NCBI RefSeq assembly: GCF_004354915.1
Contig: NZ_SMSI01000001.1
Span: forward strand, 620,001-684,000
Source: Pseudohoeflea suaedae
GTDB lineage: Bacteria > Pseudomonadota > Alphaproteobacteria > Rhizobiales > Rhizobiaceae
DNA length: 64,000 bases
Direction of reading: 5' to 3'
Part shown: positions 1 to 64,000 of the stretch, piece after piece
Layout: the number at the start of each line of letters is the position of its first letter
How positions within the stretch are numbered: position 1 is the stretch's first letter
Program-made: the position numbers and the translations under genes
The notes under the pieces: generated by a model
The model's input: the letters and a program-made list of their open reading frames with translations, nothing else
Database searches by the model: none
What the model was told of the DNA's origin: nothing

Positions 1-1090
1 TCGGCTTGGTCAGGAAGTAGAACCAGCCCCAGTCGATCATGAGATCGAAATTCATGATCCCGAGCGAGGTGTCGTAATTGTCGATGACCTGCACTTCCTT
101 GGCGCCCGCGAAGATGCGGGTCGTCGTCGTAGCCGACGCGCCGGAGGCGACCGAAATGTCATCCGACTTGAAATCGGACTGGTAGCGGGCGCGGCCGTCC
201 TTGAAGTAGCCGAAGCGGCTGTCGAAACCGGTGCCCGGCTCCGGGATAACGGCGGTGGCCCAGTACTTGTCGGTGATGCCGACCCAGCCGCCGACGCTGC
301 TGCCCGGATCGATGGTGCCGTCTTCCTCGACGTCCTTGTAGTCGATTTCCTGCAGGCCATGCTCGCCGGCCACGCCGATGAGACCTTCGTGAAGCACGTA
401 GATGCCGGCGGTCTTCGGCTTGAAGTAACGGGTCACGCGGCCGTAATTGGCGAGGGTGACGGCTTCGCCGCTGCCGTTGGTGACCAAATCCTCGTAGGCG
501 AACATGTAATGATCGTCGACGGTGATGGTGCGGCTGAAGGTCAGGCCCGTACCGTTGTCCCAGGTCAGCGTCACCGGCGAGGAGGGGGACAGGGTGGTCG
601 CGCCTTCGGCGATCCACTCCGTGTTCGGTCCTGGGACGTTCTGGCCCTGGGTGGCGCTCACATATCCGATTTCCGCAAAATAGCCGAGATCGGTCGCCGC
701 AGGGCTCAGAAGCTGGATGATCGGGCTCGAGGGGTCGACTTCCTCATGATAATTCTTGAGCGACAAGTCGTCGATACGCGCGCCCTTGAGGTTGATGGAA
801 CCCTTCAGGTCCGGGGTGTCGATGGTGATGCGTGCGCCGCTCGACAGGGCCTCTTCGCGGGAGGCGGGCTGGTCGCCGGCCGTTCCGCTGGGGGTCGCGG
901 TGCTCGAGGTTCCGGCAGACGGAATGGCCGCATCGGAGCCCGAGGTGGCCGTCTCGGCGCTGACCATCTGTTCCTGCTGCGTGTCGGCGCGTTCGCGCTC
1001 CATCTTCGGCGTGACGTAAAAGAACTGCCACGCGATCAGCACTATGATCGAGAGGCCAATCGCCACCATGTAATTGCGGTTGTTTTCCAT
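1..1090 (-). CDS. yidC: Membrane protein insertase YidC (C-terminal part outside the window)
   Basis: Inserts and folds inner-membrane proteins, alone or with SecYEG. The gene is read leftward from an ATG at 1088-1090 and runs off the left edge, so about 363 residues are visible. The start is typical of Gram-negative YidC: MENNRNYMVAIGLS, one transmembrane helix, then a low-complexity Ser/Thr/Ala linker and the periplasmic beta-sandwich domain (motif TDKYWATAVIPEPG). The conserved C-terminal membrane core is not visible. The start codon shares a base with the rnpA stop (TGATG), so the two are translationally coupled, as in the usual rpmH-rnpA-yidC order. Confidence 0.96.
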   Translation of the reverse strand, partial: MENNRNYMVAIGLSIIVLIAWQFFYVTPKMERERADTQQEQMVSAETATSGSDAAIPSAGTSSTATPSGTAGDQPASREEALSSGARITIDTPDLKGSINLKGARIDDLSLKNYHEEVDPSSPIIQLLSPAATDLGYFAEIGYVSATQGQNVPGPNTEWIAEGATTLSPSSPVTLTWDNGTGLTFSRTITVDDHYMFAYEDLVTNGSGEAVTLANYGRVTRYFKPKTAGIYVLHEGLIGVAGEHGLQEIDYKDVEEDGTIDPGSSVGGWVGITDKYWATAVIPEPGTGFDSRFGYFKDGRARYQSDFKSDDISVASGASATTTTRIFAGAKEVQVIDNYDTSLGIMNFDLMIDWGWFYFLTKP

Positions 1091-1527
1091 CAATTCGTCC
1101 CGGGCGCCGTGGCAGGTCCTGCCGGCGCGTTAGCGTTTTGTTTTCGTCCCGTCCCCTGTTGCGGGCGCGAAATTTTCCTGTGACCCTCGGCCATGCGGGT
1201 GGCGAAAGCCTTGCCGATTTCCTCGAAGGGCGCGGACAGCGTGTCCCTCCGCGCGACAAGCACATAATCGTGACCGGGCCGGAATGAAACCCCCTCGGCG
1301 AGTCTGACGATCTCGCGCAGACGTCGGCGCATGCGGTTCCGCTCCACCGAATTACCCTGCTTGCGGGTCACCGTATAGCCGACGCGGGGGGCGGCGTCGG
1401 GCTCGTTGCGGTCGATCATTTCGAGGAGGAAATAGGGTCCGCGCAGGCGCAGTCCCTTCTGTGCACGAAGAAAATCCGGCCGACTTTTCAGCCGGCCGGG
1501 TTTTGTCTCTTGGGTCAGGTTTGTCAC
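1090..1527 (-). CDS. rnpA: Ribonuclease P protein component
   Basis: Protein subunit of RNase P, which matures the 5' ends of tRNAs with the catalytic RNA. 145 aa. The RNR signature is clear in the stretch GNSVERNRMRRRLREIVRLA (about residues 57-76), after the aromatic N-terminal segment with FLRAQKGLR. It starts at a GTG (1525-1527) preceded by a G-run. The C-terminal tail of about 25 residues (after RMAEGHRK) is Ala/Pro/Gly/Asn-rich and beyond the usual family end. It lies 33 bp after rpmH and overlaps yidC by one base. Confidence 0.96.
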   Translation of the reverse strand: MTNLTQETKPGRLKSRPDFLRAQKGLRLRGPYFLLEMIDRNEPDAAPRVGYTVTRKQGNSVERNRMRRRLREIVRLAEGVSFRPGHDYVLVARRDTLSAPFEEIGKAFATRMAEGHRKISRPQQGTGRKQNANAPAGPATAPGTN

Positions 1528-1560
1528 GTGACCCCCTGAAATTCGGGTCTTCTCGGGGGC

Positions 1561-1698
1561 TTAGGCCGAAAGACGCTTGCGACCGCGGTTGCGGCGTGCG
1601 GCGATGACCTTACGGCCGCCGACCTTTGCCATGCGGGAACGGAAACCGTGGCGGCGCTTGCGGACAAGCTTCGAGGGTTGGTATGTGCGCTTCGTCAT
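1561..1698 (-). CDS. rpmH: 50S ribosomal protein L34
   Basis: 45-aa ribosomal protein of the large subunit. Reading the minus strand from the ATG at 1696-1698 gives [19 protein letters not shown] followed by the canonical [20 protein letters not shown] and a basic end RKRLSA with a TAA stop. It has one residue (Thr2) more than the common 44-aa rhizobial form. It is the first gene of the leftward rpmH-rnpA-yidC unit; its promoter must lie within 1699-1985. Confidence 0.97.
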
Positions 1699-1984
1699 TT
1701 ATTTAAATTACCGCGGTGTGCGGCCCTTCTTGGAACTGTCGCTTTTGAGGCTGTTCGATTGCCGGGTCTCGCGCTGTTTTGACGCAAGCCGATCCCGGAA
1801 ACGTCGGGCTTATAGGCGACAAACCCCGGAAAAGTCAATCGCCCCCGGCCCTGCCGTCCCGAACTCTTTGCCGCGCAGCCTCACGGCGAAGTGAGAATCC
1901 CCGTGATTGCGCTCACGAAGCTTTTGCGAAAACTCTTGCGAACGTCATTGGTGTTTTACCCCACGCCCGACTACCTTCCAGCTC

Positions 1985-2827
1985 ATGAACACGGCACGGA
2001 ACCCTATCATGACCACGGCGCGTCACCATGAGGAGCGGCAGGAGGAGGCGGATCGCCCGGGCGCAACGCCGTCCGCGCCCGAGGTCGCAGATGCGGCTGA
2101 CGCTGCGCCCGCACCGCCTGCCTGGCGTCGCTATCTGCCCATCATCGTCCTCGCTGCGGGCCTTGCCGCGGGGTATGCGGCGGGACTGCACGACTATCTC
2201 TCGCTCTCGATGCTCGCCGAACAGCGCGAAGCCCTGCTCGGCCTCGTCGATGCCAATTACGGGCTGTCGCTGGCCGTCTATTTCCTCCTCTATGTGCTGG
2301 CGGTCGCCTTTTCCTTCCCCGCCGCCTCCGTGCTGACCATATTCGGCGGCTTTCTGTTCGGCTGGCTGGTCGGTGGCGTCGTCACTGCCTTTGCCGCGAC
2401 CCTTGGCGCATCCGCCGTCTTCCTCGCTGCCAGATCGGCGTTCGGCGATGTGCTCAGGCGCAAGGCGGGCGGTTTCCTCAATCGCCTCGCCGACGGGTTC
2501 GAGAAGGACGCGCTGAGCTATCTTTTCGTTCTCCGTCTCGCTCCCGTTTTCCCGTTCTTCGTCGTCAATATCGCTCCCGCCTTCTTCGGCGTGCCGCTGC
2601 GCACCTATCTTATCGCCACCTTCTTCGGCATCCTGCCCGGCACCTTCGCCTATTCCTGGCTCGGTCAGGGGGTCGACAGCGTGCTCGTCTCCGCCGCCGA
2701 GGCCGGCCGCGAGGTTTCCGTCGGCGATCTGGTAACCCCCGAGATCACCATCGCCTTTGTCGTCCTGGCACTGGTCGCTGCCATCCCGCCCGTGCTACGC
2801 AGACTGCGCGGCGCGGGGAACAGTTGA
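1985..2827 (+). CDS. TVP38/TMEM64 (DedA/VTT-type) membrane protein
   Basis: Polytopic inner-membrane protein of the VTT/SNARE-associated family. After a charged 45-residue N-terminus come hydrophobic segments, with the family motif FPAASVLTIFGGFLFGW (about residues 120-137) and later RLAPVFPFFVVNIAPAFFG and GILPGTFAYSWLGQG, which are the re-entrant hairpin signatures. The ATG at 1985 is used here; 2009 is an alternative with a slightly better ribosome site. The stop is 23 bp before the oxidoreductase gene, so the two are probably co-transcribed. TVP38 plus FAD-oxidoreductase also occurs as a single fused protein in other bacteria, which supports a joint function. The function itself is unknown. 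Confidence 0.85.
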   Translation: MNTARNPIMTTARHHEERQEEADRPGATPSAPEVADAADAAPAPPAWRRYLPIIVLAAGLAAGYAAGLHDYLSLSMLAEQREALLGLVDANYGLSLAVYFLLYVLAVAFSFPAASVLTIFGGFLFGWLVGGVVTAFAATLGASAVFLAARSAFGDVLRRKAGGFLNRLADGFEKDALSYLFVLRLAPVFPFFVVNIAPAFFGVPLRTYLIATFFGILPGTFAYSWLGQGVDSVLVSAAEAGREVSVGDLVTPEITIAFVVLALVAAIPPVLRRLRGAGNS

Positions 2828-2850
2828 GCGGTCGCGCTCCGGAGGATTTC

Positions 2851-4284
2851 ATGACTGAACGCCTGACACCCGATATCTGCGTCATCGGCGCGGGCTCCGG
2901 CGGCCTGACGGTTGCCGCGGCTGCCGCCGCATTCGGCGTGAGCGTGGTGCTGATCGAAAAGAACCGCATGGGCGGCGACTGCCTCAATTACGGCTGCGTG
3001 CCCTCCAAGGCGCTGATCGCGGCGGCCAAACACGTCAACGCGGTGGCCGAAGCTCCGGTTTTCGGCGTCAATGCGGGTCTGCCGACGATCGATTTCGAGC
3101 GCGTCCATGATCACATCCACGAAGTCATCGCGGCCATCGAGCCCAATGATTCCGCCGCGCGCTTCCGGGCTATGGGCGTGAAGGTGATAGAAGCGGAAGG
3201 CCGCTTCATGGACAGGCGCCGCGTGGTTGCCGGCGACTACGAGATTTCCGCCCGGCGCTACGTGATTGCCGCGGGCTCCTCGCCGCTCGTTCCGCCGATA
3301 CCGGGTCTCGATACGGTCGACTATCTCACCAATGAAACGCTCTTCGATCTCAGGGCGGGGCCGGAGCACCTTGTCATCATCGGCGGCGGACCGATCGGCA
3401 TGGAGATGGCGCAGGCCCATCGCCGGCTCGGCGCCGAAGTGACCGTCATCGAAGGCGGCCGCGCCCTCGGCAAGGAAGATCCCGAACTCGCCGCCATCGT
3501 TCTCGACCGGATGCGCACCGAGGGAATTGCCGTTCAAGAGAACGTCAAGGTCGTCGAGGTCGCGAAGTCCGGCAGTTCGCAGGTCACCGTCACCTGCGAG
3601 CGCAATGAGGGCGGCACATTCGAGGTGACCGGCAGCACCCTGCTGGTTGCCACCGGTCGCAGGCCCAATGTCGATGGCCTCGGGCTCGAGAATGCCGGCA
3701 TCAGGTTCGACCGTTCGGGCATCAAGGTGGGGCCGGACCTGCAGACCTCGAACAAGCGTGTCATGGCGATCGGCGACATCACGGGCGGCCTGCAGTTCAC
3801 CCATGTCGCGGGCTATCACGCCGGTATCGCAATCCAGAAGATCCTCTTCCGCCTCCCCGCCAGGGAGGACCGCACGATCATCCCGCGCGTCACCTTCACC
3901 GATCCCGAGCTTGCTCATGTCGGGCTCGACGAGGAGGCCGCGCGCAGGAAGCATGGCGACAGGATCTCGGTGCTGCGCTGGCCCTATGCCGAGAACGATC
4001 GCGCCCATGCCGAGCGCCGTACGACCGGCATGATCAAGGTGATCGCCGACAGGAAGGCGCGCATTCTCGGCGCGTCCATCGTCGGCGCCGGCGCCGGCGA
4101 GATGATCAACATGTGGGCGCTTGCGGTCTACAAGGGCATGAATCTCGGCGAGATGCGGTCCTACGTCTCGCCCTATCCCACCATGAGCGAGATTGGAAAA
4201 CGGGCGGCCGTCGCCTATTATGCGCCCATGGCGCGTAAACGCTGGGTCCGCTCGCTGGTCCGTTTCCTGCGCCGCTTCGGCTGA
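2851..4284 (+). CDS. FAD-dependent pyridine nucleotide-disulfide oxidoreductase (mercuric reductase/lipoamide dehydrogenase-like)
   Basis: 477-aa class I flavoprotein disulfide reductase. The FAD dinucleotide fold is CVIGAGSGGLTVAAAA near the N-terminus. The redox-active disulfide is GGDCLNYGCVPSKALIA, with the CLNYGC spacing. The NAD(P) fold is LVIIGGGPIGMEMAQAH, and the second FAD motif is RVMAIGDITGG. The mercuric-reductase N-terminal HMA domain and C-terminal vicinal cysteines are absent, so a role in mercury detoxification is not supported. The ATG at 2851 has CGGAGGA upstream and is preferred over the TTG at 2824 that overlaps the previous stop. Substrate unknown; the pairing with a TVP38 membrane protein suggests membrane or quinone redox work (inference). 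Confidence 0.9.
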   Translation: MTERLTPDICVIGAGSGGLTVAAAAAAFGVSVVLIEKNRMGGDCLNYGCVPSKALIAAAKHVNAVAEAPVFGVNAGLPTIDFERVHDHIHEVIAAIEPNDSAARFRAMGVKVIEAEGRFMDRRRVVAGDYEISARRYVIAAGSSPLVPPIPGLDTVDYLTNETLFDLRAGPEHLVIIGGGPIGMEMAQAHRRLGAEVTVIEGGRALGKEDPELAAIVLDRMRTEGIAVQENVKVVEVAKSGSSQVTVTCERNEGGTFEVTGSTLLVATGRRPNVDGLGLENAGIRFDRSGIKVGPDLQTSNKRVMAIGDITGGLQFTHVAGYHAGIAIQKILFRLPAREDRTIIPRVTFTDPELAHVGLDEEAARRKHGDRISVLRWPYAENDRAHAERRTTGMIKVIADRKARILGASIVGAGAGEMINMWALAVYKGMNLGEMRSYVSPYPTMSEIGKRAAVAYYAPMARKRWVRSLVRFLRRFG

Positions 4285-4327
4285 GGCCGGGCCTGACAGT
4301 GGTCCTGGTAGTCGGTTGTGGGGAGTG

Positions 4328-5887
4328 ATGATGCGGAGCAGTCAGTCGGATGAACCTGCTGATGACGGCCGGACCGGCGGCGAGCCCGTGGGCGGAGCGC
4401 CGGGAGGCGATGCGGGCGAACCCCACCGTCTGGCAGGCCTTTCGGCCAGTGTCCGCGCCGCCCCCATCCGCGGCCTTTCCACCCGGCTTCTCGGGCTGAC
4501 GATCCTCTTCGTGATGATCGCCGAAGTGCTGCTGTTTTTCCCCTCTGTCGCCAATACCCGCATGCGCTGGCTGCAGGACCGGCTCAACACCGCCGCCGCC
4601 GCGAGCGTGGTCATAGACGGTTTGCAGGACATGCGCCTGCCGCAGCCGATCCGCGAGGACACGCTGATGGCGACGGGAACCAAGGCGATCGCGTTGCGGA
4701 AGGACGGCATGTCGCGCATGCTCGTCTCCTCCGACATGCCGCCCGAGGTGACCCATCAGTACGATCTTTCCGACGTCGGCCCGGTCGAGGCCGTCATCGA
4801 CGCCTTCGACGAGCTGATTTTCGGCGGGGACCGGATCATCCGCGTCTACGGCCCGGTCGGCGGCAATCCCGACATGGTGATCGACGTCGTTCTCGAGGAC
4901 GCGCCCTTGCGTCAGGCGATGCTCACCTATGCGCGCAACATATTCCTCCTGTCGCTTTTCATCTCGGTCATCACCGCGGCCCTGGTCTTCTTCGCCATCA
5001 ACCGGATCATGATCCGGCCGATCCGGCGGATGACGGAAAACATGCAGGCCTTCTCCGGTGACCCGGAAAACCCGGCCCGCATCATCGCGCCGCGCCCGGT
5101 GCGCGACGAACTCGGCGTCGCCGAGCAGCATCTGGCCGGCATGCAGACGCAATTGCAGTCGACCCTGCGCCAGCAGCGCCATCTGGCCGATCTCGGCCTC
5201 GCCGTTTCCAAGATCAACCACGACATGCGCAACATCCTGGCTTCCGCCCAGCTCGTCTCGGACAGGCTGGCGTCGCTCGCCGATCCGATGGTCAAGATGC
5301 TGGCGCCGAAACTGCTGCGTTCGATCGATCGGGCGGTCGCCTATTCGGGCGAGGTGCTCGCCTATGGTCATGCGCGCGAAGCTCAGCCGAAGCGGCGCTT
5401 CATCAATCTGCATGCTCTGTCCAGCGAGGTCCGCGAGATCCTTTCGGAGGAAGCCGGCAGCGCCATCGATTTCCGGATCGAGATGGAGAAGACGCTCGAG
5501 GTCGAGGCCGATTCCGAGCAGCTGTTCCGGGTGCTCTACAATCTGTGCCGCAACGCGGTGGAAGCCCTGCGCGCCGATCTCCAAGCCGAGGCGAGCCTCG
5601 TCCGCCGCATCACCATCTTCGCTGCAAGACAGGGCAGCGTGGTCGAGATCCATGTCGCCGATACCGGCCCCGGCATGCCGGCAAAGGCGCGCGAAAACCT
5701 CTTCCAGCCGTTCCGCGGCTCTGTCCGGTCGGGCGGCACCGGTCTCGGCCTCGCCATCGCCCGCGAGCTGGTGATCGCCCATGGCGGCACCATCGCGCTC
5801 GCCGAATCGGCCAGCCATGGCACGACATTCCGTATCGAGCTCGCCGACCAGCCGCTGCCGATCACCAATTACCGCACGCTCGCCTAG
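4328..5887 (+). CDS. Sensor histidine kinase with HAMP domain
   Basis: About 519 aa. A disordered charged N-terminus (1-45) precedes transmembrane helix 1 (LTILFVMIAEVLLFFPSV), a periplasmic sensor region, helix 2 (LLSLFISVITAALVFFAINR) and HAMP (IRRMTENMQAF). The phosphoacceptor is in SKINHDMRNILASAQ, a divergent HDMRN H-box. The ATP-binding boxes are NLCRNAVEAL (N), VADTGPGMP (G1) and GGTGLGLAIARELV (G2). No cognate response regulator is adjacent. ATGs at 4328 and 4331 follow GGGGAG; upstream extension into the oxidoreductase gene is unlikely. Confidence 0.9.
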   Translation: MMRSSQSDEPADDGRTGGEPVGGAPGGDAGEPHRLAGLSASVRAAPIRGLSTRLLGLTILFVMIAEVLLFFPSVANTRMRWLQDRLNTAAAASVVIDGLQDMRLPQPIREDTLMATGTKAIALRKDGMSRMLVSSDMPPEVTHQYDLSDVGPVEAVIDAFDELIFGGDRIIRVYGPVGGNPDMVIDVVLEDAPLRQAMLTYARNIFLLSLFISVITAALVFFAINRIMIRPIRRMTENMQAFSGDPENPARIIAPRPVRDELGVAEQHLAGMQTQLQSTLRQQRHLADLGLAVSKINHDMRNILASAQLVSDRLASLADPMVKMLAPKLLRSIDRAVAYSGEVLAYGHAREAQPKRRFINLHALSSEVREILSEEAGSAIDFRIEMEKTLEVEADSEQLFRVLYNLCRNAVEALRADLQAEASLVRRITIFAARQGSVVEIHVADTGPGMPAKARENLFQPFRGSVRSGGTGLGLAIARELVIAHGGTIALAESASHGTTFRIELADQPLPITNYRTLA

Positions 5888-6206
5888 GTCCGGCCTGCCT
5901 GAGGAGCCGGAGGCCCGGGCGCCCCGGTGTCATCGGGGGAGGCGATGCGGCGGCTCGCAGCCCGGCGTCGGCAAATCCGCGCTCGCGGAATTTTCGCGCA
6001 TGGCGCTTGCAGCCATCTCTCCGCCAGAAGCCCGCTCGGCCCGGGCCGCGCGGCGCGCCCCGCCGGCTCCGGATCTTCATGCCGGGCGACTATCTCCAGA
6101 CCCGCGGCGGAATTTTCCCCAAACCCTCTTGCAATCATCTGCGCAAGCGTTTAGGTCACTGCCTCGCAAGCAGACGGTCCCTTCGGCGAACAGTCAGGCC
6201 TGCCGC
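5888..6206. other. Intergenic region before tRNA-Arg
   Basis: About 320 GC-rich bases between the histidine kinase and the tRNA. I see no credible gene; open frames here are shadows. A GC-rich complementary stretch just after the kinase stop (about 5910-5940) may act as a terminator but has no T-run. The tRNA promoter is annotated separately. Confidence 0.6.
6129..6157 (+). promoter_or_regulatory. Probable promoter of tRNA-Arg
   Basis: TTGCAA at 6129-6134 and TAGGTC at 6152-6157 are separated by 17 bp, 50 bp before the tRNA 5' end. The -10 match is weak, so this is a proposal from spacing and position. Confidence 0.4.
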
Positions 6207-6283
6207 GCACCCGTAGCTCAGCTGGATAGAGCACCAGACTACGAATCTGGGGGTCAGGAGTTCGAATCTCTTCGGGTGCGCCA
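6207..6283 (+). tRNA. tRNA-Arg (anticodon ACG)
   Basis: 77-nt cloverleaf. The acceptor stem GCACCCG pairs with CGGGTGC, the discriminator is G, and CCA is encoded. The D-arm contains AGCTCAGCTGGATAGAGC. The anticodon arm is CCAGA-CTACGAA-TCTGG with anticodon ACG. The T-loop is TTCGAAT. The gene is complete; its 3' half doubles as the left attachment site of the island. Confidence 0.98.
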
Positions 6284-6287
6284 TTTC
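6234..6287 (+). repeat. Left attachment site (attL), 54 bp
   Basis: Starts at the anticodon stem of the tRNA (CCAGACTACG...) and runs through the 3' CCA and four further bases (TTTC). It is identical to 18427-18480. Divergence begins immediately outside: CACC before and TTTTC after, here, versus CCTC before and ACGTA after, at the right copy. Confidence 0.95.
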
Positions 6288-6311
6288 TTTTCAAAGGGTT
6301 GGCTGCTGATC

Positions 6312-6965
6312 ATGAGCAACCCAGAAACTCCAGAAAATTCCGGGGGCAAATCGGGGGCAACTCGCCGTCCCGAAACTCTGTCCGAACTTCGCGCTTCGCT
6401 TGCTCCGGATCACCCATTGAGCATGTTGATGGCGGCCGATCTTTCCGAGGATCAGTACGGAGAACTTGAGGCAATAGTCTCGAGGCCGGATTGGTCGGAG
6501 GATCATCGGGAAGTATTCCGCGGACTGGTGAGGCTCGCGGTTCACAAGTATCTCGCTTTGAGTTCGATATCGGAGGGAGGCCTCGCAATCACGGAAGCTT
6601 CCGCCGGCTTGGACGAGGATCTGTCGGCGCTTGAAAAGGCTGTTGCGGTGAAGGGGAAGCACGGTTTCCCTGAGAGCTCTGATGATCAGAAAGCGCTTTC
6701 GACCCTTCGAGCCTTGCGTGAACTCATTCCGCAAACAGTTTCCAAAAAGGCTGTAGATCCGCACCGCCGGGCAGTGCGGATGTTCTGTGACGCTTTCGGT
6801 TTTGGTGCAGGGAAGCTGGTCTCAGAGTTGAAGGCGGGTTCAAAGGAACATCCCAATCCGCTTTGCAAGTTCGTTCAGAGGTCATTGGCGTTCTCCGGCA
6901 AGAACCTCGGTCATGACCAGGTCCGCGAATATGTCGCGGAGGCACTGAGAGGACCGCGCCGCTAG
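6312..6965 (+). CDS. Hypothetical island protein
   Basis: 217 aa, not recognised. A polar start (MSNPETPENSGGKSGATRRP) is followed by a mostly alpha-helical, acidic and soluble sequence with no signal peptide or membrane segment; the end is basic (LRGPRR). It is the first gene inside the island, 25 bp after attL. The putative arm sites fall in codons 10-17, so the true start could lie further in. It is separated from the alpA-like gene by about 95 bp with its own ribosome site. Confidence 0.6.
   Translation: MSNPETPENSGGKSGATRRPETLSELRASLAPDHPLSMLMAADLSEDQYGELEAIVSRPDWSEDHREVFRGLVRLAVHKYLALSSISEGGLAITEASAGLDEDLSALEKAVAVKGKHGFPESSDDQKALSTLRALRELIPQTVSKKAVDPHRRAVRMFCDAFGFGAGKLVSELKAGSKEHPNPLCKFVQRSLAFSGKNLGHDQVREYVAEALRGPRR
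6341..6360 (+). promoter_or_regulatory. Putative integrase arm-type sites, left end
   Basis: Two copies of CGGGGGCAA begin at 6341 and 6352, 11 bp apart. The right end carries CTGGGGCAA twice at the same 11-bp spacing (18280, 18291). Paired short repeats on both sides of a tRNA-type core are what tyrosine integrases use as arm sites. The pair lies inside the first codons of the adjacent reading frame. Confidence 0.5.
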
Positions 6966-7060
6966 GGGGCAGCTTCTAGTAGCTTCGGAATTTTCTCCCC
7001 CTATTTCCAACCGCTTCCTCACATCAAGCTGCACCCCATCGCAAACCGATGGAGGCAGAC

Positions 7061-7252
7061 ATGACCAACCGCATGCTACCGATCTCAGCCGTAGTAGAGG
7101 CCACGGGTCTTTCGAAGCGGACAATCTACGAAGAAATTTCCCACAATCGATTTCCTCGCCCCGTCCAGCTCACCGCGCGCCGAGTTGGCTGGCCGGAAGA
7201 ACGCATCAATGCATGGCTCGCTCAGCGCGTCAGCGAAAGCGATGCGGCATGA
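7061..7252 (+). CDS. AlpA-family DNA-binding protein (excisionase-like)
   Basis: 63 aa with the MerR-like winged helix of AlpA proteins: LPISAVVEATGLSKRTIYEE, then the wing residues FPRPVQLTARRVGWPEE and INAWLAQR. Proteins of this type act as excisionases or activators in tRNA islands. The ATG at 7061 has GGAGG five bases upstream, so the upstream in-frame ATG at 7049 is not used. It heads a run of genes overlapping by one or four bases (7061-10970), which points to one transcript. Confidence 0.85.
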   Translation: MTNRMLPISAVVEATGLSKRTIYEEISHNRFPRPVQLTARRVGWPEERINAWLAQRVSESDAA

Positions 7253-7431
7253 CCTATGAGCTTGCGCACTCGGAAGCGATCCGGAAGGCAGCGCGGTGGC
7301 TGGCGACAGCACCACGCCATGAAGTTCAGCCCGCGGCGGTGCCTGCGCTCAAGAGCCGGTTCGGCCTCACCGCGCGAGAAGCAGTGGCTGCGATACGCGA
7401 GGCGAACCTCATCAAGGCCCGTGCAGCATGA
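7249..7431 (+). CDS. Small hypothetical island protein
   Basis: 60 aa from the ATG at 7249, which overlaps the alpA-like stop by four bases (ATGA). The sequence is basic and helical, with the stretch LKSRFGLTAREAVAAIREAN that could be a short helix-turn-helix. Family not recognised. It is likely translated by coupling, and its stop overlaps the next start in the same way. Confidence 0.65.
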   Translation: MTYELAHSEAIRKAARWLATAPRHEVQPAAVPALKSRFGLTAREAVAAIREANLIKARAA

Positions 7432-7661
7432 CACTTGATCAGCATGCACCCGATCTTGAGACCACGGAAGACGATCTCTTTGAAGAGATATTCGACCAAC
7501 TGAACCGGTCCTTCGTTCGCCATGGCCTGGAGCGGATCAACGAAACAATCGCGATGACGGAAGCTCTCGCAGATGAAGACGAGCGCTTCATGCGCGCGCC
7601 GCTTCAAATGCTGAAAGCCGCCGCGCTGATGGCCCGTCTCGAGCTCGAAGGAGAGATCTGA
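7428..7661 (+). CDS. Small acidic hypothetical island protein
   Basis: 77 aa, strongly acidic at the start (ETTEDDLFEEIFDQLN) and helical throughout, ending MARLELEGEI. No family recognised. ATGA overlap with the preceding gene and a one-base overlap (TGATG) with the tape-measure-like gene place it in the same operon. By position it could be an accessory or chaperone of the next product, but nothing in the sequence shows this. Confidence 0.65.
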   Translation: MTLDQHAPDLETTEDDLFEEIFDQLNRSFVRHGLERINETIAMTEALADEDERFMRAPLQMLKAAALMARLELEGEI

Positions 7662-9799
7662 TGGCTCAAACACTGATCGGCCGGCTGCTTCTTCGCATCA
7701 AGGCGGAAGGCCTCGGCGAAGCGAACAAGGTCGCCAGCGCCATGGATCAGATCGAACGCAAGGCGCGTGCAATGGGGGCAGGGGGCATCCGTTCCTGGGG
7801 TGTCGGGTTTCAGCGACAGCTCGACAAGCTCAAGCTGACGGCCGACCAAATCGGAGAAGTTGAAAGGTCTTGGGCACGGCTCCATGAGTCGATGAAGACC
7901 AGGCGCATCGATCGCGCTCTCCGCTCCTCCGAAATCTCCCATTGGCGGACGTCAACGATCAGCCAGCTCGGAATGACCCGCGCTGCGGTTGAGGATCACT
8001 TTCGCAAGGTCGAGAAGGGAACTCGCGGCCATATCATGCGGATGAAGGACATGATGCGCGCCGGCATCATCATGGCGGGCGCCTATACCATGCCGTACCT
8101 CGCTGGCCAACTCGGATTGGAGGCGGTTGGCGCAAGTTCGGAGCGCCGCCGAGAGTTCTTCCGCCAGCGAATGGCGAACATCCCGGAAGGTGATCAGCAG
8201 AAGATTTTCGATCGCTCCCAGCAGCTCTCCGAAAAGTATCCGTCGGTGCCGATCACCGCCATCATGGAGATGGCCCGCAGCTCCTACACCACGATGGGCG
8301 GCACTGAGCGAGGGCTCGGCGTGCTCGACAAGATGGTGGAATCTTTCGTCTCTCTTCAGAGTGCTCGCGGCCTAGAGGTCGCCGGTAACATGCTGATCGG
8401 TCTCCTCCGCGGCCTCGACAATTTCGGTGTGAACAAAAGCGGCCAAGTCGGCATCGATCGCGTCAACGATCTGATTGAGGCGGCGACAAAAGGTGGGCAG
8501 ATCGATCCTGATTTTGATCCCGGCACCTATTTCACGCTTGCCCGGCGCGCGAAGGTAGCAGGTCCGGCGCTGTCGCCCGACTTCCTAGCGCGCGCGTCTG
8601 TGTACATGCAGGATATGGGGCCAGATGCCGCCGGCACTTCGCTTGCCATGGCCTTCAAGTCCTTCGTTCTCGAGGCGGTGGGATCGGCCGGCGGCAAGAA
8701 GTATCTCGCTGAGCGCAATCGCCTTGGCATTAGGGGGGAGAGCGGGCTCAACGACGCCGAACTGTTCGGCTCGGATCCCGATAAGTGGGTGGTCAAGCAC
8801 CTGATCCCGGCGCTGATCAAAGACGGTGTTGATATGAACAACGACACCGCCATCGCTACCGCAGTCGGCAAGCTTTCGGGAGCTTCAAACGCCACGGCTC
8901 TGCTCACGCGTATGGTCACCCAGCGCGAGCAAATAGAGAAGTGGCTTGAGCTTCTGGATGACGCTATGGGTACGCGGGCAGCAGGCGAAGCGCGCGGCAA
9001 CGATCCCTTCGTCGCCTGGAAAGGCTTCCTCGGGTCGATGCAAAACCTGTCCGCCGCGTTGGTCCCGATCGATTCAATCTCCGCGGGGCTGAACAATCTC
9101 GCAGATGGTATTAACGCGCTCGCACGTGCTGGCGAGGATAATCCGTTCTTGGCTGCCCTCGGCATTGGCGCCGGCACCTATGGTGCTTACAAGGGCGTCC
9201 AATGGGGTGCAGGCAAGTTCGCCGACATGTTCGGACTGAAGGCATCGGCAGTTGCGCTCGACGGCTCCGCTGCGGCCTTGACCCGGGCAGCCGTAGCGCT
9301 CGGCGGCAGCGCGGTCGCGGACGGCGTTCCGGGCGGAGGTGCGCGCAGGGCGACAAAATCACTGCTTTCAGGTCGCGGGGCGGTCGCTGCGATCCTCACC
9401 GGTGTCGTGGCCGATGGCACGCGACGGATCGTCGAGGAACTCAGCACCGACAACGCCAAAGAGGCCCGTCGTCTCGCCACGCCTCGGCAGGCTGAAGTCG
9501 AGAGCATGAAACAGCTCGAGCAAGACTATCGTGATGAGCTCATCGAGCGTCCAGTGCCGTATAAACCGAAGATCGACGATACCGAGCTCCAGTCACAGGC
9601 GACGAGTGCCGCCACAGCACTACAGGCAGCCCTCTCCGTCGTCGCAACGCCCAAGGTAAACGCGGCCTCTATTCAATCCGCCGTCGCCTTGGCGCGAGAG
9701 CTTGTGAACCTGCTCAATCAGGCCGGCACCGCTGCTGAAGCGGCGCGGTCTCGGGTCGGTGCCGAGATGCGCCGCAACTTCGCCGATGGGGGCGAATGA
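7661..9799 (+). CDS. Phage tape-measure-like protein (orphan)
   Basis: 712 aa. The start (MAQTLIGRLLLRIKAEGLGE, then MDQIERKARAMG) resembles phage tail tape-measure proteins. A hydrophobic GIIMAGAYTMPYLAGQLG segment (about 125-145) and a region recalling the TP901 core follow (TYFTLARRAKVAGPAL, SVYMQDMGPDAAGTSLAMAF). A second Ala/Gly-rich hydrophobic stretch lies around residues 490-570 and a helical tail ends it. No other tail, baseplate or capsid gene is in the island, so it is not a prophage remnant in the usual sense. It could be a modified toxin, a tail-interference protein or a satellite component. Start set by the one-base overlap with the previous stop. Confidence 0.7.
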   Translation: MAQTLIGRLLLRIKAEGLGEANKVASAMDQIERKARAMGAGGIRSWGVGFQRQLDKLKLTADQIGEVERSWARLHESMKTRRIDRALRSSEISHWRTSTISQLGMTRAAVEDHFRKVEKGTRGHIMRMKDMMRAGIIMAGAYTMPYLAGQLGLEAVGASSERRREFFRQRMANIPEGDQQKIFDRSQQLSEKYPSVPITAIMEMARSSYTTMGGTERGLGVLDKMVESFVSLQSARGLEVAGNMLIGLLRGLDNFGVNKSGQVGIDRVNDLIEAATKGGQIDPDFDPGTYFTLARRAKVAGPALSPDFLARASVYMQDMGPDAAGTSLAMAFKSFVLEAVGSAGGKKYLAERNRLGIRGESGLNDAELFGSDPDKWVVKHLIPALIKDGVDMNNDTAIATAVGKLSGASNATALLTRMVTQREQIEKWLELLDDAMGTRAAGEARGNDPFVAWKGFLGSMQNLSAALVPIDSISAGLNNLADGINALARAGEDNPFLAALGIGAGTYGAYKGVQWGAGKFADMFGLKASAVALDGSAAALTRAAVALGGSAVADGVPGGGARRATKSLLSGRGAVAAILTGVVADGTRRIVEELSTDNAKEARRLATPRQAEVESMKQLEQDYRDELIERPVPYKPKIDDTELQSQATSAATALQAALSVVATPKVNAASIQSAVALARELVNLLNQAGTAAEAARSRVGAEMRRNFADGGE

Positions 9800-10656
9800 G
9801 TGTGGCAAATTCAGTATTGAAGTCCCGGACGCGGCTAAACGAGGACGGCACCGAACACCTGCTTTTGGGACGTGCAATCCTAAAGGTGAAGCCGTCTCGG
9901 AAGCGTGCGAAACGTACCGACCACAAGTTCTCAAAAGAGATACTGCGGTTGCGTGAAATCGAGGCGGTGATCAAACATAGGCATGGGACCGACATTCCTG
10001 ATCCGGATGGAACAGATGATGCGAGCCTGTGCCTCTCCTATATCGAGGCGGCTGCGGGGGCGTGTACCGACCAGGATATGTTCCATTGGTGCCGTCGTTG
10101 GGCACCCTGGGCCTCGGCTTCAGATATTGAGCGTGTCGTCCTGCTGAGCGCAAAGCGAAGGCGGATGATACCTGCGGATAGCGTAGCCAAGATGCTCTGT
10201 CTCTCGATGAGCGAAAGGACACAACTCGGTATAAAGACGATCGGTGCTTGCGATCTCACGAAGGCAAAGCGCACCGCGCTCATGAAAGAGCGGAAACGCG
10301 AGCGTGATCGGCAGCGGCAAGAAAGGATTCGTCGTGCTGAAGGGCGTGTGGATCGCGAGTCCCACGCGGCGCAGACCTTAGCTGCAACCCAGCCTTGGAA
10401 AGCGCTCGGCATTAGTCGGAGGGCATGGTTCTATCGGCAAAAGGCAAATTGCACCGAAGTGTCGCGAATAGTATCTACTAAGGAAAGCGACACTTCAGTG
10501 CAAACCGAGCAATTTCCTCCAGTTCCCCCTTCATCGCTCTTGCCTTCCGCCGCGCGTGTAACGCCGGCCGGGGGTCTGGGGCATCAGGCCCCAGCGGGGC
10601 TCCAAGGGGCGGTGCCCCATGGGAGCCACTACATCCGATCGGAGAGCAGGTCATGA
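9796..10656 (+). CDS. Hypothetical island protein with a basic helix
   Basis: 286 aa, family not identified. Residues about 150-195 are very basic and helical (TKAKRTALMKERKRERDRQR). Next comes QPWKALGISRRAWFYRQKAN, a short helix-turn-helix-like motif that I associate with accessory proteins of alphaproteobacterial mobile elements. The Pro-rich C-terminus looks disordered. The stretch AAGACTDQDMFHWCRRWAPW has two Cys and several Trp. ATGA overlaps at both ends. A DNA-binding role in element replication or transfer is possible. Confidence 0.6.
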   Translation: MSVANSVLKSRTRLNEDGTEHLLLGRAILKVKPSRKRAKRTDHKFSKEILRLREIEAVIKHRHGTDIPDPDGTDDASLCLSYIEAAAGACTDQDMFHWCRRWAPWASASDIERVVLLSAKRRRMIPADSVAKMLCLSMSERTQLGIKTIGACDLTKAKRTALMKERKRERDRQRQERIRRAEGRVDRESHAAQTLAATQPWKALGISRRAWFYRQKANCTEVSRIVSTKESDTSVQTEQFPPVPPSSLLPSAARVTPAGGLGHQAPAGLQGAVPHGSHYIRSESRS

Positions 10657-10970
10657 ATGAGGAGCAGATGGATCTCTTCACCTACGAAAGGCGCGCCTTG
10701 CGAAGCGCCGAGGTCATCGCCTTTCCTATCGACCAGAGGCTAGTTCATATCAGGATGACAGCTCGGCAACTTGAGGTGAAAAAGGGAGAGGCGGCGGACA
10801 GGTTTTGGCGAACGGAATGCCGCCGTCTTTGGGGACGTCTTCAGGCTGAAGGCTTCTCGGAAATTGAGGTGCGAGACCAAATTGCCGAATTCGCCGAAGC
10901 GGTACATTCAGAGATGAAGCGAGCCGCTTGGGCGACGTGGAAAGCTGGAAGCCCTTCGGGGGCAGCGTAG
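10653..10970 (+). CDS. DUF6074-like small protein
   Basis: 105 aa. The opening QMDLFTYERRALRSAEVIAF matches the pattern of DUF6074 proteins in rhizobial mobile elements. It continues PIDQRLVHIRMTARQLEVKK and a helical end rich in Arg, Glu and Ala. Function unknown. It overlaps the previous gene by ATGA and is the last of the overlapping chain; the next gene is convergent. Confidence 0.65.
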   Translation: MNEEQMDLFTYERRALRSAEVIAFPIDQRLVHIRMTARQLEVKKGEAADRFWRTECRRLWGRLQAEGFSEIEVRDQIAEFAEAVHSEMKRAAWATWKAGSPSGAA

Positions 10971-11002
10971 TTCCGGCTTGGTAGCGGCCATTTGATAGCC
11001 CA

Positions 11003-11233
11003 CTACGAACGACGTAACCTGACGCCCGCGCCTTCCCCGTCATCGGCCAGAAACGTCACGCCACGGGCTTCGAGCGCAGCCTGAAGCTTGTCCCGCGTCT
11101 CCGCCTGGAGGCCGCCTTTCTCGGTCTCGTATCGGTTCACCGTTCCCGCATTTACGCCAGCGATATCGGCCAGCTCGCGGACGCCGATTTTCAAGGCCGC
11201 ACGCGCCATCCGGATTTGACTTGGAGATACCAA
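11003..11233 (-). CDS. XRE-family helix-turn-helix regulator
   Basis: About 76 aa, a Cro/CI-type DNA-binding domain: SPSQIRMARAALKIGVRELA, then DIAGVNAGTVNRYETEKGGL, then a short end LEARGVTFLADDGEG typical of single-domain element regulators. The TTG at 11231-11233 lies 8 bases after GAGG and is preferred to the GTG at 11240-11242, which abuts it. It is divergent from the gene at 11339, with palindromes between them, so it probably represses its own and the rightward promoter. Confidence 0.8.
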   Translation of the reverse strand: MVSPSQIRMARAALKIGVRELADIAGVNAGTVNRYETEKGGLQAETRDKLQAALEARGVTFLADDGEGAGVRLRRS

Positions 11234-11247
11234 AATAAACACCTCGT

Positions 11248-11311
11248 TTGAATTAATTCATACACTGTATTTACTATGAGCGAACTGTGTTCTAAATTCT
11301 TAGCACAGTGT
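11248..11311 (+). promoter_or_regulatory. Divergent control region of the XRE regulator
   Basis: A candidate rightward promoter has TTGAAT at 11248-11253 and TACTAT at 11272-11277, spacing 18. A 10-bp palindrome GAATTAATTC (11250-11259) overlaps the -35. An inverted repeat ACACTGT (11262-11268) / ACAGTGT (11305-11311) brackets the start region. AT-rich compared with the surroundings. The layout suggests XRE binding; which repeat is the operator is not known. Confidence 0.45.
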
Positions 11312-11338
11312 TTGAATAACGCCAAACGGAGATTGATC

Positions 11339-11677
11339 ATGTCCAGCCTAGCCGAGATGTTTCGCGAAGCTCACCGTGACACGCGGGTATCCCTGCGGCG
11401 GGAGTCGGCTTCCCCGATGACATATCGTGAGTGCTTCGCATGGTTTCTCAAGCTTGCATGGGCAAAGGCGAAGAAGGCGATGTTCGAAGTGAGAGCCAAG
11501 GCTGTGGCGCCGAAGCTGTTCGCTGAACTCACCGATTTGCAGCGCGGGTTTCGCTTCACGGAAATGTCCGACAACCGCTTTTACTCTTCCGGCCGCGAGA
11601 GTGCGATGCGTTCGCGTATCGCGGCGCTGGAGGCGGCTTTGGCCGTCGCCGTCTCTCAACCTCAACCCCACGCCTAA
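11339..11677 (+). CDS. Hypothetical island protein
   Basis: 112 aa from the ATG at 11339, with a CGGAGAT ribosome site. Helical and basic in the middle (KLAWAKAKKAMFEVRAKAVA), aromatic at the start (YRECFAWFLKLAW). No signal peptide. Not recognised. The small gene at 11692 has the same CGGAGAT site and probably belongs to the same transcript. Confidence 0.6.
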   Translation: MSSLAEMFREAHRDTRVSLRRESASPMTYRECFAWFLKLAWAKAKKAMFEVRAKAVAPKLFAELTDLQRGFRFTEMSDNRFYSSGRESAMRSRIAALEAALAVAVSQPQPHA

Positions 11678-11691
11678 ACGGAGATACCTTC

Positions 11692-11931
11692 ATGGCACCG
11701 CGATCGAAAATCGAAACCCATAGCGAAATCAGTTTGGCGCTCGCCGGGCTCGTCACTGTCTTGTGGGAACGGCTTGCCGATTCCGATGCGGACGAACCCA
11801 CGATGGCCTTGATTTCCGAAATTCAGCGCAAGGCTCGCGTAGCGCTCGATCAGGCGGTCGAGCTTGAAGAGCTCCAGTACTGCGATCTCAACGCGTCCAT
11901 GACGCCTGCGCGTCCCGTCGCGATCCAGTAG
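11692..11931 (+). CDS. Hypothetical small acidic protein
   Basis: 79 aa, helical and acidic, with an amphipathic stretch LALAGLVTVLWERLADSDAD. Start ATG 11692 after CGGAGATACCTTC. No family recognised. It lies 14 bp after the previous gene and is the last gene before a 370-bp gap. Confidence 0.55.
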   Translation: MAPRSKIETHSEISLALAGLVTVLWERLADSDADEPTMALISEIQRKARVALDQAVELEELQYCDLNASMTPARPVAIQ

Positions 11932-12302
11932 CAGCATGCCGGCGCGTTAGCGCCACCTACCCTGCCTCGTGGGCCGTACAGGCCGCACGCCGCGTCCACC
12001 ATGCTCGCCACCCTTCAAGACAGCTAAGTCGCTAATCGCTCTCCTACGAGGGCGGCACAGCACGTTTAGGGACCGTATCCCGCTTGTGCCGCTCGCGGGG
12101 CGCAGCCTCGCGGCATATCGTCCGGATTCTCTTTGCCCTAGGGGGAACCGCCGCCGACAATCATTAATGGGTCGCCATCCTGCAGAGCGGATCGCTTGAA
12201 ATTATGAGCTGCCAATACCTTGGCAACACATCGTATACGGGGTTAAATCTAAAAGTATGTAAAATTACGATTGCAAGAAATTTGCCCATGATTGGGGAGT
12301 AG
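11932..12302. other. Intergenic region upstream of the GHKL/methyltransferase cargo
   Basis: 371 bp with no gene. The left part is GC-rich, while the last 120 bp (from about 12180) are AT-rich, as expected for the promoter of the cargo genes. GGGGAG directly precedes the GHKL start. The change in composition may mark a cargo junction. I see no clear palindrome. Confidence 0.5.
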
Positions 12303-14210
12303 ATGTCAGCTGTTCCAGTTGAAAGCGAAAAGATCCACAGGGCCCAGATATTAGGCGAGCGCATACGGCAATCTGTGGAAGGTGAGGCGCTAGAACTCCC
12401 TCTCAACACCAGCCAACGCATAATCGCGCGGGTCACTGATGGTATTTATCGCGAACCGTGGGCAGCCTTCAGAGAGCTGTGTGCGAACGCGTATGATGCC
12501 GACGCAACGCGAGTGGTAATCGAAACCGGCGCGCCAGAATTTGATCAAATTACAATTCGCGATGATGGCGCGGGCATGTCTCCCGAGACGCTAGCCTTCG
12601 TTGTTGAAAATATAGGTGGCAGTAGTAAGCGCACAACCGAAGGGCCAATGCTACATACCGCGAGTGAGGGCGATCCGGACTTCAGTCCTGGCGGTCGACC
12701 TCTAATCGGCAAAATCGGTATTGGCTTATTCGCCGTCGCTCAGCTTACACAGCATTTTCAAATTATTACCAAAGCTCGCGGCGAGAATGTCCGATCGTGG
12801 GCCACTGTAATTTTGAAAACGCATAATGAGTCCAGGCTGAAGGACAAACCTCCTGGCTCCGAGTTTGAAGCTGGCCGAGTCAAAATTCGGTCGGAGGAGG
12901 TCCCGGATGCAGAAGTGGATGCGCATGGAACAACCATCATTCTACATGAGCTTCGACCGGAGATTCGCAGATTGCTGCAAAGCACGAATATGTGGCAGGC
13001 TCAGGCTGAGCGCGGGCCTAACGACGAACCGATTTTACCGCCCCCGACCTATCACATTGGACGACGTCAGGATGAAAAGCGCGGGCTCACCCATCTCGAC
13101 GCTAATCTTCCTTGGAAGGATGGCTTAGAACCGCTGGATCAATTTCGAGAACTCGTGCGTGCAGCCTCGGAAACTGACGCGAGCTCTAAGAAGGGAGCTT
13201 CGCTCGAGCAGCTCGACGAATATCTCCGGTCTATATGGAAATTAAGCCTTTCACTGCCGCTGCAATATATCGATCAGCACCCATTCGAGACTACCGGCGA
13301 CTCAGGAATTATCTTTCTAGAGGTGCCGCGCACGAACAAACGGGCCGAAATCACAAAGCTTGCGATTGATGAGACTGTAAGGGAGCATTTCGGGCTCGTT
13401 TCAGGGAAGACCGACAGTGTTGATAGGTTCGATGTGGAGTTCGATGGAATTCTCCTGCGTAGACCTATCAAGTTGCCAGCAGAGTTGGCCGTTCCGTCAC
13501 GCCTCCCGGCGCCTGTTATGATGGTGGGTAGCGAAATCGCACCTTTCCCGGAAACTTCGTTGGACCGTGCTGGCGGTGTTCTAAGGTTCGAGGCTTATCT
13601 CTATTGGAATAGTAGGATTACGCCAAAAGACATCCAAGGATCGATAATCCGCGTCCGCGAAGCAAGCGGGACATTATTTGACGCCCGTTTCGCAGATTAT
13701 CAAGTCTCAGAGCAGAGCCGTCTCCGGCAGATTACTGCTGAGATATTCGTACTTGAGGGCTTGGATGGTGCGATAAACATCGACAGAGAATCGTTCAACT
13801 ACAGTCACCCGCATTACATCTACATTCAAAAATGGCTGCACCGAGCGCTCAGGCTACTCGCCAACCGCCTTAAACATATCGCTGGCGAAGATCTTGAGAG
13901 AGAACGCCGCGAGCAAAAGACACAGACGGCCGAAGCTACACTTCAATCGGCGTATGACATCTGGACTTCCCGGCGCGGCGCCGAGGCAGATCCTCCTTTT
14001 CGTAAGACCGAAATTCCTCAGTTGCCAGCAGCCGTGGCGGAAGCTTCGATGGTGTGGAAGCAAGAGCCCGCCGCCGACCACGTGACGCTGGCCACCTCCA
14101 TATCGGTCGTTCTCGAGGCTTACGGAGTGTTGTCTGATCTCAGGCAGGAGGAGCGAGCAGAACTAGTTAACGATCTTATAAAGGTGATGCAAACTCATGG
14201 CATCAAGTGA
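12303..14210 (+). CDS. GHKL-fold (Hsp90/MutL/MORC-type) ATPase
   Basis: 635 aa. The N-terminal 250 residues carry the Bergerat ATP site. The N-box is FRELCANAYDADATRV (catalytic Glu and Mg-binding Asn), the G1 box is IRDDGAGMSPETLAFV, and the G2 box is PLIGKIGIGLFAVAQL after a SSKRT turn. The remainder is a MutL/MORC-like transducer and helical tail with basic-acidic repeats near residues 525-550. No nuclease, histidine-kinase or HNH motif is visible. GHKL ATPases of this class are known beside DNA methyltransferases in restriction-like systems (prokaryotic MORC/MutL relatives). ATG at 12303 after GGGGAG. The 3' end overlaps the next gene by 14 bp, so the two products are probably partners. 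Lower GC than the flanks indicates transfer. Confidence 0.85.
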   Translation: MSAVPVESEKIHRAQILGERIRQSVEGEALELPLNTSQRIIARVTDGIYREPWAAFRELCANAYDADATRVVIETGAPEFDQITIRDDGAGMSPETLAFVVENIGGSSKRTTEGPMLHTASEGDPDFSPGGRPLIGKIGIGLFAVAQLTQHFQIITKARGENVRSWATVILKTHNESRLKDKPPGSEFEAGRVKIRSEEVPDAEVDAHGTTIILHELRPEIRRLLQSTNMWQAQAERGPNDEPILPPPTYHIGRRQDEKRGLTHLDANLPWKDGLEPLDQFRELVRAASETDASSKKGASLEQLDEYLRSIWKLSLSLPLQYIDQHPFETTGDSGIIFLEVPRTNKRAEITKLAIDETVREHFGLVSGKTDSVDRFDVEFDGILLRRPIKLPAELAVPSRLPAPVMMVGSEIAPFPETSLDRAGGVLRFEAYLYWNSRITPKDIQGSIIRVREASGTLFDARFADYQVSEQSRLRQITAEIFVLEGLDGAINIDRESFNYSHPHYIYIQKWLHRALRLLANRLKHIAGEDLERERREQKTQTAEATLQSAYDIWTSRRGAEADPPFRKTEIPQLPAAVAEASMVWKQEPAADHVTLATSISVVLEAYGVLSDLRQEERAELVNDLIKVMQTHGIK

Positions 14211-15492
14211 GGGGCCGGAAGATTTTGGCGTCGAGTTGGCGGAAGATTCCCTGCCTGCGACAGTAAGCACCGACGCGGTGCCAATCCGCCTAAACCACCT
14301 CTTTCCATGGCACCGTCCGAGGAAGCAGAAGGTCCGCCGAGACCAATGGGTCGGTTTGGCAAACACGCTTGTTCGGAAGCTGAAGCAGCAAAATGTCTTG
14401 GCGCCGAAACAGATGACGTTGCCCGACGGTAGTTCTTTCCAGCAAGCGCCAGAGATACGCTATCTAACCCTTCCAGGGCTCGACTATCTCGACGTTCGGC
14501 TCATCGGGGAAATGTGTGGCGATAATGATTGCAAGCTGGAAAGCGTGGGCTTTCTCAGCGACGCCGAAGACTCAGCCATGATGGCGCGCGCGCGGGTTAG
14601 GGAGACATCCCTGATACAGGCTGGGTATATCATGGATACCTCGTTGACGCTTCCTCGCAGCATTGAATCTATCTGCAATACTACAAGCGGAACACTAAAC
14701 GAGTTAAAGCGGCGTGCACCTTTTCACATCATTAACATTGACGCTTGTGGCTCCATCGCGCCCACGAGAGCGACCCATTCACGGCGCCTGATAGACGCAA
14801 TTTTCCGTTTGGTCGAGCTTCAGCTCGGCAAGGCTAATCATCGCTGGCTATTGTTCGTCACTGTTGATGCTCGCGACGACAATCTTGACGCCGATACGTT
14901 CGAGGCACTTTGCAACGCGGTTAGAGAGAATGCGAAGGCGAACGCAGATTTTGAGCTAGGCGCCATTGCATTTTTGAACGGCGAGGCGACTGAGCTTGAA
15001 GGCGCCATTGAGTCGTCAAAAACTGACGGACGCCCGTTTCTAAATATGTTCTCGCTTGGGTTTGCGAAATGGCTCTTACATTTGGCCGAAGTGAAACAAT
15101 GGTCGATCAAGCTCAAACGATCTCATTGCTATTCGACAAGGCCGACCGAAGATGCTTCACCTTCCATGGTCTCGCTTGCATTCGAGTTTCTTCCGCCGCC
15201 CGTGGGGCTTGTGGACCCACACAGTGTATCGAGGCAAAAACCGTCGCCGGGTGGCTCCACGAACAACCCGTCAATGCAGATTTTGGAAGGGGCAAGTCAG
15301 ATCGACGATTTGGATGCACTTCTCGAGGCGGATGCAGAACTCAGCGTTGAATTGAACGCTGCTACGCATTCGCTACTGATAGAGGCTGGCTATGAAATCG
15401 ACACACTATCGCCTCTAGTTGCAGAAGCAGTCGCGGGGCAGGCTACGCCGCCTCATCGTTTTCCAGACCTTCTTCAGGCGAAAGGTGCTTGA
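14197..15492 (+). CDS. Uncharacterised partner of the GHKL ATPase
   Basis: 431 aa, no domain I can name with confidence. After a polar start comes NHLFPWHRPRKQKVRRDQWV, then EIRYLTLPGLDYLDVRLIGE and later APFHIINIDACGSIAP. The alternating beta/helix pattern and the IINIDACGS strand-end recall motif IV (DPPxG-like) of Rossmann methyltransferases such as Trm1-like or three-Cys-motif partner proteins. No clear SAM-binding glycine loop is seen, so it may be an inactive or different Rossmann protein. The C-terminus is acidic. It starts 14 bp inside the GHKL gene and its last 50 bp overlap the convergent methyltransferase gene. I suspect homologues exist beside similar ATPase/methyltransferase pairs in Pseudomonas islands but cannot check. 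Confidence 0.75.
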   Translation: MASSEGPEDFGVELAEDSLPATVSTDAVPIRLNHLFPWHRPRKQKVRRDQWVGLANTLVRKLKQQNVLAPKQMTLPDGSSFQQAPEIRYLTLPGLDYLDVRLIGEMCGDNDCKLESVGFLSDAEDSAMMARARVRETSLIQAGYIMDTSLTLPRSIESICNTTSGTLNELKRRAPFHIINIDACGSIAPTRATHSRRLIDAIFRLVELQLGKANHRWLLFVTVDARDDNLDADTFEALCNAVRENAKANADFELGAIAFLNGEATELEGAIESSKTDGRPFLNMFSLGFAKWLLHLAEVKQWSIKLKRSHCYSTRPTEDASPSMVSLAFEFLPPPVGLVDPHSVSRQKPSPGGSTNNPSMQILEGASQIDDLDALLEADAELSVELNAATHSLLIEAGYEIDTLSPLVAEAVAGQATPPHRFPDLLQAKGA

Positions 15493-16462
15493 GTAGGCTT
15501 CTTGCAACGGCCTCAGCCATTGACGGCGGGACGGCCTCGCTCACTTGGTCGATTTGCGACGATAGCGACCCGAGAAGCTCGTATGAGTGCGGAAATCCCT
15601 GCAGTAGCATCGCTTCATACACGCTTAGTCGGCGGTGGCAGTCTGGATGAACATGGACTTCGCGATGGCCATAGGCGACGGTAATGCTCGGCTTTTCCCA
15701 TGCCAGTGTCTTAAAACTGCGGTTGCTGCTGTCTCCCGAGCGCAAACTACCATTCTTGAACCGAGCTGACCGAGGAGCCATGCACCAATGATTACGGTGG
15801 TAAGGAAAAGCTGACGGATTAGCGTTCTTTGAGTAATAGAACGGCTCTGGAAGCCCCCTAAGAACCGTAGAAATTGCGGGTCCCCTCTCCACTTCAGGTG
15901 ATTTTTCTGGTCCCGGCCACACCGTCTCGCCGAGCAGAGACTTATTTAAACCGACGATGAACAGACGCTCGCGCTTCTGAGGGGTGCCGTAGTCTGCCGC
16001 GTTTAAGAGCTGTTCGGAAACAAAAAAGCCCGCATCAGCTAGCGCATCCTTGAAGATGATCAGTCTGTGAGCATGCAGTTCACTGCGGAGACCTTTAACA
16101 TTCTCCATAACGAAGAAACTGACAGGGTTGCGCGCGTTGAGCTTTTTTAGAAGCTTCGCATAAACGAGTGGTAGCTGATGTCGTGGGTCGGTTTCCGTAA
16201 TGGCGCGATTGGCTTGGCTGAAGCTCTGACAGGGTGGTCCGCCAATAACGCCTTCTGGCGCAAATTCGGAGCCCCATAAGTCATCGAGCTTTTCGAGTGT
16301 GAGATCGTTCACGTCGAAACAATGACCGTGCTTGTCAGTTCGATTATGGTTGTAGGTGCGAACGCTATCTGCCTTCTTGTCGAAGGCTAAGCCGATCTCG
16401 AAATTGGCGTTCTCAAACCCCAGATCCATACCGCCGGCGCCGCAAAAAAGGCTCAGTAGCAA
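15443..16462 (-). CDS. DNA (cytosine-5)-methyltransferase
   Basis: 339 aa, full length for a small C5 methylase. Motif I SLFCGAGGMDLGFENA lies at the very N-terminus. Motif IV GGPPCQSFSQANR holds the catalytic Cys. Motif VI is VMENVKGL, motif VIII DYGTPQKRERLFIVG, and motif X lies near VPPSMAEAVARSLL. The region about 200-260 (PFYYSKNANPSAFPYHRNHW) would be the target-recognition domain; the target sequence is unknown. The start is a TTG at 16460-16462 with AGAGGAG seven bases upstream. No Vsr or classical restriction endonuclease is adjacent. It converges on, and overlaps by 50 bp, the 431-aa partner gene. Confidence 0.94.
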   Translation of the reverse strand: MLLSLFCGAGGMDLGFENANFEIGLAFDKKADSVRTYNHNRTDKHGHCFDVNDLTLEKLDDLWGSEFAPEGVIGGPPCQSFSQANRAITETDPRHQLPLVYAKLLKKLNARNPVSFFVMENVKGLRSELHAHRLIIFKDALADAGFFVSEQLLNAADYGTPQKRERLFIVGLNKSLLGETVWPGPEKSPEVERGPAISTVLRGLPEPFYYSKNANPSAFPYHRNHWCMAPRSARFKNGSLRSGDSSNRSFKTLAWEKPSITVAYGHREVHVHPDCHRRLSVYEAMLLQGFPHSYELLGSLSSQIDQVSEAVPPSMAEAVARSLLKHLSPEEGLENDEAA

Positions 16463-16627
16463 ATGTTCACTCCTCTGCGCCTGCGGCGGTGCTTCTCGCG
16501 AGTTCGAAGGTTAGCCCGGTTTTGACTTGGAATCCAGAACATTGGGGGGCACTACGCCGCCGTCCAGCGGAGATCTTGCATATCGCATTTCCCTGCATGA
16601 GTGGCGCATGGTGTACCGCTTAAAGTA

Positions 16628-16966
16628 TCAGTTCTCAGTGGTAAATGACTGAAGCGTCCACAGGCATCGCATTTCGCTGGCAGGTCGAAGGCATTGCAGT
16701 CCGAGGACTTCCAGATCCTCTCGATATACAATCTGTCCTGCTTTGAACTCACGGCAAAGATCGAAAATCACCGCATTAGTGATCGCCTTCGTCAATGCTT
16801 CCCGGTCCCCCTCGATAGAGTAGGTAAACAGCTTCTCCGCATAGTGTTTGTCAAAGCACCCTAGGCCGCTCTTGGTTATTTTAATGGGGTCGGAATGCGC
16901 TGTCGATGTAGTCATCCCTATCGCCATTATGGAGAAAGCTACAGCCGGGATGAAATTGCATCTCAT
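16628..16966 (-). CDS. Small secreted hypothetical protein
   Basis: 112 aa with a plausible signal peptide: MRC start, hydrophobic FIPAVAFSIMAIGM, likely cut near STAHS-DP. The mature part has four Cys and the motif GDREALTKAITNAVIFDLCR followed by FKAGQIVYRED. This resembles small periplasmic hypothetical proteins common in rhizobia. Its start overlaps the integrase stop by four bases, so it is probably translated from the integrase transcript. Function unknown. Confidence 0.55.
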   Translation of the reverse strand: MRCNFIPAVAFSIMAIGMTTSTAHSDPIKITKSGLGCFDKHYAEKLFTYSIEGDREALTKAITNAVIFDLCREFKAGQIVYREDLEVLGLQCLRPASEMRCLWTLQSFTTEN

Positions 16967-18270
16967 GAAGATCGCTCTACTGACGTTAGCGGGATCACAT
17001 TTTCAGACCGGCTTTCACCGCTGACGATCTCGGTCAAAAGCGCGCCCCATGCGTCTAGGGCGCGGCGTTTCTCGGCGAGGTAATCGTAAAGGTCATAGTG
17101 GCGGCCGGTGACGACGGCGGAGCCGCCCGTGTCGCCGCTGTGAGCCAGAACCTGGGAAACGACAAACCGCGGGATCCCGATCCGTTCGCTGGTCAGGTTC
17201 GTTGCCCCGGTGCGCCGAAAATCGTGAGGTGTCGCGCGAGGGATCTTCAGAGCGCTGGTCAGTCGGCTCATGGCGCGCGTGAACGCGTGCCGGTCGAAGT
17301 GTCCCCTTTCCTCGGCGCTGGATTTGAAGACATGCCCTTCTGCGCCCATCGCTTCCTTTGCTTTGAACAGCAAACCGGTCGCGATATCGCTCAGGGGGAC
17401 AACGTGCGGACGCTTTCCTTTCATGCGGGTGGCTGGCACGGTCCAAAGCCGTCTGTCCAGATCGATTTCGTCCCAATGCGCACCAATCACCTCGCCGCCG
17501 CGCTGTAGGGTTGCGAGAGCGAAGCGGAGAGCAATTCCCATTTCGATGGACAGTGCAAGCTTCTCCACCGCGCCCGGCTGTGCGCAGGCGCGCCAGATCG
17601 CGCGGATTTCGTCATCGTCCAGCACCCTCTCTCGAGGCGTCGGGGTGATCACGGCGATATCGTGGGCTGGGTTGGCGGGGATCAGGTCTTTGGAGAGAGC
17701 GTAGCTCATGAGCTGCCGAATGACGTTCCGAGCGTGCCGGCCGTTCGACGGGGCCTTCTTTGAGAGCCGCGAAACCAGCGCCTGGATGTCCGCCCGTTTG
17801 ATGTCGGCAAGGGGTAGGGCGCCCATGTCCTTCTTGATCAGCTTGTCGAAAACCCGGCGTTCCTCGCGGAGCGTCGAGTCCCGCTTGGCTCCGCGGGCGT
17901 TGGGGCGGTGAAGTCCTAGTGTGGCATCTGCGAAGTAGGATTCGGCGAGCCCCTCCAGCGTTCTCAGGCGCTTCGTCATTGCCTCAGCGCGCGCCAGTCG
18001 GGTATCTTGAACGAGATCCGCGCCTCCGGCGACCGCGCCTTTGATCTTACGAGCCTCTTCGCGCGCTCTGGAAAGCGAGATCGACGGAAAGGGGCCTATC
18101 GACTTGCGCCGGTGTTCGCCGGATGCGTTCACGTAGCGAACGGACCAAGAGCGTTTGCCCTTTTCCGTCACCCGAAAGATCAGGCCGGATTCCTCATCAT
18201 CACGCAACTCGAGCCTTTTGCCTTTCTCAGGCATCGATCGCTTGAGGAGGTCAGTCGTCAACTTGGCCAC
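16963..18270 (-). CDS. int: Tyrosine site-specific recombinase (integrase, P4-type)
   Basis: 435 aa. The N-terminal DUF4102-type arm-binding domain (LELRDDEESGLIFRVTEKGK, RRKSIGPFPSISLSRAREEA) is followed by a SAM-like core-binding domain and the catalytic domain. Visible catalytic residues: Arg in ATLQRGGEVIGAHW, Lys in RMKGKRPHVVPLS, His-x-x-Arg in TPHDFRRTGATNL, His in VSQVLAHSGDTGG, and Tyr in GRHYDLYDYLAEKRRAL. It reads inward from the right border; its 5' end is 157 bp from attR. It should integrate the island at the tRNA-Arg 3' end. Full length and intact, so the island may still be mobile. Confidence 0.95.
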   Translation of the reverse strand: MAKLTTDLLKRSMPEKGKRLELRDDEESGLIFRVTEKGKRSWSVRYVNASGEHRRKSIGPFPSISLSRAREEARKIKGAVAGGADLVQDTRLARAEAMTKRLRTLEGLAESYFADATLGLHRPNARGAKRDSTLREERRVFDKLIKKDMGALPLADIKRADIQALVSRLSKKAPSNGRHARNVIRQLMSYALSKDLIPANPAHDIAVITPTPRERVLDDDEIRAIWRACAQPGAVEKLALSIEMGIALRFALATLQRGGEVIGAHWDEIDLDRRLWTVPATRMKGKRPHVVPLSDIATGLLFKAKEAMGAEGHVFKSSAEERGHFDRHAFTRAMSRLTSALKIPRATPHDFRRTGATNLTSERIGIPRFVVSQVLAHSGDTGGSAVVTGRHYDLYDYLAEKRRALDAWGALLTEIVSGESRSENVIPLTSVERSS

Positions 18271-18279
18271 TCAAAACTC

Positions 18280-18300
18280 CTGGGGCAATTCTGGGGCAAT
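18280..18300 (+). promoter_or_regulatory. Putative integrase arm-type sites, right end
   Basis: CTGGGGCAA at 18280 and again at 18291, 11 bp apart, same orientation and spacing as CGGGGGCAA at 6341 and 6352. They lie just upstream of the integrase start, so they could also serve in autoregulation of int. Confidence 0.5.
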
Positions 18301-18426
18301 AGATATCCGCTCTCTTTTGCATTAGTTTGCACTCTACTGCACCCTACGCGAGATCGCAATTGTCGAATAAACAAGGAGTTAGAAGTTGAACGCCATCTAC
18401 CAGCATTCGCCTGCACAGAATGACCT

Positions 18427-18480
18427 CCAGACTACGAATCTGGGGGTCAGGAGTTCGAATCTCTTCGGGTGCGCCATTTC
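18427..18480 (+). repeat. Right attachment site (attR), 54 bp
   Basis: Perfect copy of 6234-6287: anticodon arm, variable arm, T-arm and 3' acceptor strand of tRNA-Arg. The 5' half of the tRNA is absent here, so this is not a second tRNA gene. Confidence 0.95.
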
Positions 18481-18810
18481 ACGTAAATTCGCGATGCGAA
18501 ATGTGGAAGGCGTCTTCCTCGGGGTTTCGGCGGCAATCGTTTGGAACAGGCGATGAGAGCCGTTCGAACGAATTTTGCCCGGGCGCCATTTTTTTCTCCA
18601 CCTTCTGTGCTCCTTGCGGTCTGCGACGTCGGGTGTTTGAATCGCTTCTCAGGCTCACAGGTCGCGTTACGAACCACACAAGGATGACATCTGCCCGACC
18701 CGCTCTATCTTGGAGGCTGATCTCCCGTCCGGTCTTCCGAGGCCATGGCTCCGAGGTCCGGTATTGCGGCAGCCGGCGCTGCGAAATTATGAGCGAAAGA
18801 CTGAAACTCA
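18481..18810. other. Intergenic region right of the island
   Basis: 330 bp of host sequence between attR and the response regulator. No convincing gene or RNA. Before insertion it would have followed tRNA-Arg directly; GCCATTTTTTTCTCC near 18590 could have served as a terminator element. The promoter of the polysaccharide locus must lie here, but I cannot place it. Confidence 0.4.
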
Positions 18811-19194
18811 ATGACAGACCATCTGATCCTGTACGTCGATGACGAAGACGATATCCGTGAAATCGCGGAAATGGCTCTGGCCTTGGAGCCGGCGTTCAGG
18901 GTTGCCACTGCCGCGTCCGGAGCCGAGGCCCTGGAAAGGGCGAGGGGCGAACGGCCTGACCTTATCCTGCTCGATGTCATGATGCCGGGAATGGACGGGC
19001 CCGCCACGCTTTCCAGCCTGCGGGACGACGAGACCACGTCCGGCGTCCCCGTGGTCTTCATTACGGCGCGCACCCAGGCGCATGAGGTGGAGCGGTTTCT
19101 CGCCCTCGGTGCCGTCGGCGTGATCGCCAAGCCCTTTGACCCGATGGCTTTGGCGGGAGAGGCCATGCGCTATCTGACGGCAGGACGAGATTGA
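18811..19194 (+). CDS. Single-domain response regulator (receiver)
   Basis: 127 aa receiver with no output domain. Acidic pocket DDEDD near the N-terminus, phospho-acceptor Asp in LILLDVMMPGMDGP, Thr/Ser in VVFITART, and Lys in GVIAKPFDP. Likely a phosphate shuttle or protein-interaction switch. It is the first gene of the polysaccharide locus and overlaps the next start (ATTGA). Opposite-strand HPt and hybrid kinase genes at 25.4-29.5 kb are plausible phosphodonors. Confidence 0.92.
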   Translation: MTDHLILYVDDEDDIREIAEMALALEPAFRVATAASGAEALERARGERPDLILLDVMMPGMDGPATLSSLRDDETTSGVPVVFITARTQAHEVERFLALGAVGVIAKPFDPMALAGEAMRYLTAGRD

Positions 19195-20825
19195 GCAGAC
19201 GGGCGCCAGGGCCGAGCCGGTTGCAGTTCGGCCTTGCGCTTCTCGTTGCTTTGCTTTCATCACGGTCGGAGGCGCAGGATGCAAGGGAAGAGCGTCCGGC
19301 AAGTGGGGCTGCAATGAACGAAGTCTGGTCCGCACGCATCCCGAAGTTTGAGAAACTGCCCACGCGGATCATCGTGGAGGGCGTCGATCAGGCGGGCATG
19401 TTCCGTCCGTTGCGCGCGGCAATCCCCGAAGCGGGTGAAATGTCACCTGCGCCGCTTCCCCTGCCCATCGGCACAGATCTGCTCGCGGATGCCGCTACGC
19501 GTGTGTTCGGGCTCGAGGAGCGGGCGACCGTCACCACGGGATCGACGGGCTCTCTTGTCATGGAGTGCAAGGCCGGTTCCGCTCCGGCCGGACTTCTGGT
19601 GAGTGCAGGCAACGCCTATGTGCCGAGAGAAGTGCCCATGAGGCTTCTCGTCCGATCGGAGGGGGAGGGCGGATTTGCGGTCGCCGTCGTCGACCGCGCG
19701 ACCGGGGAAAACGTATGGGCGTCGGCCGAGATCACGGATGCCGAGACGGTCCTGGCCTTGCCGAGCCGGTCATGGGCGCAAAAGGACCTGCCCGACATCC
19801 GCATCCTGTGCCCCTCGTCCTCGGGCAGGATCGAAATACGGTCGGCGCGTCTCGATGTGCCGGAGGGTGGCAGCGTTCCGGCCGGAGCGGGAGCCTGGAT
19901 GTGGAACGCGGCCGATGCGCTGGAGGCGGATGGGCAGCTTGAAGATCGCCTCGAAGCCGGCGGCATCGACCAGGTCTATCTCCAGCTTCCTGTCGCCGGG
20001 AATTCGGTCGTTCATCAAACGGATCTCCGTGCATTGATCGAGCGCTTGCGCAAGCGAAACATCGATACGATTGCAGTTGAAGGTGATCCGGAAATGGTCT
20101 CTCGGGACGGACGCCTGCACGCGCTTTCGCGAGCCTCGGCGATCTCCGGGTTCATCGGCGGTTCGTCCGCAAGGCAAAGTTTGGCCGGCGTCCAGTATGA
20201 TATCGAGCCCTACCTCGGCGGTTCTCATGTGAATCCGGAAGAGATGTGGGATGAGTGGAAGGCGACGATCAGGGCGCTGGCCGATGAGATCGGCAGTCCG
20301 GTCTCGGTCGTCGTGCCCTTCTGGATGCAGGCCAGCGATGCCGGCATTCGTGCCCTCGACGATCTCGACGGCCAAATCGCGGAAATCGTCGTGATGGCTT
20401 ACCGCACGGACGAAATCTCCCTTTGGCAGATTTGCGAGCCATGGCTTGCATATGGGGCCGACCGGAACCGGGCTGTCAGGATCGCGCTCGAGAACGGCAT
20501 CCTGGAAAAGGAGTGGCACAGAACATACAGGCGGGCCGAAAAGGGCCCTCTTGTCCTGGAAATTGATGTGGATGGCACGCCGATGGTCAGCCTTGGCAAC
20601 GTCTCGTTAACCATGAATGGAGAACATTGGTGGTATGACCTGTCCCATGAGGTTGTCATCGATCCCCGCCGGATCAGCTTCATGGGAGATGCGGCAACGA
20701 TGTCGGCGCTCGCAGCTCGAGTGGCCCCTGAGTTCGCTGCCTGGAAATCTTTCACGGGATTTGCTTTCCACGGACTCGATATGAAAGCGGAAGCCGCAGC
20801 TTCCAGTAGAGAGACAACAAAATAG
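19191..20825 (+). CDS. Secreted TIM-barrel-like protein, possible polysaccharide-modifying hydrolase
   Basis: 544 aa. A signal peptide (LQFGLALLVALLSSRSEAQ) precedes a beta-rich N-terminal half. The C-terminal half (about 235-500) reads like a glycoside-hydrolase barrel: IDQVYLQLPV, NIDTIAVEGDPEM, LAGVQYDIEPYLGGS (acidic pair at a strand end), SVVVPFWMQAS, AEIVVMAYRTDE. No family is assigned. Its place between two receivers and ahead of an outer-membrane barrel and a GT2 synthase is like the PgaB position in poly-N-acetylglucosamine loci (inference). It starts with TTG at 19191, overlapping the regulator stop, after AGGACGAGA. Confidence 0.7.
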   Translation: MSRRAPGPSRLQFGLALLVALLSSRSEAQDAREERPASGAAMNEVWSARIPKFEKLPTRIIVEGVDQAGMFRPLRAAIPEAGEMSPAPLPLPIGTDLLADAATRVFGLEERATVTTGSTGSLVMECKAGSAPAGLLVSAGNAYVPREVPMRLLVRSEGEGGFAVAVVDRATGENVWASAEITDAETVLALPSRSWAQKDLPDIRILCPSSSGRIEIRSARLDVPEGGSVPAGAGAWMWNAADALEADGQLEDRLEAGGIDQVYLQLPVAGNSVVHQTDLRALIERLRKRNIDTIAVEGDPEMVSRDGRLHALSRASAISGFIGGSSARQSLAGVQYDIEPYLGGSHVNPEEMWDEWKATIRALADEIGSPVSVVVPFWMQASDAGIRALDDLDGQIAEIVVMAYRTDEISLWQICEPWLAYGADRNRAVRIALENGILEKEWHRTYRRAEKGPLVLEIDVDGTPMVSLGNVSLTMNGEHWWYDLSHEVVIDPRRISFMGDAATMSALAARVAPEFAAWKSFTGFAFHGLDMKAEAAASSRETTK

Positions 20826-20842
20826 TGAGGGAGTCTGAGGCT

Positions 20843-21211
20843 ATGCATACGATTCTCATCTGCGACGACGACACGCTCATCCTCGAACTCATGGAGTTCC
20901 GCCTTCAGGCCAAGGGGTATACGGTCATCAAGGCCGAGGATGGTGAGCAAGCCTTGAAGCAAACTGCCGAAGCCCGGCCTTCGCTGGTCGTACTCGATGC
21001 GATGATGCCGAAGCTCGACGGCTTTCAGGTCCTGTCGCGGCTGAAGGCAAATGAGGACCTCAGGCATATCCCGGTCATCATGCTGACGGCACGCAAGGGC
21101 GAGCAGGAAATCGTCTCCGCGCTGGAGCGCGGCGCCGAAGACTACCTCGTGAAACCGTTCATTCCGGACGAGCTGATGACCCGGCTCTCCAAGATCCTCT
21201 CGAAGAAGTAG
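20843..21211 (+). CDS. Single-domain response regulator (PleD/CheY-type receiver)
   Basis: 122 aa. Receiver signature: ILICDDDTLILELMEF, phosphorylation Asp in LVVLDAMMPKLDGF, Thr in VIMLTARKGE, Lys in DYLVKPFIPDEL. No output domain. ATG at 20843 with GAGG before it is preferred to the GTG at 20825 that overlaps the previous stop. Second lone receiver of the locus; its stop is 6 bp before the barrel gene, so it is co-transcribed. Confidence 0.92.
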   Translation: MHTILICDDDTLILELMEFRLQAKGYTVIKAEDGEQALKQTAEARPSLVVLDAMMPKLDGFQVLSRLKANEDLRHIPVIMLTARKGEQEIVSALERGAEDYLVKPFIPDELMTRLSKILSKK

Positions 21212-21217
21212 AAGCCG

Positions 21218-22948
21218 ATGGGCCGCGCCACCCGCATCATCGTTGCCGGATCTCTCCTCGCCATGGCGATGTATTCGCCCGCCGGCGCCCAGACCGCCGA
21301 CGAACTCTATGCGCAGGCGGTGGAGGCCCGCAAGGCGGGGGCGACCGAGGACGCGACGTCACTGCTGCGACGCGCCCTCGAACTTGAACCCGACAATGCG
21401 GATGCGCTCGTCCAGCTCGGTTTCGCGCTCCTCGCCGCAGATGATCGGGAAGGTGCCAGATCGGCCTTTGATAAAGTCCTTTCCATCGCGCCTGGCTATA
21501 CCGATGCCAAGTTCGGGCTTGCGCAGCTCGCCTTCCGGGACGGCGATCTCGTGAAGGCGGACGCGCTGAACCGCGAGGTCCTGAGCGCTCAGCCGGACTA
21601 TGCGGATGCCGCGGAACTCGCGGAGCGGATCAGCAGGGCGCGTGCCGGCGTGATCGACAGCAAGCCCGTTCGGTCTCCGGTCGTGAAAACGGCCGCGCCC
21701 CTGCGTGCCGAACCGCGGCCGACGGCTCTCGAACGTGCGACGGCACTGAGGCTCGAGGGGCGTTTCGCACTCGCGGAGGCTGAGTATCGTCGCGCACTGG
21801 CCGCGGATCCCGGCAATACCGACGCGCTGGTGGGACTGGGTCTGGTCCTTGCCGTCAACGGCGATCCGGATGAAGCTCAGCGCCTTTTCCTGCGCACTCT
21901 CGACATCGCTCCCAGCTATATCGACGCGCGGGCCGGACTGCTGCGTCTGGCGCTGGCGCGCGATGACGTGCCGGGCGCAAGGGGAATCGTCGACGACCTG
22001 AGCGTTGCCGAGCGGGAAAACGCGGATATCGCGGTTCTGGCCGGGCGCCTCCTCATGCGCGAACACAGCTATCGGCAGGCTCGGGACATGTTCCAGAGCG
22101 TTCTGGAGCGGGATCCGTCCAATGCGGATGCGCTCATCGGACTGGGCGACGCTCAACAAGCGCTCGGCCAATACAGTTCCTCACGCGCGACATTTGAAAA
22201 GGCCCGGGCGCTCGACCCCGGGTCGCAGGCGGTTCTGGATCGGATGACGCTTGCCGACCAGCCGAACTGGCGACTGGATCTCGGCACCGAATACAGTACG
22301 CTGTCGGGCGACCGGCCGTCATGGACAGACACCATTGCAGCGGCCTCCTATCGCCTGCGCCCCGATACGACATTGACGGTGTCGGGACGCCTCGCGACGC
22401 GCGGCGACGTCGAGGATGTTCAGCTCGGCCTCAGGGTCGACCACCGGTTCAGCACGATCGTGTCGGCCCATGGCGGGATCTCCGTCACGCCCGACGGCGA
22501 CTTTCTTCCGGATGCGACGATCGCCGGCGGGCTGCGGATCGACATTCCCACCGATACATCGGTCTCGCCCTTTCTTGACGTGGATCTCAGACATGACCGC
22601 TATTCCGCGGACTCGATCACCACGCTTGCGCCCGGCGTCGGTGTGCAGCTCGGCACCCGGGTGACGCTGTACGGACGGTGGATCCATTCGGCGAGCCAGA
22701 GCGGGGCGACGGCAGACGGCTATCTGGTCCGCGCCGACGTCAATCCGTTCGACCGGTTGGGGTTTTTCGTCGGCTACAGCGACGCGCCGGAGATCGACAG
22801 CGCCGCGCTGATCGACACGCAAACCTGGTTTGTCGGCGCCTCGCTCGACTTGGCGGAGGGACTGGCCTTCAGGATCAACTACTCCAACGAGAGCAGGACC
22901 GCATTCGACAGGAAGACTGTCGGTGCAGGACTGTCCTACCGGTTTTGA
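21218..22948 (+). CDS. TPR protein with C-terminal outer-membrane beta-barrel (YaiO-like)
   Basis: 576 aa. Signal peptide with cleavage after YSPAGAQ. Tetratricopeptide repeats fill about residues 25-345 (for example DATSLLRRALELEPDNADAL, AEAEYRRALAADPGNTDALV, ARDMFQSVLERDPSNADALI), with an Ala/Pro linker near 155. The last 220 residues are alternating beta strands ending in the outer-membrane signature GAGLSYRF with terminal Phe. This is the PgaA/BcsC/AlgK-AlgE arrangement: periplasmic TPR scaffold plus export pore. It very likely exports the polymer made by the GT2 synthase downstream. Confidence 0.85.
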   Translation: MGRATRIIVAGSLLAMAMYSPAGAQTADELYAQAVEARKAGATEDATSLLRRALELEPDNADALVQLGFALLAADDREGARSAFDKVLSIAPGYTDAKFGLAQLAFRDGDLVKADALNREVLSAQPDYADAAELAERISRARAGVIDSKPVRSPVVKTAAPLRAEPRPTALERATALRLEGRFALAEAEYRRALAADPGNTDALVGLGLVLAVNGDPDEAQRLFLRTLDIAPSYIDARAGLLRLALARDDVPGARGIVDDLSVAERENADIAVLAGRLLMREHSYRQARDMFQSVLERDPSNADALIGLGDAQQALGQYSSSRATFEKARALDPGSQAVLDRMTLADQPNWRLDLGTEYSTLSGDRPSWTDTIAAASYRLRPDTTLTVSGRLATRGDVEDVQLGLRVDHRFSTIVSAHGGISVTPDGDFLPDATIAGGLRIDIPTDTSVSPFLDVDLRHDRYSADSITTLAPGVGVQLGTRVTLYGRWIHSASQSGATADGYLVRADVNPFDRLGFFVGYSDAPEIDSAALIDTQTWFVGASLDLAEGLAFRINYSNESRTAFDRKTVGAGLSYRF

Positions 22949-22950
22949 CG

Positions 22951-23985
22951 ATGTTGAGATTGGTCTGGTCGTTATCAATCGCGCTCGCGCTCACGTCCAT
23001 CTTCGTCATGCTCGTACTTATCGTGCGGCGGGTCATCGTCACGAGATTGGAGAAGAACCGGAACGCCGCCAAGGCCAGACTGAACGCGGCATTGATCCGT
23101 TTTACCGCCGATGAGGACAAGGAGAAGGTTCTGGCGTCGCTGTCGGGCATTCCGAAGACCGTGATAGCCGATGCCGGTTTCGAATTTCTCGCGCTGTTGC
23201 GCGGAAACGAGCGGCGCGAGATCGAGGAAGTCTTCGCTGAGATCGGGATCCAGCGGGTCATTCGCAAGCAGCTGAGGCAGGGCAACCGGTCCCAACGCAT
23301 TTTTGCGGCAGAACGTCTGACGGCTTTTCCCGCAGCCGAGACCAACCGCGCCCTGCTGGCCGCTCTGCGCGACCGTTCGCGCCAGGTGCGTATTGCCGCG
23401 GCGATTGCCTTGGGCGAAATGCAGGCCTTGCCGCCTCTCGCCGACGTCATGAACATGATCGGCTATCGTGGCCAGCGTTCGGCACGGATCGTCGACCTGT
23501 TTCAGACGCTCGGGGCCGAACGCTCCGAAGAACTGCGAAGCGTCGCGCTGGATATCCGTGCCAATGCCCTGATGCGCTCTGCGGCGATTGCCGTGCTTGG
23601 CCAGACGGGCGACTACAGTCACCTGGCCTTCATTCGCGAGATGACCCGCGACGAATCGGCCGATATCGCCGCAGCGGCCGTCAACGCGGTCGGACGGCTG
23701 GCGCATCCCTCGTCGGCCCCGACCGTCATCGAGGCGCTCAGGCATGCGGACTGGCGCGTCAGATCGGAAGCCGCCCAGGCGGTTCGTCTGGTCGGCGCCC
23801 GGGATGCGATTCCGGAACTCACAACTCTCCTGGAAGACGCCGAATGGCCGGTGAGATACTGGGCGGCGCATGCGCTTCACGCGTTCGGCCAGGAGGGTAT
23901 CGACATGCTCCGTTCGATCGCCGAGGGCGACCCGTCGCGCAGTCAGCGCACGGCTTCGATGGTCATGGCGGAGGACGCGGCATGA
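22951..23985 (+). CDS. Membrane-anchored HEAT-repeat protein
   Basis: 344 aa. One N-terminal transmembrane helix (LVWSLSIALALTSIFVMLVL) followed by a basic stop and helical repeats. HEAT/PBS-lyase-type units are evident from about residue 125: RQVRIAAAIALGEMQ, MRSAAIAVLGQTGDYSHLAF, DIAAAAVNAVGRLAHPSSAP, WRVRSEAAQAVRLVGARDAI, WPVRYWAAHALHAFGQEGID. Probably a cytoplasmic scaffold. It lies 2 bp after the barrel gene and overlaps the synthase by ATGA. A role as adaptor between receivers and synthase is attractive but unproven. Confidence 0.8.
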   Translation: MLRLVWSLSIALALTSIFVMLVLIVRRVIVTRLEKNRNAAKARLNAALIRFTADEDKEKVLASLSGIPKTVIADAGFEFLALLRGNERREIEEVFAEIGIQRVIRKQLRQGNRSQRIFAAERLTAFPAAETNRALLAALRDRSRQVRIAAAIALGEMQALPPLADVMNMIGYRGQRSARIVDLFQTLGAERSEELRSVALDIRANALMRSAAIAVLGQTGDYSHLAFIREMTRDESADIAAAAVNAVGRLAHPSSAPTVIEALRHADWRVRSEAAQAVRLVGARDAIPELTTLLEDAEWPVRYWAAHALHAFGQEGIDMLRSIAEGDPSRSQRTASMVMAEDAA

Positions 23986-25415
23986 CGCTCGATGCAGACA
24001 TCACCGCGTTCCTGTTCGATGTTGCCTTCTGGGTTGCGGTCATCGTGATGACGTCGGGGCTGCTCCAGACCCTTGTCTATCTCGCGCAGCTTCTCGTCGC
24101 CACATACGCCCTTATGAGACGCCCTCCGGTAGCGCGCTCCAGTCTCTTGTGGCATCGCTTTGCCGATGTCGCTCCACCGATCGCAATCATAGTCCCCGCC
24201 TATAACGAGCAGCTCAACGTCACCGAGACCGTTCATTCCCTTTTGTCGATGGAATACCCGAGCTATGAGGTCATCATCGTCAATGACGGCTCGAGGGACA
24301 GGACCCTGGAGGTGCTGATCGAGGCTTTCCAGCTCAGGCAGGTCAGCCGTTCCTATGAGGAATCGCTCGAGCACCAGCCCATCCGCGGCATATACGGCAA
24401 TCCGACGAATGATCGTCTGACCGTGATCGACAAGGAGAACGGGGGGAAGGCGGATGCGCAGAATGCCGGTATCAATGTTTCGCGTGCACCGCTTTTCTGC
24501 GTCATCGACGGTGATTCGATACTGGAGAACGATGCACTTCTCCGTGCCTCGCAGCCCTTCATCGAGGATCCCGAGAGAACGATCGCGGTGGGCGGCACGA
24601 TCCGGATAGCCAACAACTCGACCTTCGAACGGGGAAGCGTGACCGAGGTCCGGCTGCCCACCAGGCTTTTGCCCTTGTTCCAGGTGATCGAATATCTGCG
24701 TGCCTTCCTGATGGCCCGGCTTGCCTGGAGCCGAATAAACGCCCTGATGCTGATTTCCGGCGCTTTCGGCGTTTTCCGGCGTGGTGACGTCATCGCGGTC
24801 GGCGGCTTCACCCAGGGGTCCATGGGAGAGGATTTGGATCTCGTGCTCAAACTCCACCGGCACATGAGGCAGATCCGCAAAGACTATCGTATCGAGTTCA
24901 TCCCCGAGCCGGTCTGCTGGACCGAAGCGCCGGAAACTCTTGCCGTTCTGGGGCGGCAGCGCTCGCGGTGGCAGCGCGGGGCGCTCGAATGCTTCTTCCG
25001 GTATCGCGGCATGTTCATGAACCCGCGCTACGGCCGTATCGGGCTGTTGGGAATGGTCCACGTCTTCATCGTGGATGTGGTCGGTCCTGTAGCCGAGGTT
25101 CTGGGCTACATCCTCATTCCCCTGTTCTGGTATCTGGGCATCCTCAATCTCGATTTCCTGCTTGCCTACACCGCGCTTGTGTTCGTCTACGGAATTTTCG
25201 TCAGCGTCGGCTCGCTGGTGCTCGAGGAGATGGAACTCCGGCGTTTCCCCAATGCGAGGGATCTCGCGATCTTGCTGCTCGCCGCGATTGTCGAGAATTT
25301 TGGCTACCGCCAGCTCAACAATTTCTGGCGTATCCGCGGATGCTGGCAGTTTCTGCGACAGGACAACTCCTGGGGCGAGATGCCACGGACCGGCTTCAAT
25401 TCGTCAAGCAACTAG
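23982..25415 (+). CDS. Processive family-2 glycosyltransferase (PgaC/BcsA-like polysaccharide synthase)
   Basis: 477 aa. N-terminal hydrophobic segments (about 8-45) precede the GT-A domain: IAIIVPAYNEQLNVTETVHS, VIIVNDGSRDRT (first Asp), CVIDGDSILENDAL (DxD-like), SMGEDLDLVLKL (catalytic-base ED), and LGRQRSRWQRGALE, the Q-x-x-RW motif of processive beta-synthases. C-terminal membrane helices (MVHVFIVDVVGPVAEVLGYI, YTALVFVYGIFVSVGSLVL) form the translocation channel. No PilZ domain. Product unknown: hexosamine polymer, cellulose-like glucan or another. ATGA overlap with the HEAT gene fixes the start. Confidence 0.9.
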   Translation: MTLDADITAFLFDVAFWVAVIVMTSGLLQTLVYLAQLLVATYALMRRPPVARSSLLWHRFADVAPPIAIIVPAYNEQLNVTETVHSLLSMEYPSYEVIIVNDGSRDRTLEVLIEAFQLRQVSRSYEESLEHQPIRGIYGNPTNDRLTVIDKENGGKADAQNAGINVSRAPLFCVIDGDSILENDALLRASQPFIEDPERTIAVGGTIRIANNSTFERGSVTEVRLPTRLLPLFQVIEYLRAFLMARLAWSRINALMLISGAFGVFRRGDVIAVGGFTQGSMGEDLDLVLKLHRHMRQIRKDYRIEFIPEPVCWTEAPETLAVLGRQRSRWQRGALECFFRYRGMFMNPRYGRIGLLGMVHVFIVDVVGPVAEVLGYILIPLFWYLGILNLDFLLAYTALVFVYGIFVSVGSLVLEEMELRRFPNARDLAILLLAAIVENFGYRQLNNFWRIRGCWQFLRQDNSWGEMPRTGFNSSSN

Positions 25416-25705
25416 CGGACGATGCTTTCCAGCGTCTTCACGAGCTCATCGAGCGCTGCGGCCAGTTGCGCATGTGAGGGCTGAGTTTGGTCCACGAGGA
25501 GGTCCTCCAGCAGCCGAGCCTTCTCGCTGGCCTCCGGATAGCCGAACAATGCACCGCTGCCCACGATCTTGTGTGTCCTTTCGGTGAGCTCGGGACGTCT
25601 CGGTGAGGCAGCCAGGTCGCCAGGCTGATCACGTATTTCCTTCAGGACCGCCAGATCCGTGGCGCATCGAGCTCGAAAGCGCTGGGCGAAGACATCCAGA
25701 TCCAT
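25412..25705 (-). CDS. Histidine phosphotransfer (HPt) protein
   Basis: 97 aa four-helix HPt. The phospho-acceptor His is in ERTHKIVGSGALFGYPEAS, matching the HKxxGxxxxxG pattern, with helices on both sides. Encoded one base after the hybrid kinase stop, so the two are co-expressed. The kinase REC should pass phosphate to this His, and this protein to the lone receivers at 18811 and 20843. Convergent with the synthase gene, overlapping by four bases. Confidence 0.88.
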   Translation of the reverse strand: MDLDVFAQRFRARCATDLAVLKEIRDQPGDLAASPRRPELTERTHKIVGSGALFGYPEASEKARLLEDLLVDQTQPSHAQLAAALDELVKTLESIVR

Positions 25706-25706
25706 G

Positions 25707-28700
25707 TCAACTGCGCCCGCGCGCTGCTTCGCGTTGCACTTGCGCTCTCTCCTGCAGAAGGCCGACGACGGTCTCCACCACTCTGGCTTCTGTCACCCGC
25801 GATTTCGGAAGATATGCATCGACGCGGATATCGGGGTCGTAATCTTCCTGGGCGGTCAGGACGATGATCGGCAGCCCCATCTCGGAGACCTGACCGAGCA
25901 GTTCGAGGCCGTTTCCGTTATAGAGGCCGATATCGATGATCACCATGTCGATAGTCCCGCCGGCGAGAAGCGAGCGCGCTTCCGGAATGGTGGCGGAGCA
26001 GATGACGCGCGCACGGTCGCGGAGATAGGCGGCCACCACCTCGGAAAAATCACGATCATCCTCGACATGCAGGATGGCAGGCAGGTCGCCCTCCGTCGCC
26101 GCCGCGGCAAGACTGCTTTCCTCGGTATCGACGGCCGGCAGCGTGATCCAGAACGTGGACCCTTCGCCAGGGGTCGCGTCGAACCCGATCTCGCCGTCCA
26201 TCTGCTCCACGATCTGTTTGGAGATATGGAGGCCAAGGCCCGTGCCGCCCTTGGCCCGGGTCGCCGAACCGTCGGCCTGCGAAAAGCGGCTGAATATCTT
26301 GTCGCGGAATTCGGGGGGAATGCCCGGCCCCTGGTCGGCTATCATCACCTTCACGCCACCGTCTATGGCTTGCGCGGACACGCGCACCGTCGAACCCGCG
26401 GGGGAGAATTTTGCCGCGTTTGACAACAGGTTCGCAAAGACCTGATGCAAGCGGGCGAGGTCGACATTGACGATGGTCTTGGGCAGCGGCATCGCCAGTT
26501 CCTGGATGACCTCGTGCGCGTCCGCATATCCCTGGTTGGCCTCGAATGCCTGTTGAACGATGTCCGCGATGCTTTCCTTGCGCTTGTCGAAGCGCATCTT
26601 GCCGTTGGAGATCTTCTCGAGATCCAGGATGTCGTTGATCAGGAGCACGAGGCGCTCGCAGTTGCTGTGCGCGATCGACAGAAGCCGCGTGACATTTGCC
26701 GGAAGGTCTTCCTTCATCGCGCCCAGAACAAGGCCCAGCGACCCCCGGATGGAGGTCAGCGGGGTTCTCAGCTCGTGGCTGACGGTTGCCACGAACTCTG
26801 TCTTGAGTTGCTCGGCTTCCTTGATCTCCGTGAGATCCTGGAACTGCGTGATGAAATATCTGGAACCGGTTTCGAGATCGCTGGCCATCGATACGCTCAC
26901 CAGCACCCAGACAAGCCTGCCGTTCTTGTGCAGCATGCGCATCTCGCGCTGGTAGGAATTGATTGCCCCATCCGCGAGTTGCCGGGGACGTGCGTCGTCG
27001 GGATCGATGTCTTCCACATGGATGAAGTCACGCGCATCCTTTCCGATCAGCTCATCCGGGCGATAGCCGAGCAGATGACAAAGGGCCTGGTTGACCTCCA
27101 TCCATCGCCGGTCCAGGGAAGCCATGGCCATGCCGACTGGTGCATTGTGAATGGCAGTGCGGAACCGTTCCTCGCTTCGCTGCAGCGCGTCCATGGTCTT
27201 TCGCAGTTCGGTGATATTGGTCTGGGTGCCGATCATGCGCAGCGCCGTGCCGTCGTCGCTGCGTTCCGTGACTTCGGTGTCCGACCTCAGCCAGATCCAG
27301 TCGCCGTCGACACGCCGGATGCGGTATTCGGACACGGAACGCTGCGAGCTTCCTTCAATACATGCCCGATCGGCTGCTTCGACCGTCGGCCTGTCATCCG
27401 GATGAATCCGGCTTTGCCATTCCGACTGGGCATCGATCTCCTCGTCAGCGGAGAAGCCAAGCATCAGTTTCCAGGTTTTGGAGACGACGGAGATGCCGGT
27501 CGTGAGATCAATATCGAAAACGCCGATCTCCGAGCCTTCCAGCGCAGCGTTCCATCGGCGTTCATTTTCCGTGAGTGCCTGCTTGGCCACTTCCTCGGAC
27601 GTCACATCGCGGATCAGTGCCGTATAGCGGCTTGCTCCGTCCATATCCTTCCAGGGGTTGATCTGGAGCTCGATATAGAGATCCACACCCTCGCCGCTTC
27701 GCGTTCTCCGCAGCGCATTCGCATGGCCGCCGAGGTCGAACTTGAGATCGCCGCCGATGACCTTCGAGAGGGGCGTGCCGACCAGCCGTTTGTCGCTGCG
27801 AGCGAAAATATGCTCCGCGGCACGATTGGCGGAGAGGATGTTGCGCTCTTCGTCGAGCAGCATGATGCCAACCATCGCCGTATCGATCAGCGAGCGGGTG
27901 CGCTGCTCGCTTGCGCTCAGCTCGCGCGTCTTGGTCTGGACGATCGAGCGGACGGTCTCCTCGCGTCGCGTGAATGCAAGAAGCAGCGCGGCGAACATGA
28001 CCGACAGAGCCAGTCCGGCAACGAGCGTGATCAACGGCAGCTTGCTTGTGACCGCGCTTTCGAATTTCGGGGTGCTTTCCCAGACGATGGTCCAGGTCTG
28101 TTCCATGACCGGCACTTCAATGTTCAGCTTGAAGTGTGCAGCCGGGCGAGAGGCGCCTGAAGCATATATCAGGTCGTCTTCAGCCGTCGACGAGCCGTCA
28201 TAGATCCGGACGTTGAAGAGTTGTCCCTGACCGAGTGTCAGGCCATTCATGAAGCGCGGAGCGATGAAAGGTGCATAGATCCAGCCTCTGAATGCGGCCT
28301 GGCGGGCCGACGCCGTCTTCAGGAAATCGGGGTCTCCATAATAAATCGGCCGGAGAAGGAGAAACCCGGCGCTCTCGGTTTCATCCTGCACCAACAGAAT
28401 ACGCCTGGTAATTGTTGGAAGGCCGGTATCGCGCGCATGAACTGCAGCTTCATGGCGGTTTTTCTCGAACCCGATATTGAGGCCGACGGCCTTCCGGTTA
28501 GGAGCGACTGGTTCGATATATTTGATGATGAAATTGTCGAAGCGCTCTCCGTCCGGATGGATTTCGAGGTCGGCGACCCCGTCAGCCATCACCAGCCTGG
28601 GGTAAATGTCCAGCTTGGTTTCATCCACGGGTTCGATGAAGCCGATTCCGCTGATGCCCGGGAGCGAGTCCCGGATGGTGAGCGTCTCCACATAGGATCG

Positions 28701-29543
28701 CCATTCAGGCGCTGTGATCCTGTCCGAGGCGTCGAAGAAACCGGCTCCGCCATCGAGCGCCCTCTTATAGGCGTTCATGCGCGAGTCCAGGGCCTGAAGG
28801 TTGTTGTTGGCCAGCGCGGAAAAATTCTCGGAGCTGTGTTCGAAGGTCACGCGGCTTGCGACATTCCAGGCCATGACCGTCCCGAGCAGGGGGATCGCCA
28901 ACATGGCGAGTGTCGCAATGGTAAACCCGGTCACCGCGCGGTCTTCCCATTCCACCGTCCAGGGACGCCAGGGATTGAGAAGGCCGATCGGCAGGAAGAG
29001 GATGACGCCGAGAGTGTCTCCGGCCCACCAGTTGAGCCAGTTCTTCAGATAGGATGGCCCGTCCACCGCGCCGGCCAGCCAGAGCGTGGTAACGCCCACG
29101 GTCGCCGCCACGGTGCAGACGACCGGACCGCAGATGACGGCTATTCGGATGAGATCCGAATAGCCGCCAATACGGATCGGAATCCCGTAAAGACGCTCGA
29201 TGAGCTTGAAGGCGAGAACGGCCTGTAGCGAGGAGCCTGCGGCAATGCCGGCGGCGGCGGCCATCGCCACGAGGTCAATCGCGCCGTCCCTGTAAATGCC
29301 TCCGACCAGCGAGTTCAGGATGAACGAGCCGATGAGGATGCCGGGCCAGTGGCGCACGCCGTGGAGCAGCAGTATGGCAAGGGCAAGACCGGAGGCCGGC
29401 CAGAGGACGGTCGCGTAACCGGGCGGCACGGCCATCTGCAGGCCGACGGCTCCCGCAGTCAGGTAGACTGTCGCCAGGATCGCCACGACCAGAAGTCCGG
29501 ACCGTGCGACGGGCGCCTTTTCGCGCGCGGGCTTCCCAAGCAT
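25707..29543 (-). CDS. MASE1-CHASE-PAS hybrid sensor histidine kinase/response regulator
   Basis: 1278 aa. MASE1-type membrane region (about 15-230, GLLVVAILATVYLTAGAVGL, LWPASGLALAILLLHG), CHASE sensor (about 235-470, RALDGGAGFFDASD), a transmembrane helix near 485-505, three PAS/PAC units (about 545-920: TAMVGIMLLDEERNI, GSEIGVFDIDLTTG, NAPVGMAMASLDRRW), HisKA (VATVSHELRTPLTSIRGSLG), HATPase (NLLSNAAKFSP, ADQGPGIPPE, GGTGLGLHISKQIVEQMDGE) and a C-terminal receiver (LHVEDDRDFS, VIIDIGLYNGNG with acceptor Asp, AYLPKSR). A full phosphorelay input. Downstream of it and co-directional is HPt. Confidence 0.92.
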   Translation of the reverse strand: MLGKPAREKAPVARSGLLVVAILATVYLTAGAVGLQMAVPPGYATVLWPASGLALAILLLHGVRHWPGILIGSFILNSLVGGIYRDGAIDLVAMAAAAGIAAGSSLQAVLAFKLIERLYGIPIRIGGYSDLIRIAVICGPVVCTVAATVGVTTLWLAGAVDGPSYLKNWLNWWAGDTLGVILFLPIGLLNPWRPWTVEWEDRAVTGFTIATLAMLAIPLLGTVMAWNVASRVTFEHSSENFSALANNNLQALDSRMNAYKRALDGGAGFFDASDRITAPEWRSYVETLTIRDSLPGISGIGFIEPVDETKLDIYPRLVMADGVADLEIHPDGERFDNFIIKYIEPVAPNRKAVGLNIGFEKNRHEAAVHARDTGLPTITRRILLVQDETESAGFLLLRPIYYGDPDFLKTASARQAAFRGWIYAPFIAPRFMNGLTLGQGQLFNVRIYDGSSTAEDDLIYASGASRPAAHFKLNIEVPVMEQTWTIVWESTPKFESAVTSKLPLITLVAGLALSVMFAALLLAFTRREETVRSIVQTKTRELSASEQRTRSLIDTAMVGIMLLDEERNILSANRAAEHIFARSDKRLVGTPLSKVIGGDLKFDLGGHANALRRTRSGEGVDLYIELQINPWKDMDGASRYTALIRDVTSEEVAKQALTENERRWNAALEGSEIGVFDIDLTTGISVVSKTWKLMLGFSADEEIDAQSEWQSRIHPDDRPTVEAADRACIEGSSQRSVSEYRIRRVDGDWIWLRSDTEVTERSDDGTALRMIGTQTNITELRKTMDALQRSEERFRTAIHNAPVGMAMASLDRRWMEVNQALCHLLGYRPDELIGKDARDFIHVEDIDPDDARPRQLADGAINSYQREMRMLHKNGRLVWVLVSVSMASDLETGSRYFITQFQDLTEIKEAEQLKTEFVATVSHELRTPLTSIRGSLGLVLGAMKEDLPANVTRLLSIAHSNCERLVLLINDILDLEKISNGKMRFDKRKESIADIVQQAFEANQGYADAHEVIQELAMPLPKTIVNVDLARLHQVFANLLSNAAKFSPAGSTVRVSAQAIDGGVKVMIADQGPGIPPEFRDKIFSRFSQADGSATRAKGGTGLGLHISKQIVEQMDGEIGFDATPGEGSTFWITLPAVDTEESSLAAAATEGDLPAILHVEDDRDFSEVVAAYLRDRARVICSATIPEARSLLAGGTIDMVIIDIGLYNGNGLELLGQVSEMGLPIIVLTAQEDYDPDIRVDAYLPKSRVTEARVVETVVGLLQERAQVQREAARGRS

Positions 29544-29737
29544 TCTTTTATATCCCGTGTTGTCCGATACCTTTCTCTCAGACGTCGCTTAACGTTCGGA
29601 TAAGTGCCGCTCCCGATATTATGTGGTGTCGCTCCCCTTGTCGCCCGGATGGGGCGCACGGCATTGGCCTGCGGCAGGGGCTCCCTCCGAGCGGGAAGCC
29701 GGGTGAGGGCTCTGGAAACCGGCAGGAGGGAAGGCAT
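29544..29737. other. Intergenic region between autotransporter and hybrid kinase
   Basis: About 195 bp holding the kinase promoter on the minus strand. The segment near 29685-29700 has CTCCCTCCGAGCGGGAAG, a weak stem that may end the autotransporter transcript. No gene. Confidence 0.35.
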
Positions 29738-32700
29738 CTAGAACTTGACGCCGAACTCCAGCTTGCCGGCATGGCTCTCGGTCCGTTCCCCGATGCGTCC
29801 CTCATAGCTGAGGCGAAGGCCGAACTGGTCGTCCGGATCACGAATGTCGAGGCCGGCGGAGAAATTCGCCGTCACCTGATCGAGATCGCTGGTGGCCCGG
29901 AAAGTTCCCGCGCTGGCCGGTGCGCCCTCGAAGGTGGCATCGACGCCGAGATAATCCCGGTTGTAGACGGTTACCCCGGCACCGAGATGAGGCCTGTAGA
30001 CGACGCCGGTCGCCGGATCGGTGTATTCGAAACCAGTCTCCAGCGAGGGTGTGATACCGAAGACCCACTGACCCGTTTGCTGCAGGTTGAGATTGAGCGC
30101 GCCGGCGCCGCTTTCCTTGCCTTCGTTCATCTGCAGGTAGAAGACATTCATGTCGAGCGCAGGTGTCACGTACCAGTCGCCGGAATGGAAGCTGCGTGCC
30201 GTGCGAAGCTGGAAGTTGGCATTGCTGATCTGGTCTTCGGCTTGTGCCGCTCCGGCATAGGAGGTCAGCGATGCCAGGTCGGTGAACCGCTGCGTCTCAT
30301 ACCAGCTATGCCCGCCGGATGCCGCCAGCGAGACCAGCCAGTCATCGTTCTTGTATTTGACGAAGCCGCCCAGGCTGAGGCGATCACCAGTGCTGGAGGA
30401 AATGGCAGCGACCGTACTGACCATGTCATAGCCGATCGCCCCGCCGACATACCAGGACGGAGCGATGTTGAGCTGAAAGCCGGCCTGATAGCCATGAGAA
30501 GATTCCTGCGTGCTGCCAAAGCCGGCCGAGCCATCCTTGTCGAACTCGCTGAGATTGGCGATGCGCAGCCACATGCACTCTCCGGACATCACGATTGCGC
30601 CTTGGCGGTCGCCTTCCGGACAATTCTGCATCATCGTGCTGAAACGCTGCGATGCGAAGAGTGTCGGCGCAAGCTTGGCCGCATAGGATTCCGGCGTAAC
30701 CCGGTTCATGACCTGCTTGTAGGTGTCGAAATCCTGAAGATTGGCGATGTCGGCAATGAACGTGCCGAGAGCAACCGATCCTTCCCCCATCACGATACGA
30801 TTGAGATAGTCGCCAGCTTCGGTTTCATTCCGGCTCAGCTTGGTCGAGGAGTTCTGATCCGGATTCTCGGGCGAGAAATCGACCTTGTTGATCGCGAGCT
30901 TCACATCCTCGCCCGAGGTGATGACACCGAAATCCACCGTGAGCGTATCAAGGACATCCGGCAGCCCGCTTTCGCTGCCGAGCCTGCTGGCGAAGGTGTT
31001 GTTCGCCATGTCGCCAAAGGTGCCGTCTTCCGATTTGATGATGGTGACGGTGTCGCCCACGTGAGCCAGTGACATCAGGTTCGCGTTGATCACGCCGTCT
31101 ATCTTTGCCGATCCCGACACGATCAGGAGATCGGACGCTTCACCGTCGCCGAAATGAACGTCAGCATAAATGGTGCCGGTCGCACTCTGTTCGTAACTGC
31201 CTGTCAGGGTGACCGTACGGACAGTCTCATAGCCTCCGAGATCGAGCAGCCCCGCATTGTAGAACAGCGCTTCGTCGTCTCCCAGATCGATCTCGTGGCC
31301 CGTCTCGATTTCGCCGGTTTCGGAATTGTGGAGGCTGTTGTCGCCGCTGCCGAGGCTGATATTGCCGGCGATGTAGCCCGAGTTCCGGATGGTTTCGTTT
31401 CCGCCGCTGCCGGTGATCGCCTGCCCGCTCAATGCGTAGACCATGGCGTTCTCACCGATGGACAGCGTATTGTCGTTGCCGCCGTCGATGATGATCGCTG
31501 CGGCGATGCCGGAGCCGTCACCATAAAGCAGGCCGCCCATTACGAGGCCGTCATCGACATTGATGGTGATGTCGCCATTCGTTCCGCCATCCGTGCCGCC
31601 GACGCTTTGGGCAAAGATGCCGATGCAGTTCAGACAGCCTGCGACGACGTTGCCGCTGCTCGTGATGGAGACATCGCCGCCATTGCCATTGCCGCCCGTG
31701 GTGCCGGCAAAGGCCGTGCCGTCGGAAACCTCGAAGCTGTCGGCCATGTCGCCGTCATCGTTGATATCGATGCCGAGTTCGGCTTCGCTCACCGTCGTCG
31801 TATTGCCGACGATACCCCCGCCGCCACCGACACTTTGGGCAAAGATGCCGACCGATCCCGCCCCGACAGCATCCTCATCACCTGCGACGGCTCCGCCCGT
31901 CACTACGATGTCGCCGGTATGATCGACCGTCACGTTGCCGCCATCGCCGTCGGTCCCTGCGAGCAGCTCTCCGATCTCGAGCGTTACCGATGTTCCGTTG
32001 ATCGAGACATCGAAGGGTCCGGTATCGAAATCATACTGCAGCAGGGCGGACACGAAGGCGACCACGTCGTCCGCCGTGTTCAGAATGCCATCCAGTTCAC
32101 GATAGGAGCCGGTGAGGGACGTGATGACCTCCGAAAGGACATCCGGATCGGCCAGGCTTGCCTCGAGAGCGCCGACGACGTCGCCGACCGTACCCTCGTC
32201 ATACCCGCGGGAAAGAAGGGAGCTGTCTTCGCCGAGAACGTCGATGCCGAGCGTGATGTCGCCGCCGATGCCGCCGCCGCCGCCGACGGATTGTGCCAGA
32301 ATGCCGTAAGCACCGGCGCCGGTCGTTGTGATGTTGCCGTGATTGCTGACCGCGACATCGCCGCCATCGCCCGCCACGCCGCCGAGACCGCCGACGCCGA
32401 TTTTGCCAAGCTTCGACAAGGTGGTGGAGCCGCCGATGCCGCCGCCGCCGCCGACCGACTGGGCGACGATGCCATGGGAGCCGTCGCCGGTCGTGCGGAT
32501 CGAGCCTTTCGCATCGCCGCCTTCGCAGTCTCCGGACGAGCCGGTGAACGTTCCGCCACTGCACACCGTGACGTTGCCGCCATCACCGGCCGAGCCGCCG
32601 AAGCCGCCGACACTGACGCCGAGGTTGACGGTCTTGAACTTCTCGGCAAACTTCTTGAAAACCGCCGTGATCCCGTTCTTGCCTTCCTTGCGGAACGCTT

Positions 32701-35700
32701 TGATCATTTCGTTGCGAATGGAATCGGCATTGCCGAAATCGGCATTGCCGCCATCGCCGCCGCCGCCGCCGATGCTCTGGGCGAAAATGCCGTGAGCCGA
32801 GCTTCCCTGCGTCGAGATCGTGCCGGTATTGGAGACGAGAACTTCATCGCCTCTGCCGCCGGAACCGCCCCATCCGCCAATGACGAGATTCCCGTCGAGC
32901 CCGGCGTCGGAATTGCCGCCGGCGCCGCCGCCGCCACCCACGGACTGGGCGTAAATCGCCGTCGCCTGATCCCCGACGGTGAAGATGTTGCCGCTGTTGT
33001 CGACAGTCACGAGATTGCCGTCCCCGGCGGAGCCGCCGAGCCCGCCGACCGTCATCTTGTATTTGCCGGTGCGGAACCAGTTGTTCTTGTTGGTCTGGTC
33101 ATTCTCGAGCAAGGCGGTGAGGACGCCTGCGGAGGTTTTCGCTCCGCCGCCGTCACCGCCGCCGCCGCCGACGGACTGGGCAAAGATGCCGTACGAACCG
33201 GCGCCCTGGGTGTAGATATTGCCGCTGTTGTTGACGGCTACCGCGCCGCCGTCACCGCCGGCGCCACCGGCGCCACCTATGGCGAGGGAGACCTGGAAGC
33301 TTTGACCGACATTTTTGCCAAGCGCTGCATCCTTGGTCTGCAATGTCCAGGAGTTGGCATCGCCGCCCGTACCGCCGCCGCCGCCGACCGATTGAGCATA
33401 GATGCCGTAGGCGCCTTCCTTGGCCGTAACGATCTGGCCCTCGTTATTGACGATGACATTGCCGCCATCACCGGCAGCTCCGCCCGAGCCGCCAACCGAC
33501 ACGGCAATCGTTGTCGAGAGGCTTGCGGTCGCGGCAAGCGAAGCTGAGGTGCTGTTTCCGCCGACACCGCCGCCTCCGCCGATCGACTGCGCGACGATTG
33601 CGTGACCGCTGACGCCGTAGGTCCAGATATCGCCGCCATTGGTAACCGCTACACTGTCTCCATCCCCGGCAACACCGCCGAAGCCGCCGACCGCACCCGA
33701 GTAATTGTAGGTATTTGCGCCGGTCCCGCCCGATATGGCTCCGCCATTCGCTTCAAATTCGCTGATGTCGTCCAAGGAGGGGTCGAAACTGGTACTGCCG
33801 CCGGCCCCGCCGCCGCCGCCGATCGACTGGGCCAGAATTCCGAAAGCGCCTTCGCCATAGGCGACCACCGTGCCGGAATTGGTGACATCCACCTTGCCCG
33901 CGTCCTCGCCGGTGCCGCCGCCGCCGCCGATTGACATGGACATGTTCACAGTGCCCGCCGACTGGCCGCTGGCACCTGCTGAAAACGTGATTGCGCTGCT
34001 CCAGCCGCCGGTGCCGCCACTGCCGCCGATCGATTGCGCCACGATCCCGTGAGCGTACTGGCCAAGCGAGGAATCATCCGGATCGCCCGTGACGACCGTG
34101 GCGCCATTGTCGATCGTGACCTTCCCCGCCGTGGCGCCTGCGCCGCCCGAACCGCCGACGGATACTGCGACATCGATCGCGGGGTTGCCTGTCGGGGCGA
34201 TGTTCAGGATGCCGCTGACCGCGCCGCCGCCGTTTCCGCCATTCCCGCCGACCGACTGGGCCAGAATGCCGTAGGAAAAATCGCCGGCGGTATAGATCGC
34301 GGTGCCGTCTTCGGTGGCGACGTGAACATTGCCGCTTTTGCCGCCGTCACCGCCGAGCCCGCCCACGCTGACGCCGAGATTGAGCGGAACTCCCGAGACT
34401 GTTCCCGCGCTGTAGGTTCCCGTCACCGATACCGACAACCCGCCCGTGCCGCCTGAACCGCCGATGGATTGTGCGATGACGGCGGGGGCGTTCTCGCCCC
34501 TGGTCACAAGCAGGGCCTTGTCGGCAAGCATCACGTCGATATCGCCGGCCTTGCCGCCGGCACCGCCGGCACCGCCCACCGTCACGCCGAGATTCACGCT
34601 CTGGCCGGAACCCGTCGTGAGAGAGCCGCTCAACGAGACGGCAAGCCCTCCATTGCCGCCATTGCCGCCGATCGACTGCGCGAGGATGGCATAGGCGGAA
34701 TCGCCCTTCGTCACGACCGTGCCGCTGTTGTCGACATGCACGTTCCCGGCGGTCCCGCCGCCGCCGCCGCTGCCGCCCACCGTCGCGGAAAAATTCGCGT
34801 TGAATGCCGATTGCTGGCTGAAATCGACCGAGACCGACGCGCCGCCGGTTCCGCCGTTGCCGCCGATGGATTGCGCGACGATGCCCATCACTTCATTGCT
34901 GAAGCCTAGAATGTCGCCGCTATTGTCGACGCTGACCATGCCCGAGGCGCCGCCTGTGCCACCCGAACCGCCGATCGTCACGCTGCCCACGAGGGAATTC
35001 CGGCTGCCGAGCGTAACGGTGCCGGAGCCGCCGGCGCCTCCCATGCCGCCCGATCCGCCGATGGATTGCGCCACGATCGCAGCATATGAGTCGGCGCCGA
35101 CGGTTTCGATTTCGCCTGCACTGTCCTCGTCGTCGTCATCGACGCCGGACGCGCCATACATCACGATGTTGCCGGTATTCGTGACCGTGACGGCGTCTGC
35201 ATGTCCCCCGACGCCACCGTCGCCGCCAATTGCAACGCTGAGTGCCGCGGCCAGGGATTGCGATGCGGTCCCGGACACGCCGACAGAAAGGCCTCCCGTC
35301 CCGCCGTCGCCGCCGATCGACTGGGCGACGATGGCGCTGGAGCGATAGCCGGTCGTCGTTATGTCTGCCTTATTCGTGACGGTGACCGTTCCGCCGGTCC
35401 CGCCAATGCCGCCGGACCCGCCGACGCCCACGCCGATGGAGCCGCCCGAGCCGCCTGATCCGCTGAGCGCGCCTGCCACGGCGATGCCGCCGCTGCCGCC
35501 ATTGCCGCCGATCGATTGAGCCAGGATGCCGTATGACAGATCGCCCAGAGTGACGATCTTGCCGTCATTCGCCACGGTGACGCTGCCGCCTGTCCCGCCG
35601 GTTCCGCCGCTGCCGCCGACCGTGACGGAAGCCGCACCGCCACTGCTGCCGCTAGCATTGAGGGCGCCGGTAACGGACATGCCGCCGCTGCCGCCATCGC

Positions 35701-38656
35701 CGCCGACGGACTGTGCCACGATGCCGGATGCGAGATCGCCGAGCGTGGTCAGTCCCGCCTCATTGGTGACGGCGACACTGCCGCCGGCACCGCCCTTGCG
35801 GCCGCTGCCGCCGAGGCTCACGCCGACTGAGCCGCCCGAACCTCCCGAGACGTTGATCGAGCCGGAAACGGACACGCCGCCGCTGCCGCCCGTGCCGCCG
35901 ATGGACTGCGCGAGAATACCGTTGGACAGGTCGCCATGAGTGACGATGGCACCCTTGTTGGTCACGCTCACACCGGCGCCGGTGCCGCCTTTGCCCCCGT
36001 TCCCTCCGAGCGAGACCGAGGCGGCAACGCCCCTGGCGCCGCTGATGTTGATGGAACCTGCAACCGCGGTTCCGCCGGACCCGCCATCGCCGCCGATCGA
36101 TTGTGCCACGATGGCCGAGGCCAGATTGCCTTCCGTGATCAGCGTTCCGTCATTCGCCACTGTCAGTGCGCCGGCAGTGCCGCCATCTCCGCCCGCGCCG
36201 CCCAATGCGACGGAAGCCGCCGCGCTGCCGTTCGAGCCGCCCGAAATCGTCGCCGCGACGGAATAGCCACCCGCGCCGCCACCTCCGCCGATCGACTGCG
36301 CGAGAATGGCCGAGGAGCCGTCTCCTCGCGTCGAAATGTTTGTGCTGCCTGGCGCATCGGGTGCGACATTGGACACGGTGACGGCGCCCGCGGTGCCGCC
36401 AGCGCCGCCGCCGCCGCCGAGGCTCAGGCCGACGCTGCCGGCATAGGGGCCGCCGGAGGCGCTGACTGAAATCGAGCCGCCGCCATTGCCACCGCCCCCG
36501 CCGATGGATTGCGCGGCAATACCGTAAGAGTAATCGCCAGCAGTGGTGATTTGTCCGGTATTGGTCACCGTGACTTCTCCGCCCGTCCCACCGGCTCCGC
36601 CATTGCCGCCAATGCTGACAGTCGCTGCTGCGCCGCCCGCGGCGGCTGCCACGGAAAGGCCGCCATTGCCGCCGCCACCGCCGATCGATTGCGCAAGTAT
36701 CGCGGTGGAATTGTCGCCGATGGTTTTCAGCGTCACCGAATTGTCGACAGCCACCCGGCCCCCTGAACCACCCGCGTCGCCGCTGCCGCCCAGGCTTATG
36801 CCGACCGCGCCCGAGCCACCGGATACGGCCACCGAAAGGCCGCCATTGCCGCCGCCGCCGCCGATCGACTGAGCCTGAATTGCATTGGAGTTGGCGTTGG
36901 TGGTCGTGATCGACCCGTCATTGACATCGACCGTGACATTCCCGCCATTGCCGCCGCCCCCTCCGCTGCCGCCCACCGTCACACCGATCGACGTCGCGGG
37001 CGACAGGGACGCGCTGACCGCCGCGCCGCCATTGCCGCCGCCGCCGCCGATGGATTGCGCGATGACACCATTCGCGCTTTCGCCCGACGTCGCGATGTCG
37101 GCCCAGGAATCGACGTCCACATCGCTGCCGTTACCGCCACTGCCGCCACTGCCACCGACGGAAACGCCTATCGATCCGGATGTGCCCGCGGCCACGGAAA
37201 TGGCCACGCCACCATTGCCGCCGCCCCCGCCGATGGACTGCGCTTCGATCGCATTGGCGCTGTCGCCGCTCGTCTGGATGCCTCCGTCCACATTGACGCT
37301 CACCTTGCCGCCATGGCCACCGCTGCCGCCGGAACCCCCCAATGCCAGCGATGCGCCATAACCGACGGCGACCGCGTTGCCGCCGTTGCCGCCGCCGCCG
37401 CCGATGGATTGAACCAGCACGCCCGTCGCGCCATCGCCCTGTGTGGTAATTCGTCCGTCCGCCGTCTGGGTATACGAAACAACGCCACCATTGCCGCCGG
37501 AGCCGGCCTTTCCTCCCGAGGCGAAGAGACCGCCGCTATTGCCGCCATCGCCGCCCCCGCCCCCGATCGACTGCACGAATGCACCGTAGGAGCCTTCGCC
37601 CGCCGTGCCGATCGCGCCGGAATTGGTGACGGAAACATTGCCGCCGCTGGCAAAGCCGCCGCCATTGCCGCCGATGGAGACCAGACCGCCCGAACTTGAA
37701 CCCGACCCTGCGCCGGCGCCGTAGCTTCTGGCGTAGATGCCGTAGGCTTCGTCGCCCTGCGTGGTTATGTTGCCGCTGTTGTCGACGGTGACATCGCCGC
37801 CATCCCCTCCGTCGCCGCCTCGGTCGCCGAGGGCAACCAGACCGCTGGCCTTGCCGCCCTTTCCGCCATCTCCCCCGAGCGACTGGGCAAGAATGCCGTG
37901 TCCGCCATCGCCGGACGTGGTGATGTTACCTTCGTTTCCGACGCTGACGGTTCCGCCCGCGCCGCCATCGCCGCCGCTACCGGCATTCGAACCGAGGGCA
38001 GCACCTGCGCCGCCGCCATTGCCGCCTCTGCCACCCTGGCTGGTCGCCTCGATCCCAACGCCGTTCGCGACTATGTTCAGGTCGTTTTCGATATTGACTG
38101 CGCCACCGTCTGCGGCCCTGCCGCCATTGTCCCCGTAGGAATAGACGAGGTAATTGTGGGTGCCGCCATTGCTGCCGTTCTTGCCGGTCGACCGGTTGAC
38201 GATGCCGCTGATGGAGGAGCTGTCGGTTTCATCAGTCCCGGAGCCGTCGGAAGCCGCGCCTGCGAGAGTGGCCAGATAGTTCGTCAGTTGGTCGGCAGGA
38301 AGTTCGTTGCCCTCCACGTCGGTAAGCGTGACCTGGGTGCCGTCCTCCGATACGACGACGACAATCCGCTTGTTGTCGTCGCTCGGAATATATTCGCCGT
38401 CCGAATTGACGAGTTCTTCGAAATCGTCGGTCGGATCCAGAGTGCCATTGTCATTTGTTACGGTGCAGACCTGGTTGCCGCCGTACAGGGCACAGCTGAC
38501 GGGCGCCGCCTGCGCAGGCGTATGACAGAGCGCTGCAAGCAGGCTCGCAAAGCCGGCTCTCCGCCAGACGGATTTTCGAATTCCTGAATCCAGGGGATGA
38601 GTGGGGCCGTACGCGTGATGAGCGCCGCGGCGAACCAGCCGAACAAGATTCCCCAT
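29738..38656 (-). CDS. Giant glycine-rich repeat autotransporter (type Va)
   Basis: About 2972 aa. A long basic leader with hydrophobic core (FASLLAALCHTPAQA) directs Sec export. The passenger, about residues 160-2360, is built of about 30 units of 50-90 residues, each with the hallmark AQSIGGGGGNGG followed by beta-strand text such as VTVTNSGxITTxGDxS. This predicts a beta-helix or fibre. A non-Gly segment (about 2350-2690) leads to a C-terminal autotransporter barrel of about 280 residues ending GKLEFGVKF with terminal Phe. ATG at 38654-38656 has GGAG upstream at good spacing; the TTG two codons earlier abuts it. Probable surface adhesin. Intact over 8.9 kb. Confidence 0.93.
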   Translation of the reverse strand: MGNLVRLVRRGAHHAYGPTHPLDSGIRKSVWRRAGFASLLAALCHTPAQAAPVSCALYGGNQVCTVTNDNGTLDPTDDFEELVNSDGEYIPSDDNKRIVVVVSEDGTQVTLTDVEGNELPADQLTNYLATLAGAASDGSGTDETDSSSISGIVNRSTGKNGSNGGTHNYLVYSYGDNGGRAADGGAVNIENDLNIVANGVGIEATSQGGRGGNGGGAGAALGSNAGSGGDGGAGGTVSVGNEGNITTSGDGGHGILAQSLGGDGGKGGKASGLVALGDRGGDGGDGGDVTVDNSGNITTQGDEAYGIYARSYGAGAGSGSSSGGLVSIGGNGGGFASGGNVSVTNSGAIGTAGEGSYGAFVQSIGGGGGDGGNSGGLFASGGKAGSGGNGGVVSYTQTADGRITTQGDGATGVLVQSIGGGGGNGGNAVAVGYGASLALGGSGGSGGHGGKVSVNVDGGIQTSGDSANAIEAQSIGGGGGNGGVAISVAAGTSGSIGVSVGGSGGSGGNGSDVDVDSWADIATSGESANGVIAQSIGGGGGNGGAAVSASLSPATSIGVTVGGSGGGGGNGGNVTVDVNDGSITTTNANSNAIQAQSIGGGGGNGGLSVAVSGGSGAVGISLGGSGDAGGSGGRVAVDNSVTLKTIGDNSTAILAQSIGGGGGNGGLSVAAAAGGAAATVSIGGNGGAGGTGGEVTVTNTGQITTAGDYSYGIAAQSIGGGGGNGGGSISVSASGGPYAGSVGLSLGGGGGAGGTAGAVTVSNVAPDAPGSTNISTRGDGSSAILAQSIGGGGGAGGYSVAATISGGSNGSAAASVALGGAGGDGGTAGALTVANDGTLITEGNLASAIVAQSIGGDGGSGGTAVAGSINISGARGVAASVSLGGNGGKGGTGAGVSVTNKGAIVTHGDLSNGILAQSIGGTGGSGGVSVSGSINVSGGSGGSVGVSLGGSGRKGGAGGSVAVTNEAGLTTLGDLASGIVAQSVGGDGGSGGMSVTGALNASGSSGGAASVTVGGSGGTGGTGGSVTVANDGKIVTLGDLSYGILAQSIGGNGGSGGIAVAGALSGSGGSGGSIGVGVGGSGGIGGTGGTVTVTNKADITTTGYRSSAIVAQSIGGDGGTGGLSVGVSGTASQSLAAALSVAIGGDGGVGGHADAVTVTNTGNIVMYGASGVDDDDEDSAGEIETVGADSYAAIVAQSIGGSGGMGGAGGSGTVTLGSRNSLVGSVTIGGSGGTGGASGMVSVDNSGDILGFSNEVMGIVAQSIGGNGGTGGASVSVDFSQQSAFNANFSATVGGSGGGGGTAGNVHVDNSGTVVTKGDSAYAILAQSIGGNGGNGGLAVSLSGSLTTGSGQSVNLGVTVGGAGGAGGKAGDIDVMLADKALLVTRGENAPAVIAQSIGGSGGTGGLSVSVTGTYSAGTVSGVPLNLGVSVGGLGGDGGKSGNVHVATEDGTAIYTAGDFSYGILAQSVGGNGGNGGGAVSGILNIAPTGNPAIDVAVSVGGSGGAGATAGKVTIDNGATVVTGDPDDSSLGQYAHGIVAQSIGGSGGTGGWSSAITFSAGASGQSAGTVNMSMSIGGGGGTGEDAGKVDVTNSGTVVAYGEGAFGILAQSIGGGGGAGGSTSFDPSLDDISEFEANGGAISGGTGANTYNYSGAVGGFGGVAGDGDSVAVTNGGDIWTYGVSGHAIVAQSIGGGGGVGGNSTSASLAATASLSTTIAVSVGGSGGAAGDGGNVIVNNEGQIVTAKEGAYGIYAQSVGGGGGTGGDANSWTLQTKDAALGKNVGQSFQVSLAIGGAGGAGGDGGAVAVNNSGNIYTQGAGSYGIFAQSVGGGGGDGGGAKTSAGVLTALLENDQTNKNNWFRTGKYKMTVGGLGGSAGDGNLVTVDNSGNIFTVGDQATAIYAQSVGGGGGAGGNSDAGLDGNLVIGGWGGSGGRGDEVLVSNTGTISTQGSSAHGIFAQSIGGGGGDGGNADFGNADSIRNEMIKAFRKEGKNGITAVFKKFAEKFKTVNLGVSVGGFGGSAGDGGNVTVCSGGTFTGSSGDCEGGDAKGSIRTTGDGSHGIVAQSVGGGGGIGGSTTLSKLGKIGVGGLGGVAGDGGDVAVSNHGNITTTGAGAYGILAQSVGGGGGIGGDITLGIDVLGEDSSLLSRGYDEGTVGDVVGALEASLADPDVLSEVITSLTGSYRELDGILNTADDVVAFVSALLQYDFDTGPFDVSINGTSVTLEIGELLAGTDGDGGNVTVDHTGDIVVTGGAVAGDEDAVGAGSVGIFAQSVGGGGGIVGNTTTVSEAELGIDINDDGDMADSFEVSDGTAFAGTTGGNGNGGDVSITSSGNVVAGCLNCIGIFAQSVGGTDGGTNGDITINVDDGLVMGGLLYGDGSGIAAAIIIDGGNDNTLSIGENAMVYALSGQAITGSGGNETIRNSGYIAGNISLGSGDNSLHNSETGEIETGHEIDLGDDEALFYNAGLLDLGGYETVRTVTLTGSYEQSATGTIYADVHFGDGEASDLLIVSGSAKIDGVINANLMSLAHVGDTVTIIKSEDGTFGDMANNTFASRLGSESGLPDVLDTLTVDFGVITSGEDVKLAINKVDFSPENPDQNSSTKLSRNETEAGDYLNRIVMGEGSVALGTFIADIANLQDFDTYKQVMNRVTPESYAAKLAPTLFASQRFSTMMQNCPEGDRQGAIVMSGECMWLRIANLSEFDKDGSAGFGSTQESSHGYQAGFQLNIAPSWYVGGAIGYDMVSTVAAISSSTGDRLSLGGFVKYKNDDWLVSLAASGGHSWYETQRFTDLASLTSYAGAAQAEDQISNANFQLRTARSFHSGDWYVTPALDMNVFYLQMNEGKESGAGALNLNLQQTGQWVFGITPSLETGFEYTDPATGVVYRPHLGAGVTVYNRDYLGVDATFEGAPASAGTFRATSDLDQVTANFSAGLDIRDPDDQFGLRLSYEGRIGERTESHAGKLEFGVKF
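31590..38060 (-). repeat. Intragenic repeats encoding the autotransporter passenger
   Basis: Imperfect tandem units of roughly 150-270 bp, about 30 copies, each encoding a GAQS[I/V]GG-type glycine core (codons rich in GGC/GGT). Units are diverged at the DNA level, so they are old rather than recently expanded. The 5' two-thirds uses GGGGGNGG and GNGGSGG variants; the 3' third has longer inserts between cores. Confidence 0.85.
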
Positions 38657-38989
38657 TTTCAACTCCGGTACGACTTGACCGGCAGCCTGTAAATAGACTG
38701 CGGGCCCTCATGGCGACACCGCGGACAAGCGGCGCCGCATCTGGCGAAAACGTCTATTCGGCGCTCCTACAAGCACCATTTCCGGGAGCTGTCTATTAGA
38801 TGTGAGGAAAATGCGAGATAAAAATAACGTGCTTAAAAAAATATGTTTGCGAGCCCGATAAACCATGCAGTTGTCACAAAACTGATACGGTAAGCAGGAT
38901 AAAATGGCCTGTTCCAAGATCAGAATATCTGGGATTGATTTTAATCTGATCGAAAGATCATGAATATTGATGATCCTGGTAGAGGTTGC
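38657..38989. other. Divergent intergenic region between autotransporter and IalB-like gene
   Basis: 333 bp without a gene, unusually AT-rich between about 38800 and 38970. It must hold promoters for both directions. A palindrome TGATC-GAAA-GATCA lies at 38947-38960, 30 bp before the IalB-like start, and could be an operator or a 5'-UTR hairpin. Runs of A at 38835-38845 may give promoter curvature. Confidence 0.5.
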
Positions 38990-39559
38990 ATGAAATTCGG
39001 GTTTTCAACTATGAGTTTTGTAAAAATATTGCGGAGATTTGCCGGAGCTGAACTGGGCGCGGTTTGTCTCCTCGCCGCGGTTTGGCCGGTGGCTGGTTTT
39101 GCTCAGGACCCGGCAAGAGACGTGAAGACGGAGCAGGTGCAGGCGGACCCGGGGGCCGAAATTCCGTGGCTCGTGAACTGCGCTAGCCTGACCGGGCATA
39201 CCACATGTGAAGCGGTGAAAAGGCTGCAGATCAAAGAGACCGGTCAGCTTCTCATCTCCATATCCGTGCGCATGCCTCCGGAAGCCGAACAGGCAACGAT
39301 GATGATTCAGCTTCCGCACGGCCTGTACCTGCCTGACGGCATCACGATGGCGATCGACGGTGAGGAATTGGAGAAGCAACCGATTCAGACATGCGATCCG
39401 GAAGGCTGTTACGTCGGGCTATCGATCAAGCCGGATGTGCTGGAGAAGCTGCAGGACGGCAAGCAGCTGCTCGTTGCCTTCGGCAATTTGAACAGGAACA
39501 AGATCGAGATCCCCATTTTTCTCGGCGGCTTCAGGGAAGCCTTTGCGAAGCTCAGCTAG
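38990..39559 (+). CDS. Invasion-associated locus B (IalB) family protein
   Basis: 189 aa. Signal peptide (FAGAELGAVCLLAAVWPVAG, cut near FAQ-DP). The mature domain has the IalB pattern with four Cys in two pairs: LVNCASLTGHTTCEAVKRLQ and QTCDPEGCYVGL. Between them are MIQLPHGLYLPDGITMAID and a final strand IFLGGFREAFAKL. IalB was named in Bartonella erythrocyte invasion, but most rhizobial relatives have no known role. The ATG at 38990 follows AGAGG; later in-frame ATGs are possible. Confidence 0.85.
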   Translation: MKFGFSTMSFVKILRRFAGAELGAVCLLAAVWPVAGFAQDPARDVKTEQVQADPGAEIPWLVNCASLTGHTTCEAVKRLQIKETGQLLISISVRMPPEAEQATMMIQLPHGLYLPDGITMAIDGEELEKQPIQTCDPEGCYVGLSIKPDVLEKLQDGKQLLVAFGNLNRNKIEIPIFLGGFREAFAKLS

Positions 39560-39595
39560 GTCGCGGAGCGACGGGGATCTGACCCGGGCCGCGTA

Positions 39596-40627
39596 TCAGG
39601 CGTTGTAAAAGTCGCGATACCATTCGGCAAACCGGGAGATTCCCAGGTCGAGGGGCGTCGATGGCGCGCTTCCGATATATGCCGAGAGGTTTGAGATATC
39701 CGCATGGGTGTCGGATATGTCGCCCGGTTGCGGTGGCAGATACTCGATCTCCGCCTTTACGCCGAGCGCGGCTTCCAGGGCGCCGACAAGGGCGCCGAGC
39801 GAGTGCGGCTTGGCGCTGCCGATATTGACCAGCCGGAAAGGCGCGGCCGATGATTGCGGGTCGGGATGCTCGGGACGCCAGTTGTCATTCCCGCGTGCCG
39901 GACGGTCGCAAAGATCGAGCATGGTGGCGACGACATCGTCGATATAGGTGAAGTCGCGGCTTTGGCGCCCAAAATTGTACAATTGTATCGGCTCGCCACC
40001 CAGTATCTTCCGAGCAAAGCTGAAATAGGCCATGTCCGGTCTTCCCCAGGGGCCGTAGACGGTGAAGAAGCGGAGCCCTGTCGTGGGGAGCCGGTGCAGG
40101 CTGCTATAGGCATGCGCCATCAGTTCGTTGGCGCGTTTGGTGGCGGCATAGAATTGTACCGGATGATCGGCATTGTCGTGCTCGCTGAAGGGTCTCTTCC
40201 CATTGGCGCCGTAAACGCTCGAGGACGATGCATAGGTCAAGTGGTCGATGCCCGCATTGCGGCAGCTCTCGAGAATATTGGCAAAACCCACGAGATTGGA
40301 CTGCACATAGGATCCCGGGTTTTCGATCGAGTGCCTGACGCCTGCCTGGGCGGCGAGATGGACGACCCTGAAAGGGTGGTGCCGTTCGAAGAGGCCCGCC
40401 ACGGCCCCGGTGTCCGAAATGTCCATGCGCTCGAAAATGAACGTCGCATTCTTCGTCGCCGCCCCGGCTGCGAGATTTCCCAGGCGGGCCTCCTTCAGCG
40501 CGGGGTCGTAATAACCGTTGATATTGTCGATGCCGATCACCGTGTCGCCGCGGGCCAGTAGCGCCAGGACGACATGGTATCCGACGAAGCCGGCGGCGCC
40601 GGTCACCAAATAGGGTCTGTCATTCAT
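39596..40627 (-). CDS. NAD-dependent epimerase, UDP-glucuronate 4-epimerase type
   Basis: 343 aa extended SDR. The NAD fold YLVTGAAGFVGYHVVLALLA is at the start, followed by VIGIDNINGYYDPALKEARL, which is the CapI/LpsL-type pattern. The catalytic set is Ser (YASSSSVYGANGKRPFSE) and YxxxK (FYAATKRANELMAHAY). Later markers are FFTVYGPWGRPDMAYFSF and DFTYIDDVV. It would convert UDP-GlcA to UDP-GalA for surface polysaccharide. ATG 40625-40627 gives the standard length; an ATG at 40643-40645 is an alternative. It lies downstream of the GT8 gene on the same strand with a 120-bp gap. Confidence 0.9.
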   Translation of the reverse strand: MNDRPYLVTGAAGFVGYHVVLALLARGDTVIGIDNINGYYDPALKEARLGNLAAGAATKNATFIFERMDISDTGAVAGLFERHHPFRVVHLAAQAGVRHSIENPGSYVQSNLVGFANILESCRNAGIDHLTYASSSSVYGANGKRPFSEHDNADHPVQFYAATKRANELMAHAYSSLHRLPTTGLRFFTVYGPWGRPDMAYFSFARKILGGEPIQLYNFGRQSRDFTYIDDVVATMLDLCDRPARGNDNWRPEHPDPQSSAAPFRLVNIGSAKPHSLGALVGALEAALGVKAEIEYLPPQPGDISDTHADISNLSAYIGSAPSTPLDLGISRFAEWYRDFYNA

Positions 40628-40747
40628 GGAATTTGCGGATTTCATAAGCTGCTTGTGATGTCTGCGTCCGCCAGATTTCGGCAAACAGGGCGGTTGTCGC
40701 GAAAGGCTGGCGATGCCTCGGGTTACAGGGTGGGCTTCGTCGGGGCG

Positions 40748-41887
40748 TCAGTTGGCGGCGAGCGGACGTTCATCCGGCATCTGCGGCGAATGCTGCAACC
40801 AGAGTTTGCGGCCGTCGAACTTCAAATCGCTGGTGAGAGGCGGGTGAGTGGAGCGCGCCAGTGCGTCGGCAAACCGACCGTCTCTGTGCGCGGTGTTCAG
40901 ATAGTCGATCATCTTTCTTCGCTGCGCCAGCCAGGTCGCGCGCGCGCGGCGCTCCTTGCCCATCCTCACGCCAAATCGCGATAAGGTGGCGCGCAGCCGC
41001 GCCCGAAGCATCTTTGATGTCCTGTAATGGGCGTTGCTCTTCTTGTGCTGGGCGGAGGCTGCTACCTCGTGGGGTGATATGCCGGCTTCCTCGAGGATTT
41101 CGAAGAATGCCTTCTCATGCTCGAGCCTGGAGCCCGAAGCTCCCGGATTGTCCGGAAAGAACCAGGGCTTGTTCGACGAACAGAAATGCAGGAACACCGG
41201 ATCAATCCACCCATCGAGCCCCAGTTCGAAGAAGGGCGGCTGATAGTTCCAGCGCGGATTGAGTTCCGTCCATCGGCCGTCAAAGGCATGGTTGAAGAAG
41301 TCCTGCGACTTTATTCCCGCGAAATGACGGTCGTCATAATAGTGAGCCAGCTTTCGGTTCACCATCTCGCAATCCAGCCGTGCCGGATCGATCAGCATGA
41401 CGCCGGCATTGAAATAGCGGTCGCTCGAAACGCCGATGCGGCTGAGCCATTCCGCCCGGGGCAAGCCTGTTGCCAGCGGCGCCCTGTCGATGGTGGCGGC
41501 ATCCGTGACCGCGCCTAACCCGGCATCGGCCAGCTCGATCCCCCAGATGGACTGGTCGGCGCGCTCGCACAGAATGTCGGCGTCGAGATAAAGCAGGCGA
41601 TCGTAATCCTTGAGCAGCGTCGTCGCAAAGCATCGCAGAAAGACTATGTGTGGCCATCTCTCGTAGAGCGGAATATTGCGGGGCAGACTCGCCTTGATCT
41701 TGTTGCGATGGACACGAATATCACTGCCGCCCGGAACGTCCACGAGGTCGGCATTCTCGTCTTCGACAAACACATGGACATCACATTCCCATTGCCTGGC
41801 CAGTCGCTTGCCGACCGCTCCGGTTATCTTGGCGAAGCGAGCATCCGTGATCAGGAAAATTGCATTCTTCACTGTTGCGCCGTGCAT
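40748..41887 (-). CDS. Glycosyltransferase family 8 protein
   Basis: 379 aa. GT8 features: NAIFLITDARFAKITGAVGK at the start, LLYLDADILCERADQ (DxD metal site), RYFNAGVMLIDPARL, SQDFFNHAF and the terminal VFLHFCSSNKPWFF (HFxxxxKPW motif). The basic C-terminal third is longer than in LgtC. Cytosolic; it transfers a hexose or hexuronic acid from UDP-sugar, and the neighbouring UDP-glucuronate-type epimerase makes UDP-GalA a likely donor (inference). ATG at 41885-41887. Confidence 0.88.
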   Translation of the reverse strand: MHGATVKNAIFLITDARFAKITGAVGKRLARQWECDVHVFVEDENADLVDVPGGSDIRVHRNKIKASLPRNIPLYERWPHIVFLRCFATTLLKDYDRLLYLDADILCERADQSIWGIELADAGLGAVTDAATIDRAPLATGLPRAEWLSRIGVSSDRYFNAGVMLIDPARLDCEMVNRKLAHYYDDRHFAGIKSQDFFNHAFDGRWTELNPRWNYQPPFFELGLDGWIDPVFLHFCSSNKPWFFPDNPGASGSRLEHEKAFFEILEEAGISPHEVAASAQHKKSNAHYRTSKMLRARLRATLSRFGVRMGKERRARATWLAQRRKMIDYLNTAHRDGRFADALARSTHPPLTSDLKFDGRKLWLQHSPQMPDERPLAAN

Positions 41888-42192
41888 CTGGTTTGCGGGA
41901 TTGCGACGTGCGGTAAGTTTAGGTCATGCTGAGGAATGAGCATCCAAATCTAATTCAAGGTCGCCTCTTGTCAATAATGTAATCTTGTCTCCTCTGCTAT
42001 TGTATATGGTGTTTCGCGCGCGGAACTTTCTTGTCTTCTATTCCGGGACTGATCGCGTTCATCACGGCTCTTTCCGATCGGCGATGCGGCCTGTCTCCGC
42101 AACCGTGCCGGCCTCGCCACAGTCTGACTTGAGCTTGGGCCGGAGACATGATCCGGTCGGTCTTCCTGCACCCGCTTCCCATGGAGCCACCC
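41888..42192. other. Intergenic region between GT8 and VOC genes
   Basis: About 305 bp between divergent genes. The left half (41900-42030) is AT-rich and must carry the GT8 promoter. I see no RNA gene or clear operator. Confidence 0.4.
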
Positions 42193-42588
42193 ATGCACCC
42201 CTCGATCGGACAGACCGTCGTCTTCACCTATACCGACGACCTCGAAATGACCTCCCGCTTCTTCCGCGAGATCATGGAGCTGGATTTCGTCGTCGACCAG
42301 GGGGGCTGCCACATCTACAAGCTCAGCGAGACGAGCTTTCTGGGTGTGTGCAACCTGCCCGACCGGCCGACCGAACAGGCCGGCGTCACGATCACGATCG
42401 TCTCCGACGATGTGGATGGATGGTACGACTTCCTCACCGCGAAAGGGGTCGACTATGTCCGCAAACCCGCCCATAGCGGGACGTTCGGGATATATTCCTC
42501 GATGTTCCTCAGCCCGCACGGATACAGTGTCGAGATCCAGCAATTTAACGATCGCGACTGGCATCTCCGCAGGCTGGATCGCGTGTGA
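42193..42588 (+). CDS. VOC (glyoxalase/bleomycin-resistance fold) family protein
   Basis: 131 aa with the paired beta-alpha-beta-beta-beta folds of VOC proteins: TVVFTYTDDLEMTSRFFREI and VTITIVSDDVDGWYDFLTAK, with candidate metal ligands in SPHGYSVEIQQFND (terminal Glu). The first ligand His is not obvious. Substrate unknown. The ATG at 42193 has GGAG at a good distance; the ATG at 42181 would place the ribosome site inside the gene. Confidence 0.82.
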   Translation: MHPSIGQTVVFTYTDDLEMTSRFFREIMELDFVVDQGGCHIYKLSETSFLGVCNLPDRPTEQAGVTITIVSDDVDGWYDFLTAKGVDYVRKPAHSGTFGIYSSMFLSPHGYSVEIQQFNDRDWHLRRLDRV

Positions 42589-42695
42589 GGGCGCCCTGTC
42601 GCCGCAATAAATAAGTAATCCTGCGTGGAACCCCCGTAACCGGTCGGCGTTTGAGTGCAGTCGTGCATCCGCCGGCGCTCAGGGAGGTTTGGTTC

Positions 42696-43526
42696 ATGCA
42701 AATTCATGCCGGTTTTCATCTGGGTTATCGGTGCGAAACGCCGACCGAAATGCTGCTCACGCTCAACGTGCACCCGTCGCGTCGCGGCGATCTCCTGACC
42801 GGGCAGGTGCTTGCATTCGACCGCCCCCTCGAGGCTTCGGCCTACGAGGATGCCTTCGGCAATCTCTGCGCCCGCATCGTCCTGCCTGCGGGTGTGACGA
42901 CGATCTCGACCGATTTCCTGATCGAGGATTCCGGCGAGCCCGATGCCGTCTCGCCGCACGCGGTCCAGCATGATGTCCGCGACCTGCCCGACAATGTCCT
43001 GCCGTTCCTGCTCGGCAGTCGCTATTGCGACACGGACAAGCTGTCTGATTTTGCCTGGGCGCAATTCGGCAACACCGAGCCCGGCTGGCCGCGCGTGCAG
43101 GCGATCTGCGATTTCGTGCACGATCATATCGCCTTCGACTATCAGAAGGCGGATTCCACCCGCTCGGCGTTCGGCGGCTTCATCGACCGCACCGGCGTCT
43201 GCCGTGATTTTGCCCATCTCGCAATCACCTTCTGCCGGGCGATGAACATCCCGGCGCGCTACTGCACCGGCTATCTCGGCGATATCGGCGTGCCTGCCGA
43301 TCCTGCGCCGATGGATTTCAGCGCCTGGTTCGAGGCTTATCTCGGCGGTCGCTGGTACACATTCGATGCCCGCCACAATCATCCGCGCATCGGCCGCATC
43401 CTGATCGCGACCGGCCGCGACGCAACCGACGTCGCCATATCGACAAGCTTCGGCTCCGCCAATCTCGTGCGTTTCGACATCGTCACGGACGAGGTTGTCT
43501 TGCCGGAGCAGCGTTACGGCACGTGA
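42696..43526 (+). CDS. Transglutaminase-like cysteine protease domain protein
   Basis: 276 aa. An N-terminal beta domain (MQIHAGFHLGYRCETPTEML) precedes the transglutaminase-like core. Catalytic Cys is in RTGVCRDFAHLAITFCRAMN, His in PMDFSAWFEAYLGGRWYTFD, and Asp in YTFDARHNHPRIGRILIATG. No signal peptide, so probably cytoplasmic. Bacterial proteins of this kind often accompany alpha-E/circularly permuted ATP-grasp genes, which are absent here. ATG at 42696 follows AGGGAGG. Confidence 0.87.
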   Translation: MQIHAGFHLGYRCETPTEMLLTLNVHPSRRGDLLTGQVLAFDRPLEASAYEDAFGNLCARIVLPAGVTTISTDFLIEDSGEPDAVSPHAVQHDVRDLPDNVLPFLLGSRYCDTDKLSDFAWAQFGNTEPGWPRVQAICDFVHDHIAFDYQKADSTRSAFGGFIDRTGVCRDFAHLAITFCRAMNIPARYCTGYLGDIGVPADPAPMDFSAWFEAYLGGRWYTFDARHNHPRIGRILIATGRDATDVAISTSFGSANLVRFDIVTDEVVLPEQRYGT

Positions 43527-43645
43527 ATATGCGTCAAATTCGCCGATAGGTGATCGCTCGGCGAGCTGGCGATGTTCAACTTTGCGGGCGTTTTATTATG
43601 TGCTAAATGAACCAAAAGTTGCGTTTCTGCTTTTGGGATTTTGGC

Positions 43646-45145
43646 ATGCCGAAGAACATTATCATCTTTTCTGACGGGACCGGGCAGGGAAGCGGCCTCA
43701 CGCTCGATGAGCTGCGCAGCAACGTCTACAAGCTCTATCGTGCCACGCGTTCGGCGCCCGACACGTGTATTTCGCCCGACAGGCAGATTGCCTTTTACGA
43801 CCCCGGTCTGGGCTCGTCCCTCGACAGCGAGCACATTCGCTCAGATATCTGGCGCAAGGCCTACAACATCTTGGCCCAGGCCATGGGGCTGGGGCTCACC
43901 CGCAACATCGTCGATTGTTACGCCTTCCTGTTGCGGCACTGGGAAGAGGGTGATCGCGTCTATCTCTATGGCTTCTCGCGCGGCGCCTACACGGTGCGCT
44001 GCCTCGGCGGCGTCATGGCCTATTGCGGTATCCCCGTCACCGAAGGAGGAAAGCCCGTCTTCCGCGACCCCGAAACGGCAGAACGCATCGCGCGCGAGGC
44101 GGTGATCGGGGTCTACCAGCACGGACTGGGCCGCAAGAGCGAGCGCTTCAAGACGCAGCGCCACGAACTGGCTCTTCGCTTCCGTGAAAAATATGGATCC
44201 AATGTCCGGCCGGAGTGGGCCGACACCGGTTGGTCGAACGCCGTTCCCTACTTTATCGGCGTATGGGATACGGTGGCCGCAGTCGGTGCGAGCGCGCCGC
44301 GCAAGCTGGCGATGGGGGCGGTGATCCTGGCCGTCACCTGGGGACTTGTCTCTCTCGTCTATTGGGGTCTGACACTTTTCTTTCAGCCTTCCTGGCTGAC
44401 CTATCAGGCATGGATCTGCGCCGGGGTTGCGCTGGCGTTCATTGGAGCGGTCCTCGTCTATCTGCGCACGCATCTCGCATGGTCGTCCGAGACATCCTAT
44501 CCGCTCCTGCAGACCCTGCATTTCCGTGCCTGGAAGATGGCCTTCTACGACAAGTACCTCAATCCGCGGGTCGAATATGCCAAGCATGCCCTGTCCATTG
44601 ACGAAAACCGCAAGGATTTCCGTCGCGTCGAGTGGACCTACGAGTCATCGCAAGGCGAGGGGAAGAGCGACGACTGGTTCGAACAGGTCTGGTTCGCCGG
44701 CGTCCACAGTGACGTTGGTGGAAGTTACCCCGAAACCGAATCCCGGCTGTCCGACATTGCACTCGGCTGGATGGTCGAGCGGTCCCTGGCGGCGAAAGAT
44801 CCCATCCTCATCGACGAGGCCTATCTGCGGATCTATCCCGATCCCTCGGGGATTCAGCATGACGAGATCAAGTCGGGGCGGATGAAATGGCCCCGCGAGT
44901 TGCGGAGCGTGCCCGAGGACGCGCCTCTGCATCCGAGCGTTATCGAGCGGCTCAAGCTGGACAGCGTCGTGCACTATGACGCGCCCGGGAAATATCGTCC
45001 GAGCGGCCTCAGCCGGCATCGCGAGGCGAAGTCCTATTTCGAGGAGCAGCTGGACGATGCGGTGGAAGAGGCGGCAAGCCCGCGTGGATTGCTGGTCCTT
45101 CTGGTTGCTGCGGCAGTCCTGGCCGGTCTGTTTCTGATGTTCTGA
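43646..45145 (+). CDS. DUF2235 protein (Tle1-like alpha/beta hydrolase, membrane-anchored)
   Basis: 499 aa. N-terminal MPKNIIIFSDGTGQGSGLTL, nucleophile elbow LYGFSRGAYTVRCLGG (G-x-S-x-G) and WFAGVHSDVGGSYPETESRL are the DUF2235/Tle1 signatures. Two transmembrane segments (about 205-275) split the domain, and another closes the protein (GLLVLLVAAAVLAGLFLMF). Tle1 effectors are type VI phospholipases, but no VgrG or secretion genes are nearby and the membrane segments argue for a housekeeping inner-membrane hydrolase. ATG at 43646; the upstream ATG at 43607 would add a 13-residue extension. Confidence 0.85.
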   Translation: MPKNIIIFSDGTGQGSGLTLDELRSNVYKLYRATRSAPDTCISPDRQIAFYDPGLGSSLDSEHIRSDIWRKAYNILAQAMGLGLTRNIVDCYAFLLRHWEEGDRVYLYGFSRGAYTVRCLGGVMAYCGIPVTEGGKPVFRDPETAERIAREAVIGVYQHGLGRKSERFKTQRHELALRFREKYGSNVRPEWADTGWSNAVPYFIGVWDTVAAVGASAPRKLAMGAVILAVTWGLVSLVYWGLTLFFQPSWLTYQAWICAGVALAFIGAVLVYLRTHLAWSSETSYPLLQTLHFRAWKMAFYDKYLNPRVEYAKHALSIDENRKDFRRVEWTYESSQGEGKSDDWFEQVWFAGVHSDVGGSYPETESRLSDIALGWMVERSLAAKDPILIDEAYLRIYPDPSGIQHDEIKSGRMKWPRELRSVPEDAPLHPSVIERLKLDSVVHYDAPGKYRPSGLSRHREAKSYFEEQLDDAVEEAASPRGLLVLLVAAAVLAGLFLMF

Positions 45146-45177
45146 GCACGGACTTCGACCATCCGGAAATGTCGTTC

Positions 45178-45223
45178 TGAGGTACGCTCCTCATTTTTTG
45201 TTTGACATGAGGTGCGTACCTCA
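45178..45223 (+). promoter_or_regulatory. Double palindromic operator upstream of the ABC operon
   Basis: Two 16-bp palindromes of the form TGAGGT-N4-(A/T/C)CCTCA lie at 45178-45193 (TGAGGTACGCTCCTCA) and 45208-45223 (TGAGGTGCGTACCTCA), centres 30 bp apart, about three helical turns. Both have a central CG as LacI-family operators do. A perfect -35 hexamer TTGACA (45202-45207) abuts the second site, so binding would block the promoter. The LacI-type gene at the end of the operon is the obvious candidate. Confidence 0.65.
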
Positions 45224-45299
45224 AATAGCGTTTCGGACCATCGGGAGAGGCGGGGCTGTGGAGGGTCCGGCGCCCGGTTGTCACTTTGGGAGGAGTTAC

Positions 45300-46625
45300 A
45301 TGAACATTGCCAAGCTCGCCGCCGCGTCCGCGGTTTCGGCGCTCGCTCTCGGCTGGGCGCAATCCGCTCAGGCTGAAGATCTGACACTCTGCTGGGCGTC
45401 CTGGGACCCCGCCAACGCACTCGTCGAACTGTCCAAGGATTTCGAGGCCAAGTCCGGCCACTCGATGAATTTCGAGTTCGTGCCCTGGCCGAATTTCGCC
45501 GACCGCATGCTCAACGAACTCAATTCCGGCGGCAAGCTCTGCGATCTGATGATCGGCGACAGCCAGTGGATCGGCGGTTCCGCCGAAAACGGTCACTACA
45601 TCAAGCTCAACGACTTCTTCGAGCAGGAAGGCATCCAGATGAGCGATTTCATCGATGCCACCGTGACGGGCTATTCCGAATGGCCGAAGAACACGCCCAA
45701 CTACTGGGCGCTTCCGGCCTTTGGCGACGTCGTCGGCTGGACCTACCGCAAGGACTGGTTCGAGCGCCCCGAGCTGCAGGCCGAGTTCAAGGAGAAACAC
45801 GGCCGCGATCTTAAAGCCCCGACGACCTTCGCCGAGCTCAAGGACATCGCCGAGTTCTTCCAGAACCGTGAGATCGACGGCAAGACGGTCTACGGCGCGT
45901 CCATCTATACCGAGCGTGGCTCGGAAGGCATCACCATGGGCGTCATGGATGTGCTCTATTCCTTCGGCTTCCAGTATGAGAACCCGGACGAGCCCTATTC
46001 GATGGATGGTTTCGTCAACTCGGCCGGTGCGGTCGCCGGCCTCGAATACTACAAGGAACTCTACGACTGCTGCACGCCGCCCGGATCGTCGAACGGCTAC
46101 ATGTCCGAAGGCATCGACGCCTTCAAGTCGGGCCAGGTGGCGCTGCAGATGAATTTCGCCTTCACCTGGCCGGGCTTCGAGAACGATGCCAATGTGGGTG
46201 GCGGCAAGACCGGCTATTTCGTCAACCCGGCGGGCCCGGATGGCGCCCAGTTCGCCCAGCTCGGCGGTCAGGGCATCTCGGTCGTGTCCTATTCGGACAA
46301 GAAGGACGCAGCCCTCGAATACATCAAGTGGTTCGCCCAGCCCGAGGTCCAGGCCAAGTGGTGGGAAATGGGCGGGTTCTCCTGCCTCAAGGCGGTCACC
46401 CTCGATCCATCCTTCCCGGCAAGCCAGCCCTATGCGCAGACCTTCCTCGATTCCATGGCGATCGTGAAGGATTTCTGGGCCGAGCCCAGCTATGCGACGC
46501 TTCTCCAGGCCGCCCAGCGCCGTTTCCACGATTATGTGGTGGCCGGGAACGGCACGGCCCAGGAAGCGCTCGACGGCCTCGTCGAGGACTGGACCGAAAC
46601 CTTCGAGGATGACGGCAAGCTCTGA
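45300..46625 (+). CDS. ABC transporter substrate-binding protein (carbohydrate type)
   Basis: 441 aa, type 1 family. Signal peptide ends SAQAED. The mature protein starts LTLCWASWDPANALVELSKD and contains VPWPNFADRMLNELNSGGKL and DLMIGDSQWIGG, with Cys and Trp residues at likely binding positions. ATG at 45300 with GGGAGGAG five bases upstream, a strong site that suits a highly made periplasmic protein. First gene of a unidirectional operon with both permeases, two ATPases and dihydroxyacetone kinase. The ligand is probably a small sugar, polyol or triose. Confidence 0.92.
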   Translation: MNIAKLAAASAVSALALGWAQSAQAEDLTLCWASWDPANALVELSKDFEAKSGHSMNFEFVPWPNFADRMLNELNSGGKLCDLMIGDSQWIGGSAENGHYIKLNDFFEQEGIQMSDFIDATVTGYSEWPKNTPNYWALPAFGDVVGWTYRKDWFERPELQAEFKEKHGRDLKAPTTFAELKDIAEFFQNREIDGKTVYGASIYTERGSEGITMGVMDVLYSFGFQYENPDEPYSMDGFVNSAGAVAGLEYYKELYDCCTPPGSSNGYMSEGIDAFKSGQVALQMNFAFTWPGFENDANVGGGKTGYFVNPAGPDGAQFAQLGGQGISVVSYSDKKDAALEYIKWFAQPEVQAKWWEMGGFSCLKAVTLDPSFPASQPYAQTFLDSMAIVKDFWAEPSYATLLQAAQRRFHDYVVAGNGTAQEALDGLVEDWTETFEDDGKL

Positions 46626-46644
46626 CGGGCTGCCGCCTCCCTGG

Positions 46645-46672
46645 CGGGCGGGGTTGCCTCAAGCCCCGCCCG
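46645..46672 (+). terminator. Intra-operon stem-loop after the binding-protein gene
   Basis: A perfect 9-bp stem CGGGCGGGG/CCCCGCCCG with a 10-nt loop lies 20 bp after the stop, with no T-run. Such hairpins commonly protect the binding-protein mRNA and reduce read-through to the permease genes. Confidence 0.7.
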
Positions 46673-46719
46673 TACCAGGCCGAACAATCCGGTGACATCC
46701 ATTTCCGTGGAACGAATTC

Positions 46720-47667
46720 ATGACGGACGACACAAAAGGTCGTAATCCGGCCGCGGCACCGCTCGCGCTCGGAAGGAAGGTGAGGGGGCTTTCGGACCGG
46801 GCGCTCGCCTGGGTCTTCATCGCCCCCACCATCTTCCTGCTTCTGGCCATCAACATCTTTCCGCTGATCTGGACGGTCTGGCTGAGCCTGACCAACTATC
46901 GCGCCAACCGGCTGAACGCCGAGGTCAAATGGGTCGGCCTGCGCAACTACGAGCGCATCCTCACCGATCCCGACATCTGGTATTCGATGCAGGCAACGGC
47001 CCATTTCCTCATCTGGACGCTCGTCCTGCAGGTGCTCATCGGCTTCGGGCTCGCCTATCTGATCAACCGGAAGTTCAAGGGCAACGATCTCTGGACCACC
47101 ATCATCGTTCTGCCGATGATGCTCTCGCCGGCCGTGGTCGGCAATTTCTGGACGTTTCTCTACCAGCCGCAGATCGGCCTCTTCAATTATGTGATCGCCT
47201 TCTTCACCGGAGCCGATCCTGCCTCATTCTCGATGATCGGCGACGTCAATCTCGCCCCCTGGGCGATCGTCATCGTCGATACCTGGATGTGGACGCCCTT
47301 CGTCATGCTGATCTGCCTCGCCGGTCTGCGCTCGATCCCGGATTCGATCTACGAGGCCGCAGAGTGCGACCGCGCCAGCGCCTGGCGGCAGTTCTGGACC
47401 ATCACCATCCCCATGGCGCTGCCCTTCCTCATGCTCGCCGTGCTCTTCCGTGGCATCGAGAACTTCAAGATGTTCGACCTGGTCGTGCAGCTGACCGGCG
47501 GCGGCCCGGGCTCGATCACCGAACTCACCTCGATCAACCTGAAGCGGGAGGCCTTCGAGAAGTGGCGCACCGGCTTTGCCAGCGCCTATGCGGTGATCCT
47601 CTTCGTCACGGTCTTCGGTCTCGCCTCGATCTATGTGAAGGCCCTCAACAAGGTGAAGGAACGATGA
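46720..47667 (+). CDS. ABC sugar permease (MalF type)
   Basis: 315 aa with six transmembrane helices, the first at IAPTIFLLLAINIFPLIWTV. The EAA loop motif is SIYEAAECDRASAWRQFWTI followed by TIPMALPFLML. Forms the channel with the next gene product. Start ATG 46720 after a 94-bp gap that contains the stem-loop. Confidence 0.92.
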   Translation: MTDDTKGRNPAAAPLALGRKVRGLSDRALAWVFIAPTIFLLLAINIFPLIWTVWLSLTNYRANRLNAEVKWVGLRNYERILTDPDIWYSMQATAHFLIWTLVLQVLIGFGLAYLINRKFKGNDLWTTIIVLPMMLSPAVVGNFWTFLYQPQIGLFNYVIAFFTGADPASFSMIGDVNLAPWAIVIVDTWMWTPFVMLICLAGLRSIPDSIYEAAECDRASAWRQFWTITIPMALPFLMLAVLFRGIENFKMFDLVVQLTGGGPGSITELTSINLKREAFEKWRTGFASAYAVILFVTVFGLASIYVKALNKVKER

Positions 47668-48602
47668 GCAGCTTCTCGGTCACCGAACCCTCGAAGGGCC
47701 AGAAATGGTTCGCCGGCATCGTGGTCGTCGTCTATGCGCTGGTCACCCTCATGCCGCTCGTCTGGATCATCGCCACCGGCTTCAAGTCGCCGGCCGATGC
47801 CATCGCCTATCCGCCCAAGATCGTCTACGAACCGACGCTTGAAGGCTATGTGAACCTGTTCACCACCCGCACCCGCATGACGCCGGAAGCGCTCGAGGAG
47901 ATCGGGCCGCCGCAGACCTGGTACGACCGCATCGTGCGCCGGTACGACATGGTGATCTCGGGTCCGAGCCGCTACGGCGAGCGATTCCTCAACTCGATCA
48001 TCATCGGCTTCGGCTCGACCTTCCTGTCGATCTTCCTCGGCACGCTGGCGGCCTATGCCTTCTCGCGCTACCGGGTGCCGCTGAAGGACGATCTCATGTT
48101 CTTCATCCTGTCGACACGGATGATGCCGCCGATCGCGGTCGCCATTCCGATCTTCCTGATGTTCCGGCAACTGGGGCTGTCTGACACCCATCTCGGGATG
48201 ATCCTGCTCTATACCGCGGTCAACCTGTCGCTTTCGGTCTGGCTGCTGAAGGGCTTCATCGACGAGATCCCGATCGAGTACGAGGAGGCGGCCCTCATCG
48301 ACGGCTACACGCGCTTCCAGGCCTTCTACAAGGTGGTGCTGCCGCAGGCGACCACGGGGATAGCGTCCACCGCCATCTTCTGCCTGATCTTCTCCTGGAA
48401 CGAGTACGCCTTCGCCGTGCTTCTGACCTCGGGCACGGCGCAGACCGCGCCGCCCTTCATCCCCACCATCATCGGCGTTGGCAAGGACTGGCCGGCGGTC
48501 GCCGCGGGCACCACGCTCTTCCTCGTCCCCGTCATGGTCTTCACCATCCTGTTGCGCAAACATCTTCTGCGCGGGATCACCTTCGGAGCGGTTCGCAAAT
48601 GA
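47664..48602 (+). CDS. ABC sugar permease (MalG type)
   Basis: 312 aa. First helix IVVVVYALVTLMPLVWIIAT, a periplasmic loop of about 75 residues (TPEALEEIGPPQTWYDR), then five helices. EAA motif EIPIEYEEAALIDGYTRFQA then VVLPQATTGIAS. It overlaps the MalF-type gene by four bases (ATGA) and the next small gene likewise. Confidence 0.92.
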   Translation: MSSFSVTEPSKGQKWFAGIVVVVYALVTLMPLVWIIATGFKSPADAIAYPPKIVYEPTLEGYVNLFTTRTRMTPEALEEIGPPQTWYDRIVRRYDMVISGPSRYGERFLNSIIIGFGSTFLSIFLGTLAAYAFSRYRVPLKDDLMFFILSTRMMPPIAVAIPIFLMFRQLGLSDTHLGMILLYTAVNLSLSVWLLKGFIDEIPIEYEEAALIDGYTRFQAFYKVVLPQATTGIASTAIFCLIFSWNEYAFAVLLTSGTAQTAPPFIPTIIGVGKDWPAVAAGTTLFLVPVMVFTILLRKHLLRGITFGAVRK

Positions 48603-48787
48603 CCGATTTTCTCCTGGGCCTTGCCCGGCTGCGCCGCAGCCCCTGGGAAATGCTCGCCACCGTGCTCATCGCCCTCGGCGTCGTCATGCTCATGCAGCCA
48701 TTCGTGATGTGGGCCTACACCTACTCCTTCATCGTCACCCTGGCGGGAACCGTCATGTTCATCGTCGTCAGTCATTTCCCGGAGTAG
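48599..48787 (+). CDS. Small two-helix membrane protein of the ABC operon
   Basis: 62 aa. Two predicted helices (MLATVLIALGVVMLMQPFVM and YTYSFIVTLAGTVMFIVVSH) with a short basic N-terminus (GLARLRRSPW), ending in FPE. It overlaps the MalG-type gene by ATGA and sits 3 bp before the GTG of the first ATPase. Rhizobial glycerol ABC operons have a comparable small membrane gene (glpU) beside two ATPases, so this is likely a transporter accessory subunit or stabiliser. No enzyme motif. Confidence 0.8.
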   Translation: MTDFLLGLARLRRSPWEMLATVLIALGVVMLMQPFVMWAYTYSFIVTLAGTVMFIVVSHFPE

Positions 48788-48790
48788 AAC

Positions 48791-49888
48791 GTGGCCCAGA
48801 TCGTCATCAACAATCTGCGCAAGGAATTCGGATCCTTCACCGCGGTCCAGTCCTCGAGCTTCACCATCGAGGACGGCGAGTTCTTCATGCTGCTCGGCCC
48901 CTCCGGCTGCGGCAAGACAACGACACTCAGGATGATCGCCGGTCTCGAACTTCCCACCTCCGGCCAGATCCTGCTCGACGGACAGGATGTCGCGCAGATG
49001 CGTGCCAGTGCCCGCGACATCGCTTTCGTCTTCCAGATGTTCGCGCTCTATCCGCACATGAACGTCCGCAAGAACATTTCCTACCCGCTCGTCAGCCAGG
49101 GCATGGCCCGCAAGGACGTGCGCGAGCGCGTCGAGGAGGTGGCCCGCATTCTCGATATCGGCAACATCCTCGACCGTCCCGTCGGCGGCTTGTCGAGTGG
49201 CGACCGCCAGCGCGTCGCACTCGGCCGCGCGATCGTGCGTCAGCCGAAGGCCTTCCTGATGGACGAGCCGCTCGGCGCGCTCGATGCCGAATTCCGCGAG
49301 CGCATGGCAGAGGAGCTGCGCGCGCTGCACGATCGCATGGGCGCCACGACCGTCTACGTCACCCACGATCAGCTCGAAGCCATGCAGATGGGCGACAAGA
49401 TCGTGGTCATGAACCACGGCGTGGTCGAGCAGTTCGGCACCCCGCAGAATATCTATGACTGGCCGGCGACCATGTTCGTCGCCGATTTCATCGGCTCGCC
49501 GCCGATGAATTTCCTGCACTTCGAGGGCGCGGTGAAACCGGGAACCGGTTCCATTCGGCTCAATGATGTGGAAGTGGCCGTTCCCGTCCAGGCAGGCGAG
49601 GCAAGCGGCAAGCTTGCGCTCGGCGTCCGTCCCGAGCATGTCGTGATCGACGACAACTCCCCCGTTCGCGGCATTGTGACGGCGACGGAATATCTCGGCA
49701 CCACCCAGATCATTTCGGTTGCCACGCAGGGCGGCAACCTGAAGGTCCGCGCCCCGTCGAGCCGGATCGTCGGGGTGGACAGCCAGGTCGGTCTGTCCTT
49801 CAGGCAGGGTGCGCTCACAATTTTCGACACGAAAACCGGCCGGGCCGTGTTGTCGGAAGCAAACCGCGAGGTGCTGTCCCATGGCTGA
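48791..49888 (+). CDS. ABC transporter ATPase (first of two)
   Basis: 365 aa. Walker A GPSGCGKTTTLR, signature LSSGDRQRVALGRA (SSGD rather than SGGQ), Walker B FLMDEPLGALDAE, H-loop VYVTHDQLEAM, and a C-terminal MalK-like OB/regulatory domain (FIGSPPMNFLHF onward). GTG start at 48791 with GGAG upstream. The altered signature and the second ATPase downstream suggest a heterodimeric nucleotide-binding pair. Overlaps the next gene by 8 bp. Confidence 0.92.
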   Translation: MAQIVINNLRKEFGSFTAVQSSSFTIEDGEFFMLLGPSGCGKTTTLRMIAGLELPTSGQILLDGQDVAQMRASARDIAFVFQMFALYPHMNVRKNISYPLVSQGMARKDVRERVEEVARILDIGNILDRPVGGLSSGDRQRVALGRAIVRQPKAFLMDEPLGALDAEFRERMAEELRALHDRMGATTVYVTHDQLEAMQMGDKIVVMNHGVVEQFGTPQNIYDWPATMFVADFIGSPPMNFLHFEGAVKPGTGSIRLNDVEVAVPVQAGEASGKLALGVRPEHVVIDDNSPVRGIVTATEYLGTTQIISVATQGGNLKVRAPSSRIVGVDSQVGLSFRQGALTIFDTKTGRAVLSEANREVLSHG

Positions 49889-50873
49889 AGTGGTCCTCAA
49901 CGGCGTGTCGAAGACCTTCGGTGCGACCGAAGCCGTCCGCCATGTCTCGATGACCGTTCCGGACGGCGCCTTCGTCGTGCTGCTCGGCCCCACCGGGGCG
50001 GGCAAGACGACGACGCTCAGGCTGATTGCCGGCCTCGAGGCGCCCGACGCCGGCACGATCACCATCGGCGGCGAGGTGGTGAACGGTACCTCGCCTGCCG
50101 AGCGCAACGTCGCCATGGTCTTCCAGCAATATTCCCTCTATCCGCACCTGACGGTGCGCGAGAACCTCGAATTCCCGCTGAAGTCGCCGATCCTCAGGAC
50201 GCCGAAGGCCGAAATTGATCGTCGCATTTCCGAGGTCGCCAAGGTTCTCAGGATCGATCACAAGCTCGACAACAAGTCGACGCAGCTGTCGGGCGGCGAG
50301 ATGCAACGCGTCTCGATCGGCAGGGCGCTGGTGCGCGAGCCGGCGATCTTCCTCATGGACGAGCCCTTGAGTTCGCTCGATGCCAAGCTGCGCTCGGAGC
50401 TGCGTGTCGAACTCAAGCGCATTCAGGCCCAGCTGGGCGCCACTGTCCTCTATGTCACCCACGACCAGATCGAGGCGATGACCATGGCCACCCATGTCGG
50501 CGTGCTCGACGAGGGCGGGCTCGTGCAGTTCGGTACACCGCGCGAGATCTACGAGAACCCGGTCAGCACCTATGTGGCGAGCCGCCTCGGCCTGCCGCGC
50601 ATCAACCTGCTGCCGGTCTCGGTCTTTCCCGGCGCACCGGCGGATGCGGCGATCATCGGCTTGCGGCCCGAGCAGATCGAGCAGGGCGCGGGCAGGGAGG
50701 CGAAGGTCACCCGCGTCGAGCATCTGGGCGACCAGATGCGCGTGCATCTCGACCTCGAAGGACAGGCGATCACCACGCTCGCCGACCCGCACCAGAATTA
50801 CGCAACCGGCGACACACTGAAAATCCAACCCCGCGACCCGCTCTATTTCGATGCGACCGGTCAGCGGATATAA
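49881..50873 (+). CDS. ABC transporter ATPase (second of two)
   Basis: 330 aa. Walker A GPTGAGKTTTLR, Q-loop FQQYSLYPHLTV, signature LSGGEMQRVSIGRA (near-canonical SGGE), Walker B FLMDEPLSSLDAK, H-loop VTHDQIEAM. The C-terminal regulatory domain is short (about 90 residues). ATG at 49881 lies 8 bp inside the previous gene, so expression is coupled. Pairs with the first ATPase. Confidence 0.92.
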   Translation: MAEVVLNGVSKTFGATEAVRHVSMTVPDGAFVVLLGPTGAGKTTTLRLIAGLEAPDAGTITIGGEVVNGTSPAERNVAMVFQQYSLYPHLTVRENLEFPLKSPILRTPKAEIDRRISEVAKVLRIDHKLDNKSTQLSGGEMQRVSIGRALVREPAIFLMDEPLSSLDAKLRSELRVELKRIQAQLGATVLYVTHDQIEAMTMATHVGVLDEGGLVQFGTPREIYENPVSTYVASRLGLPRINLLPVSVFPGAPADAAIIGLRPEQIEQGAGREAKVTRVEHLGDQMRVHLDLEGQAITTLADPHQNYATGDTLKIQPRDPLYFDATGQRI

Positions 50874-50897
50874 GCCTCGGCGGATAGGGAGAGCGAC

Positions 50898-52535
50898 ATG
50901 AACCAGTTCGTCAATTCGAAGGAAAACCTCGTCACCGAGGCGATCGATGGCCTCTTGAGTGCATCGGGCGGCAAGCTCACCCGGCTGGATGGCTTTCCGC
51001 ACATCAAGGTCGTCATGCGCTCGGACTGGGACAAGTCCAAGGTCGCGCTGATCTCCGGCGGCGGTTCCGGTCACGAGCCGGCCCATGCGGGCTTCGTCGG
51101 CAGGGGCATGCTGACGGCGGCCGTCTGCGGCGAGGTGTTCGCCTCTCCCTCCGTCGATGCGGTTCTCGCCGGTATCCTTGCTGTTTCGGGTGAGGCGGGC
51201 TGCCTTCTCATCGTCAAGAACTATACCGGCGACCGTCTCAATTTCGGTCTGGCTGCCGAGCGCGCCCGCGCCTTCGGCGTCAAGGTCGAGATGGTCGTCG
51301 TCAATGACGACATCGCGCTGCCGGACCTGCCGCAGCCGCGCGGCGTCGCCGGCACGCTCTTCGTGCACAAGATCGCCGGTCACGTAGCCGAGAGCGGAGC
51401 CTCGCTGGACGAGGTTCGCGACACGGCCCAGGGCGTCATTGATAGCATCGCCTCGATCGGCATGTCGCTCGATTCCTGCACCATTCCCGGCGTCGGCAAG
51501 GAAGACCGGATCAAGCCCGGCATGGGCGAACTCGGCCTTGGCATCCACGGCGAGGCCGGTGTCGAGCAGGTGGCCTTCGAATCCGCCCGCTCGGCCATGG
51601 CGATGGTCATGGAGCGCCTCGGTCCGCACATGACCGGCGAGCGCTGTGCGGTGCTTCTCAACAATCTCGGCTCCACGACCCCGCTCGAAATGTCGGTGCT
51701 CGCTTACGAATTGGTGCGCTCCGGACATGCGGAGAAGGTGAAAGCCGTCATCGGGCCGGCGCTTCTGATGACCTCGCTCGACATGCACGGCTTCTCGGTC
51801 TCGGTAATGCCGCTCAGGCCGGAATGGGAAACGGCGCTGGCAGCCCCCGTCGGCATGCCGGCCTGGCCGGGGCTTCATGCCATATCTCCGGTGGAAACCG
51901 TGGCCCTGCCGGATGGCCTCACGCCGATCAGCCCGGTACCTTCGCACAACGCTTCCACCCGGCGCGTGATCGAGGAGTGCTGCGACATCCTGATCGCCGC
52001 CGAGCGGAAGCTCAACGAGTTGGATGCGAAGTCCGGCGACGGCGATACGGGCTCCACGCTCGCCACCGCCTCGCGGGCGCTGAAGGGCAAGCTCGACAGG
52101 ATGCCGCTGGCCGACCTCACGCAGCTTTTCCCGGCGATCGGCAACGAGCTGTCCCAGACCATGGGAGGCTCGTCGGGTGTCATCCTGGCGATCTTCTTCG
52201 GCGCGACGGGCGACGCCTATGCGAAAGGCATGTCGACATTGGAGGCACTCAAATTCGGTCTCAACCGCATTTGCGAAGTGGGCGGTGCGCAGAAGGGCGA
52301 CCGCACCATGATCGATGCGCTGGAACCGGCCCTCGACGCATTGGAAAACGGCCTCGGTCCGGCAGCCGGAGCCGCGCGCCAGGCCGCCGATTCGACCGCC
52401 TCGATCCGCAAGGCCAAGGCGGGGCGGGCATCTTACGTGCCCGAGGATCATCTCGCCGGCCACAACGATCCCGGCGCGGAAGCCGTCGCACTTCTGTTCC
52501 AGGGGCTGGCGCGAAGCACGGGTGCTGATGCCTAG
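50898..52535 (+). CDS. dhaK: Dihydroxyacetone kinase (fused DhaK-DhaL)
   Basis: 545 aa single-chain ATP-dependent enzyme that phosphorylates dihydroxyacetone to the glycolytic intermediate. The DhaK domain covers about 1-330: substrate loop ISGGGSGHEPAHAGFVGRGM, and the substrate-binding His in LGLGIHGEAGVEQ. The DhaL ATP domain follows (about 360-545): ELDAKSGDGDTGSTLATAS with the Mg-binding Asp cluster, and QTMGGSSGVILAIFF. ATG at 50898 has GGGAGAG upstream. 24 bp after the ATPase gene in the same operon, so it handles the imported or derived triose. Confidence 0.94.
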   Translation: MNQFVNSKENLVTEAIDGLLSASGGKLTRLDGFPHIKVVMRSDWDKSKVALISGGGSGHEPAHAGFVGRGMLTAAVCGEVFASPSVDAVLAGILAVSGEAGCLLIVKNYTGDRLNFGLAAERARAFGVKVEMVVVNDDIALPDLPQPRGVAGTLFVHKIAGHVAESGASLDEVRDTAQGVIDSIASIGMSLDSCTIPGVGKEDRIKPGMGELGLGIHGEAGVEQVAFESARSAMAMVMERLGPHMTGERCAVLLNNLGSTTPLEMSVLAYELVRSGHAEKVKAVIGPALLMTSLDMHGFSVSVMPLRPEWETALAAPVGMPAWPGLHAISPVETVALPDGLTPISPVPSHNASTRRVIEECCDILIAAERKLNELDAKSGDGDTGSTLATASRALKGKLDRMPLADLTQLFPAIGNELSQTMGGSSGVILAIFFGATGDAYAKGMSTLEALKFGLNRICEVGGAQKGDRTMIDALEPALDALENGLGPAAGAARQAADSTASIRKAKAGRASYVPEDHLAGHNDPGAEAVALLFQGLARSTGADA

Positions 52536-53628
52536 ATCCGCCGAGCCAGAGCGCATTTCCGGAGACGCGCCGACGGTCAACGACATCGCGCGTGTTGCCG
52601 GGGTGTCGCTGGCGACCGTCGATCGCGTGCTCAACGCGCGCCCCGGCGTGCGCAAGGTCACCATCGACAAGGTGCAGACCGCGATCGAGGAACTGGGTTA
52701 TGTCCGCGACCGCGCGGCGGCCAATCTGGCCCGTGGCCGCTTCTACAATCTCCTCTTCATCCTGCCCGACAGCGAGGATGAGTTCGTCGCCACGATCGAG
52801 CAGAAGATCCGCGATTTCACCCGGGTCCAGGGCGGCGACCGCACCCGCGTTCACAAGATCCGCGTCCGCTCCTTCGATCCGAAGGAGGCGGCCAGCATCA
52901 TCGGCCGCATCAATCCGCGCCATTTCCATGGCGTCGCCGTCTTCGGCCCGGAAACGCCTTCCGTGCGCGATGCGATCGACCGGCTCAAGAAGAACGGCGT
53001 CGCCGTCGTCGCCCTCGTCTCCGACCTGCCGAGTTCGGCGCGCGATCATTTCGTCGGCATCGACAACATTTCCGCGGGCAAGACCGCCGGGCGGCTGATG
53101 GGGCGTTTCCTCGGCGGCCGGCGGGGCAAGGTGGTGGTGCTGACGGGCTCGCGGCTTGCCCGCGATCACATCGAGCGGCGTCTGGGCTTCGACACCGTCA
53201 TGCAGGGCGAATATCCGGGCCTTCACATCCTGCCCTCCATCGAGGCGCCGGAGGATCCGGCCCTGTTGCGCCAGCTTCTCTCCCGCGTCTTCGCGCAGGA
53301 CGACATCTGCGCGGTCTATTCCTCGACCGGCGCCAATCGCGGTCTCGTGGGTTTTCTGGAAGGTGCGGGGCTCGGCAGGAACCTCACCGTCATCGGCCAT
53401 GAATTGACCGATATCTCCCGCGAGGCGCTCGAAAGCGGCACATTCGACGCGGTGATCTCGCAGGATGCCGGCCATCTGGTCCGAAGTTCCGTGCGCCTGT
53501 TGCGCGCGCAGATCGACCGCGTTCCCCATGATCCATGGCAGGAACTCATCCGCATCGACATATTTCTCAAGGAAAACATGCCCAGGCTCGCCGAGCCGGA
53601 GAGAGTGGCCGATACACCGGAAGTCTAG
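52528..53628 (+). CDS. LacI-family transcriptional regulator
   Basis: 366 aa. N-terminal helix-turn-helix and hinge: TVNDIARVAGVSLATVDRVL then NARPGVRKVTIDKVQTAIEEL. The periplasmic-binding-type effector domain follows (FYNLLFILPDSEDEF, FVGIDNISAGKTAGRLMG, DDICAVYSSTGANRG). Last gene of the operon, 8-bp overlap with dihydroxyacetone kinase, so it is co-expressed with its targets. Likely binds the CG-centred double operator at 45178-45223 and is released by the transported sugar or triose (inference). Confidence 0.92.
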   Translation: MPRSAEPERISGDAPTVNDIARVAGVSLATVDRVLNARPGVRKVTIDKVQTAIEELGYVRDRAAANLARGRFYNLLFILPDSEDEFVATIEQKIRDFTRVQGGDRTRVHKIRVRSFDPKEAASIIGRINPRHFHGVAVFGPETPSVRDAIDRLKKNGVAVVALVSDLPSSARDHFVGIDNISAGKTAGRLMGRFLGGRRGKVVVLTGSRLARDHIERRLGFDTVMQGEYPGLHILPSIEAPEDPALLRQLLSRVFAQDDICAVYSSTGANRGLVGFLEGAGLGRNLTVIGHELTDISREALESGTFDAVISQDAGHLVRSSVRLLRAQIDRVPHDPWQELIRIDIFLKENMPRLAEPERVADTPEV

Positions 53629-54506
53629 AGCGAGTTGATCGGCAGCTTCAGCATCGGGCGGCCGTCCTTGTCGCGCGGCACTTCGCCCGCGCGCATGTTG
53701 ACCTGCAGCGAAGGCAGGATCAGACGCGGCATCGACAAGGTCGCATCGCGCTCCGTGCGGAACCGTACGAACTCTTCGCGGGTCTTGCCGCCGCCGACAT
53801 GGATGTTGTCGCGCTTCTCGGCACCCACCGTGGTCTCCCACTGGATGTCGCGCCCGTTCGGCCCGTAGTCGTGGCACATGAACAGCCGCATCTCTTCGGG
53901 CAGCGCAAGGATCTTCTGGATCGAATCGTAGAGTTGGCCCGCGTCGCCGCCCGGGAAGTCCGCCCGCGCCGAACCGCCGTCCGGCATGAACAGCGTATCG
54001 CCCACAAAGGCTGCATCGCCGATCACATGCGTCATGCAGGCCGGGGTATGACCCGGCGTGTAGATCGTGAATATCGGCATGCCGCCGATCGTGTAGCTGT
54101 CGCCATCGGTGAACAGCCGGTCGAACTGCGAGCCGTCGCGCTGGAATTCGGTGCCCTCGTTGAAGATCTTGCCGAACGTGTCCTGCACGAGGAGGATCTT
54201 CTCGCCGATGCCGATCTTGCCGCCGAGCTTCTCCTGGATATAGGGCGCCGCCGAGAGGTGGTCGGCATGGACATGGGTCTCGATCAGCCACTCGAGGTCG
54301 TAGCCCTGCGCCTCGATGAAGCCGATCATCCGGTCCGCGCCGTCATGGGTGATGCGGCCCGCCGCCATGTCGATGTCCATCACCGAATCGATGACCGCGC
54401 AGGCAGTCGAGCCCGGATCGCGCACAACATAGGAGATCGTGTTGGTGCCGGCATCGAAGAACGCCGTCACTTCGGGGTGGATGTCCATGTGCAGCGGATA
54501 GTTCAT
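53625..54506 (-). CDS. Persulfide dioxygenase-like MBL-fold hydrolase (ETHE1/Blh type)
   Basis: 293 aa. Metal ligands: ETHVHADHLSAAPYIQ, TIYTPGHTPACMTHVIGD and FVGDTLFMPDGGSARADFPG, then FMCHDYGPNGRDIQWETTVG, the layout of persulfide dioxygenases that oxidise glutathione persulfide or detoxify sulfide. The usual neighbour BigR is not present. Overlaps the LacI gene end by four bases, convergent. Start ATG at 54504-54506. Confidence 0.9.
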   Translation of the reverse strand: MNYPLHMDIHPEVTAFFDAGTNTISYVVRDPGSTACAVIDSVMDIDMAAGRITHDGADRMIGFIEAQGYDLEWLIETHVHADHLSAAPYIQEKLGGKIGIGEKILLVQDTFGKIFNEGTEFQRDGSQFDRLFTDGDSYTIGGMPIFTIYTPGHTPACMTHVIGDAAFVGDTLFMPDGGSARADFPGGDAGQLYDSIQKILALPEEMRLFMCHDYGPNGRDIQWETTVGAEKRDNIHVGGGKTREEFVRFRTERDATLSMPRLILPSLQVNMRAGEVPRDKDGRPMLKLPINSL

Positions 54507-54524
54507 CCGGCGAGCCTGCCTGTC

Positions 54525-54962
54525 TCAGTCGAGAAGCTTTGCCGCGCGCATCAGCGCCAGCTCGTAGCCCTGTGTGCCGCAGCCCACGATGATGCCGTCA
54601 GCGCGGCCCGACACGAAGGAATGATGCCGGAAGGCTTCGCGCTTGTGAACATTGGAGATGTGCACCTCGATCACCGGTCCCTCGAAGGCGTTGAGCGCGT
54701 CGAGGATCGCCACCGAGGTATGCGTGTAGGCGGCCGGATTGATGATGATGGCCGCGGCCTTCTCGCGCGCTTCGTGGATCAGGTCCACGATCGCGCCTTC
54801 GGAATTCGACTGGTGGAAGGCGATGGCAAGGCCCTTGTCGCTTGCAAGCTCGCCGCAGGACTTCTCCACGTCGGCCAGCGTTTCCGCGCCGTAGATCTCC
54901 GGTTCCCGCTTGCCCAGAAGGTTCAGGTTCGGTCCGTTGAGAATGTAGATCGTCTTCGCCAT
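54525..54962 (-). CDS. aroQ: 3-dehydroquinate dehydratase, type II
   Basis: 145 aa dodecameric shikimate enzyme that removes water from 3-dehydroquinate. Signature [20 protein letters not shown] with catalytic Tyr, then [35 protein letters not shown] and [23 protein letters not shown] at 54960-54962 with AAGG upstream gives the normal length. The accBC pair that often follows aroQ is not adjacent here. Confidence 0.96.
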
Positions 54963-55098
54963 TGTGAGGCCTTTCTTCCGCTCCTCGCTCCGTCCCATGT
55001 TCCCCGGTTTCCGTCAAGAACCTGTCCCTTGGGTCTGTCCGTGCACTACCGGGTTGCAGAAGGTTGTGTTCTATATTTACTCTTGTTTAAATTGCAGG

Positions 55099-55524
55099 AT
55101 GGCTCTCAAGTTTCCACCGGCAATCGGGCTGGTTGTCATCTGCAATTACGACACCGGCTTTAAGCCACCCGAAATGGTCAAGCGACGGCTCGCTGTCGTG
55201 GTTTCCGAGCGTCTGCCTTATCGGGATGGTCTTTGCACCGTGGTTCCTCTGAGTACGACACCGAGCCGCTCCGGTATTCGTTACCAATGCAAGGTGGAAC
55301 TGCCGGTTGATCTTCCCGATACTTTTTCCGGAGCGGTAAAGTGGGCTAAGGCGGATATGCTTGCCACCTTGTCGTATGAGCGGATGAGCTTGCCATTCGA
55401 CGGCCGCTCCGGCACTGGCCGGCGCAGATATTTGCAAATCAGGCTTCCTCCGGCTGAATTGCGTAAGATCCAGTCGGCCATGCTCCATGCCTTGTCGCTC
55501 GAGCACTTGACAAAGGGCGGGTGA
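55099..55524 (+). CDS. PemK/MazF-like protein (possible mRNA interferase)
   Basis: 141 aa. Start ALKFPPAIGLVVICNYDTGF, then VKRRLAVVVSERLPYRDGLC, a PemK/MazF-fold beta core (CTVVPLSTTPSRSGIRYQCK) and WAKADMLATLSYERMSLPFD. The fold would make it a ribosome-independent endoribonuclease. No antitoxin gene is next to it on either side. The ribosome site is poor: AGG directly before ATG. A structured RNA segment follows on the same strand, so the pair may be an RNA-controlled toxin or an mRNA with a structured 3' end. Members of this alphaproteobacterial type may not be toxins. Confidence 0.75.
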   Translation: MALKFPPAIGLVVICNYDTGFKPPEMVKRRLAVVVSERLPYRDGLCTVVPLSTTPSRSGIRYQCKVELPVDLPDTFSGAVKWAKADMLATLSYERMSLPFDGRSGTGRRRYLQIRLPPAELRKIQSAMLHALSLEHLTKGG

Positions 55525-55570
55525 AAGCACACCTTTTGGTTGATTGCGCTCGCCAGAGATGGTGGTGCGC

Positions 55571-55660
55571 CTCAAGTCCGTCGCGAGACGGCGAACCAGT
55601 TGCGGAGCGATACCAAGCTCCGTCGGTTGACAGCCCTGCCTTCCGAGGTGGGGCTTTTTG
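55571..55660 (+). ncRNA. Structured RNA with terminator after the PemK-like gene
   Basis: Three successive hairpins lie on the + strand. The first is CCGTC-GCGA-GACGG (55578-55591) with a GNRA tetraloop. The second is CGGAGC-GATACCAA-GCTCCG (55603-55622). The third is an 8-bp stem, GCCCTGCC with GGTGGGGC (55633-55654), followed by TTTTT, a proper intrinsic terminator. A flanking AACC/GGTT pairing could close hairpin 2. It may be the processed 3' end of the PemK-like mRNA or an independent small RNA. No family identified. Confidence 0.55.
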
Positions 55661-55668
55661 TTTCTGTA

Positions 55669-57102
55669 TCAATCCAGCGAATAGGGAATGATGCCGCGGT
55701 CGTTGGCATCCACGTGCAGCCTGCGCTTGAGCGGCGGCACGGCGCGCTGGTGGCAGTCGCGGCGCTCGCAGATCCGGCAGGAAATGCCGATAGGCTCGAA
55801 GCTCGACGCCTGGCTCAGGTCCAGATCGTCGGCATAGACGAGTTCGTTGGCATGAGTGACTTCGCAACCCAGCGCCAGCGCATAGGTCTGCACAGGGTCG
55901 CGCCAGCCTCCGCTCGCTTTCGTGACCGCAAGTGCGAGGCAGAGATAGCGGATGCCGTCGGGTGTTTCGGCCAGTTGCCGGGTGATCCGGTTCGGCGTTT
56001 CGAAGGCGCGGTGAGCGTTCCACAGCGGACATGCCGAGCCGAAACGGGCGAATTGCAGCTTCGTCGCCGAATGGCGCTTGGTGATGTTGCCCGCCTGGTC
56101 GACGCGGGCGAAGAAGAACGGCACGCCCTTGTGTCCCGGTCGCTGCAATGTCGAAAGCCGGTGCGCCACCTGTTCGATCGAGGTGCCGAACCGGTCGGCG
56201 AGAAGCGTCAGGTCATGCCGCAATTCGCGGGCGGCCGTCAGGAATGCGCCATAGGGCAGGATCGCCGCACCCGCGAAATAGTTGGCGAGTCCGATCCGGC
56301 AGATCGCCGCCGCATCGTTGGAATGAAACGCCGCCTTCTCGATTATCCGGTCGATTGTCGCCTCGTGCTCCAGCAACCCGGTCTGGTGGGCGATCTGGAA
56401 AGCCTGCGTGGAGGCGGGCGTGCGCGCATTGAGCCACAGGACCCGGCTCAGCGGATCGAAATGGCGCAGCGTCTTGCCGTCCTTTTCGCTGCCGTCCTGT
56501 CTTTCGGCGCCGATCGTCACCCGCACCCGGTGCTTGCGCTCGATATGTTCGGCAAGCCCCCTCACAGGGCTGCCGCGGCTCTTCGATATCTGCTCGCCCA
56601 GCTTCTCGCCGGCGAGGTCGAGCTCGTGGATATAGTTGTCGACATAATGGAAGAAGTCGCGCACTTCCTCGTAGGGCGTCGGCTCGCTGAGCGCGCCTGT
56701 CCGCTCCAGCGTTTCGTCGAGTTCGGCGATCTGCTCGCCCGCCCGCCGCATCGCCTGGTGCATGGCGAGAAAGGCCTTGGCGAAGCTCGGCGCGTTCTGC
56801 ACCACCAGCTTCACGTCGGCGCTCGAGGGCTGTGCCGCGCCCACCAGCGGATCGGCGAGCGCTTCCACCACGTCCGCCAGAATCCTGTCGGAATCCTGAT
56901 CCGACAGGCTGGTGATGTCGACGGCGAAATTCTCCGCCAGCGCCAGGAGTACCGCAGCGCTCACGTGGCGCTGGTTGTTCTCGATCTGGTTGAGATAGCT
57001 CGTCGAGATGCCGAGCTTGGCCGCGAATGCCGCCTGCGTCAGTTCGGCCTCCGTGCGGATCGCCCGGATCTTGCCGCCGATGAAGAGCTTTCTCGCACGC
57101 AT
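55669..57102 (-). CDS. pccR: XRE/ScfR-type regulator of propionate metabolism (PccR-like)
   Basis: 477 aa. N-terminal HTH: KIRAIRTEAELTQAAFAAKL then GISTSYLNQIENNQRHVSAA. An ImmA/IrrE-like middle (about 215-300, IAHQTGLLEHEATIDRIIEK) has no complete HExxH, and the C-terminal DUF2083-type domain carries CRICERRDCHQRAVPP, which may bind metal or an acyl-CoA. This is the short-chain-fatty-acid regulator architecture (ScfR: PccR, MccR, RamB). It diverges from pccB with about 140 bp between. PccR proteins activate propionyl-CoA carboxylase genes when propionyl-CoA builds up. Start ATG 57100-57102. Confidence 0.88.
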   Translation of the reverse strand: MRARKLFIGGKIRAIRTEAELTQAAFAAKLGISTSYLNQIENNQRHVSAAVLLALAENFAVDITSLSDQDSDRILADVVEALADPLVGAAQPSSADVKLVVQNAPSFAKAFLAMHQAMRRAGEQIAELDETLERTGALSEPTPYEEVRDFFHYVDNYIHELDLAGEKLGEQISKSRGSPVRGLAEHIERKHRVRVTIGAERQDGSEKDGKTLRHFDPLSRVLWLNARTPASTQAFQIAHQTGLLEHEATIDRIIEKAAFHSNDAAAICRIGLANYFAGAAILPYGAFLTAARELRHDLTLLADRFGTSIEQVAHRLSTLQRPGHKGVPFFFARVDQAGNITKRHSATKLQFARFGSACPLWNAHRAFETPNRITRQLAETPDGIRYLCLALAVTKASGGWRDPVQTYALALGCEVTHANELVYADDLDLSQASSFEPIGISCRICERRDCHQRAVPPLKRRLHVDANDRGIIPYSLD

Positions 57103-57103
57103 A

Positions 57104-57118
57104 TTCGCAATTTCGCAA
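57104..57118. promoter_or_regulatory. TTCGCAA direct repeat in the pccR-pccB intergenic region
   Basis: TTCGCAA at 57104-57110 and 57112-57118, spacing 8 bp, directly upstream of the regulator start and 125 bp before pccB. ScfR regulators recognise TTTGC/GCAAA-type repeats, and this is the only such element in the region. Confidence 0.4.
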
Positions 57119-57243
57119 AATGATGATTTTGATATTTGCTATTTCAACTTGTTCACATTTTCAACCCTGTTCGCGGGTCTCCCGCCACGGTAATGTCGCC
57201 GTCGGATTGCAATCAAACCGGCTGGCCAGCCGGGGGAGTTACC

Positions 57244-58776
57244 ATGCAGGATATTCTCGATCAGCTCGAAGAGCGCCGGGCTCAGGCGCGTCTGGGTGGC
57301 GGTCAGCGGCGTATCGACGCCCAGCACGCCAAGGGCAAGCTGACGGCGCGCGAACGTCTCGACGTCCTTCTCGACGAGGGCTCGTTCGAGGAATACGACA
57401 TGTACAAGGCGCATCGCTGCGTCGATTTCGGCATGGCCTCGCAGCAATATCCCGGCGACGGCGTCATCACCGGCTGGGGCACCATCAACGGCCGTCCGGT
57501 CTATGTCTTTTCCCAGGATTTCACCGTCTTCGGCGGTTCGCTGTCGGAAACCCATGCCGAGAAGATCTGCAAGATCATGGATCTCGCGGTGCAGAACGGC
57601 GCGCCGCTGATCGGCCTCAACGATTCCGGCGGCGCCCGCATCCAGGAGGGCGTGGCCTCGCTCGGCGGCTATGCGGAAGTCTTCTGGCGCAACGTCCAGG
57701 CCTCGGGCGTCATTCCGCAGATCTCCGTCATCATGGGGCCCTGCGCGGGCGGCGCGGTCTATTCGCCCGCCATGACCGATTTCATCTTCATGGTGCGCGA
57801 CACCTCCTACATGTTCGTGACCGGCCCGGACGTGGTCAAGACCGTCACCAACGAGGTCGTCACGGCTGAAGAGCTCGGCGGTGCCTCCACCCACACGAAG
57901 AAATCCTCGGTCGCCGACGGCGCCTTCGACAACGACATCGAGACGCTCTTGGAAATCCGGCGTCTGTTCGACTTCCTGCCTTTGTCCAGTCGCGAGGAGC
58001 CGCCGGTCCTGCCCACCCATGATGAGCAGGGGCGGCTGGAAATGTCGCTCGACACGCTGATCCCGGACAACCCGAACAAGCCCTACGACATGAAGGAGGT
58101 GATCCTGAAGGTCGCCGACGAGGGCGAGTTCTTCGAGATCCAGCAAGACCACGCCAGGAACATCCTCTGCGGCTTCATCCGTCTCAACGGCTCCACCGTC
58201 GGCGTCGTGGCCAACCAGCCGATGGTGCTCGCCGGCTGCCTCGACATCGATTCCGCCAAGAAGGCCGGCCGTTTCGTCCGCTTCTGCGACGCCTTCAACA
58301 TCCCCATCCTGACGCTGGTCGACGTGCCGGGCTTCCTGCCGGGCACCAGCCAGGAATATGGCGGCATCATCAAGCACGGCGCGAAGCTCCTCTTCGCCTA
58401 TGCCGAGGCCACCGTCCCGAAGGTCACCGTCATCACCCGCAAGGCCTATGGCGGCGCCTATGACGTGATGGCCTCCAAGCACATCCGCGCCGACGTCAAT
58501 TATGCCTGGCCCACCGCGCAGATCGCCGTGATGGGCGCCAAGGGCGCGACCGAAATTCTCTACCGCTCCGAACTCGGCGACCCCGACAAGATCGCCGCCC
58601 GGACGAAGGAATACGAGGACCGCTTCGCCAACCCCTTCGTCGCCGCCCAGCGCGGGTTCATCGACGAGGTGATCATGCCCCATTCCACCCGCCGCCGCGT
58701 GCTCCGCGCCTTCGAGATGCTCAAGACCAAGAAGGTCGAGCCCCCGAAGAAGAAGCACGACAACATTCCGCTGTAG
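57244..58776 (+). CDS. pccB: Propionyl-CoA carboxylase beta subunit (carboxyltransferase)
   Basis: 510 aa, full length. Transfers CO2 from carboxybiotin to propionyl-CoA, giving methylmalonyl-CoA. Crotonase-fold signatures: [40 protein letters not shown] (first oxyanion loop), [38 protein letters not shown] and [21 protein letters not shown] at 57244 with GGGGAG upstream. First gene of the propionate operon. Confidence 0.97.
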
Positions 58777-58858
58777 GGGAGAGCGAGTTTGTCGCAGCGT
58801 CCCCCTCTCTCAGCCAACACGAAATTAGAATTCATCCACACAAGGACTGCCGCCTGAA

Positions 58859-59236
58859 ATGCCCAAACTTCCTGACATGACCAAACATCGCGGCTTTCCC
58901 TCCGGCCTTCCGGGCACCGGGTTCCAGTTCACCGTGCGGCGCGCCAACCCCAAGGGCGCGACGAAGATCATCGAGCGCAAGCGGTTCAACGACCGCACCT
59001 CCACCGAGAAGCTCGCCGACACCGCCTTCCTGCATGCCATCTGGCACATGTTCGGCGATGAGCCCTTCGAGCGCGGCAATCTCGATGCCGGGCGCATTTC
59101 CTGGCTCTTCAACCGCGAGATCGTGCCGGCCGAGAATCCCTTCGATCCGGAAAGCTACGAGGCGCTCCTGAAGATCGACGAACACGCCGCCCGCAAAACC
59201 TATCCCGACGCCTTCAAGGACGTTCTCGACGTATGA
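58859..59236 (+). CDS. Small conserved protein between pccB and pccA
   Basis: 125 aa, no function known to me. Soluble, starting MPKLPDMTKHRGFPSGLPGT, then basic (RRANPKGATKIIERKRFNDR), then acidic and aromatic (FLHAIWHMFGDEPFERGNLD) and a final [19 protein letters not shown]. It overlaps pccA by ATGA and lies 82 bp after pccB, so it is part of the operon. It could be an assembly or stability factor for the carboxylase, by position only. Confidence 0.75.
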   Translation: MPKLPDMTKHRGFPSGLPGTGFQFTVRRANPKGATKIIERKRFNDRTSTEKLADTAFLHAIWHMFGDEPFERGNLDAGRISWLFNREIVPAENPFDPESYEALLKIDEHAARKTYPDAFKDVLDV

Positions 59237-61250
59237 CCACCAAGCCGTTCCAGAAGATCCTCATTGCCAATCGCGGCGAGATTGCCTGCCGGGTGATCGC
59301 CTCGGCGCAGAAGATGGGCATCGCCACCGTCGCCGTCTATTCCGATGCCGACCGCAATGCCGAACATGTGAAGATGGCCGACGAAGCCGTCCATATCGGC
59401 CCGCCGCCGGCCGCCCAGTCCTATCTTCTGGCCGACAGGATCATCGCGGCCTGCAAACAGACCGGCGCCGAGGCCGTGCATCCGGGCTACGGCTTTCTCT
59501 CCGAGCGCGCGTCCTTCTGCGAGGCGCTGGAAAAGGAAGGCATCACCTTCATCGGTCCCAAGCCCAAGGCCATCGAGGCGATGGGCGACAAGATCACCTC
59601 GAAGAAGATCGCGGCCGATGCCGGCGTTTCCACCGTGCCCGGCTTCATGGGGCTGATCGAGGATGCCGACCATGCTGTGAAGATCGCCGGCGAGATCGGC
59701 TATCCGGTGATGATCAAGGCCTCCGCCGGCGGCGGCGGCAAGGGCATGCGGATTGCCTGGAACGACGCCGAGGCGCGCGAGGGTTTCGACCGCTCGAAAT
59801 CCGAGGCAGCCTCCTCCTTCGGCGACGACCGCATCTTTATCGAGAAATTCGTCGAGGAGCCGCGCCATATCGAGATCCAGGTGCTGGCAGACGCGCACGG
59901 CACCTGCCTCTGGCTCAATGAGCGCGAATGTTCGATCCAGCGCCGCAACCAGAAGGTCGTCGAGGAAGCCCCGTCGCCCTTTCTCGATGCCGAAACGCGC
60001 AAGGCCATGGGCGAGCAGTCGGTGGCGCTGGCAAAAGCCGTCGACTACCAGTCCGCCGGCACCGTCGAGTTCATCGTAGACAAGCACCGCAATTTCTATT
60101 TCCTCGAGATGAACACCCGTCTCCAGGTCGAGCATCCGGTCACCGAACTGATCACCGGCATCGATCTCGTCGAGCAGATGATCCGCATCGCAGCGGGCGA
60201 GAAACTGGCGCTCACGCAGGATGATGTGACTATCAACGGCTGGGCCATCGAAAGCCGGCTCTATGCCGAGGATCCCTACCGCAACTTCCTGCCCTCGATC
60301 GGCCGCCTGACCCGCTACCGCCCGCCCGCCGAAATCCGCAATGTCGACGGCGTGACGCTCAGGAACGATACCGGCGTGACCGAGGGATCCGAGATCTCGA
60401 TGTTCTACGACCCGATGATCGCCAAGCTCTGCACCCATGCGCCCGACAGGCTTCCGGCCATCGACGCGATGGCGGAGGCGCTCGACCGTTTCGAACTCGA
60501 AGGCATCGGCCACAACATCCCGTTCCTGTCGGCGCTGATGGGCCATCCGCGCTGGCGCGAGGGACGGCTGTCGACCGGCTTCATCGCCGAGGAATATCCC
60601 GATGGCTTCGCGCCCACCGAGCCCGACGAGGCGGCACTCGGCGAATTCGCCGTCGCGGCAGCGCTCCTGTCCCACATCCACTCCGAGCGCAACGCCTGGA
60701 TCTCCGGCGCGCGCTTCCCGCAGGCTGAACGGCGTGCGCAGGAGGAAAAAGTCGTCCGCCTCGCGGGCGCCGAGCGCCGGGTGAGCATCGATGACACCGA
60801 CGGCTCCTTCGCCGTCCATCTCGACGGCGCGAGCCGCGGCGTCGTCTATACCGGCTGGGCGCCGGGCGATACGCTGGCCGAGGTGGAACTCGACGACCGC
60901 TCGCTGGTCTTCAAGGTCCGGGCCATCGCCGGCGGCTTCAATCTGAGCCATCACGGCGTCGATCTCGATGTCCGCGTCTATTCCCCGCGCGTCGCCGCAC
61001 TCGCGGCCCTGATGCCGGAGAAGGTGGCGCCCGATACCTCGAACCTGCTGCTCTGTCCCATGCCCGGCCTCGTCGTCTCCATCGCCGTCAAGGAGGGCGA
61101 CACGGTCGAGGCGGGTCAGACGCTTGCCGTCATCGAGGCCATGAAGATGGAAAACGTGCTCAAGGCCGAAAAGCGCGCCGTCGTCAGCAAGATCCCCGTC
61201 GCCGCCGGCGACAGCCTGGCCGTCGACGAGGTCATCATGGAGTTCGGGGA

Positions 61251-61254
<4 letters not shown>
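59233..61254 (+). CDS. pccA: Propionyl-CoA carboxylase alpha subunit (biotin carboxylase + BCCP)
   Basis: 673 aa. Biotin carboxylase half: [20 protein letters not shown], the ATP-grasp loop [36 protein letters not shown] and [19 protein letters not shown] middle BT-type domain (about 470-590) docks the beta subunit. The C-terminal biotinyl domain has [13 protein letters not shown] with the biotinylated Lys. ATP, bicarbonate and biotin dependent. Start overlaps the small gene; its stop overlaps the mutase start. Confidence 0.97.
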
Positions 61255-63389
<2,135 letters not shown>

Positions 63390-63524
63390 GACTGCCGTGC
63401 GCCCATCATAGCATTCCGTCGTGATGCTCACCTTTCTTTCGTCGTCCGGGCCCGTCCGCCTTGATGCTCACCCCTCCATCGTCATGGTCACCCCTTCGTC
63501 TCCATGCTCGTCCACCTCTCGTCA

Positions 63525-63545
63525 TCCTCGGGCTTGACCCGAGGA
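63525..63545 (+). repeat. REP-like palindrome, divergent copy
   Basis: TCCTCGGG-CTTGA-CCCGAGGA, a perfect 8-bp stem with a 5-nt centre. Same architecture as the two copies that follow, but with a different arm sequence. Confidence 0.75.
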
Positions 63546-63657
63546 TCCAGAATGGCGCGGCCACTCCGTCTCTCTCGAGGCCGAGAAAGCGTTGCGGCGT
63601 CTTGGCCAAAACCTGGGTGCCGGAAATCGCGGGGGGAAGAAACGCGAACCCCGCCTC

Positions 63658-63689
63658 TCGTCATGCCCGGACTTGATCCGGGCATCCAT
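63658..63689 (+). repeat. REP-like palindromic element, copy A
   Basis: 32-bp element containing TGCCCGGA-CTTGA-TCCGGGCA (63664-63684). Its exact reverse complement recurs at 63786-63817. This type of dispersed palindrome is common between genes in Hyphomicrobiales. Confidence 0.85.
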
Positions 63690-63785
63690 TCCGTGATGCC
63701 GCAAGGCTCACGATCCATCGCCTGTTCCCAACCACATCTTGCCCTCGCCTTTGGGGGATATCGAACACGCCCCGCGCCTTGAGGC

Positions 63786-63817
63786 ATGGATGCCCGGATC
63801 AAGTCCGGGCATGACGA
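63786..63817 (-). repeat. REP-like palindromic element, copy B (inverted)
   Basis: Exact reverse complement of 63658-63689, 96 bp away. The pair could form a long hairpin in transcripts reading past the methylmalonyl-CoA mutase gene. Confidence 0.85.
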
Positions 63818-64000
63818 CCGAGGGAAGCCCAAACAAAATCCCCCGCAATTTCATCCACCCTCTCCGAGCCTCCCTTATCCTTCTCCCGTCCTCTCGTTGG
63901 AAGCCCGGCGGCGCACTGGTCGACGGGGAGGGGAACGGTGCCGGGCGGCCGTTTGCCGTTGCCTTTTGCACTTTGCATTCGCAGTAGACTTTCGCGACTT

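Follow-up and report, generated by a model that had tools for sequence, protein, structure and literature searches.

The window, the whole stretch of 64,000 nucleotides of Pseudohoeflea suaedae DNA that was analysed here, contains three overlapping genes in a region where the GC content is 51-55% (across 12-17 kb), against 56-70% elsewhere in the window. The genes code for an ATPase, a partner protein and a DNA methylase, and together with the surrounding features they are arranged as follows:

6207-6283: tRNA-Arg (ACG)
6229-6287, forward strand: attL, one copy of a 59-nt direct repeat, in the 3' part of and just past tRNA-Arg
7049-7252, forward strand: AlpA-type regulator (Phage_AlpA, 5.8e-12)
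12303-14210, forward strand: GHKL+S5 ATPase (paraMORC-like), 635 aa
14197-15492, forward strand: partner protein of the PP_RS20740 family, 431 aa
15443-16462, reverse strand: C5-cytosine DNA methyltransferase, 339 aa, motifs intact
16963-18270, reverse strand: tyrosine integrase (Phage_integrase 8.3e-18, Arm-DNA-bind_3 7.2e-14)
18422-18480, forward strand: attR, the other copy of the 59-nt repeat, 97% identical

An earlier note on this DNA, made from the sequence alone, described three intact genes at these positions, and our open reading frame coordinates agree with it: the partner overlaps the ATPase by 14 bp, and the methylase, convergent with the partner, overlaps it by 50 bp. The ATG of the ATPase is preceded by GGGGAG and the TTG start of the methylase has GAGGAG just upstream, both being plausible start contexts; promoter and terminator scans returned chance level only.

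The integrase gene adjoins the second repeat copy (18422-18480). With the att repeats, the integrase and the AlpA-type regulator all in place, a complete 12.2-kb integrative element (6229-18480) sits in tRNA-Arg and carries the trio. The same note had placed the genes in lower-GC cargo of a tRNA island, and all the signs of it are present, namely the GC drop, the tRNA-Arg, the repeat pair, the integrase and AlpA. The partner family did not turn up in the three congeners and the 17 other relatives searched, and the right flank is too poorly conserved in the congeners to reveal an empty site. The element also holds a 712-aa open reading frame (7661-9799) with no convincing family match and a small gene of the DUF6074 family (10653-10970, 1.2e-22).

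The three proteins

The methylase matches the DNA_methylase profile (1.9e-54), possesses the PPCQ and ENV motifs and the C-terminal motif of C5 methyltransferases, and a profile built from it and its relatives aligns to M.HaeIII over the full length, in line with the intact cytosine-5 methylase that had been noticed before. The ATPase matches Pfam HATPase_c_3 (4.9e-14). Its N-box (E58..N62), G1 box (D87xG89xG91) and G2 box (G136xxG139xG141), earlier called intact, consist of residues that are kept in 17 homologues. R495, which lies in the motif NIDRES[FY]N, is invariant among the 17 sequences and, by analogy with Hsp90, may serve as an arginine finger; it is followed by an HPH motif (502-504), invariant in 17/17 ATPases and also found in a distant locus, L011, discussed below.

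The structures of the ATPase and the partner were predicted by AlphaFold as monomers from alignments that leave out the homologues from the genome profile searches. The ATPase model (pLDDT 76, pTM 0.75) resembled Hsc82 (an Hsp90), MORC3, MutL and topoisomerase VI-B, with VIA-align Z scores of 17.5, 17.1, 15.6 and 14.6, respectively, and the Hsp90/MORC/MutL-like region covers about residues 1-529 or 30-529. The tail (503-635) is predicted to form a long helix followed by short helices, with no recognised effector domain. Proteins of the paraMORC kind combine a GHKL domain having all of its motifs with an S5 domain and reside in restriction-modification neighbourhoods. Here the motifs are present in the 17 sequences, the fold match of the model extends across both domains, a C5 methylase is a neighbour in 24/24 loci and a Vsr gene in 5. 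Judging by the predicted fold, the ATPase is a GHKL+S5 protein of paraMORC kind with the Hsp90/MORC/MutL architecture.

The partner is a member of NCBIfam NF047698, the PP_RS20740 family (273.9 bits, with a curated cut-off of 200), for which the open-licence literature gave neither a function nor a fold or a gene context. The partner had no credible match in Pfam, PADLOC or PHROGs, and its comparison by sequence with solved structures gave nothing meaningful. Its predicted model (19 sequences, pLDDT 82.5, pTM 0.83) has the strand and helix order of a class I methyltransferase (Rossmann-like), with the tRNA methyltransferase Trm1 (3axs) as the top structural match (Z 14.4, 230 aligned residues, 4.2 A) and the DNA methylase M.BseCI within the top 50 (Z 11.6), both of them nucleic acid-binding enzymes. 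The SAM signature is missing: the glycine-rich GxGxG is gone, with GxG in the motif I window in 0/25 partner homologues, most of which read Y-[LF]-[STG]-L-P-G-x-D-x-[LFI]-D at this place. Motif IV is N-[ILM]-D-[ALF]-C (NxDxC) in 25/25, with no DPPY. The invariant residues of the 25 partners are W38, K43, R47, W51, Y89, L92 and D99, and also G118, N180, D182, C184, Q209, T222 and Y312. From the lost motif and the predicted fold we infer that the partner has probably kept a methyltransferase fold but lost the usual mode of SAM binding. We rejected an origin of the partner by duplication of the adjacent methylase gene, since comparison of their profiles gave a probability of only 0.2% for a relation.

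Recurrence of the trio and exchange of the methylase

The partner family is rare. It was found in 2/398 genomes of a phylum sample, 6/397 genomes of an order sample (one of the six under the NF047698 cut-off) and 1/368 genomes of a second class; the samples are partial, and those of the phylum and the order overlap and both include the genome of the window itself. All strong members with readable flanks (L003, which is Stappia sediminis, L008, L009, L010 and L017) have the same ATPase next to them, and a C5 methylase as well. In IMG/VR, where a two-sequence alignment and single-partner scans found nothing, a seven-sequence alignment recovered the partner at 19 loci; the ATPase was found with strong matches at 18, mostly on shared contigs. 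INPHARED phages and PLSDB plasmids held no close relatives of the partner, and for the ATPase they gave ATPase-domain matches only.

In all 24 loci where the ATPase and the partner are visible with flanks (the window, L003, L008-L010, L017 and 18 IMG/VR contigs), a C5 methylase accompanies them, although several of these loci are closely related, so that independent cases are fewer than 24. The order methylase, ATPase, partner is seen in 18/24, with intergenic gaps mostly of -4 to +12 bp, and a convergent methylase in the other 6. Two more partner loci (L026 and L028) end at a contig edge, and across the loci with flanks no ATPase-partner pair was seen without any methylase. Given this recurrence, the arrangement is not a matter of chance. 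The earlier note had proposed a neighbourhood search, to be read against a defence system if homologues of the three genes never co-occurred elsewhere or if the methylase were an orphan; what the search brought is a trio in at least 24 bacterial or IMG/VR loci and a methylase genetically linked to the ATPase pair in every one of the 24.

A distant 25th pair (L011, 4990-9111), whose partner is about 21-22% identical to that of the window and falls under the NF047698 cut-off, has an N6/N4 amino-methylase directly upstream (Pfam N6_N4_Mtase, 4.3e-12). It stands where the other loci have their C5 enzyme, which suggests that a methylase is required but need not be of one kind.

Vsr repairs mismatches left by deaminated 5-methylcytosine and accompanies other C5 methylase systems. 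A Vsr gene flanks 5 of the 24 trio loci and was not found in the window, so that Vsr as an obligatory effector was rejected.

Pairwise identities of the ATPase and the partner over 18 loci are correlated with r 0.95, compared to 0.74 for ATPase and methylase and 0.78 for partner and methylase, and none of 2000 permutations reached the observed values. Rank correlations are lower (0.53, 0.27 and 0.55, respectively) because most pairs of loci are about equally distant. The methylase of the window is closest to that of L008 (66%), whose ATPase and partner are just 38% and 27% identical to those of the window, whereas the nearest ATPase, that of L003 (56%), goes with a methylase of 50% identity. 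Likewise L038 has its nearest ATPase in L045 and its nearest methylase in L032. The ATPase and the partner show tight co-evolution, and the mismatched neighbours indicate that these two form a stable core, with the methylase as an exchangeable yet constant third part.

Two of the loci differ in their make-up. In L038 (1273-12266) the trio, a second and different C5 methylase, a Vsr gene and an integrase share one 97-kb contig. In L030 (2246-4230) the ATPase gene is divided into two open reading frames by a stop or a frameshift, so at least that copy looks inactivated or misassembled.

A proposed methylation-guarded module and its alternatives

A connection of MORC/MutL-type GHKL ATPases with restriction systems was drawn from genome context in 2008, and the relevant passages of Iyer et al. 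(PMC2292703) report MORC and paraMORC ATPases in restriction-modification-like loci with C5 methylases; the earlier note had likewise placed MORC/MutL-type ATPases in restriction-like loci. Those loci share with ours the GHKL+S5 ATPase, the cytosine methylase, sometimes Vsr, and mobile DNA; they differ in that the same passages describe no fixed partner with a methyltransferase fold. Iyer et al. also propose there a metal-dependent active site at a conserved HxH motif that follows S5 in paraMORC5 (PMC2292703); the HPH of our ATPase may be this motif, paraMORC5 being compared by its description only. The BbrUII/HgiDII restriction-enzyme family (NF050001) aligns to the GHKL domain of the ATPase (5e-16, residues 54-223), and a C5 methylase adjoins in relatives; the score of 58.3 bits is far under the family cut-off of 550, nothing aligned past the ATPase domain, and the trio has an extra partner gene. 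In PADLOC the partner has no model, and the ATPase domain gives a weak match to type II restriction enzymes. VcSduA (Shedu type I-D/paraMORC3) likewise joins a GHKL ATPase to a defence effector, its defence being shown by plating and needing a nuclease residue (PMC12137116); it differs in having its own DUF4263 PD-(D/E)XK nuclease, of a kind not found in the trio, and in that the relevant passages of that paper describe no methylase. Neither the ATPase nor the partner has a Pfam match to the Shedu DUF4263/SduA_C domain.

The weaker matches of the ATPase (L059-L066, and the plasmid-borne L012 and L014) likewise have a C5 methylase next to the GHKL ATPase, and in several cases Vsr too; they may be regarded as sister systems, tied to the trio via the ATPase domain only and with domains compared partly by eye. 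The sister ATPases scanned match NF050001 under its cut-off. At their C-termini L064 and L065 have weak SduA_C/PD-(D/E)XK-like matches, L060 and L063 have Ymh, and TIGR02391 occurs also in L062. Since the GHKL domain and the methylase are shared, and the ATPase of the trio lacks an effector domain and comes with a separate protein, the most economical view is that this protein, the partner, probably fills the C-terminal effector place of the sister systems.

We consider it rather probable that the trio is a restriction-type, methylation-guarded and ATP-driven defence module of mobile elements. The C5 methylase would mark the host's own copies of the target site, and the GHKL+S5 ATPase would dimerise on ATP binding and act as a DNA-engaging switch. 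Unmarked target DNA would license the ATPase, and ATP-driven closure on such DNA would in turn license the partner, which would execute the response, as the effector or as the site-reading half of an effector complex, replacing the domains (PD-(D/E)XK-like, HEPN, SpbK-like) that are fused to the ATPase in the sister systems. A bolder version, which we put forward only tentatively, makes the partner a new restriction effector that has abandoned SAM and uses the invariant site D99/N180-D182-C184, with K43 and R47, for some other chemistry, with DNA, RNA or a nucleotide as its substrate, when the GHKL ATPase detects DNA without 5-methylcytosine. The open-licence literature offered no plating, methylation or biochemical data for any member of the trio. 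The sole published phenotype found there for the partner family, a tolerance to furfural seen in Pseudomonas putida strains in which a V338F variant is overexpressed (PMC9630843), is not predicted by the restriction-type model and counts against it.

The alternatives overlap in part with this restriction-type reading. The earlier note saw no nuclease motif, and our Pfam and NCBIfam searches of all three proteins likewise found no motif of a nuclease or another effector, which would suit a pair that does not cut at all and instead closes around unmarked DNA in a MORC-like manner, for compaction or silencing, with the partner as a DNA-reading or loading subunit. The model of the ATPase resembles MORC3/MORC2 and Hsp90 no less closely than MutL, and the partner has the predicted fold of nucleic acid-binding enzymes (Trm1, M.BseCI); yet the sister GHKL-C5 methylase systems carry nuclease or toxin-like C-terminal domains, and the defence by VcSduA requires its nuclease residue, according to the relevant part of PMC12137116, so that we find this option unlikely. 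The partner could also be an abortive effector that is switched on by the ATPase sensing unmarked DNA and attacks RNA or a nucleotide rather than the invading DNA. Its best structural match is a tRNA methyltransferase (Trm1, Z 14.4), HEPN (predicted RNase) and SpbK-like domains occupy the same place in sister ATPases, and Anantharaman et al. 2013 found Ymh/HEPN-paraMORC fusions in restriction loci and proposed them as PrrC/RloC analogues (PMC3710099). A fold match at 10% identity, however, says nothing of the substrate, and the SAM signature has been lost, which leaves this effector a low probability.

A nuclease hidden in the ATPase itself is a sub-case of the restriction-type reading, in which HPH 502-504 would be a metal-dependent site and the partner only a site reader. 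The invariance of HPH in 17/17 ATPases, its presence in L011 and the paraMORC5 proposal, as given in the relevant part of PMC2292703, speak for it; but HPH lies at the junction of S5 and the tail helix, where sister ATPases with a C-terminal domain of their own have other residues (compared by eye), so that it may be structural, and no nuclease fold matched the region. We regard such a site as improbable. Much the same doubt applies to a trio outside defence altogether, where an orphan or self-protecting methylase of a mobile element would be served by a helper ATPase, whether to evade host restriction or in regulation or replication. Phages commonly carry orphan methylases, many copies of the trio are on contigs classed as viral (IMG/VR), and no model for the partner exists in the defence library searched (PADLOC). 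Against it, a methylase acting alone would have no use for the tightly coupled pair of ATPase and partner that is present in 24/24 loci, swaps of the methylase with the pair kept constant fit a logic of marked and unmarked DNA, and related ATPases match a restriction-enzyme family.

Novelty and related loci

The earlier note called the trio a candidate undescribed defence system. This was too strong, as the GHKL/C5 kind was described by Iyer et al. in 2008 and NCBIfam already groups the partner; what stands as new is the fixed trio, the methyltransferase-like fold predicted for the partner, the exchange of the methylase and the trio's position among related systems whose C-terminal domains have been swapped. 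In the poorly explored field of how MORC/MutL-type ATPases engage DNA marks and which responses they trigger, a small trio, recurrent in proteobacteria and mobile elements and having exchangeable methylases and a variable effector place, makes the reading of absent methylation by GHKL proteins a testable matter. For the PP_RS20740 family, present in the much-used laboratory species Pseudomonas putida, the results offer a fold by prediction and a pathway to which it probably belongs.

Some of the related loci are worth recording in their own right. L060, L062 and L063 encode Ymh/TIGR02391 (HEPN-like) fusions beside C5 methylases, with Vsr also in L060 and L063. In L059 (7980-11493) a GHKL ATPase with an SpbK-like (TIR-type) C-terminal match precedes genes for Vsr and a C5 methylase, possibly a fused toxin version of the same logic. 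An Agrobacterium plasmid (L013, 4956-10609) carries a GHKL ATPase, a 433-aa second protein, an AbiE-type pair, Vsr and a C5 methylase, and resembles the HEF_HK/Response_reg_2 loci (PMC8011034). The latter share with the trio a paraMORC-like ATPase, a second protein and a C5 methylase, along with Vsr, and differ in that their second protein is response-regulator-like and their ATPase has an extra histidine-kinase-like region.

What the first reader, a model, noticed from the sequence alone, without database searches (positions are those of the whole stretch)
14197..15492. 431-aa protein of unknown family tied to the GHKL ATPase
Full-length soluble protein with alternating strand/helix text and an IINIDACGS segment resembling the DPPxG region of Rossmann methyltransferases but without a clear SAM glycine loop. 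It is translationally coupled to the ATPase, so it is the likely specificity or effector subunit of the system.
Basis: partly seen in the sequence, partly recalled or inferred. Interest (0 to 1): 0.75.

Follow-up and report, generated by a model that had tools for sequence, protein, structure and literature searches.

The report
GHKL ATPase partner with methyltransferase-like fold
This bacterial protein of unknown function always sits beside a MutL/Hsp90-like ATPase and a DNA methyltransferase, and it is predicted to have the shape of a methyltransferase without the usual cofactor-binding loop, so it is probably a subunit of an unstudied restriction-type defence against foreign DNA.

Summary
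The ORF is real. It overlaps the GHKL ATPase gene by 14 nt and converges on a C5-cytosine DNA methyltransferase. It is not family-less: it passes the curated cut-off of NCBIfam NF047698 (PP_RS20740 family, function unknown). I found six further loci, including one on a phage contig. All seven carry GHKL ATPase + this protein + C5 methyltransferase, usually with GHKL and the protein overlapping; three add a Vsr nuclease gene. Identities of GHKL and this protein co-vary (r=0.93, against 0.54 with the methyltransferase). AlphaFold2 models of the window protein and of a 24%-identical homologue both give a class I methyltransferase fold (VIA-align Z 13.6 and 13.8), but no member has a canonical SAM motif I; YLTLPGxDxLDV stands there instead. 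The cassette is cargo of a ~12.2-kb element integrated at tRNA-Arg. Neither GHKL nor this protein matches a known nuclease family, and the genome has no Vsr. Best reading: a restriction-modification-like module of the MORC/paraMORC kind, in which this protein is the obligate non-canonical methyltransferase-fold partner of the GHKL motor, most likely reading the DNA site or its methylation. Cassette and fold are well supported; the biochemical role is inferred. New variant of a known kind.

The parts
6232..6287 (+). left attachment repeat: 3' half of tRNA-Arg(ACG) gene (6207-6283) plus 4 nt
   Evidence: direct repeat 6229-6287 / 18422-18480, 59 nt, 97% identical
12303..14210 (+). GHKL ATPase, 635 aa, Hsp90/MutL-like, with all four ATPase motifs and an NIDRESFN..HPH segment, no recognised nuclease domain
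   Evidence: PF13589 E 4.9e-14; conserved in six loci; PDB profile hits MutL, Hsp90, MORC3 limited to the N-terminal ATPase region
14197..15492 (+). the finding: 431-aa PP_RS20740-family protein, predicted class I methyltransferase fold with non-canonical motif I
15443..16462 (-). C5-cytosine DNA methyltransferase, 339 aa, TTG start, intact GGPPCQ and ENV motifs, convergent with and overlapping the finding by 50 nt
   Evidence: PF00145 E 1.9e-54; alignment
16963..18270 (-). tyrosine integrase of the element
   Evidence: PF00589 E 8.3e-18; phrog_1 integrase E 1.4e-57
18425..18480 (+). right attachment repeat (copy of tRNA-Arg 3' end)

Best explanation
A mobile three-gene restriction-modification-like module. 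The C5 methyltransferase marks the host's own sites. The GHKL protein, a MutL/Hsp90/MORC-type ATP-driven clamp, and the 431-aa protein form one inseparable effector complex that acts on DNA lacking the mark. The 431-aa protein has a class I methyltransferase fold whose SAM motif I has been replaced by a different conserved motif (YLTLPGxDxLDV), with an invariant N-terminal WHxPRKxxxRxxQW helix and a conserved NxDxxxS segment at the end of strand 4. It most likely serves as the DNA/site-reading (or methylation-state-reading) subunit that licenses the GHKL clamp. Shown: gene order, gene overlap, family, predicted fold, lack of canonical motif I, co-variation with GHKL, mobile location. Inferred: complex formation, DNA reading, defence role. 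Unknown: what does the damage (Vsr-type nuclease in some loci, an unrecognised activity of the pair, or no cutting at all).
For: GHKL + this protein + C5 methyltransferase adjacent in 7 of 7 loci found, down to 22-24% identity and including a lambdoid-type phage contig. GHKL/protein genes overlap by 1-14 nt in six loci and lie 11 nt apart in the seventh. Identity across loci correlates 0.93 for protein-GHKL against 0.54 for protein-methyltransferase. Trees put the window with L012(/L013) for both GHKL and the protein; the alternative with L020/L021 is rejected (AU p 8e-6 and 7e-5). Fold: two AlphaFold2 models, pLDDT 71 and 79, pTM 0.76 and 0.82; nearly all top PDB matches are class I methyltransferases or methyltransferase-like folds, Z 13.6 and 13.8 to Trm1 3axs; Foldseek best E 4e-5 for the homologue. 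No hh[DE]hGxG or GxGxG in any of seven members. Island signs: 59-nt tRNA-Arg repeats, integrase, cassette G+C 53% against 63-65%. GHKL proteins with C5 methyltransferases and Vsr are linked by gene context to restriction-modification systems (PMC2292703, PMC8011034).
Against: No experiment shows restriction by any member. No PADLOC, Pfam, PHROG or PDB sequence match for the protein. The only published data, overexpression of P. putida PP_RS20740 improving furfural tolerance (PMC9630843), do not point to DNA. Invariant residues are not significantly concentrated at the canonical ligand edge of the sheet (Fisher p 0.57). Only seven loci. No own nuclease found, so the effector step has no identified agent in the window.
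Confidence: 0.5

Rival explanations
1. The 431-aa protein is an active SAM-dependent methyltransferase with an aberrant motif I; the cassette has two modification activities (C5 DNA methylation plus a second substrate).
For: Class I methyltransferase fold in both models; motif-IV-like [IL]D.C.S segment at the end of strand 4; strict conservation of PG....D and N.D over 22% identity.
Against: No canonical motif I in any of seven members; no sequence match to any methyltransferase profile; C of the motif IV-like segment is not invariant (L009 has T).
Confidence: 0.2
2. The 431-aa protein is itself the nuclease or other DNA-damaging effector, with an unrecognised active site built on the methyltransferase-like fold; GHKL only regulates it.
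For: In a two-gene relative (Pantoea prophage, L036) the GHKL protein matches the BbrUII/HgiDII restriction enzyme model over its full length and no partner gene follows, whereas here the GHKL protein shares only the ATPase domain and this protein is added. No Vsr in the genome.
Against: No nuclease motif or nuclease fold match; class I methyltransferase-fold nucleases are not known to me.
Confidence: 0.15
3. Not defence: the pair is a repair helper acting with Vsr/C5 methylation (very-short-patch-like) or a chaperone-like pair with a housekeeping or stress role.
For: Vsr gene adjacent in three of seven loci; GHKL resembles Hsp90 and MutL; furfural-tolerance report for the P. putida homologue (PMC9630843).
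Against: Sporadic distribution (about 1% of genomes of the order), integrated elements at tRNA genes and a phage contig; in the other four loci no Vsr is seen (one of them a short contig), and the window's genome has none.
Confidence: 0.1

Closest known systems
NCBIfam NF047698, PP_RS20740 family (Pseudomonas putida type member)
   Same: Full-length match over the curated cut-off in all seven members
   Different: Nothing: this is its family; but the family has no assigned function
MORC/paraMORC GHKL restriction-modification systems (Iyer 2008, PMC2292703)
   Same: GHKL + S5-type ATPase beside C5 methyltransferase, often Vsr; lateral mobility
   Different: No SFII helicase, no fused or adjacent restriction-fold nuclease recognised in the window; instead a non-canonical methyltransferase-fold partner
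BbrUII/HgiDII family GHKL restriction enzymes (NF050001)
   Same: GHKL ATPase encoded with a C5 methyltransferase
   Different: Window GHKL matches only the ATPase domain, 58 bits against a cut-off of 550; a two-gene relative lacks the 431-aa partner
HEF_HK / Response_reg_2 pairs (PMC8011034, PF19192)
   Same: Two coupled genes, GHKL plus partner, next to C5 methyltransferase and Vsr
   Different: Partner there is about 620-645 aa with a receiver-like domain; no PF19192 match here
paraMORC3 / Shedu GHKL nucleases such as VcSduA (PMC12137116)
   Same: GHKL ATPase of a phage defence protein
   Different: There a PD-(D/E)xK DUF4263 nuclease is fused to the ATPase; none recognised here

Membership tests
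NF047698 PP_RS20740 family | whole-protein score over curated cut-off of 200 bits | tested here: met
   273.9 bits, residues 29-403; six homologues 247-382 bits
class I SAM-dependent methyltransferases | seven-stranded Rossmann-like fold | tested here: met
   two predicted models, Z 13.6/13.8, nearly all top rows methyltransferases or methyltransferase-like (GRAS) folds; predicted, not solved
class I SAM-dependent methyltransferases | motif I hh[DE]hGxG(xG) SAM loop | tested here: not met
   absent in all seven members; YxxxPGxxxxD there instead
class I SAM-dependent methyltransferases | SAM binding and methyl transfer | not testable with these tools
   needs protein
Type II restriction-modification system | intact DNA methyltransferase | tested here: met
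   PF00145 E 1.9e-54, GGPPCQ and ENV intact
Type II restriction-modification system | identifiable restriction endonuclease | tested here: inconclusive
   no nuclease family matched in GHKL or the 431-aa protein apart from ATPase-region hits to GHKL restriction enzymes; Vsr only in three other loci, none in this genome
GHKL ATPases | Bergerat-fold motifs (ExxxNAxDA, DxGxGM, GKxGIG, HGT) | tested here: met
   PF13589 E 4.9e-14; motifs invariant or nearly invariant in six loci
BbrUII/HgiDII restriction enzymes (NF050001) | score over 550 bits along the whole protein | tested here: not met
   58.3 bits, residues 54-223 of 635 only
HEF_HK/Response_reg_2 system | partner carries PF19192 | tested here: not met
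   no PF19192 match at E<=1; none in this genome
Shedu / paraMORC3 | DUF4263 PD-(D/E)xK nuclease domain | tested here: not met
   Pfam scan of GHKL and the 431-aa protein shows none

The most novel reading that the evidence does not exclude
A non-cutting restriction system: a methyltransferase-fold protein that has lost its SAM loop has become the sensor that loads a MORC-like GHKL clamp onto unmethylated foreign DNA, which is then silenced or compacted rather than cleaved, a bacterial parallel of eukaryotic MORC silencing.
Probability: 0.12. Interest if true: 0.88.

Novelty: new variant of a known kind. Interest (0 to 1): 0.52.

Why it matters
GHKL (MORC/paraMORC) ATPases were linked to restriction-modification by context in 2008, but how they select and stop foreign DNA is poorly understood. 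Here is a compact mobile cassette in which the ATPase comes with one dedicated partner of predicted methyltransferase fold and no recognised nuclease. It is small enough to be tested as a whole, and would show whether such clamps cut, recruit a nuclease, or silence. It also gives a fold and a working context to a named but uncharacterised NCBI family.

Tried and rejected
Pfam, PADLOC, PHROGs and PDB sequence searches with the protein and its family gave nothing convincing (uS15m at E 0.009 taken as helix chance). Plasmid and phage collections hold no tblastn match to the window protein or to the L021 homologue. Profile comparison with the C5 methyltransferases of the cassette: no relation seen. 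Response_reg_2 as homologue: rejected. Concentration of invariant residues at the pocket edge: tested, not significant. Swap of the methyltransferase gene: the window's enzyme is nearest to L021 (66%) while GHKL and the protein are nearest to L012, but the AU test does not reject the congruent tree (p 0.15), so this is only suggestive. The G958 hit (E 7.6e-4) is an OmpA-like C-terminal region by reading, rejected. Full empty-site proof: a same-genus genome has the tRNA-Arg and left flank without the element, but its right flank differs, so only the left junction is shown. Papers on PP_3987-PP_3991: none relevant.

Full report
Observation. The ORF at 14197-15492 (+) is intact, 431 aa, with the quoted IINIDACGS segment. 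It starts 14 nt inside the end of the 635-aa GHKL ORF and ends by overlapping, tail to tail, a 339-aa C5-cytosine DNA methyltransferase by 50 nt.

Family. It matches NCBIfam NF047698, 'PP_RS20740 family protein', with 273.9 bits against a curated cut-off of 200. The family has no function. The only paper found that names the type member reports that overexpressing mutated PP_RS20740 helps P. putida against furfural and calls it a hypothetical protein (PMC9630843). Pfam, PADLOC, PHROGs and PDB sequence searches give nothing convincing.

Relatives and context. Relatives are rare: 3 of 201 relatives, 1 of 385 genomes of the class, 2 of 398 of the phylum, about 5 real ones of 397 of the order (the window's own genome counts in each). 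Six further loci were read: L012 (G160), L013/L008 (Hyphomicrobiales MAG), L009 (gut alphaproteobacterial MAG), L020 (G1056), L021 (G1115) and L027 (IMG/VR contig with NinB and NinG genes). All seven loci hold a GHKL gene directly followed by this family, with a C5 methyltransferase next to the pair; L013 is a short contig and shows only the end of its GHKL gene. GHKL and partner overlap by 1 to 14 nt in six loci and lie 11 nt apart in L009. The methyltransferase is convergent in five loci and upstream on the same strand in L021 and L027. A Vsr gene (Pfam PF03852, E 7e-31 to 8e-28) is nearby in L012, L020 and L021, not seen in L009 or L027, and absent from the whole window genome.

Co-variation. 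Pairwise identities over six complete loci correlate 0.93 between the partner and GHKL, and 0.54 between either and the methyltransferase. Trees without the long L009 branch put the window with L012 (and L013) for GHKL and partner, support 100/100; holding the window with L020 and L021 is rejected (AU p 7.7e-6 and 7.3e-5). The methyltransferase tree puts the window with L020 and L021 (100/99), but the congruent tree is not rejected (p 0.15). So GHKL and partner travel as one unit; an exchange of the methyltransferase is only suggested.

Fold. AlphaFold2 of the window protein with 4 sequences: pLDDT 71, pTM 0.76. AlphaFold2 of the L027 homologue, 24% identical, with 7 sequences: pLDDT 79, pTM 0.82. 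Both show the strand/helix order of class I methyltransferases. Foldseek: 6 and 52 PDB matches at E<=0.001, almost all class I methyltransferases or their relatives. VIA-align: best Z 13.6 (231 residues, rmsd 4.3) and 13.8 (237 residues, rmsd 4.0), both to Trm1 3axs; 830 and 817 of 1000 chains reach Z 8. The lists include the M.BseCI DNA methyltransferase and plant GRAS domains, which from general knowledge are methyltransferase-like folds without known methylation. TM-scores are low (about 0.3), so this is a shared fold, not close kinship.

Active-site reading. No member has a canonical motif I; the equivalent stretch reads Y[LF]xx PGx[DE]x[LF]D in most members. Invariant over seven members are W38 H39 P41 R42 K43 R47 Q50 W51, Y89, P93, G94, D99, G118, N180, D182, S186, W217, T222 among 31 positions. 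Conservation is not significantly concentrated at the canonical ligand edge (p 0.57), so I do not claim a conserved SAM pocket; the strongest block is the basic N-terminal WHxPRKxxxRxxQW helix, which may contact nucleic acid (inference).

The ATPase. The GHKL protein has the ATPase motifs and an Hsp90-like NIDRESFN segment; its well conserved part ends near residue 525, with a short conserved helical tail. Its profile matches MutL, Hsp90 and MORC3 in PDB in the ATPase region only. It shares only the ATPase domain with BbrUII/HgiDII enzymes (58 bits against 550), while the GHKL protein of a Pantoea prophage cassette lacking the partner gene matches that model from end to end. The partner thus stands where other GHKL systems have a fused C-terminal part.

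Mobile element. The tRNA-Arg(ACG) gene at 6207-6283 and a second copy of its 3' half at 18422-18480 (59 nt, 97%) bracket about 12.2 kb that ends with a tyrosine integrase. The three genes are 53% G+C, the flanks 63-65%. A same-genus genome has tRNA-Arg and left flank without the element. L012 and L020 also lie near tRNA genes.

Mechanism. Context from papers: MORC/paraMORC GHKL ATPases occur with C5 methyltransferases, Vsr and nucleases in restriction-modification operons and are proposed to loop DNA (PMC2292703); coupled GHKL-partner pairs next to C5 methyltransferase and Vsr are described with a different partner (PMC8011034); a GHKL-nuclease fusion stops phages (VcSduA, PMC12137116). The simplest reading is that the methyltransferase protects self, and the GHKL clamp with its obligate methyltransferase-fold partner acts on unmarked DNA, the partner reading the site. 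The damaging step is not identified in this window.

Judgement. The finding is a new variant of a known kind.

Noticed in passing
window 6232-18480: About 12.2-kb element integrated at tRNA-Arg(ACG) with 59-nt flanking repeats and integrase; its left part holds a 712-aa protein of unknown family (7661-9799; tape-measure-like only by reading) and a DUF6074 gene (10653-10970).
   Followed up: partly
L035 (own genome C1:1188000-1199000), 5307-5453: A second integrase-bearing locus in the same genome shares 148 nt at 85% with the sequence around and just right of attR (window 18445-18589), suggesting a related element or junction remnant.
   Followed up: partly
L009 2259-3299: A reverse transcriptase of retron type (by reading) and a type I restriction set (HsdR, HsdS, HsdM) flank the cassette in the gut alphaproteobacterial MAG: a likely defence island.
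   Followed up: no
L036 5959-8977: Pantoea prophage with a two-gene C5 methyltransferase + GHKL (BbrUII/HgiDII-like) cassette lacking the 431-aa partner.
   Followed up: partly
L027 3617-7765: The three-gene cassette lies between NinB/NinG and other genes of a lambdoid-type phage contig, as phage-borne cargo.
   Followed up: partly

Follow-up and report, generated by a model that had tools for sequence, protein, structure and literature searches.

In the 64,000-nucleotide stretch of Pseudohoeflea suaedae DNA analyzed here (the window), an operon of six genes was found on the plus strand: a stand-alone receiver, REC1 (127 aa; 18811-19194; PF00072, 97 bits); a secreted two-domain protein, the putative TIM-barrel hydrolase (544 aa from a TTG start; 19191-20825), recognized from its predicted structure and with no sequence-family match; a second stand-alone receiver, REC2 (122 aa from ATG; 20843-21211; PF00072, 107 bits); a protein of TPR repeats and a YaiO-type outer-membrane barrel, OMP (576 aa; 21218-22948; TIGR04390, the YaiO family, 84.5 bits over residues 351-576, with a cut-off of 32); a membrane-anchored HEAT-repeat protein (22951-23985; PF13646, 94 bits); and a processive-type GT2 polysaccharide synthase (477 aa; 23982-25415; PF13641, 92 bits). 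Facing this operon on the minus strand are genes for an Hpt phosphotransfer protein (97 aa; 25412-25705; PF01627, 34.9 bits, cut-off 24.6) and a hybrid histidine kinase with the Pfam domain order MASE1-CHASE-PAS-HisKA-HATPase-REC (1278 aa; 25707-29543). REC1 and the TIM-barrel gene overlap by 4 nt, as do HEAT and GT2; the TIM-barrel gene and REC2 overlap by 1 nt (GTG start at 20825) or are separated by 17 nt (ATG start at 20843); and the REC2/OMP and OMP/HEAT junctions measure 6 and 2 nt, respectively. A second genome of the family, L006, also has the arrangement kinase-REC1-TIM-REC2-OMP-HEAT-GT2 with a convergent Hpt, and the cluster is therefore not a chance grouping. Arrival of the operon on the adjacent tRNA-Arg island was considered and rejected: the second repeat of the island ends at 18480, 330 nt before REC1, which places the operon just outside. 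The sequence-only reading of this DNA had listed four proteins (TPR-barrel, secreted TIM-type, membrane HEAT and Q-x-x-RW GT2), all of which are present; its interpretation as a synthase-dependent envelope or exopolysaccharide machine stands, but it omitted the phosphorelay components (two receivers, Hpt and hybrid kinase), and the operon is larger than first noted.

The GT2 carries the DxD, ED and Q-x-x-RW motifs. The nearest curated model was PgaC/IcaA (TIGR03937), and the score was below the cut-off: 148.4 and 422.3 bits, respectively; the CelA model (TIGR03030) was also not reached (54 and 699.1 bits). Three family insertions, absent from PgaC and IcaA, were found in all 20 GT2s compared, with segment lengths of 53/24/25 in the window protein. 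The structural model of OMP (pLDDT 90.4) contained 14 predicted strands in residues 351-575 and resembled FadL/OmpG-like barrels (Z about 19-23), while the PgaA model (TIGR03939) matched only through the TPR part, at 56.6 bits against a cut-off of 366.65. According to PMC9384988, on the other hand, the barrels of PgaA and BcsC have 16 strands. The earlier proposal that the system is neither pga nor bcs was thus borne out by the curated cut-offs for PgaC, PgaA and CelA. The operon shares with pgaABCD/icaADBC the PgaC/IcaA-related GT2, the TPR and outer-membrane barrel, the secreted TIM-barrel hydrolase and, in some relatives, a CE4 deacetylase, but differs in having HEAT in place of PgaD, in the receivers, and in the separation of hydrolase and deacetylase into different genes in loci of this type. 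Similarly, an inner-membrane GT2, a secreted hydrolase and a TPR-barrel exporter are common to bcsABZC, whereas no PilZ domain was found in the window GT2 by Pfam search and no BcsB-like product is encoded in the operon. The E. coli yaiP-yaiX-yaiO locus also has a YaiO-type barrel near a GT2; however, YaiP was 28% identical over 244 aa and scored 53.5 bits with the family profile, and no HEAT, REC or TPR gene is annotated there. In the Massilia/Pseudoduganella loci, an outer-membrane barrel was not detected in the vicinity, including with a second query.

As a single sequence, the 544-aa protein had no match in Pfam, NCBIfam or PDB. Its model (pLDDT 87.2) consisted of a CBM-like beta-sandwich and a TIM barrel similar to those of Cwp19 (Z 18.2) and the C-terminal domain of PgaB (Z 16.6; rmsd 3.5, 9% identity, 233 aligned; other glycosidase barrels lie within 1 of this score), in agreement with the earlier description as a barrel-like hydrolase. 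Acidic residues are located at beta4 (D337 and E339) and beta7 (E434), and were conserved in 48/48, 48/48 and 47/47 sequences, respectively. The DxE and MxY motifs suggest GH18, but PF00704 did not match the window protein and, of the 48 members, matched a single one (E 0.024); GH18 membership was rejected, the position of E434 on beta7 also being better suited to the PgaB layout. For PgaB, PMC5765458 describes acids where beta4 and beta7 end. The window protein differs from PgaB and Cwp19 in its low identity (9-15%), the DxE after beta4, the CBM-like N-terminal domain, and a beta insert between beta7 and beta8. A profile of 48 members found one convincing PDB chain, 10yv_A (E 6e-12); its label, 'Putative GH97 from Cellulomonas fimi', was distrusted for a chain of 275 aa and was not built on. 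The hydrolase tracks this GT2: among 80 hydrolase loci, the GT2 was linked in 68 and the HEAT-GT2 pair in 66. Six of the 12 loci without the GT2 are on pieces of 5.4-18.2 kb and were possibly cut off; a search of the genomes for 10 of these 12 (L031 and L050 being left out) found the GT2 elsewhere in 8, in contrast to 12 of 298 in the background. An apparent GT2-hydrolase fusion in L008 was discarded, the two standing in different frames.

The product may be an N-acetylhexosamine-type polymer, as suggested by GlmS, CE4 deacetylase and UDP-HexNAc-type dehydrogenase neighbors in relatives. Of 80 related loci, 11 have a CE4 deacetylase next to the hydrolase, and GlmS and GlmU-like genes follow the HEAT-GT2 pair in Halosolutus; the rank of PgaC as nearest GT2 model points to the same kind of donor. 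No deacetylase was detected by Pfam among the products of the window operon; the earlier statement that the system lacks the PgaB deacetylase is therefore true of this operon but not of some of its relatives, and a split PgaB-like pair is a better comparison because of the CE4 enzyme and the PgaB-C-like fold of the hydrolase. These features, together with PgaC/IcaA as the nearest curated GT2 model, would also fit a divergent PNAG-type system in which different proteins produce ordinary, partly deacetylated poly-N-acetylglucosamine. The sequence-only reading held that the polymer is probably different and may be undescribed; chemical novelty is possible, but the N-acetylhexosamine donors indicated by precursor genes in relatives would also suit a common product such as PNAG. 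We consider the PNAG-type alternative unlikely in view of the PgaC score of one third of the cut-off, the three GT2 insertions, the absence of PgaD, the barrel of 14 rather than 16 predicted strands, and the failure of a search (run without a positive control) to find a deacetylase homologue in this genome. On the other hand, 26 of 27 Firmicute-type loci have a nucleotide-sugar dehydrogenase, as does Legionella, where a TviC-like epimerase is also present. Since Paenibacillus-type and Legionella loci carry such enzymes, the chain may be built from a uronic acid, and its monomer may vary by branch. A polymer of uronic acids or neutral sugars instead of the N-acetylhexosamine type is similarly improbable: the nearest named relatives of these dehydrogenases (all below cut-off) are UDP-ManNAc and UDP-GlcNAc enzymes, none was found near the window operon, and GlmS is present in Halosolutus.

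As judged from gene order across genomes, the core of the machine is the HEAT-GT2 pair. Members of the family were defined by a GT2 score of more than 300 bits with profile A5, the three insertions, and a HEAT gene directly upstream; the window GT2, which has all of these, scored 709 bits with A5, a profile that includes this GT2 itself. In genomes drawn irrespective of the hydrolase, all 13 loci with this GT2 had HEAT immediately upstream of it, compared with 0 of 5 lower-scoring GT2 loci. The pair was also found in all 12 plasmid regions opened from the top 14 matches, including three haloarchaea, and recurs in Paenibacillus, Deinococcus, Bacteroidota, Verrucomicrobia, Legionella and haloarchaea, further members being bee-gut symbionts (Gilliamella and Bartonella), Methylobacterium and rhizobial relatives. 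HEAT was correctly described as without a counterpart in pga or bcs, but is a standing partner of this GT2 family rather than an odd extra. It carries an N-terminal membrane helix, and the repeats are predicted to be cytosolic. A single helix of this type and a gene beside the GT2 could belong to a periplasmic, BcsB-like chain guide; this is highly improbable because the charge after the helix is more positive in 67 of 68 homologues, and because both single-membrane bacteria and archaea retain the gene. No description of a HEAT-GT2 polysaccharide locus was found in the open-access papers covered by the search: the accessible part of PMC7112194 mentions neither HEAT nor YaiO, and those of PMC12419801 and PMC10434189 concern other matters.

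A REC1 homologue (64% identity) is located at the same place in L006, 54 of 68 related loci have a REC on the GT2 strand no more than 5.2 kb away, and REC-HEAT-GT2 adjacency extends to haloarchaea. The convergent Hpt is also present in L006, L010, L011 and a Mesorhizobium plasmid, and a related kinase is encoded alongside in rhizobial-type loci including L006. Phosphorylation is not general, however, since 14 of 68 loci have no receiver near the GT2 and the receiver kept in Paenibacillus-type loci has Glu at the phosphoacceptor site. Furthermore, the kinase and REC1 may have another job because a congener (G003) keeps both without the synthase. The receivers could act elsewhere than on the synthase, with kinase, Hpt and receivers directed to transcription or another target; the gene content of G003, the lack of an output domain in the receivers, and the absence of receivers from Methylobacterium, Bartonella-type and Gilliamella loci are consistent with this. 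We nevertheless regard this alternative to direct gating as unlikely, in view of the adjacency seen as far as haloarchaea and the retained Glu receiver, which suits a structural subunit.

We therefore favor, as the probable reading, a synthase-dependent exopolysaccharide machine of an uncharacterized family, in which the phosphorelay, REC2 and HEAT would gate the GT2. The GT2 would polymerize and extrude the chain, the most likely donor being a UDP-N-acetylhexosamine, with membrane-anchored HEAT as its standing partner on the cytosolic side. Phosphate would pass from the hybrid kinase through Hpt to the stand-alone receivers, and REC2 may dock on HEAT (or on HEAT and the GT2 insertions), switching the synthase directly. 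The chain would exit through the TPR domain and the YaiO-type barrel, and the secreted barrel enzyme may trim it. More tentatively, and with somewhat less than even confidence, HEAT-GT2 may be an old bacterial and archaeal synthase core directly set by a docked receiver, with HEAT as a general adaptor. Most proteobacteria would use a phosphorylated receiver and Paenibacillus-type loci a pseudo-receiver with a fixed Glu, and in Methylobacterium a diguanylate-cyclase input would take the place of the receiver. Through HEAT, polysaccharide synthesis would then be gated post-translationally by a phosphorelay instead of c-di-GMP.

The well-studied synthase-dependent biofilm polymers (cellulose, PNAG, alginate and Pel) are switched by c-di-GMP. 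If the reading is true, this widespread pair, with its receivers and a HEAT subunit in the cytosol, would represent a different control principle, and would bring together polymer loci whose genes at present carry the separate labels 'HEAT repeat protein', 'glycosyltransferase family 2' and 'YaiO family'. The organisms with members, from bee-gut symbionts to haloarchaea, include several laboratory-tractable hosts.

Six tightly packed genes on the + strand (18811-25415) encode, in order, a stand-alone receiver protein (REC1), a secreted two-domain protein of 544 aa (the hydrolase), a second receiver (REC2), a TPR and outer-membrane barrel protein (OMP), a membrane-anchored HEAT protein, and GT2; the protein types were confirmed by Pfam and NCBIfam. 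On the - strand, facing them, lie genes for a phosphotransfer protein (Hpt; 25412-25705) and a hybrid kinase (25707-29543) whose domains are MASE1, CHASE, PAS, HisKA, HATPase, and receiver. The exporter, hydrolase, HEAT protein, and GT2 of the sequence-only reading were all present; it made no mention of the receivers, Hpt, and kinase. L006, a further genome of this family, has all eight kinds of product together (72 and 73% identity to the window GT2 and REC2, respectively). In L007, a genome further removed, the MASE1 kinase that adjoins REC2-OMP-HEAT-GT2 carries a fused Hpt-like domain, and a CE4 deacetylase sits between GT2 and the hydrolase. Beside the kinase gene, 29738-38662 (-) encodes a 2974-aa protein with many SIGG(G/D/N)GG-type Gly-rich repeats and a barrel-like C-terminus, read as a putative giant autotransporter.

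A profile of 19 GT2s matched 18 of 299 Pseudomonadota genomes at E values no higher than 1e-60. The scores fell into two groups, 13 above 300 bits (twelve of 619-709 and one of 313) and five of 208-219 bits; at the family level, 4/151 genomes matched, including the window's own. Surroundings were inspected for all five low-scoring loci and for 13 of the high scorers, 11 drawn at the phylum level and two at the family level; the window, L006, and L007 were excluded as already known. HEAT was directly upstream of GT2 in 13/13 high-scoring versus 0/5 low-scoring loci (Fisher p 1.2e-4). As to the search across genomes proposed for the TPR-barrel/HEAT/GT2 order, a YaiO/TPR-type barrel was clear in 11/13 (weak matches only in the remaining L133 and L134). 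A REC gene lay near GT2 on the same strand in 11/13, and the hydrolase was present in three, one of which (L136) appears to be from the genome of another hydrolase locus, L012. Among the best 14 plasmid matches, all 12 regions inspected (including Mesorhizobium, Legionella, Deinococcus, Planococcus, Bacteroides, Emticicia, and three haloarchaea) had HEAT upstream of GT2; the profile match was weak in Emticicia (24 bits) and Bacteroides (23 bits), and the Bacteroides gene was also annotated as HEAT. The Mesorhizobium plasmid carried the whole set, including the kinase and Hpt, without the hydrolase. The core of the system is the HEAT-GT2 pair. This family was not described in the open-access literature searched.

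One contig scan kept 80 hydrolase loci (L046 being on the contig of L008). GT2 was inside the stretch in 68, with HEAT directly upstream of it in 66/80. When the genomes of 10 of the 12 GT2-less loci were searched, eight carried a GT2 of 622-674 bits elsewhere, against a background of 12/298 other genomes (p 3e-10, kinship ignored), and all nine copies adjoined HEAT; no GT2 was found in the other two, an Omnitrophota and a Gilliamella MAG. The hydrolase belongs with the HEAT-partnered GT2. At L018, L027, L030, L037, and L039, a deacetylase and the barrel-hydrolase form a separate pair, far from their own genome's HEAT-GT2.

The hydrolase model (pLDDT 87.2) consisted of a beta-sandwich, for which Foldseek listed CBM29 chains, and a TIM barrel. 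The structure search suggested for this protein returned, by VIA-align, Cwp19 at the top (Z 18.2) and next the C-terminal domain of PgaB (Z 16.6, rmsd 3.5 over 233 aligned residues), below which many barrels were tied; PgaB is also the nearest fold to Cwp19 in a published comparison, which places the equivalents of the PgaB acids Asp466 and Glu607 on beta4 and beta7 (PMC5765458). In the hydrolase, D337 and E339 come after beta4 (333-336) and E434 closes beta7 (428-434); they are conserved in 48/48, 48/48, and 47/47 sequences, respectively. We infer a putative active hydrolase acting on the exported chain. The OMP model (pLDDT 90.4) had 14 barrel strands, in contrast to the 16 described for PgaA and BcsC (PMC9384988), and VIA-align listed OmpG and barrels of the FadL type for it, with Z scores of 19-23. 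Among HEAT homologues above 80 bits (weaker ones, including those of haloarchaea, Bacteroides, Legionella, and Bartonella, were outside the count), a membrane helix was clear in 68 but not in one, whose gene is broken. K/R were richer after the helix than before it in 67/68 (many of them close relatives), fewer in none, and tied in one; the HEAT repeats are predicted to face the cytosol.

All 20 HEAT-partnered GT2s compared were longer than E. coli PgaC and S. aureus plasmid IcaA in three segments, whose lengths hardly varied (53-57, 24, and 25 residues versus 29-30, 10, and 19), and no catalytic residues were missing. In a 53-row tree (BcsA dropped; YaiP, Legionella, and others as long branches), PgaC, IcaA, and YaiP fell on one side of a 90/90 branch. 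Judged by sequence, the HEAT-partnered GT2s are a family of their own, and the insertions may be a putative docking site of HEAT or REC. GT2s of bee-gut genomes, Bartonella-type (alpha) and Gilliamella (gamma), grouped at 95/96 (L020, L048, L024, and L034), both on long branches, a hint that genes may have passed from one gut symbiont to another.

Among curated models, PgaC was nearest to the window GT2 (148 bits; NodC 58, CelA 54). A CE4 deacetylase was beside the hydrolase in 11/80 loci, and in Halosolutus, genes for a GlmU-like nucleotidyltransferase (259 bits, below the 292 cut-off) and GlmS (705 bits, cut-off 418) come after REC-HEAT-GT2. A nucleotide-sugar dehydrogenase was found in 26/27 Firmicute-type loci and Legionella (the two that were scanned exceeded the TIGR03026 cut-off); the nearest named relatives, all below cut-off, act on UDP-ManNAc and UDP-GlcNAc. 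The nearest model and these neighbour genes together favour N-acetylhexosamine-derived donors, perhaps in uronic-acid form in some branches. Since a search of the window's genome for the deacetylase of the relatives (without a positive control) found no homologue, the chain may stay acetylated there. In Paenibacillus and kin (L059-L088), a Gram-positive form (26/27 Firmicute-type loci) combined HEAT and GT2 with a glycosidase-like protein anchored in the membrane, a receiver bearing Glu at the phosphoacceptor position, a nucleotide-sugar dehydrogenase, and the hydrolase. On a Legionella adelaidensis plasmid (L095, 1739-8126), HEAT-GT2 was accompanied by genes for YaiO, a dehydrogenase resembling TviB, and an epimerase resembling TviC; this locus may be for a poly-hexosaminuronate.

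The hydrolase was absent from the three congeners searched, and GT2 from the two shown in the family search. In congener G003 (L148, 1819-6262), homologues of the kinase (69% identical) and REC1 (71%) were convergent and had no genes for the synthase, Hpt, REC2, or hydrolase in between; either G003 has therefore lost the synthase block or the window genome has acquired it, and the two are an in-genus presence/absence pair for it. In congener G001, the flanks were about 19 kb apart versus 36 kb, with other content between. The locus is a variable region at tRNA-Arg. A 12.2-kb island (6229-18480) is integrated at this tRNA between 59-nt direct repeats that share 97% identity, and stops 330 nt short of the operon. 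It encodes an integrase (16963-18270) and a DNA cytosine methyltransferase (15443-16462), both on the - strand, and on the + strand a GHKL-type ATPase (12303-14210) that weakly matched a type II restriction enzyme; it may be a defence island.

A REC gene was near GT2 on the same strand in 54/68 loci. Of 73 aligned receivers, 45 have Asp as the phosphoacceptor and 28 have Glu, the latter being from 26 Firmicute-type loci, L026, and L128. Methylobacterium loci had no receiver, and a GGDEF-motif ORF was directly after GT2 in 4/5 (L015, L019, L021, L022). This distribution and acceptor pattern would suit a receiver that is a docking subunit, and we infer receiver-gated synthesis directly through HEAT. 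These loci represent synthase-dependent polysaccharide machines that form a real and conserved family, in which the receiver would dock on HEAT and gate GT2 directly, and the secreted hydrolase would act on the exported chain.
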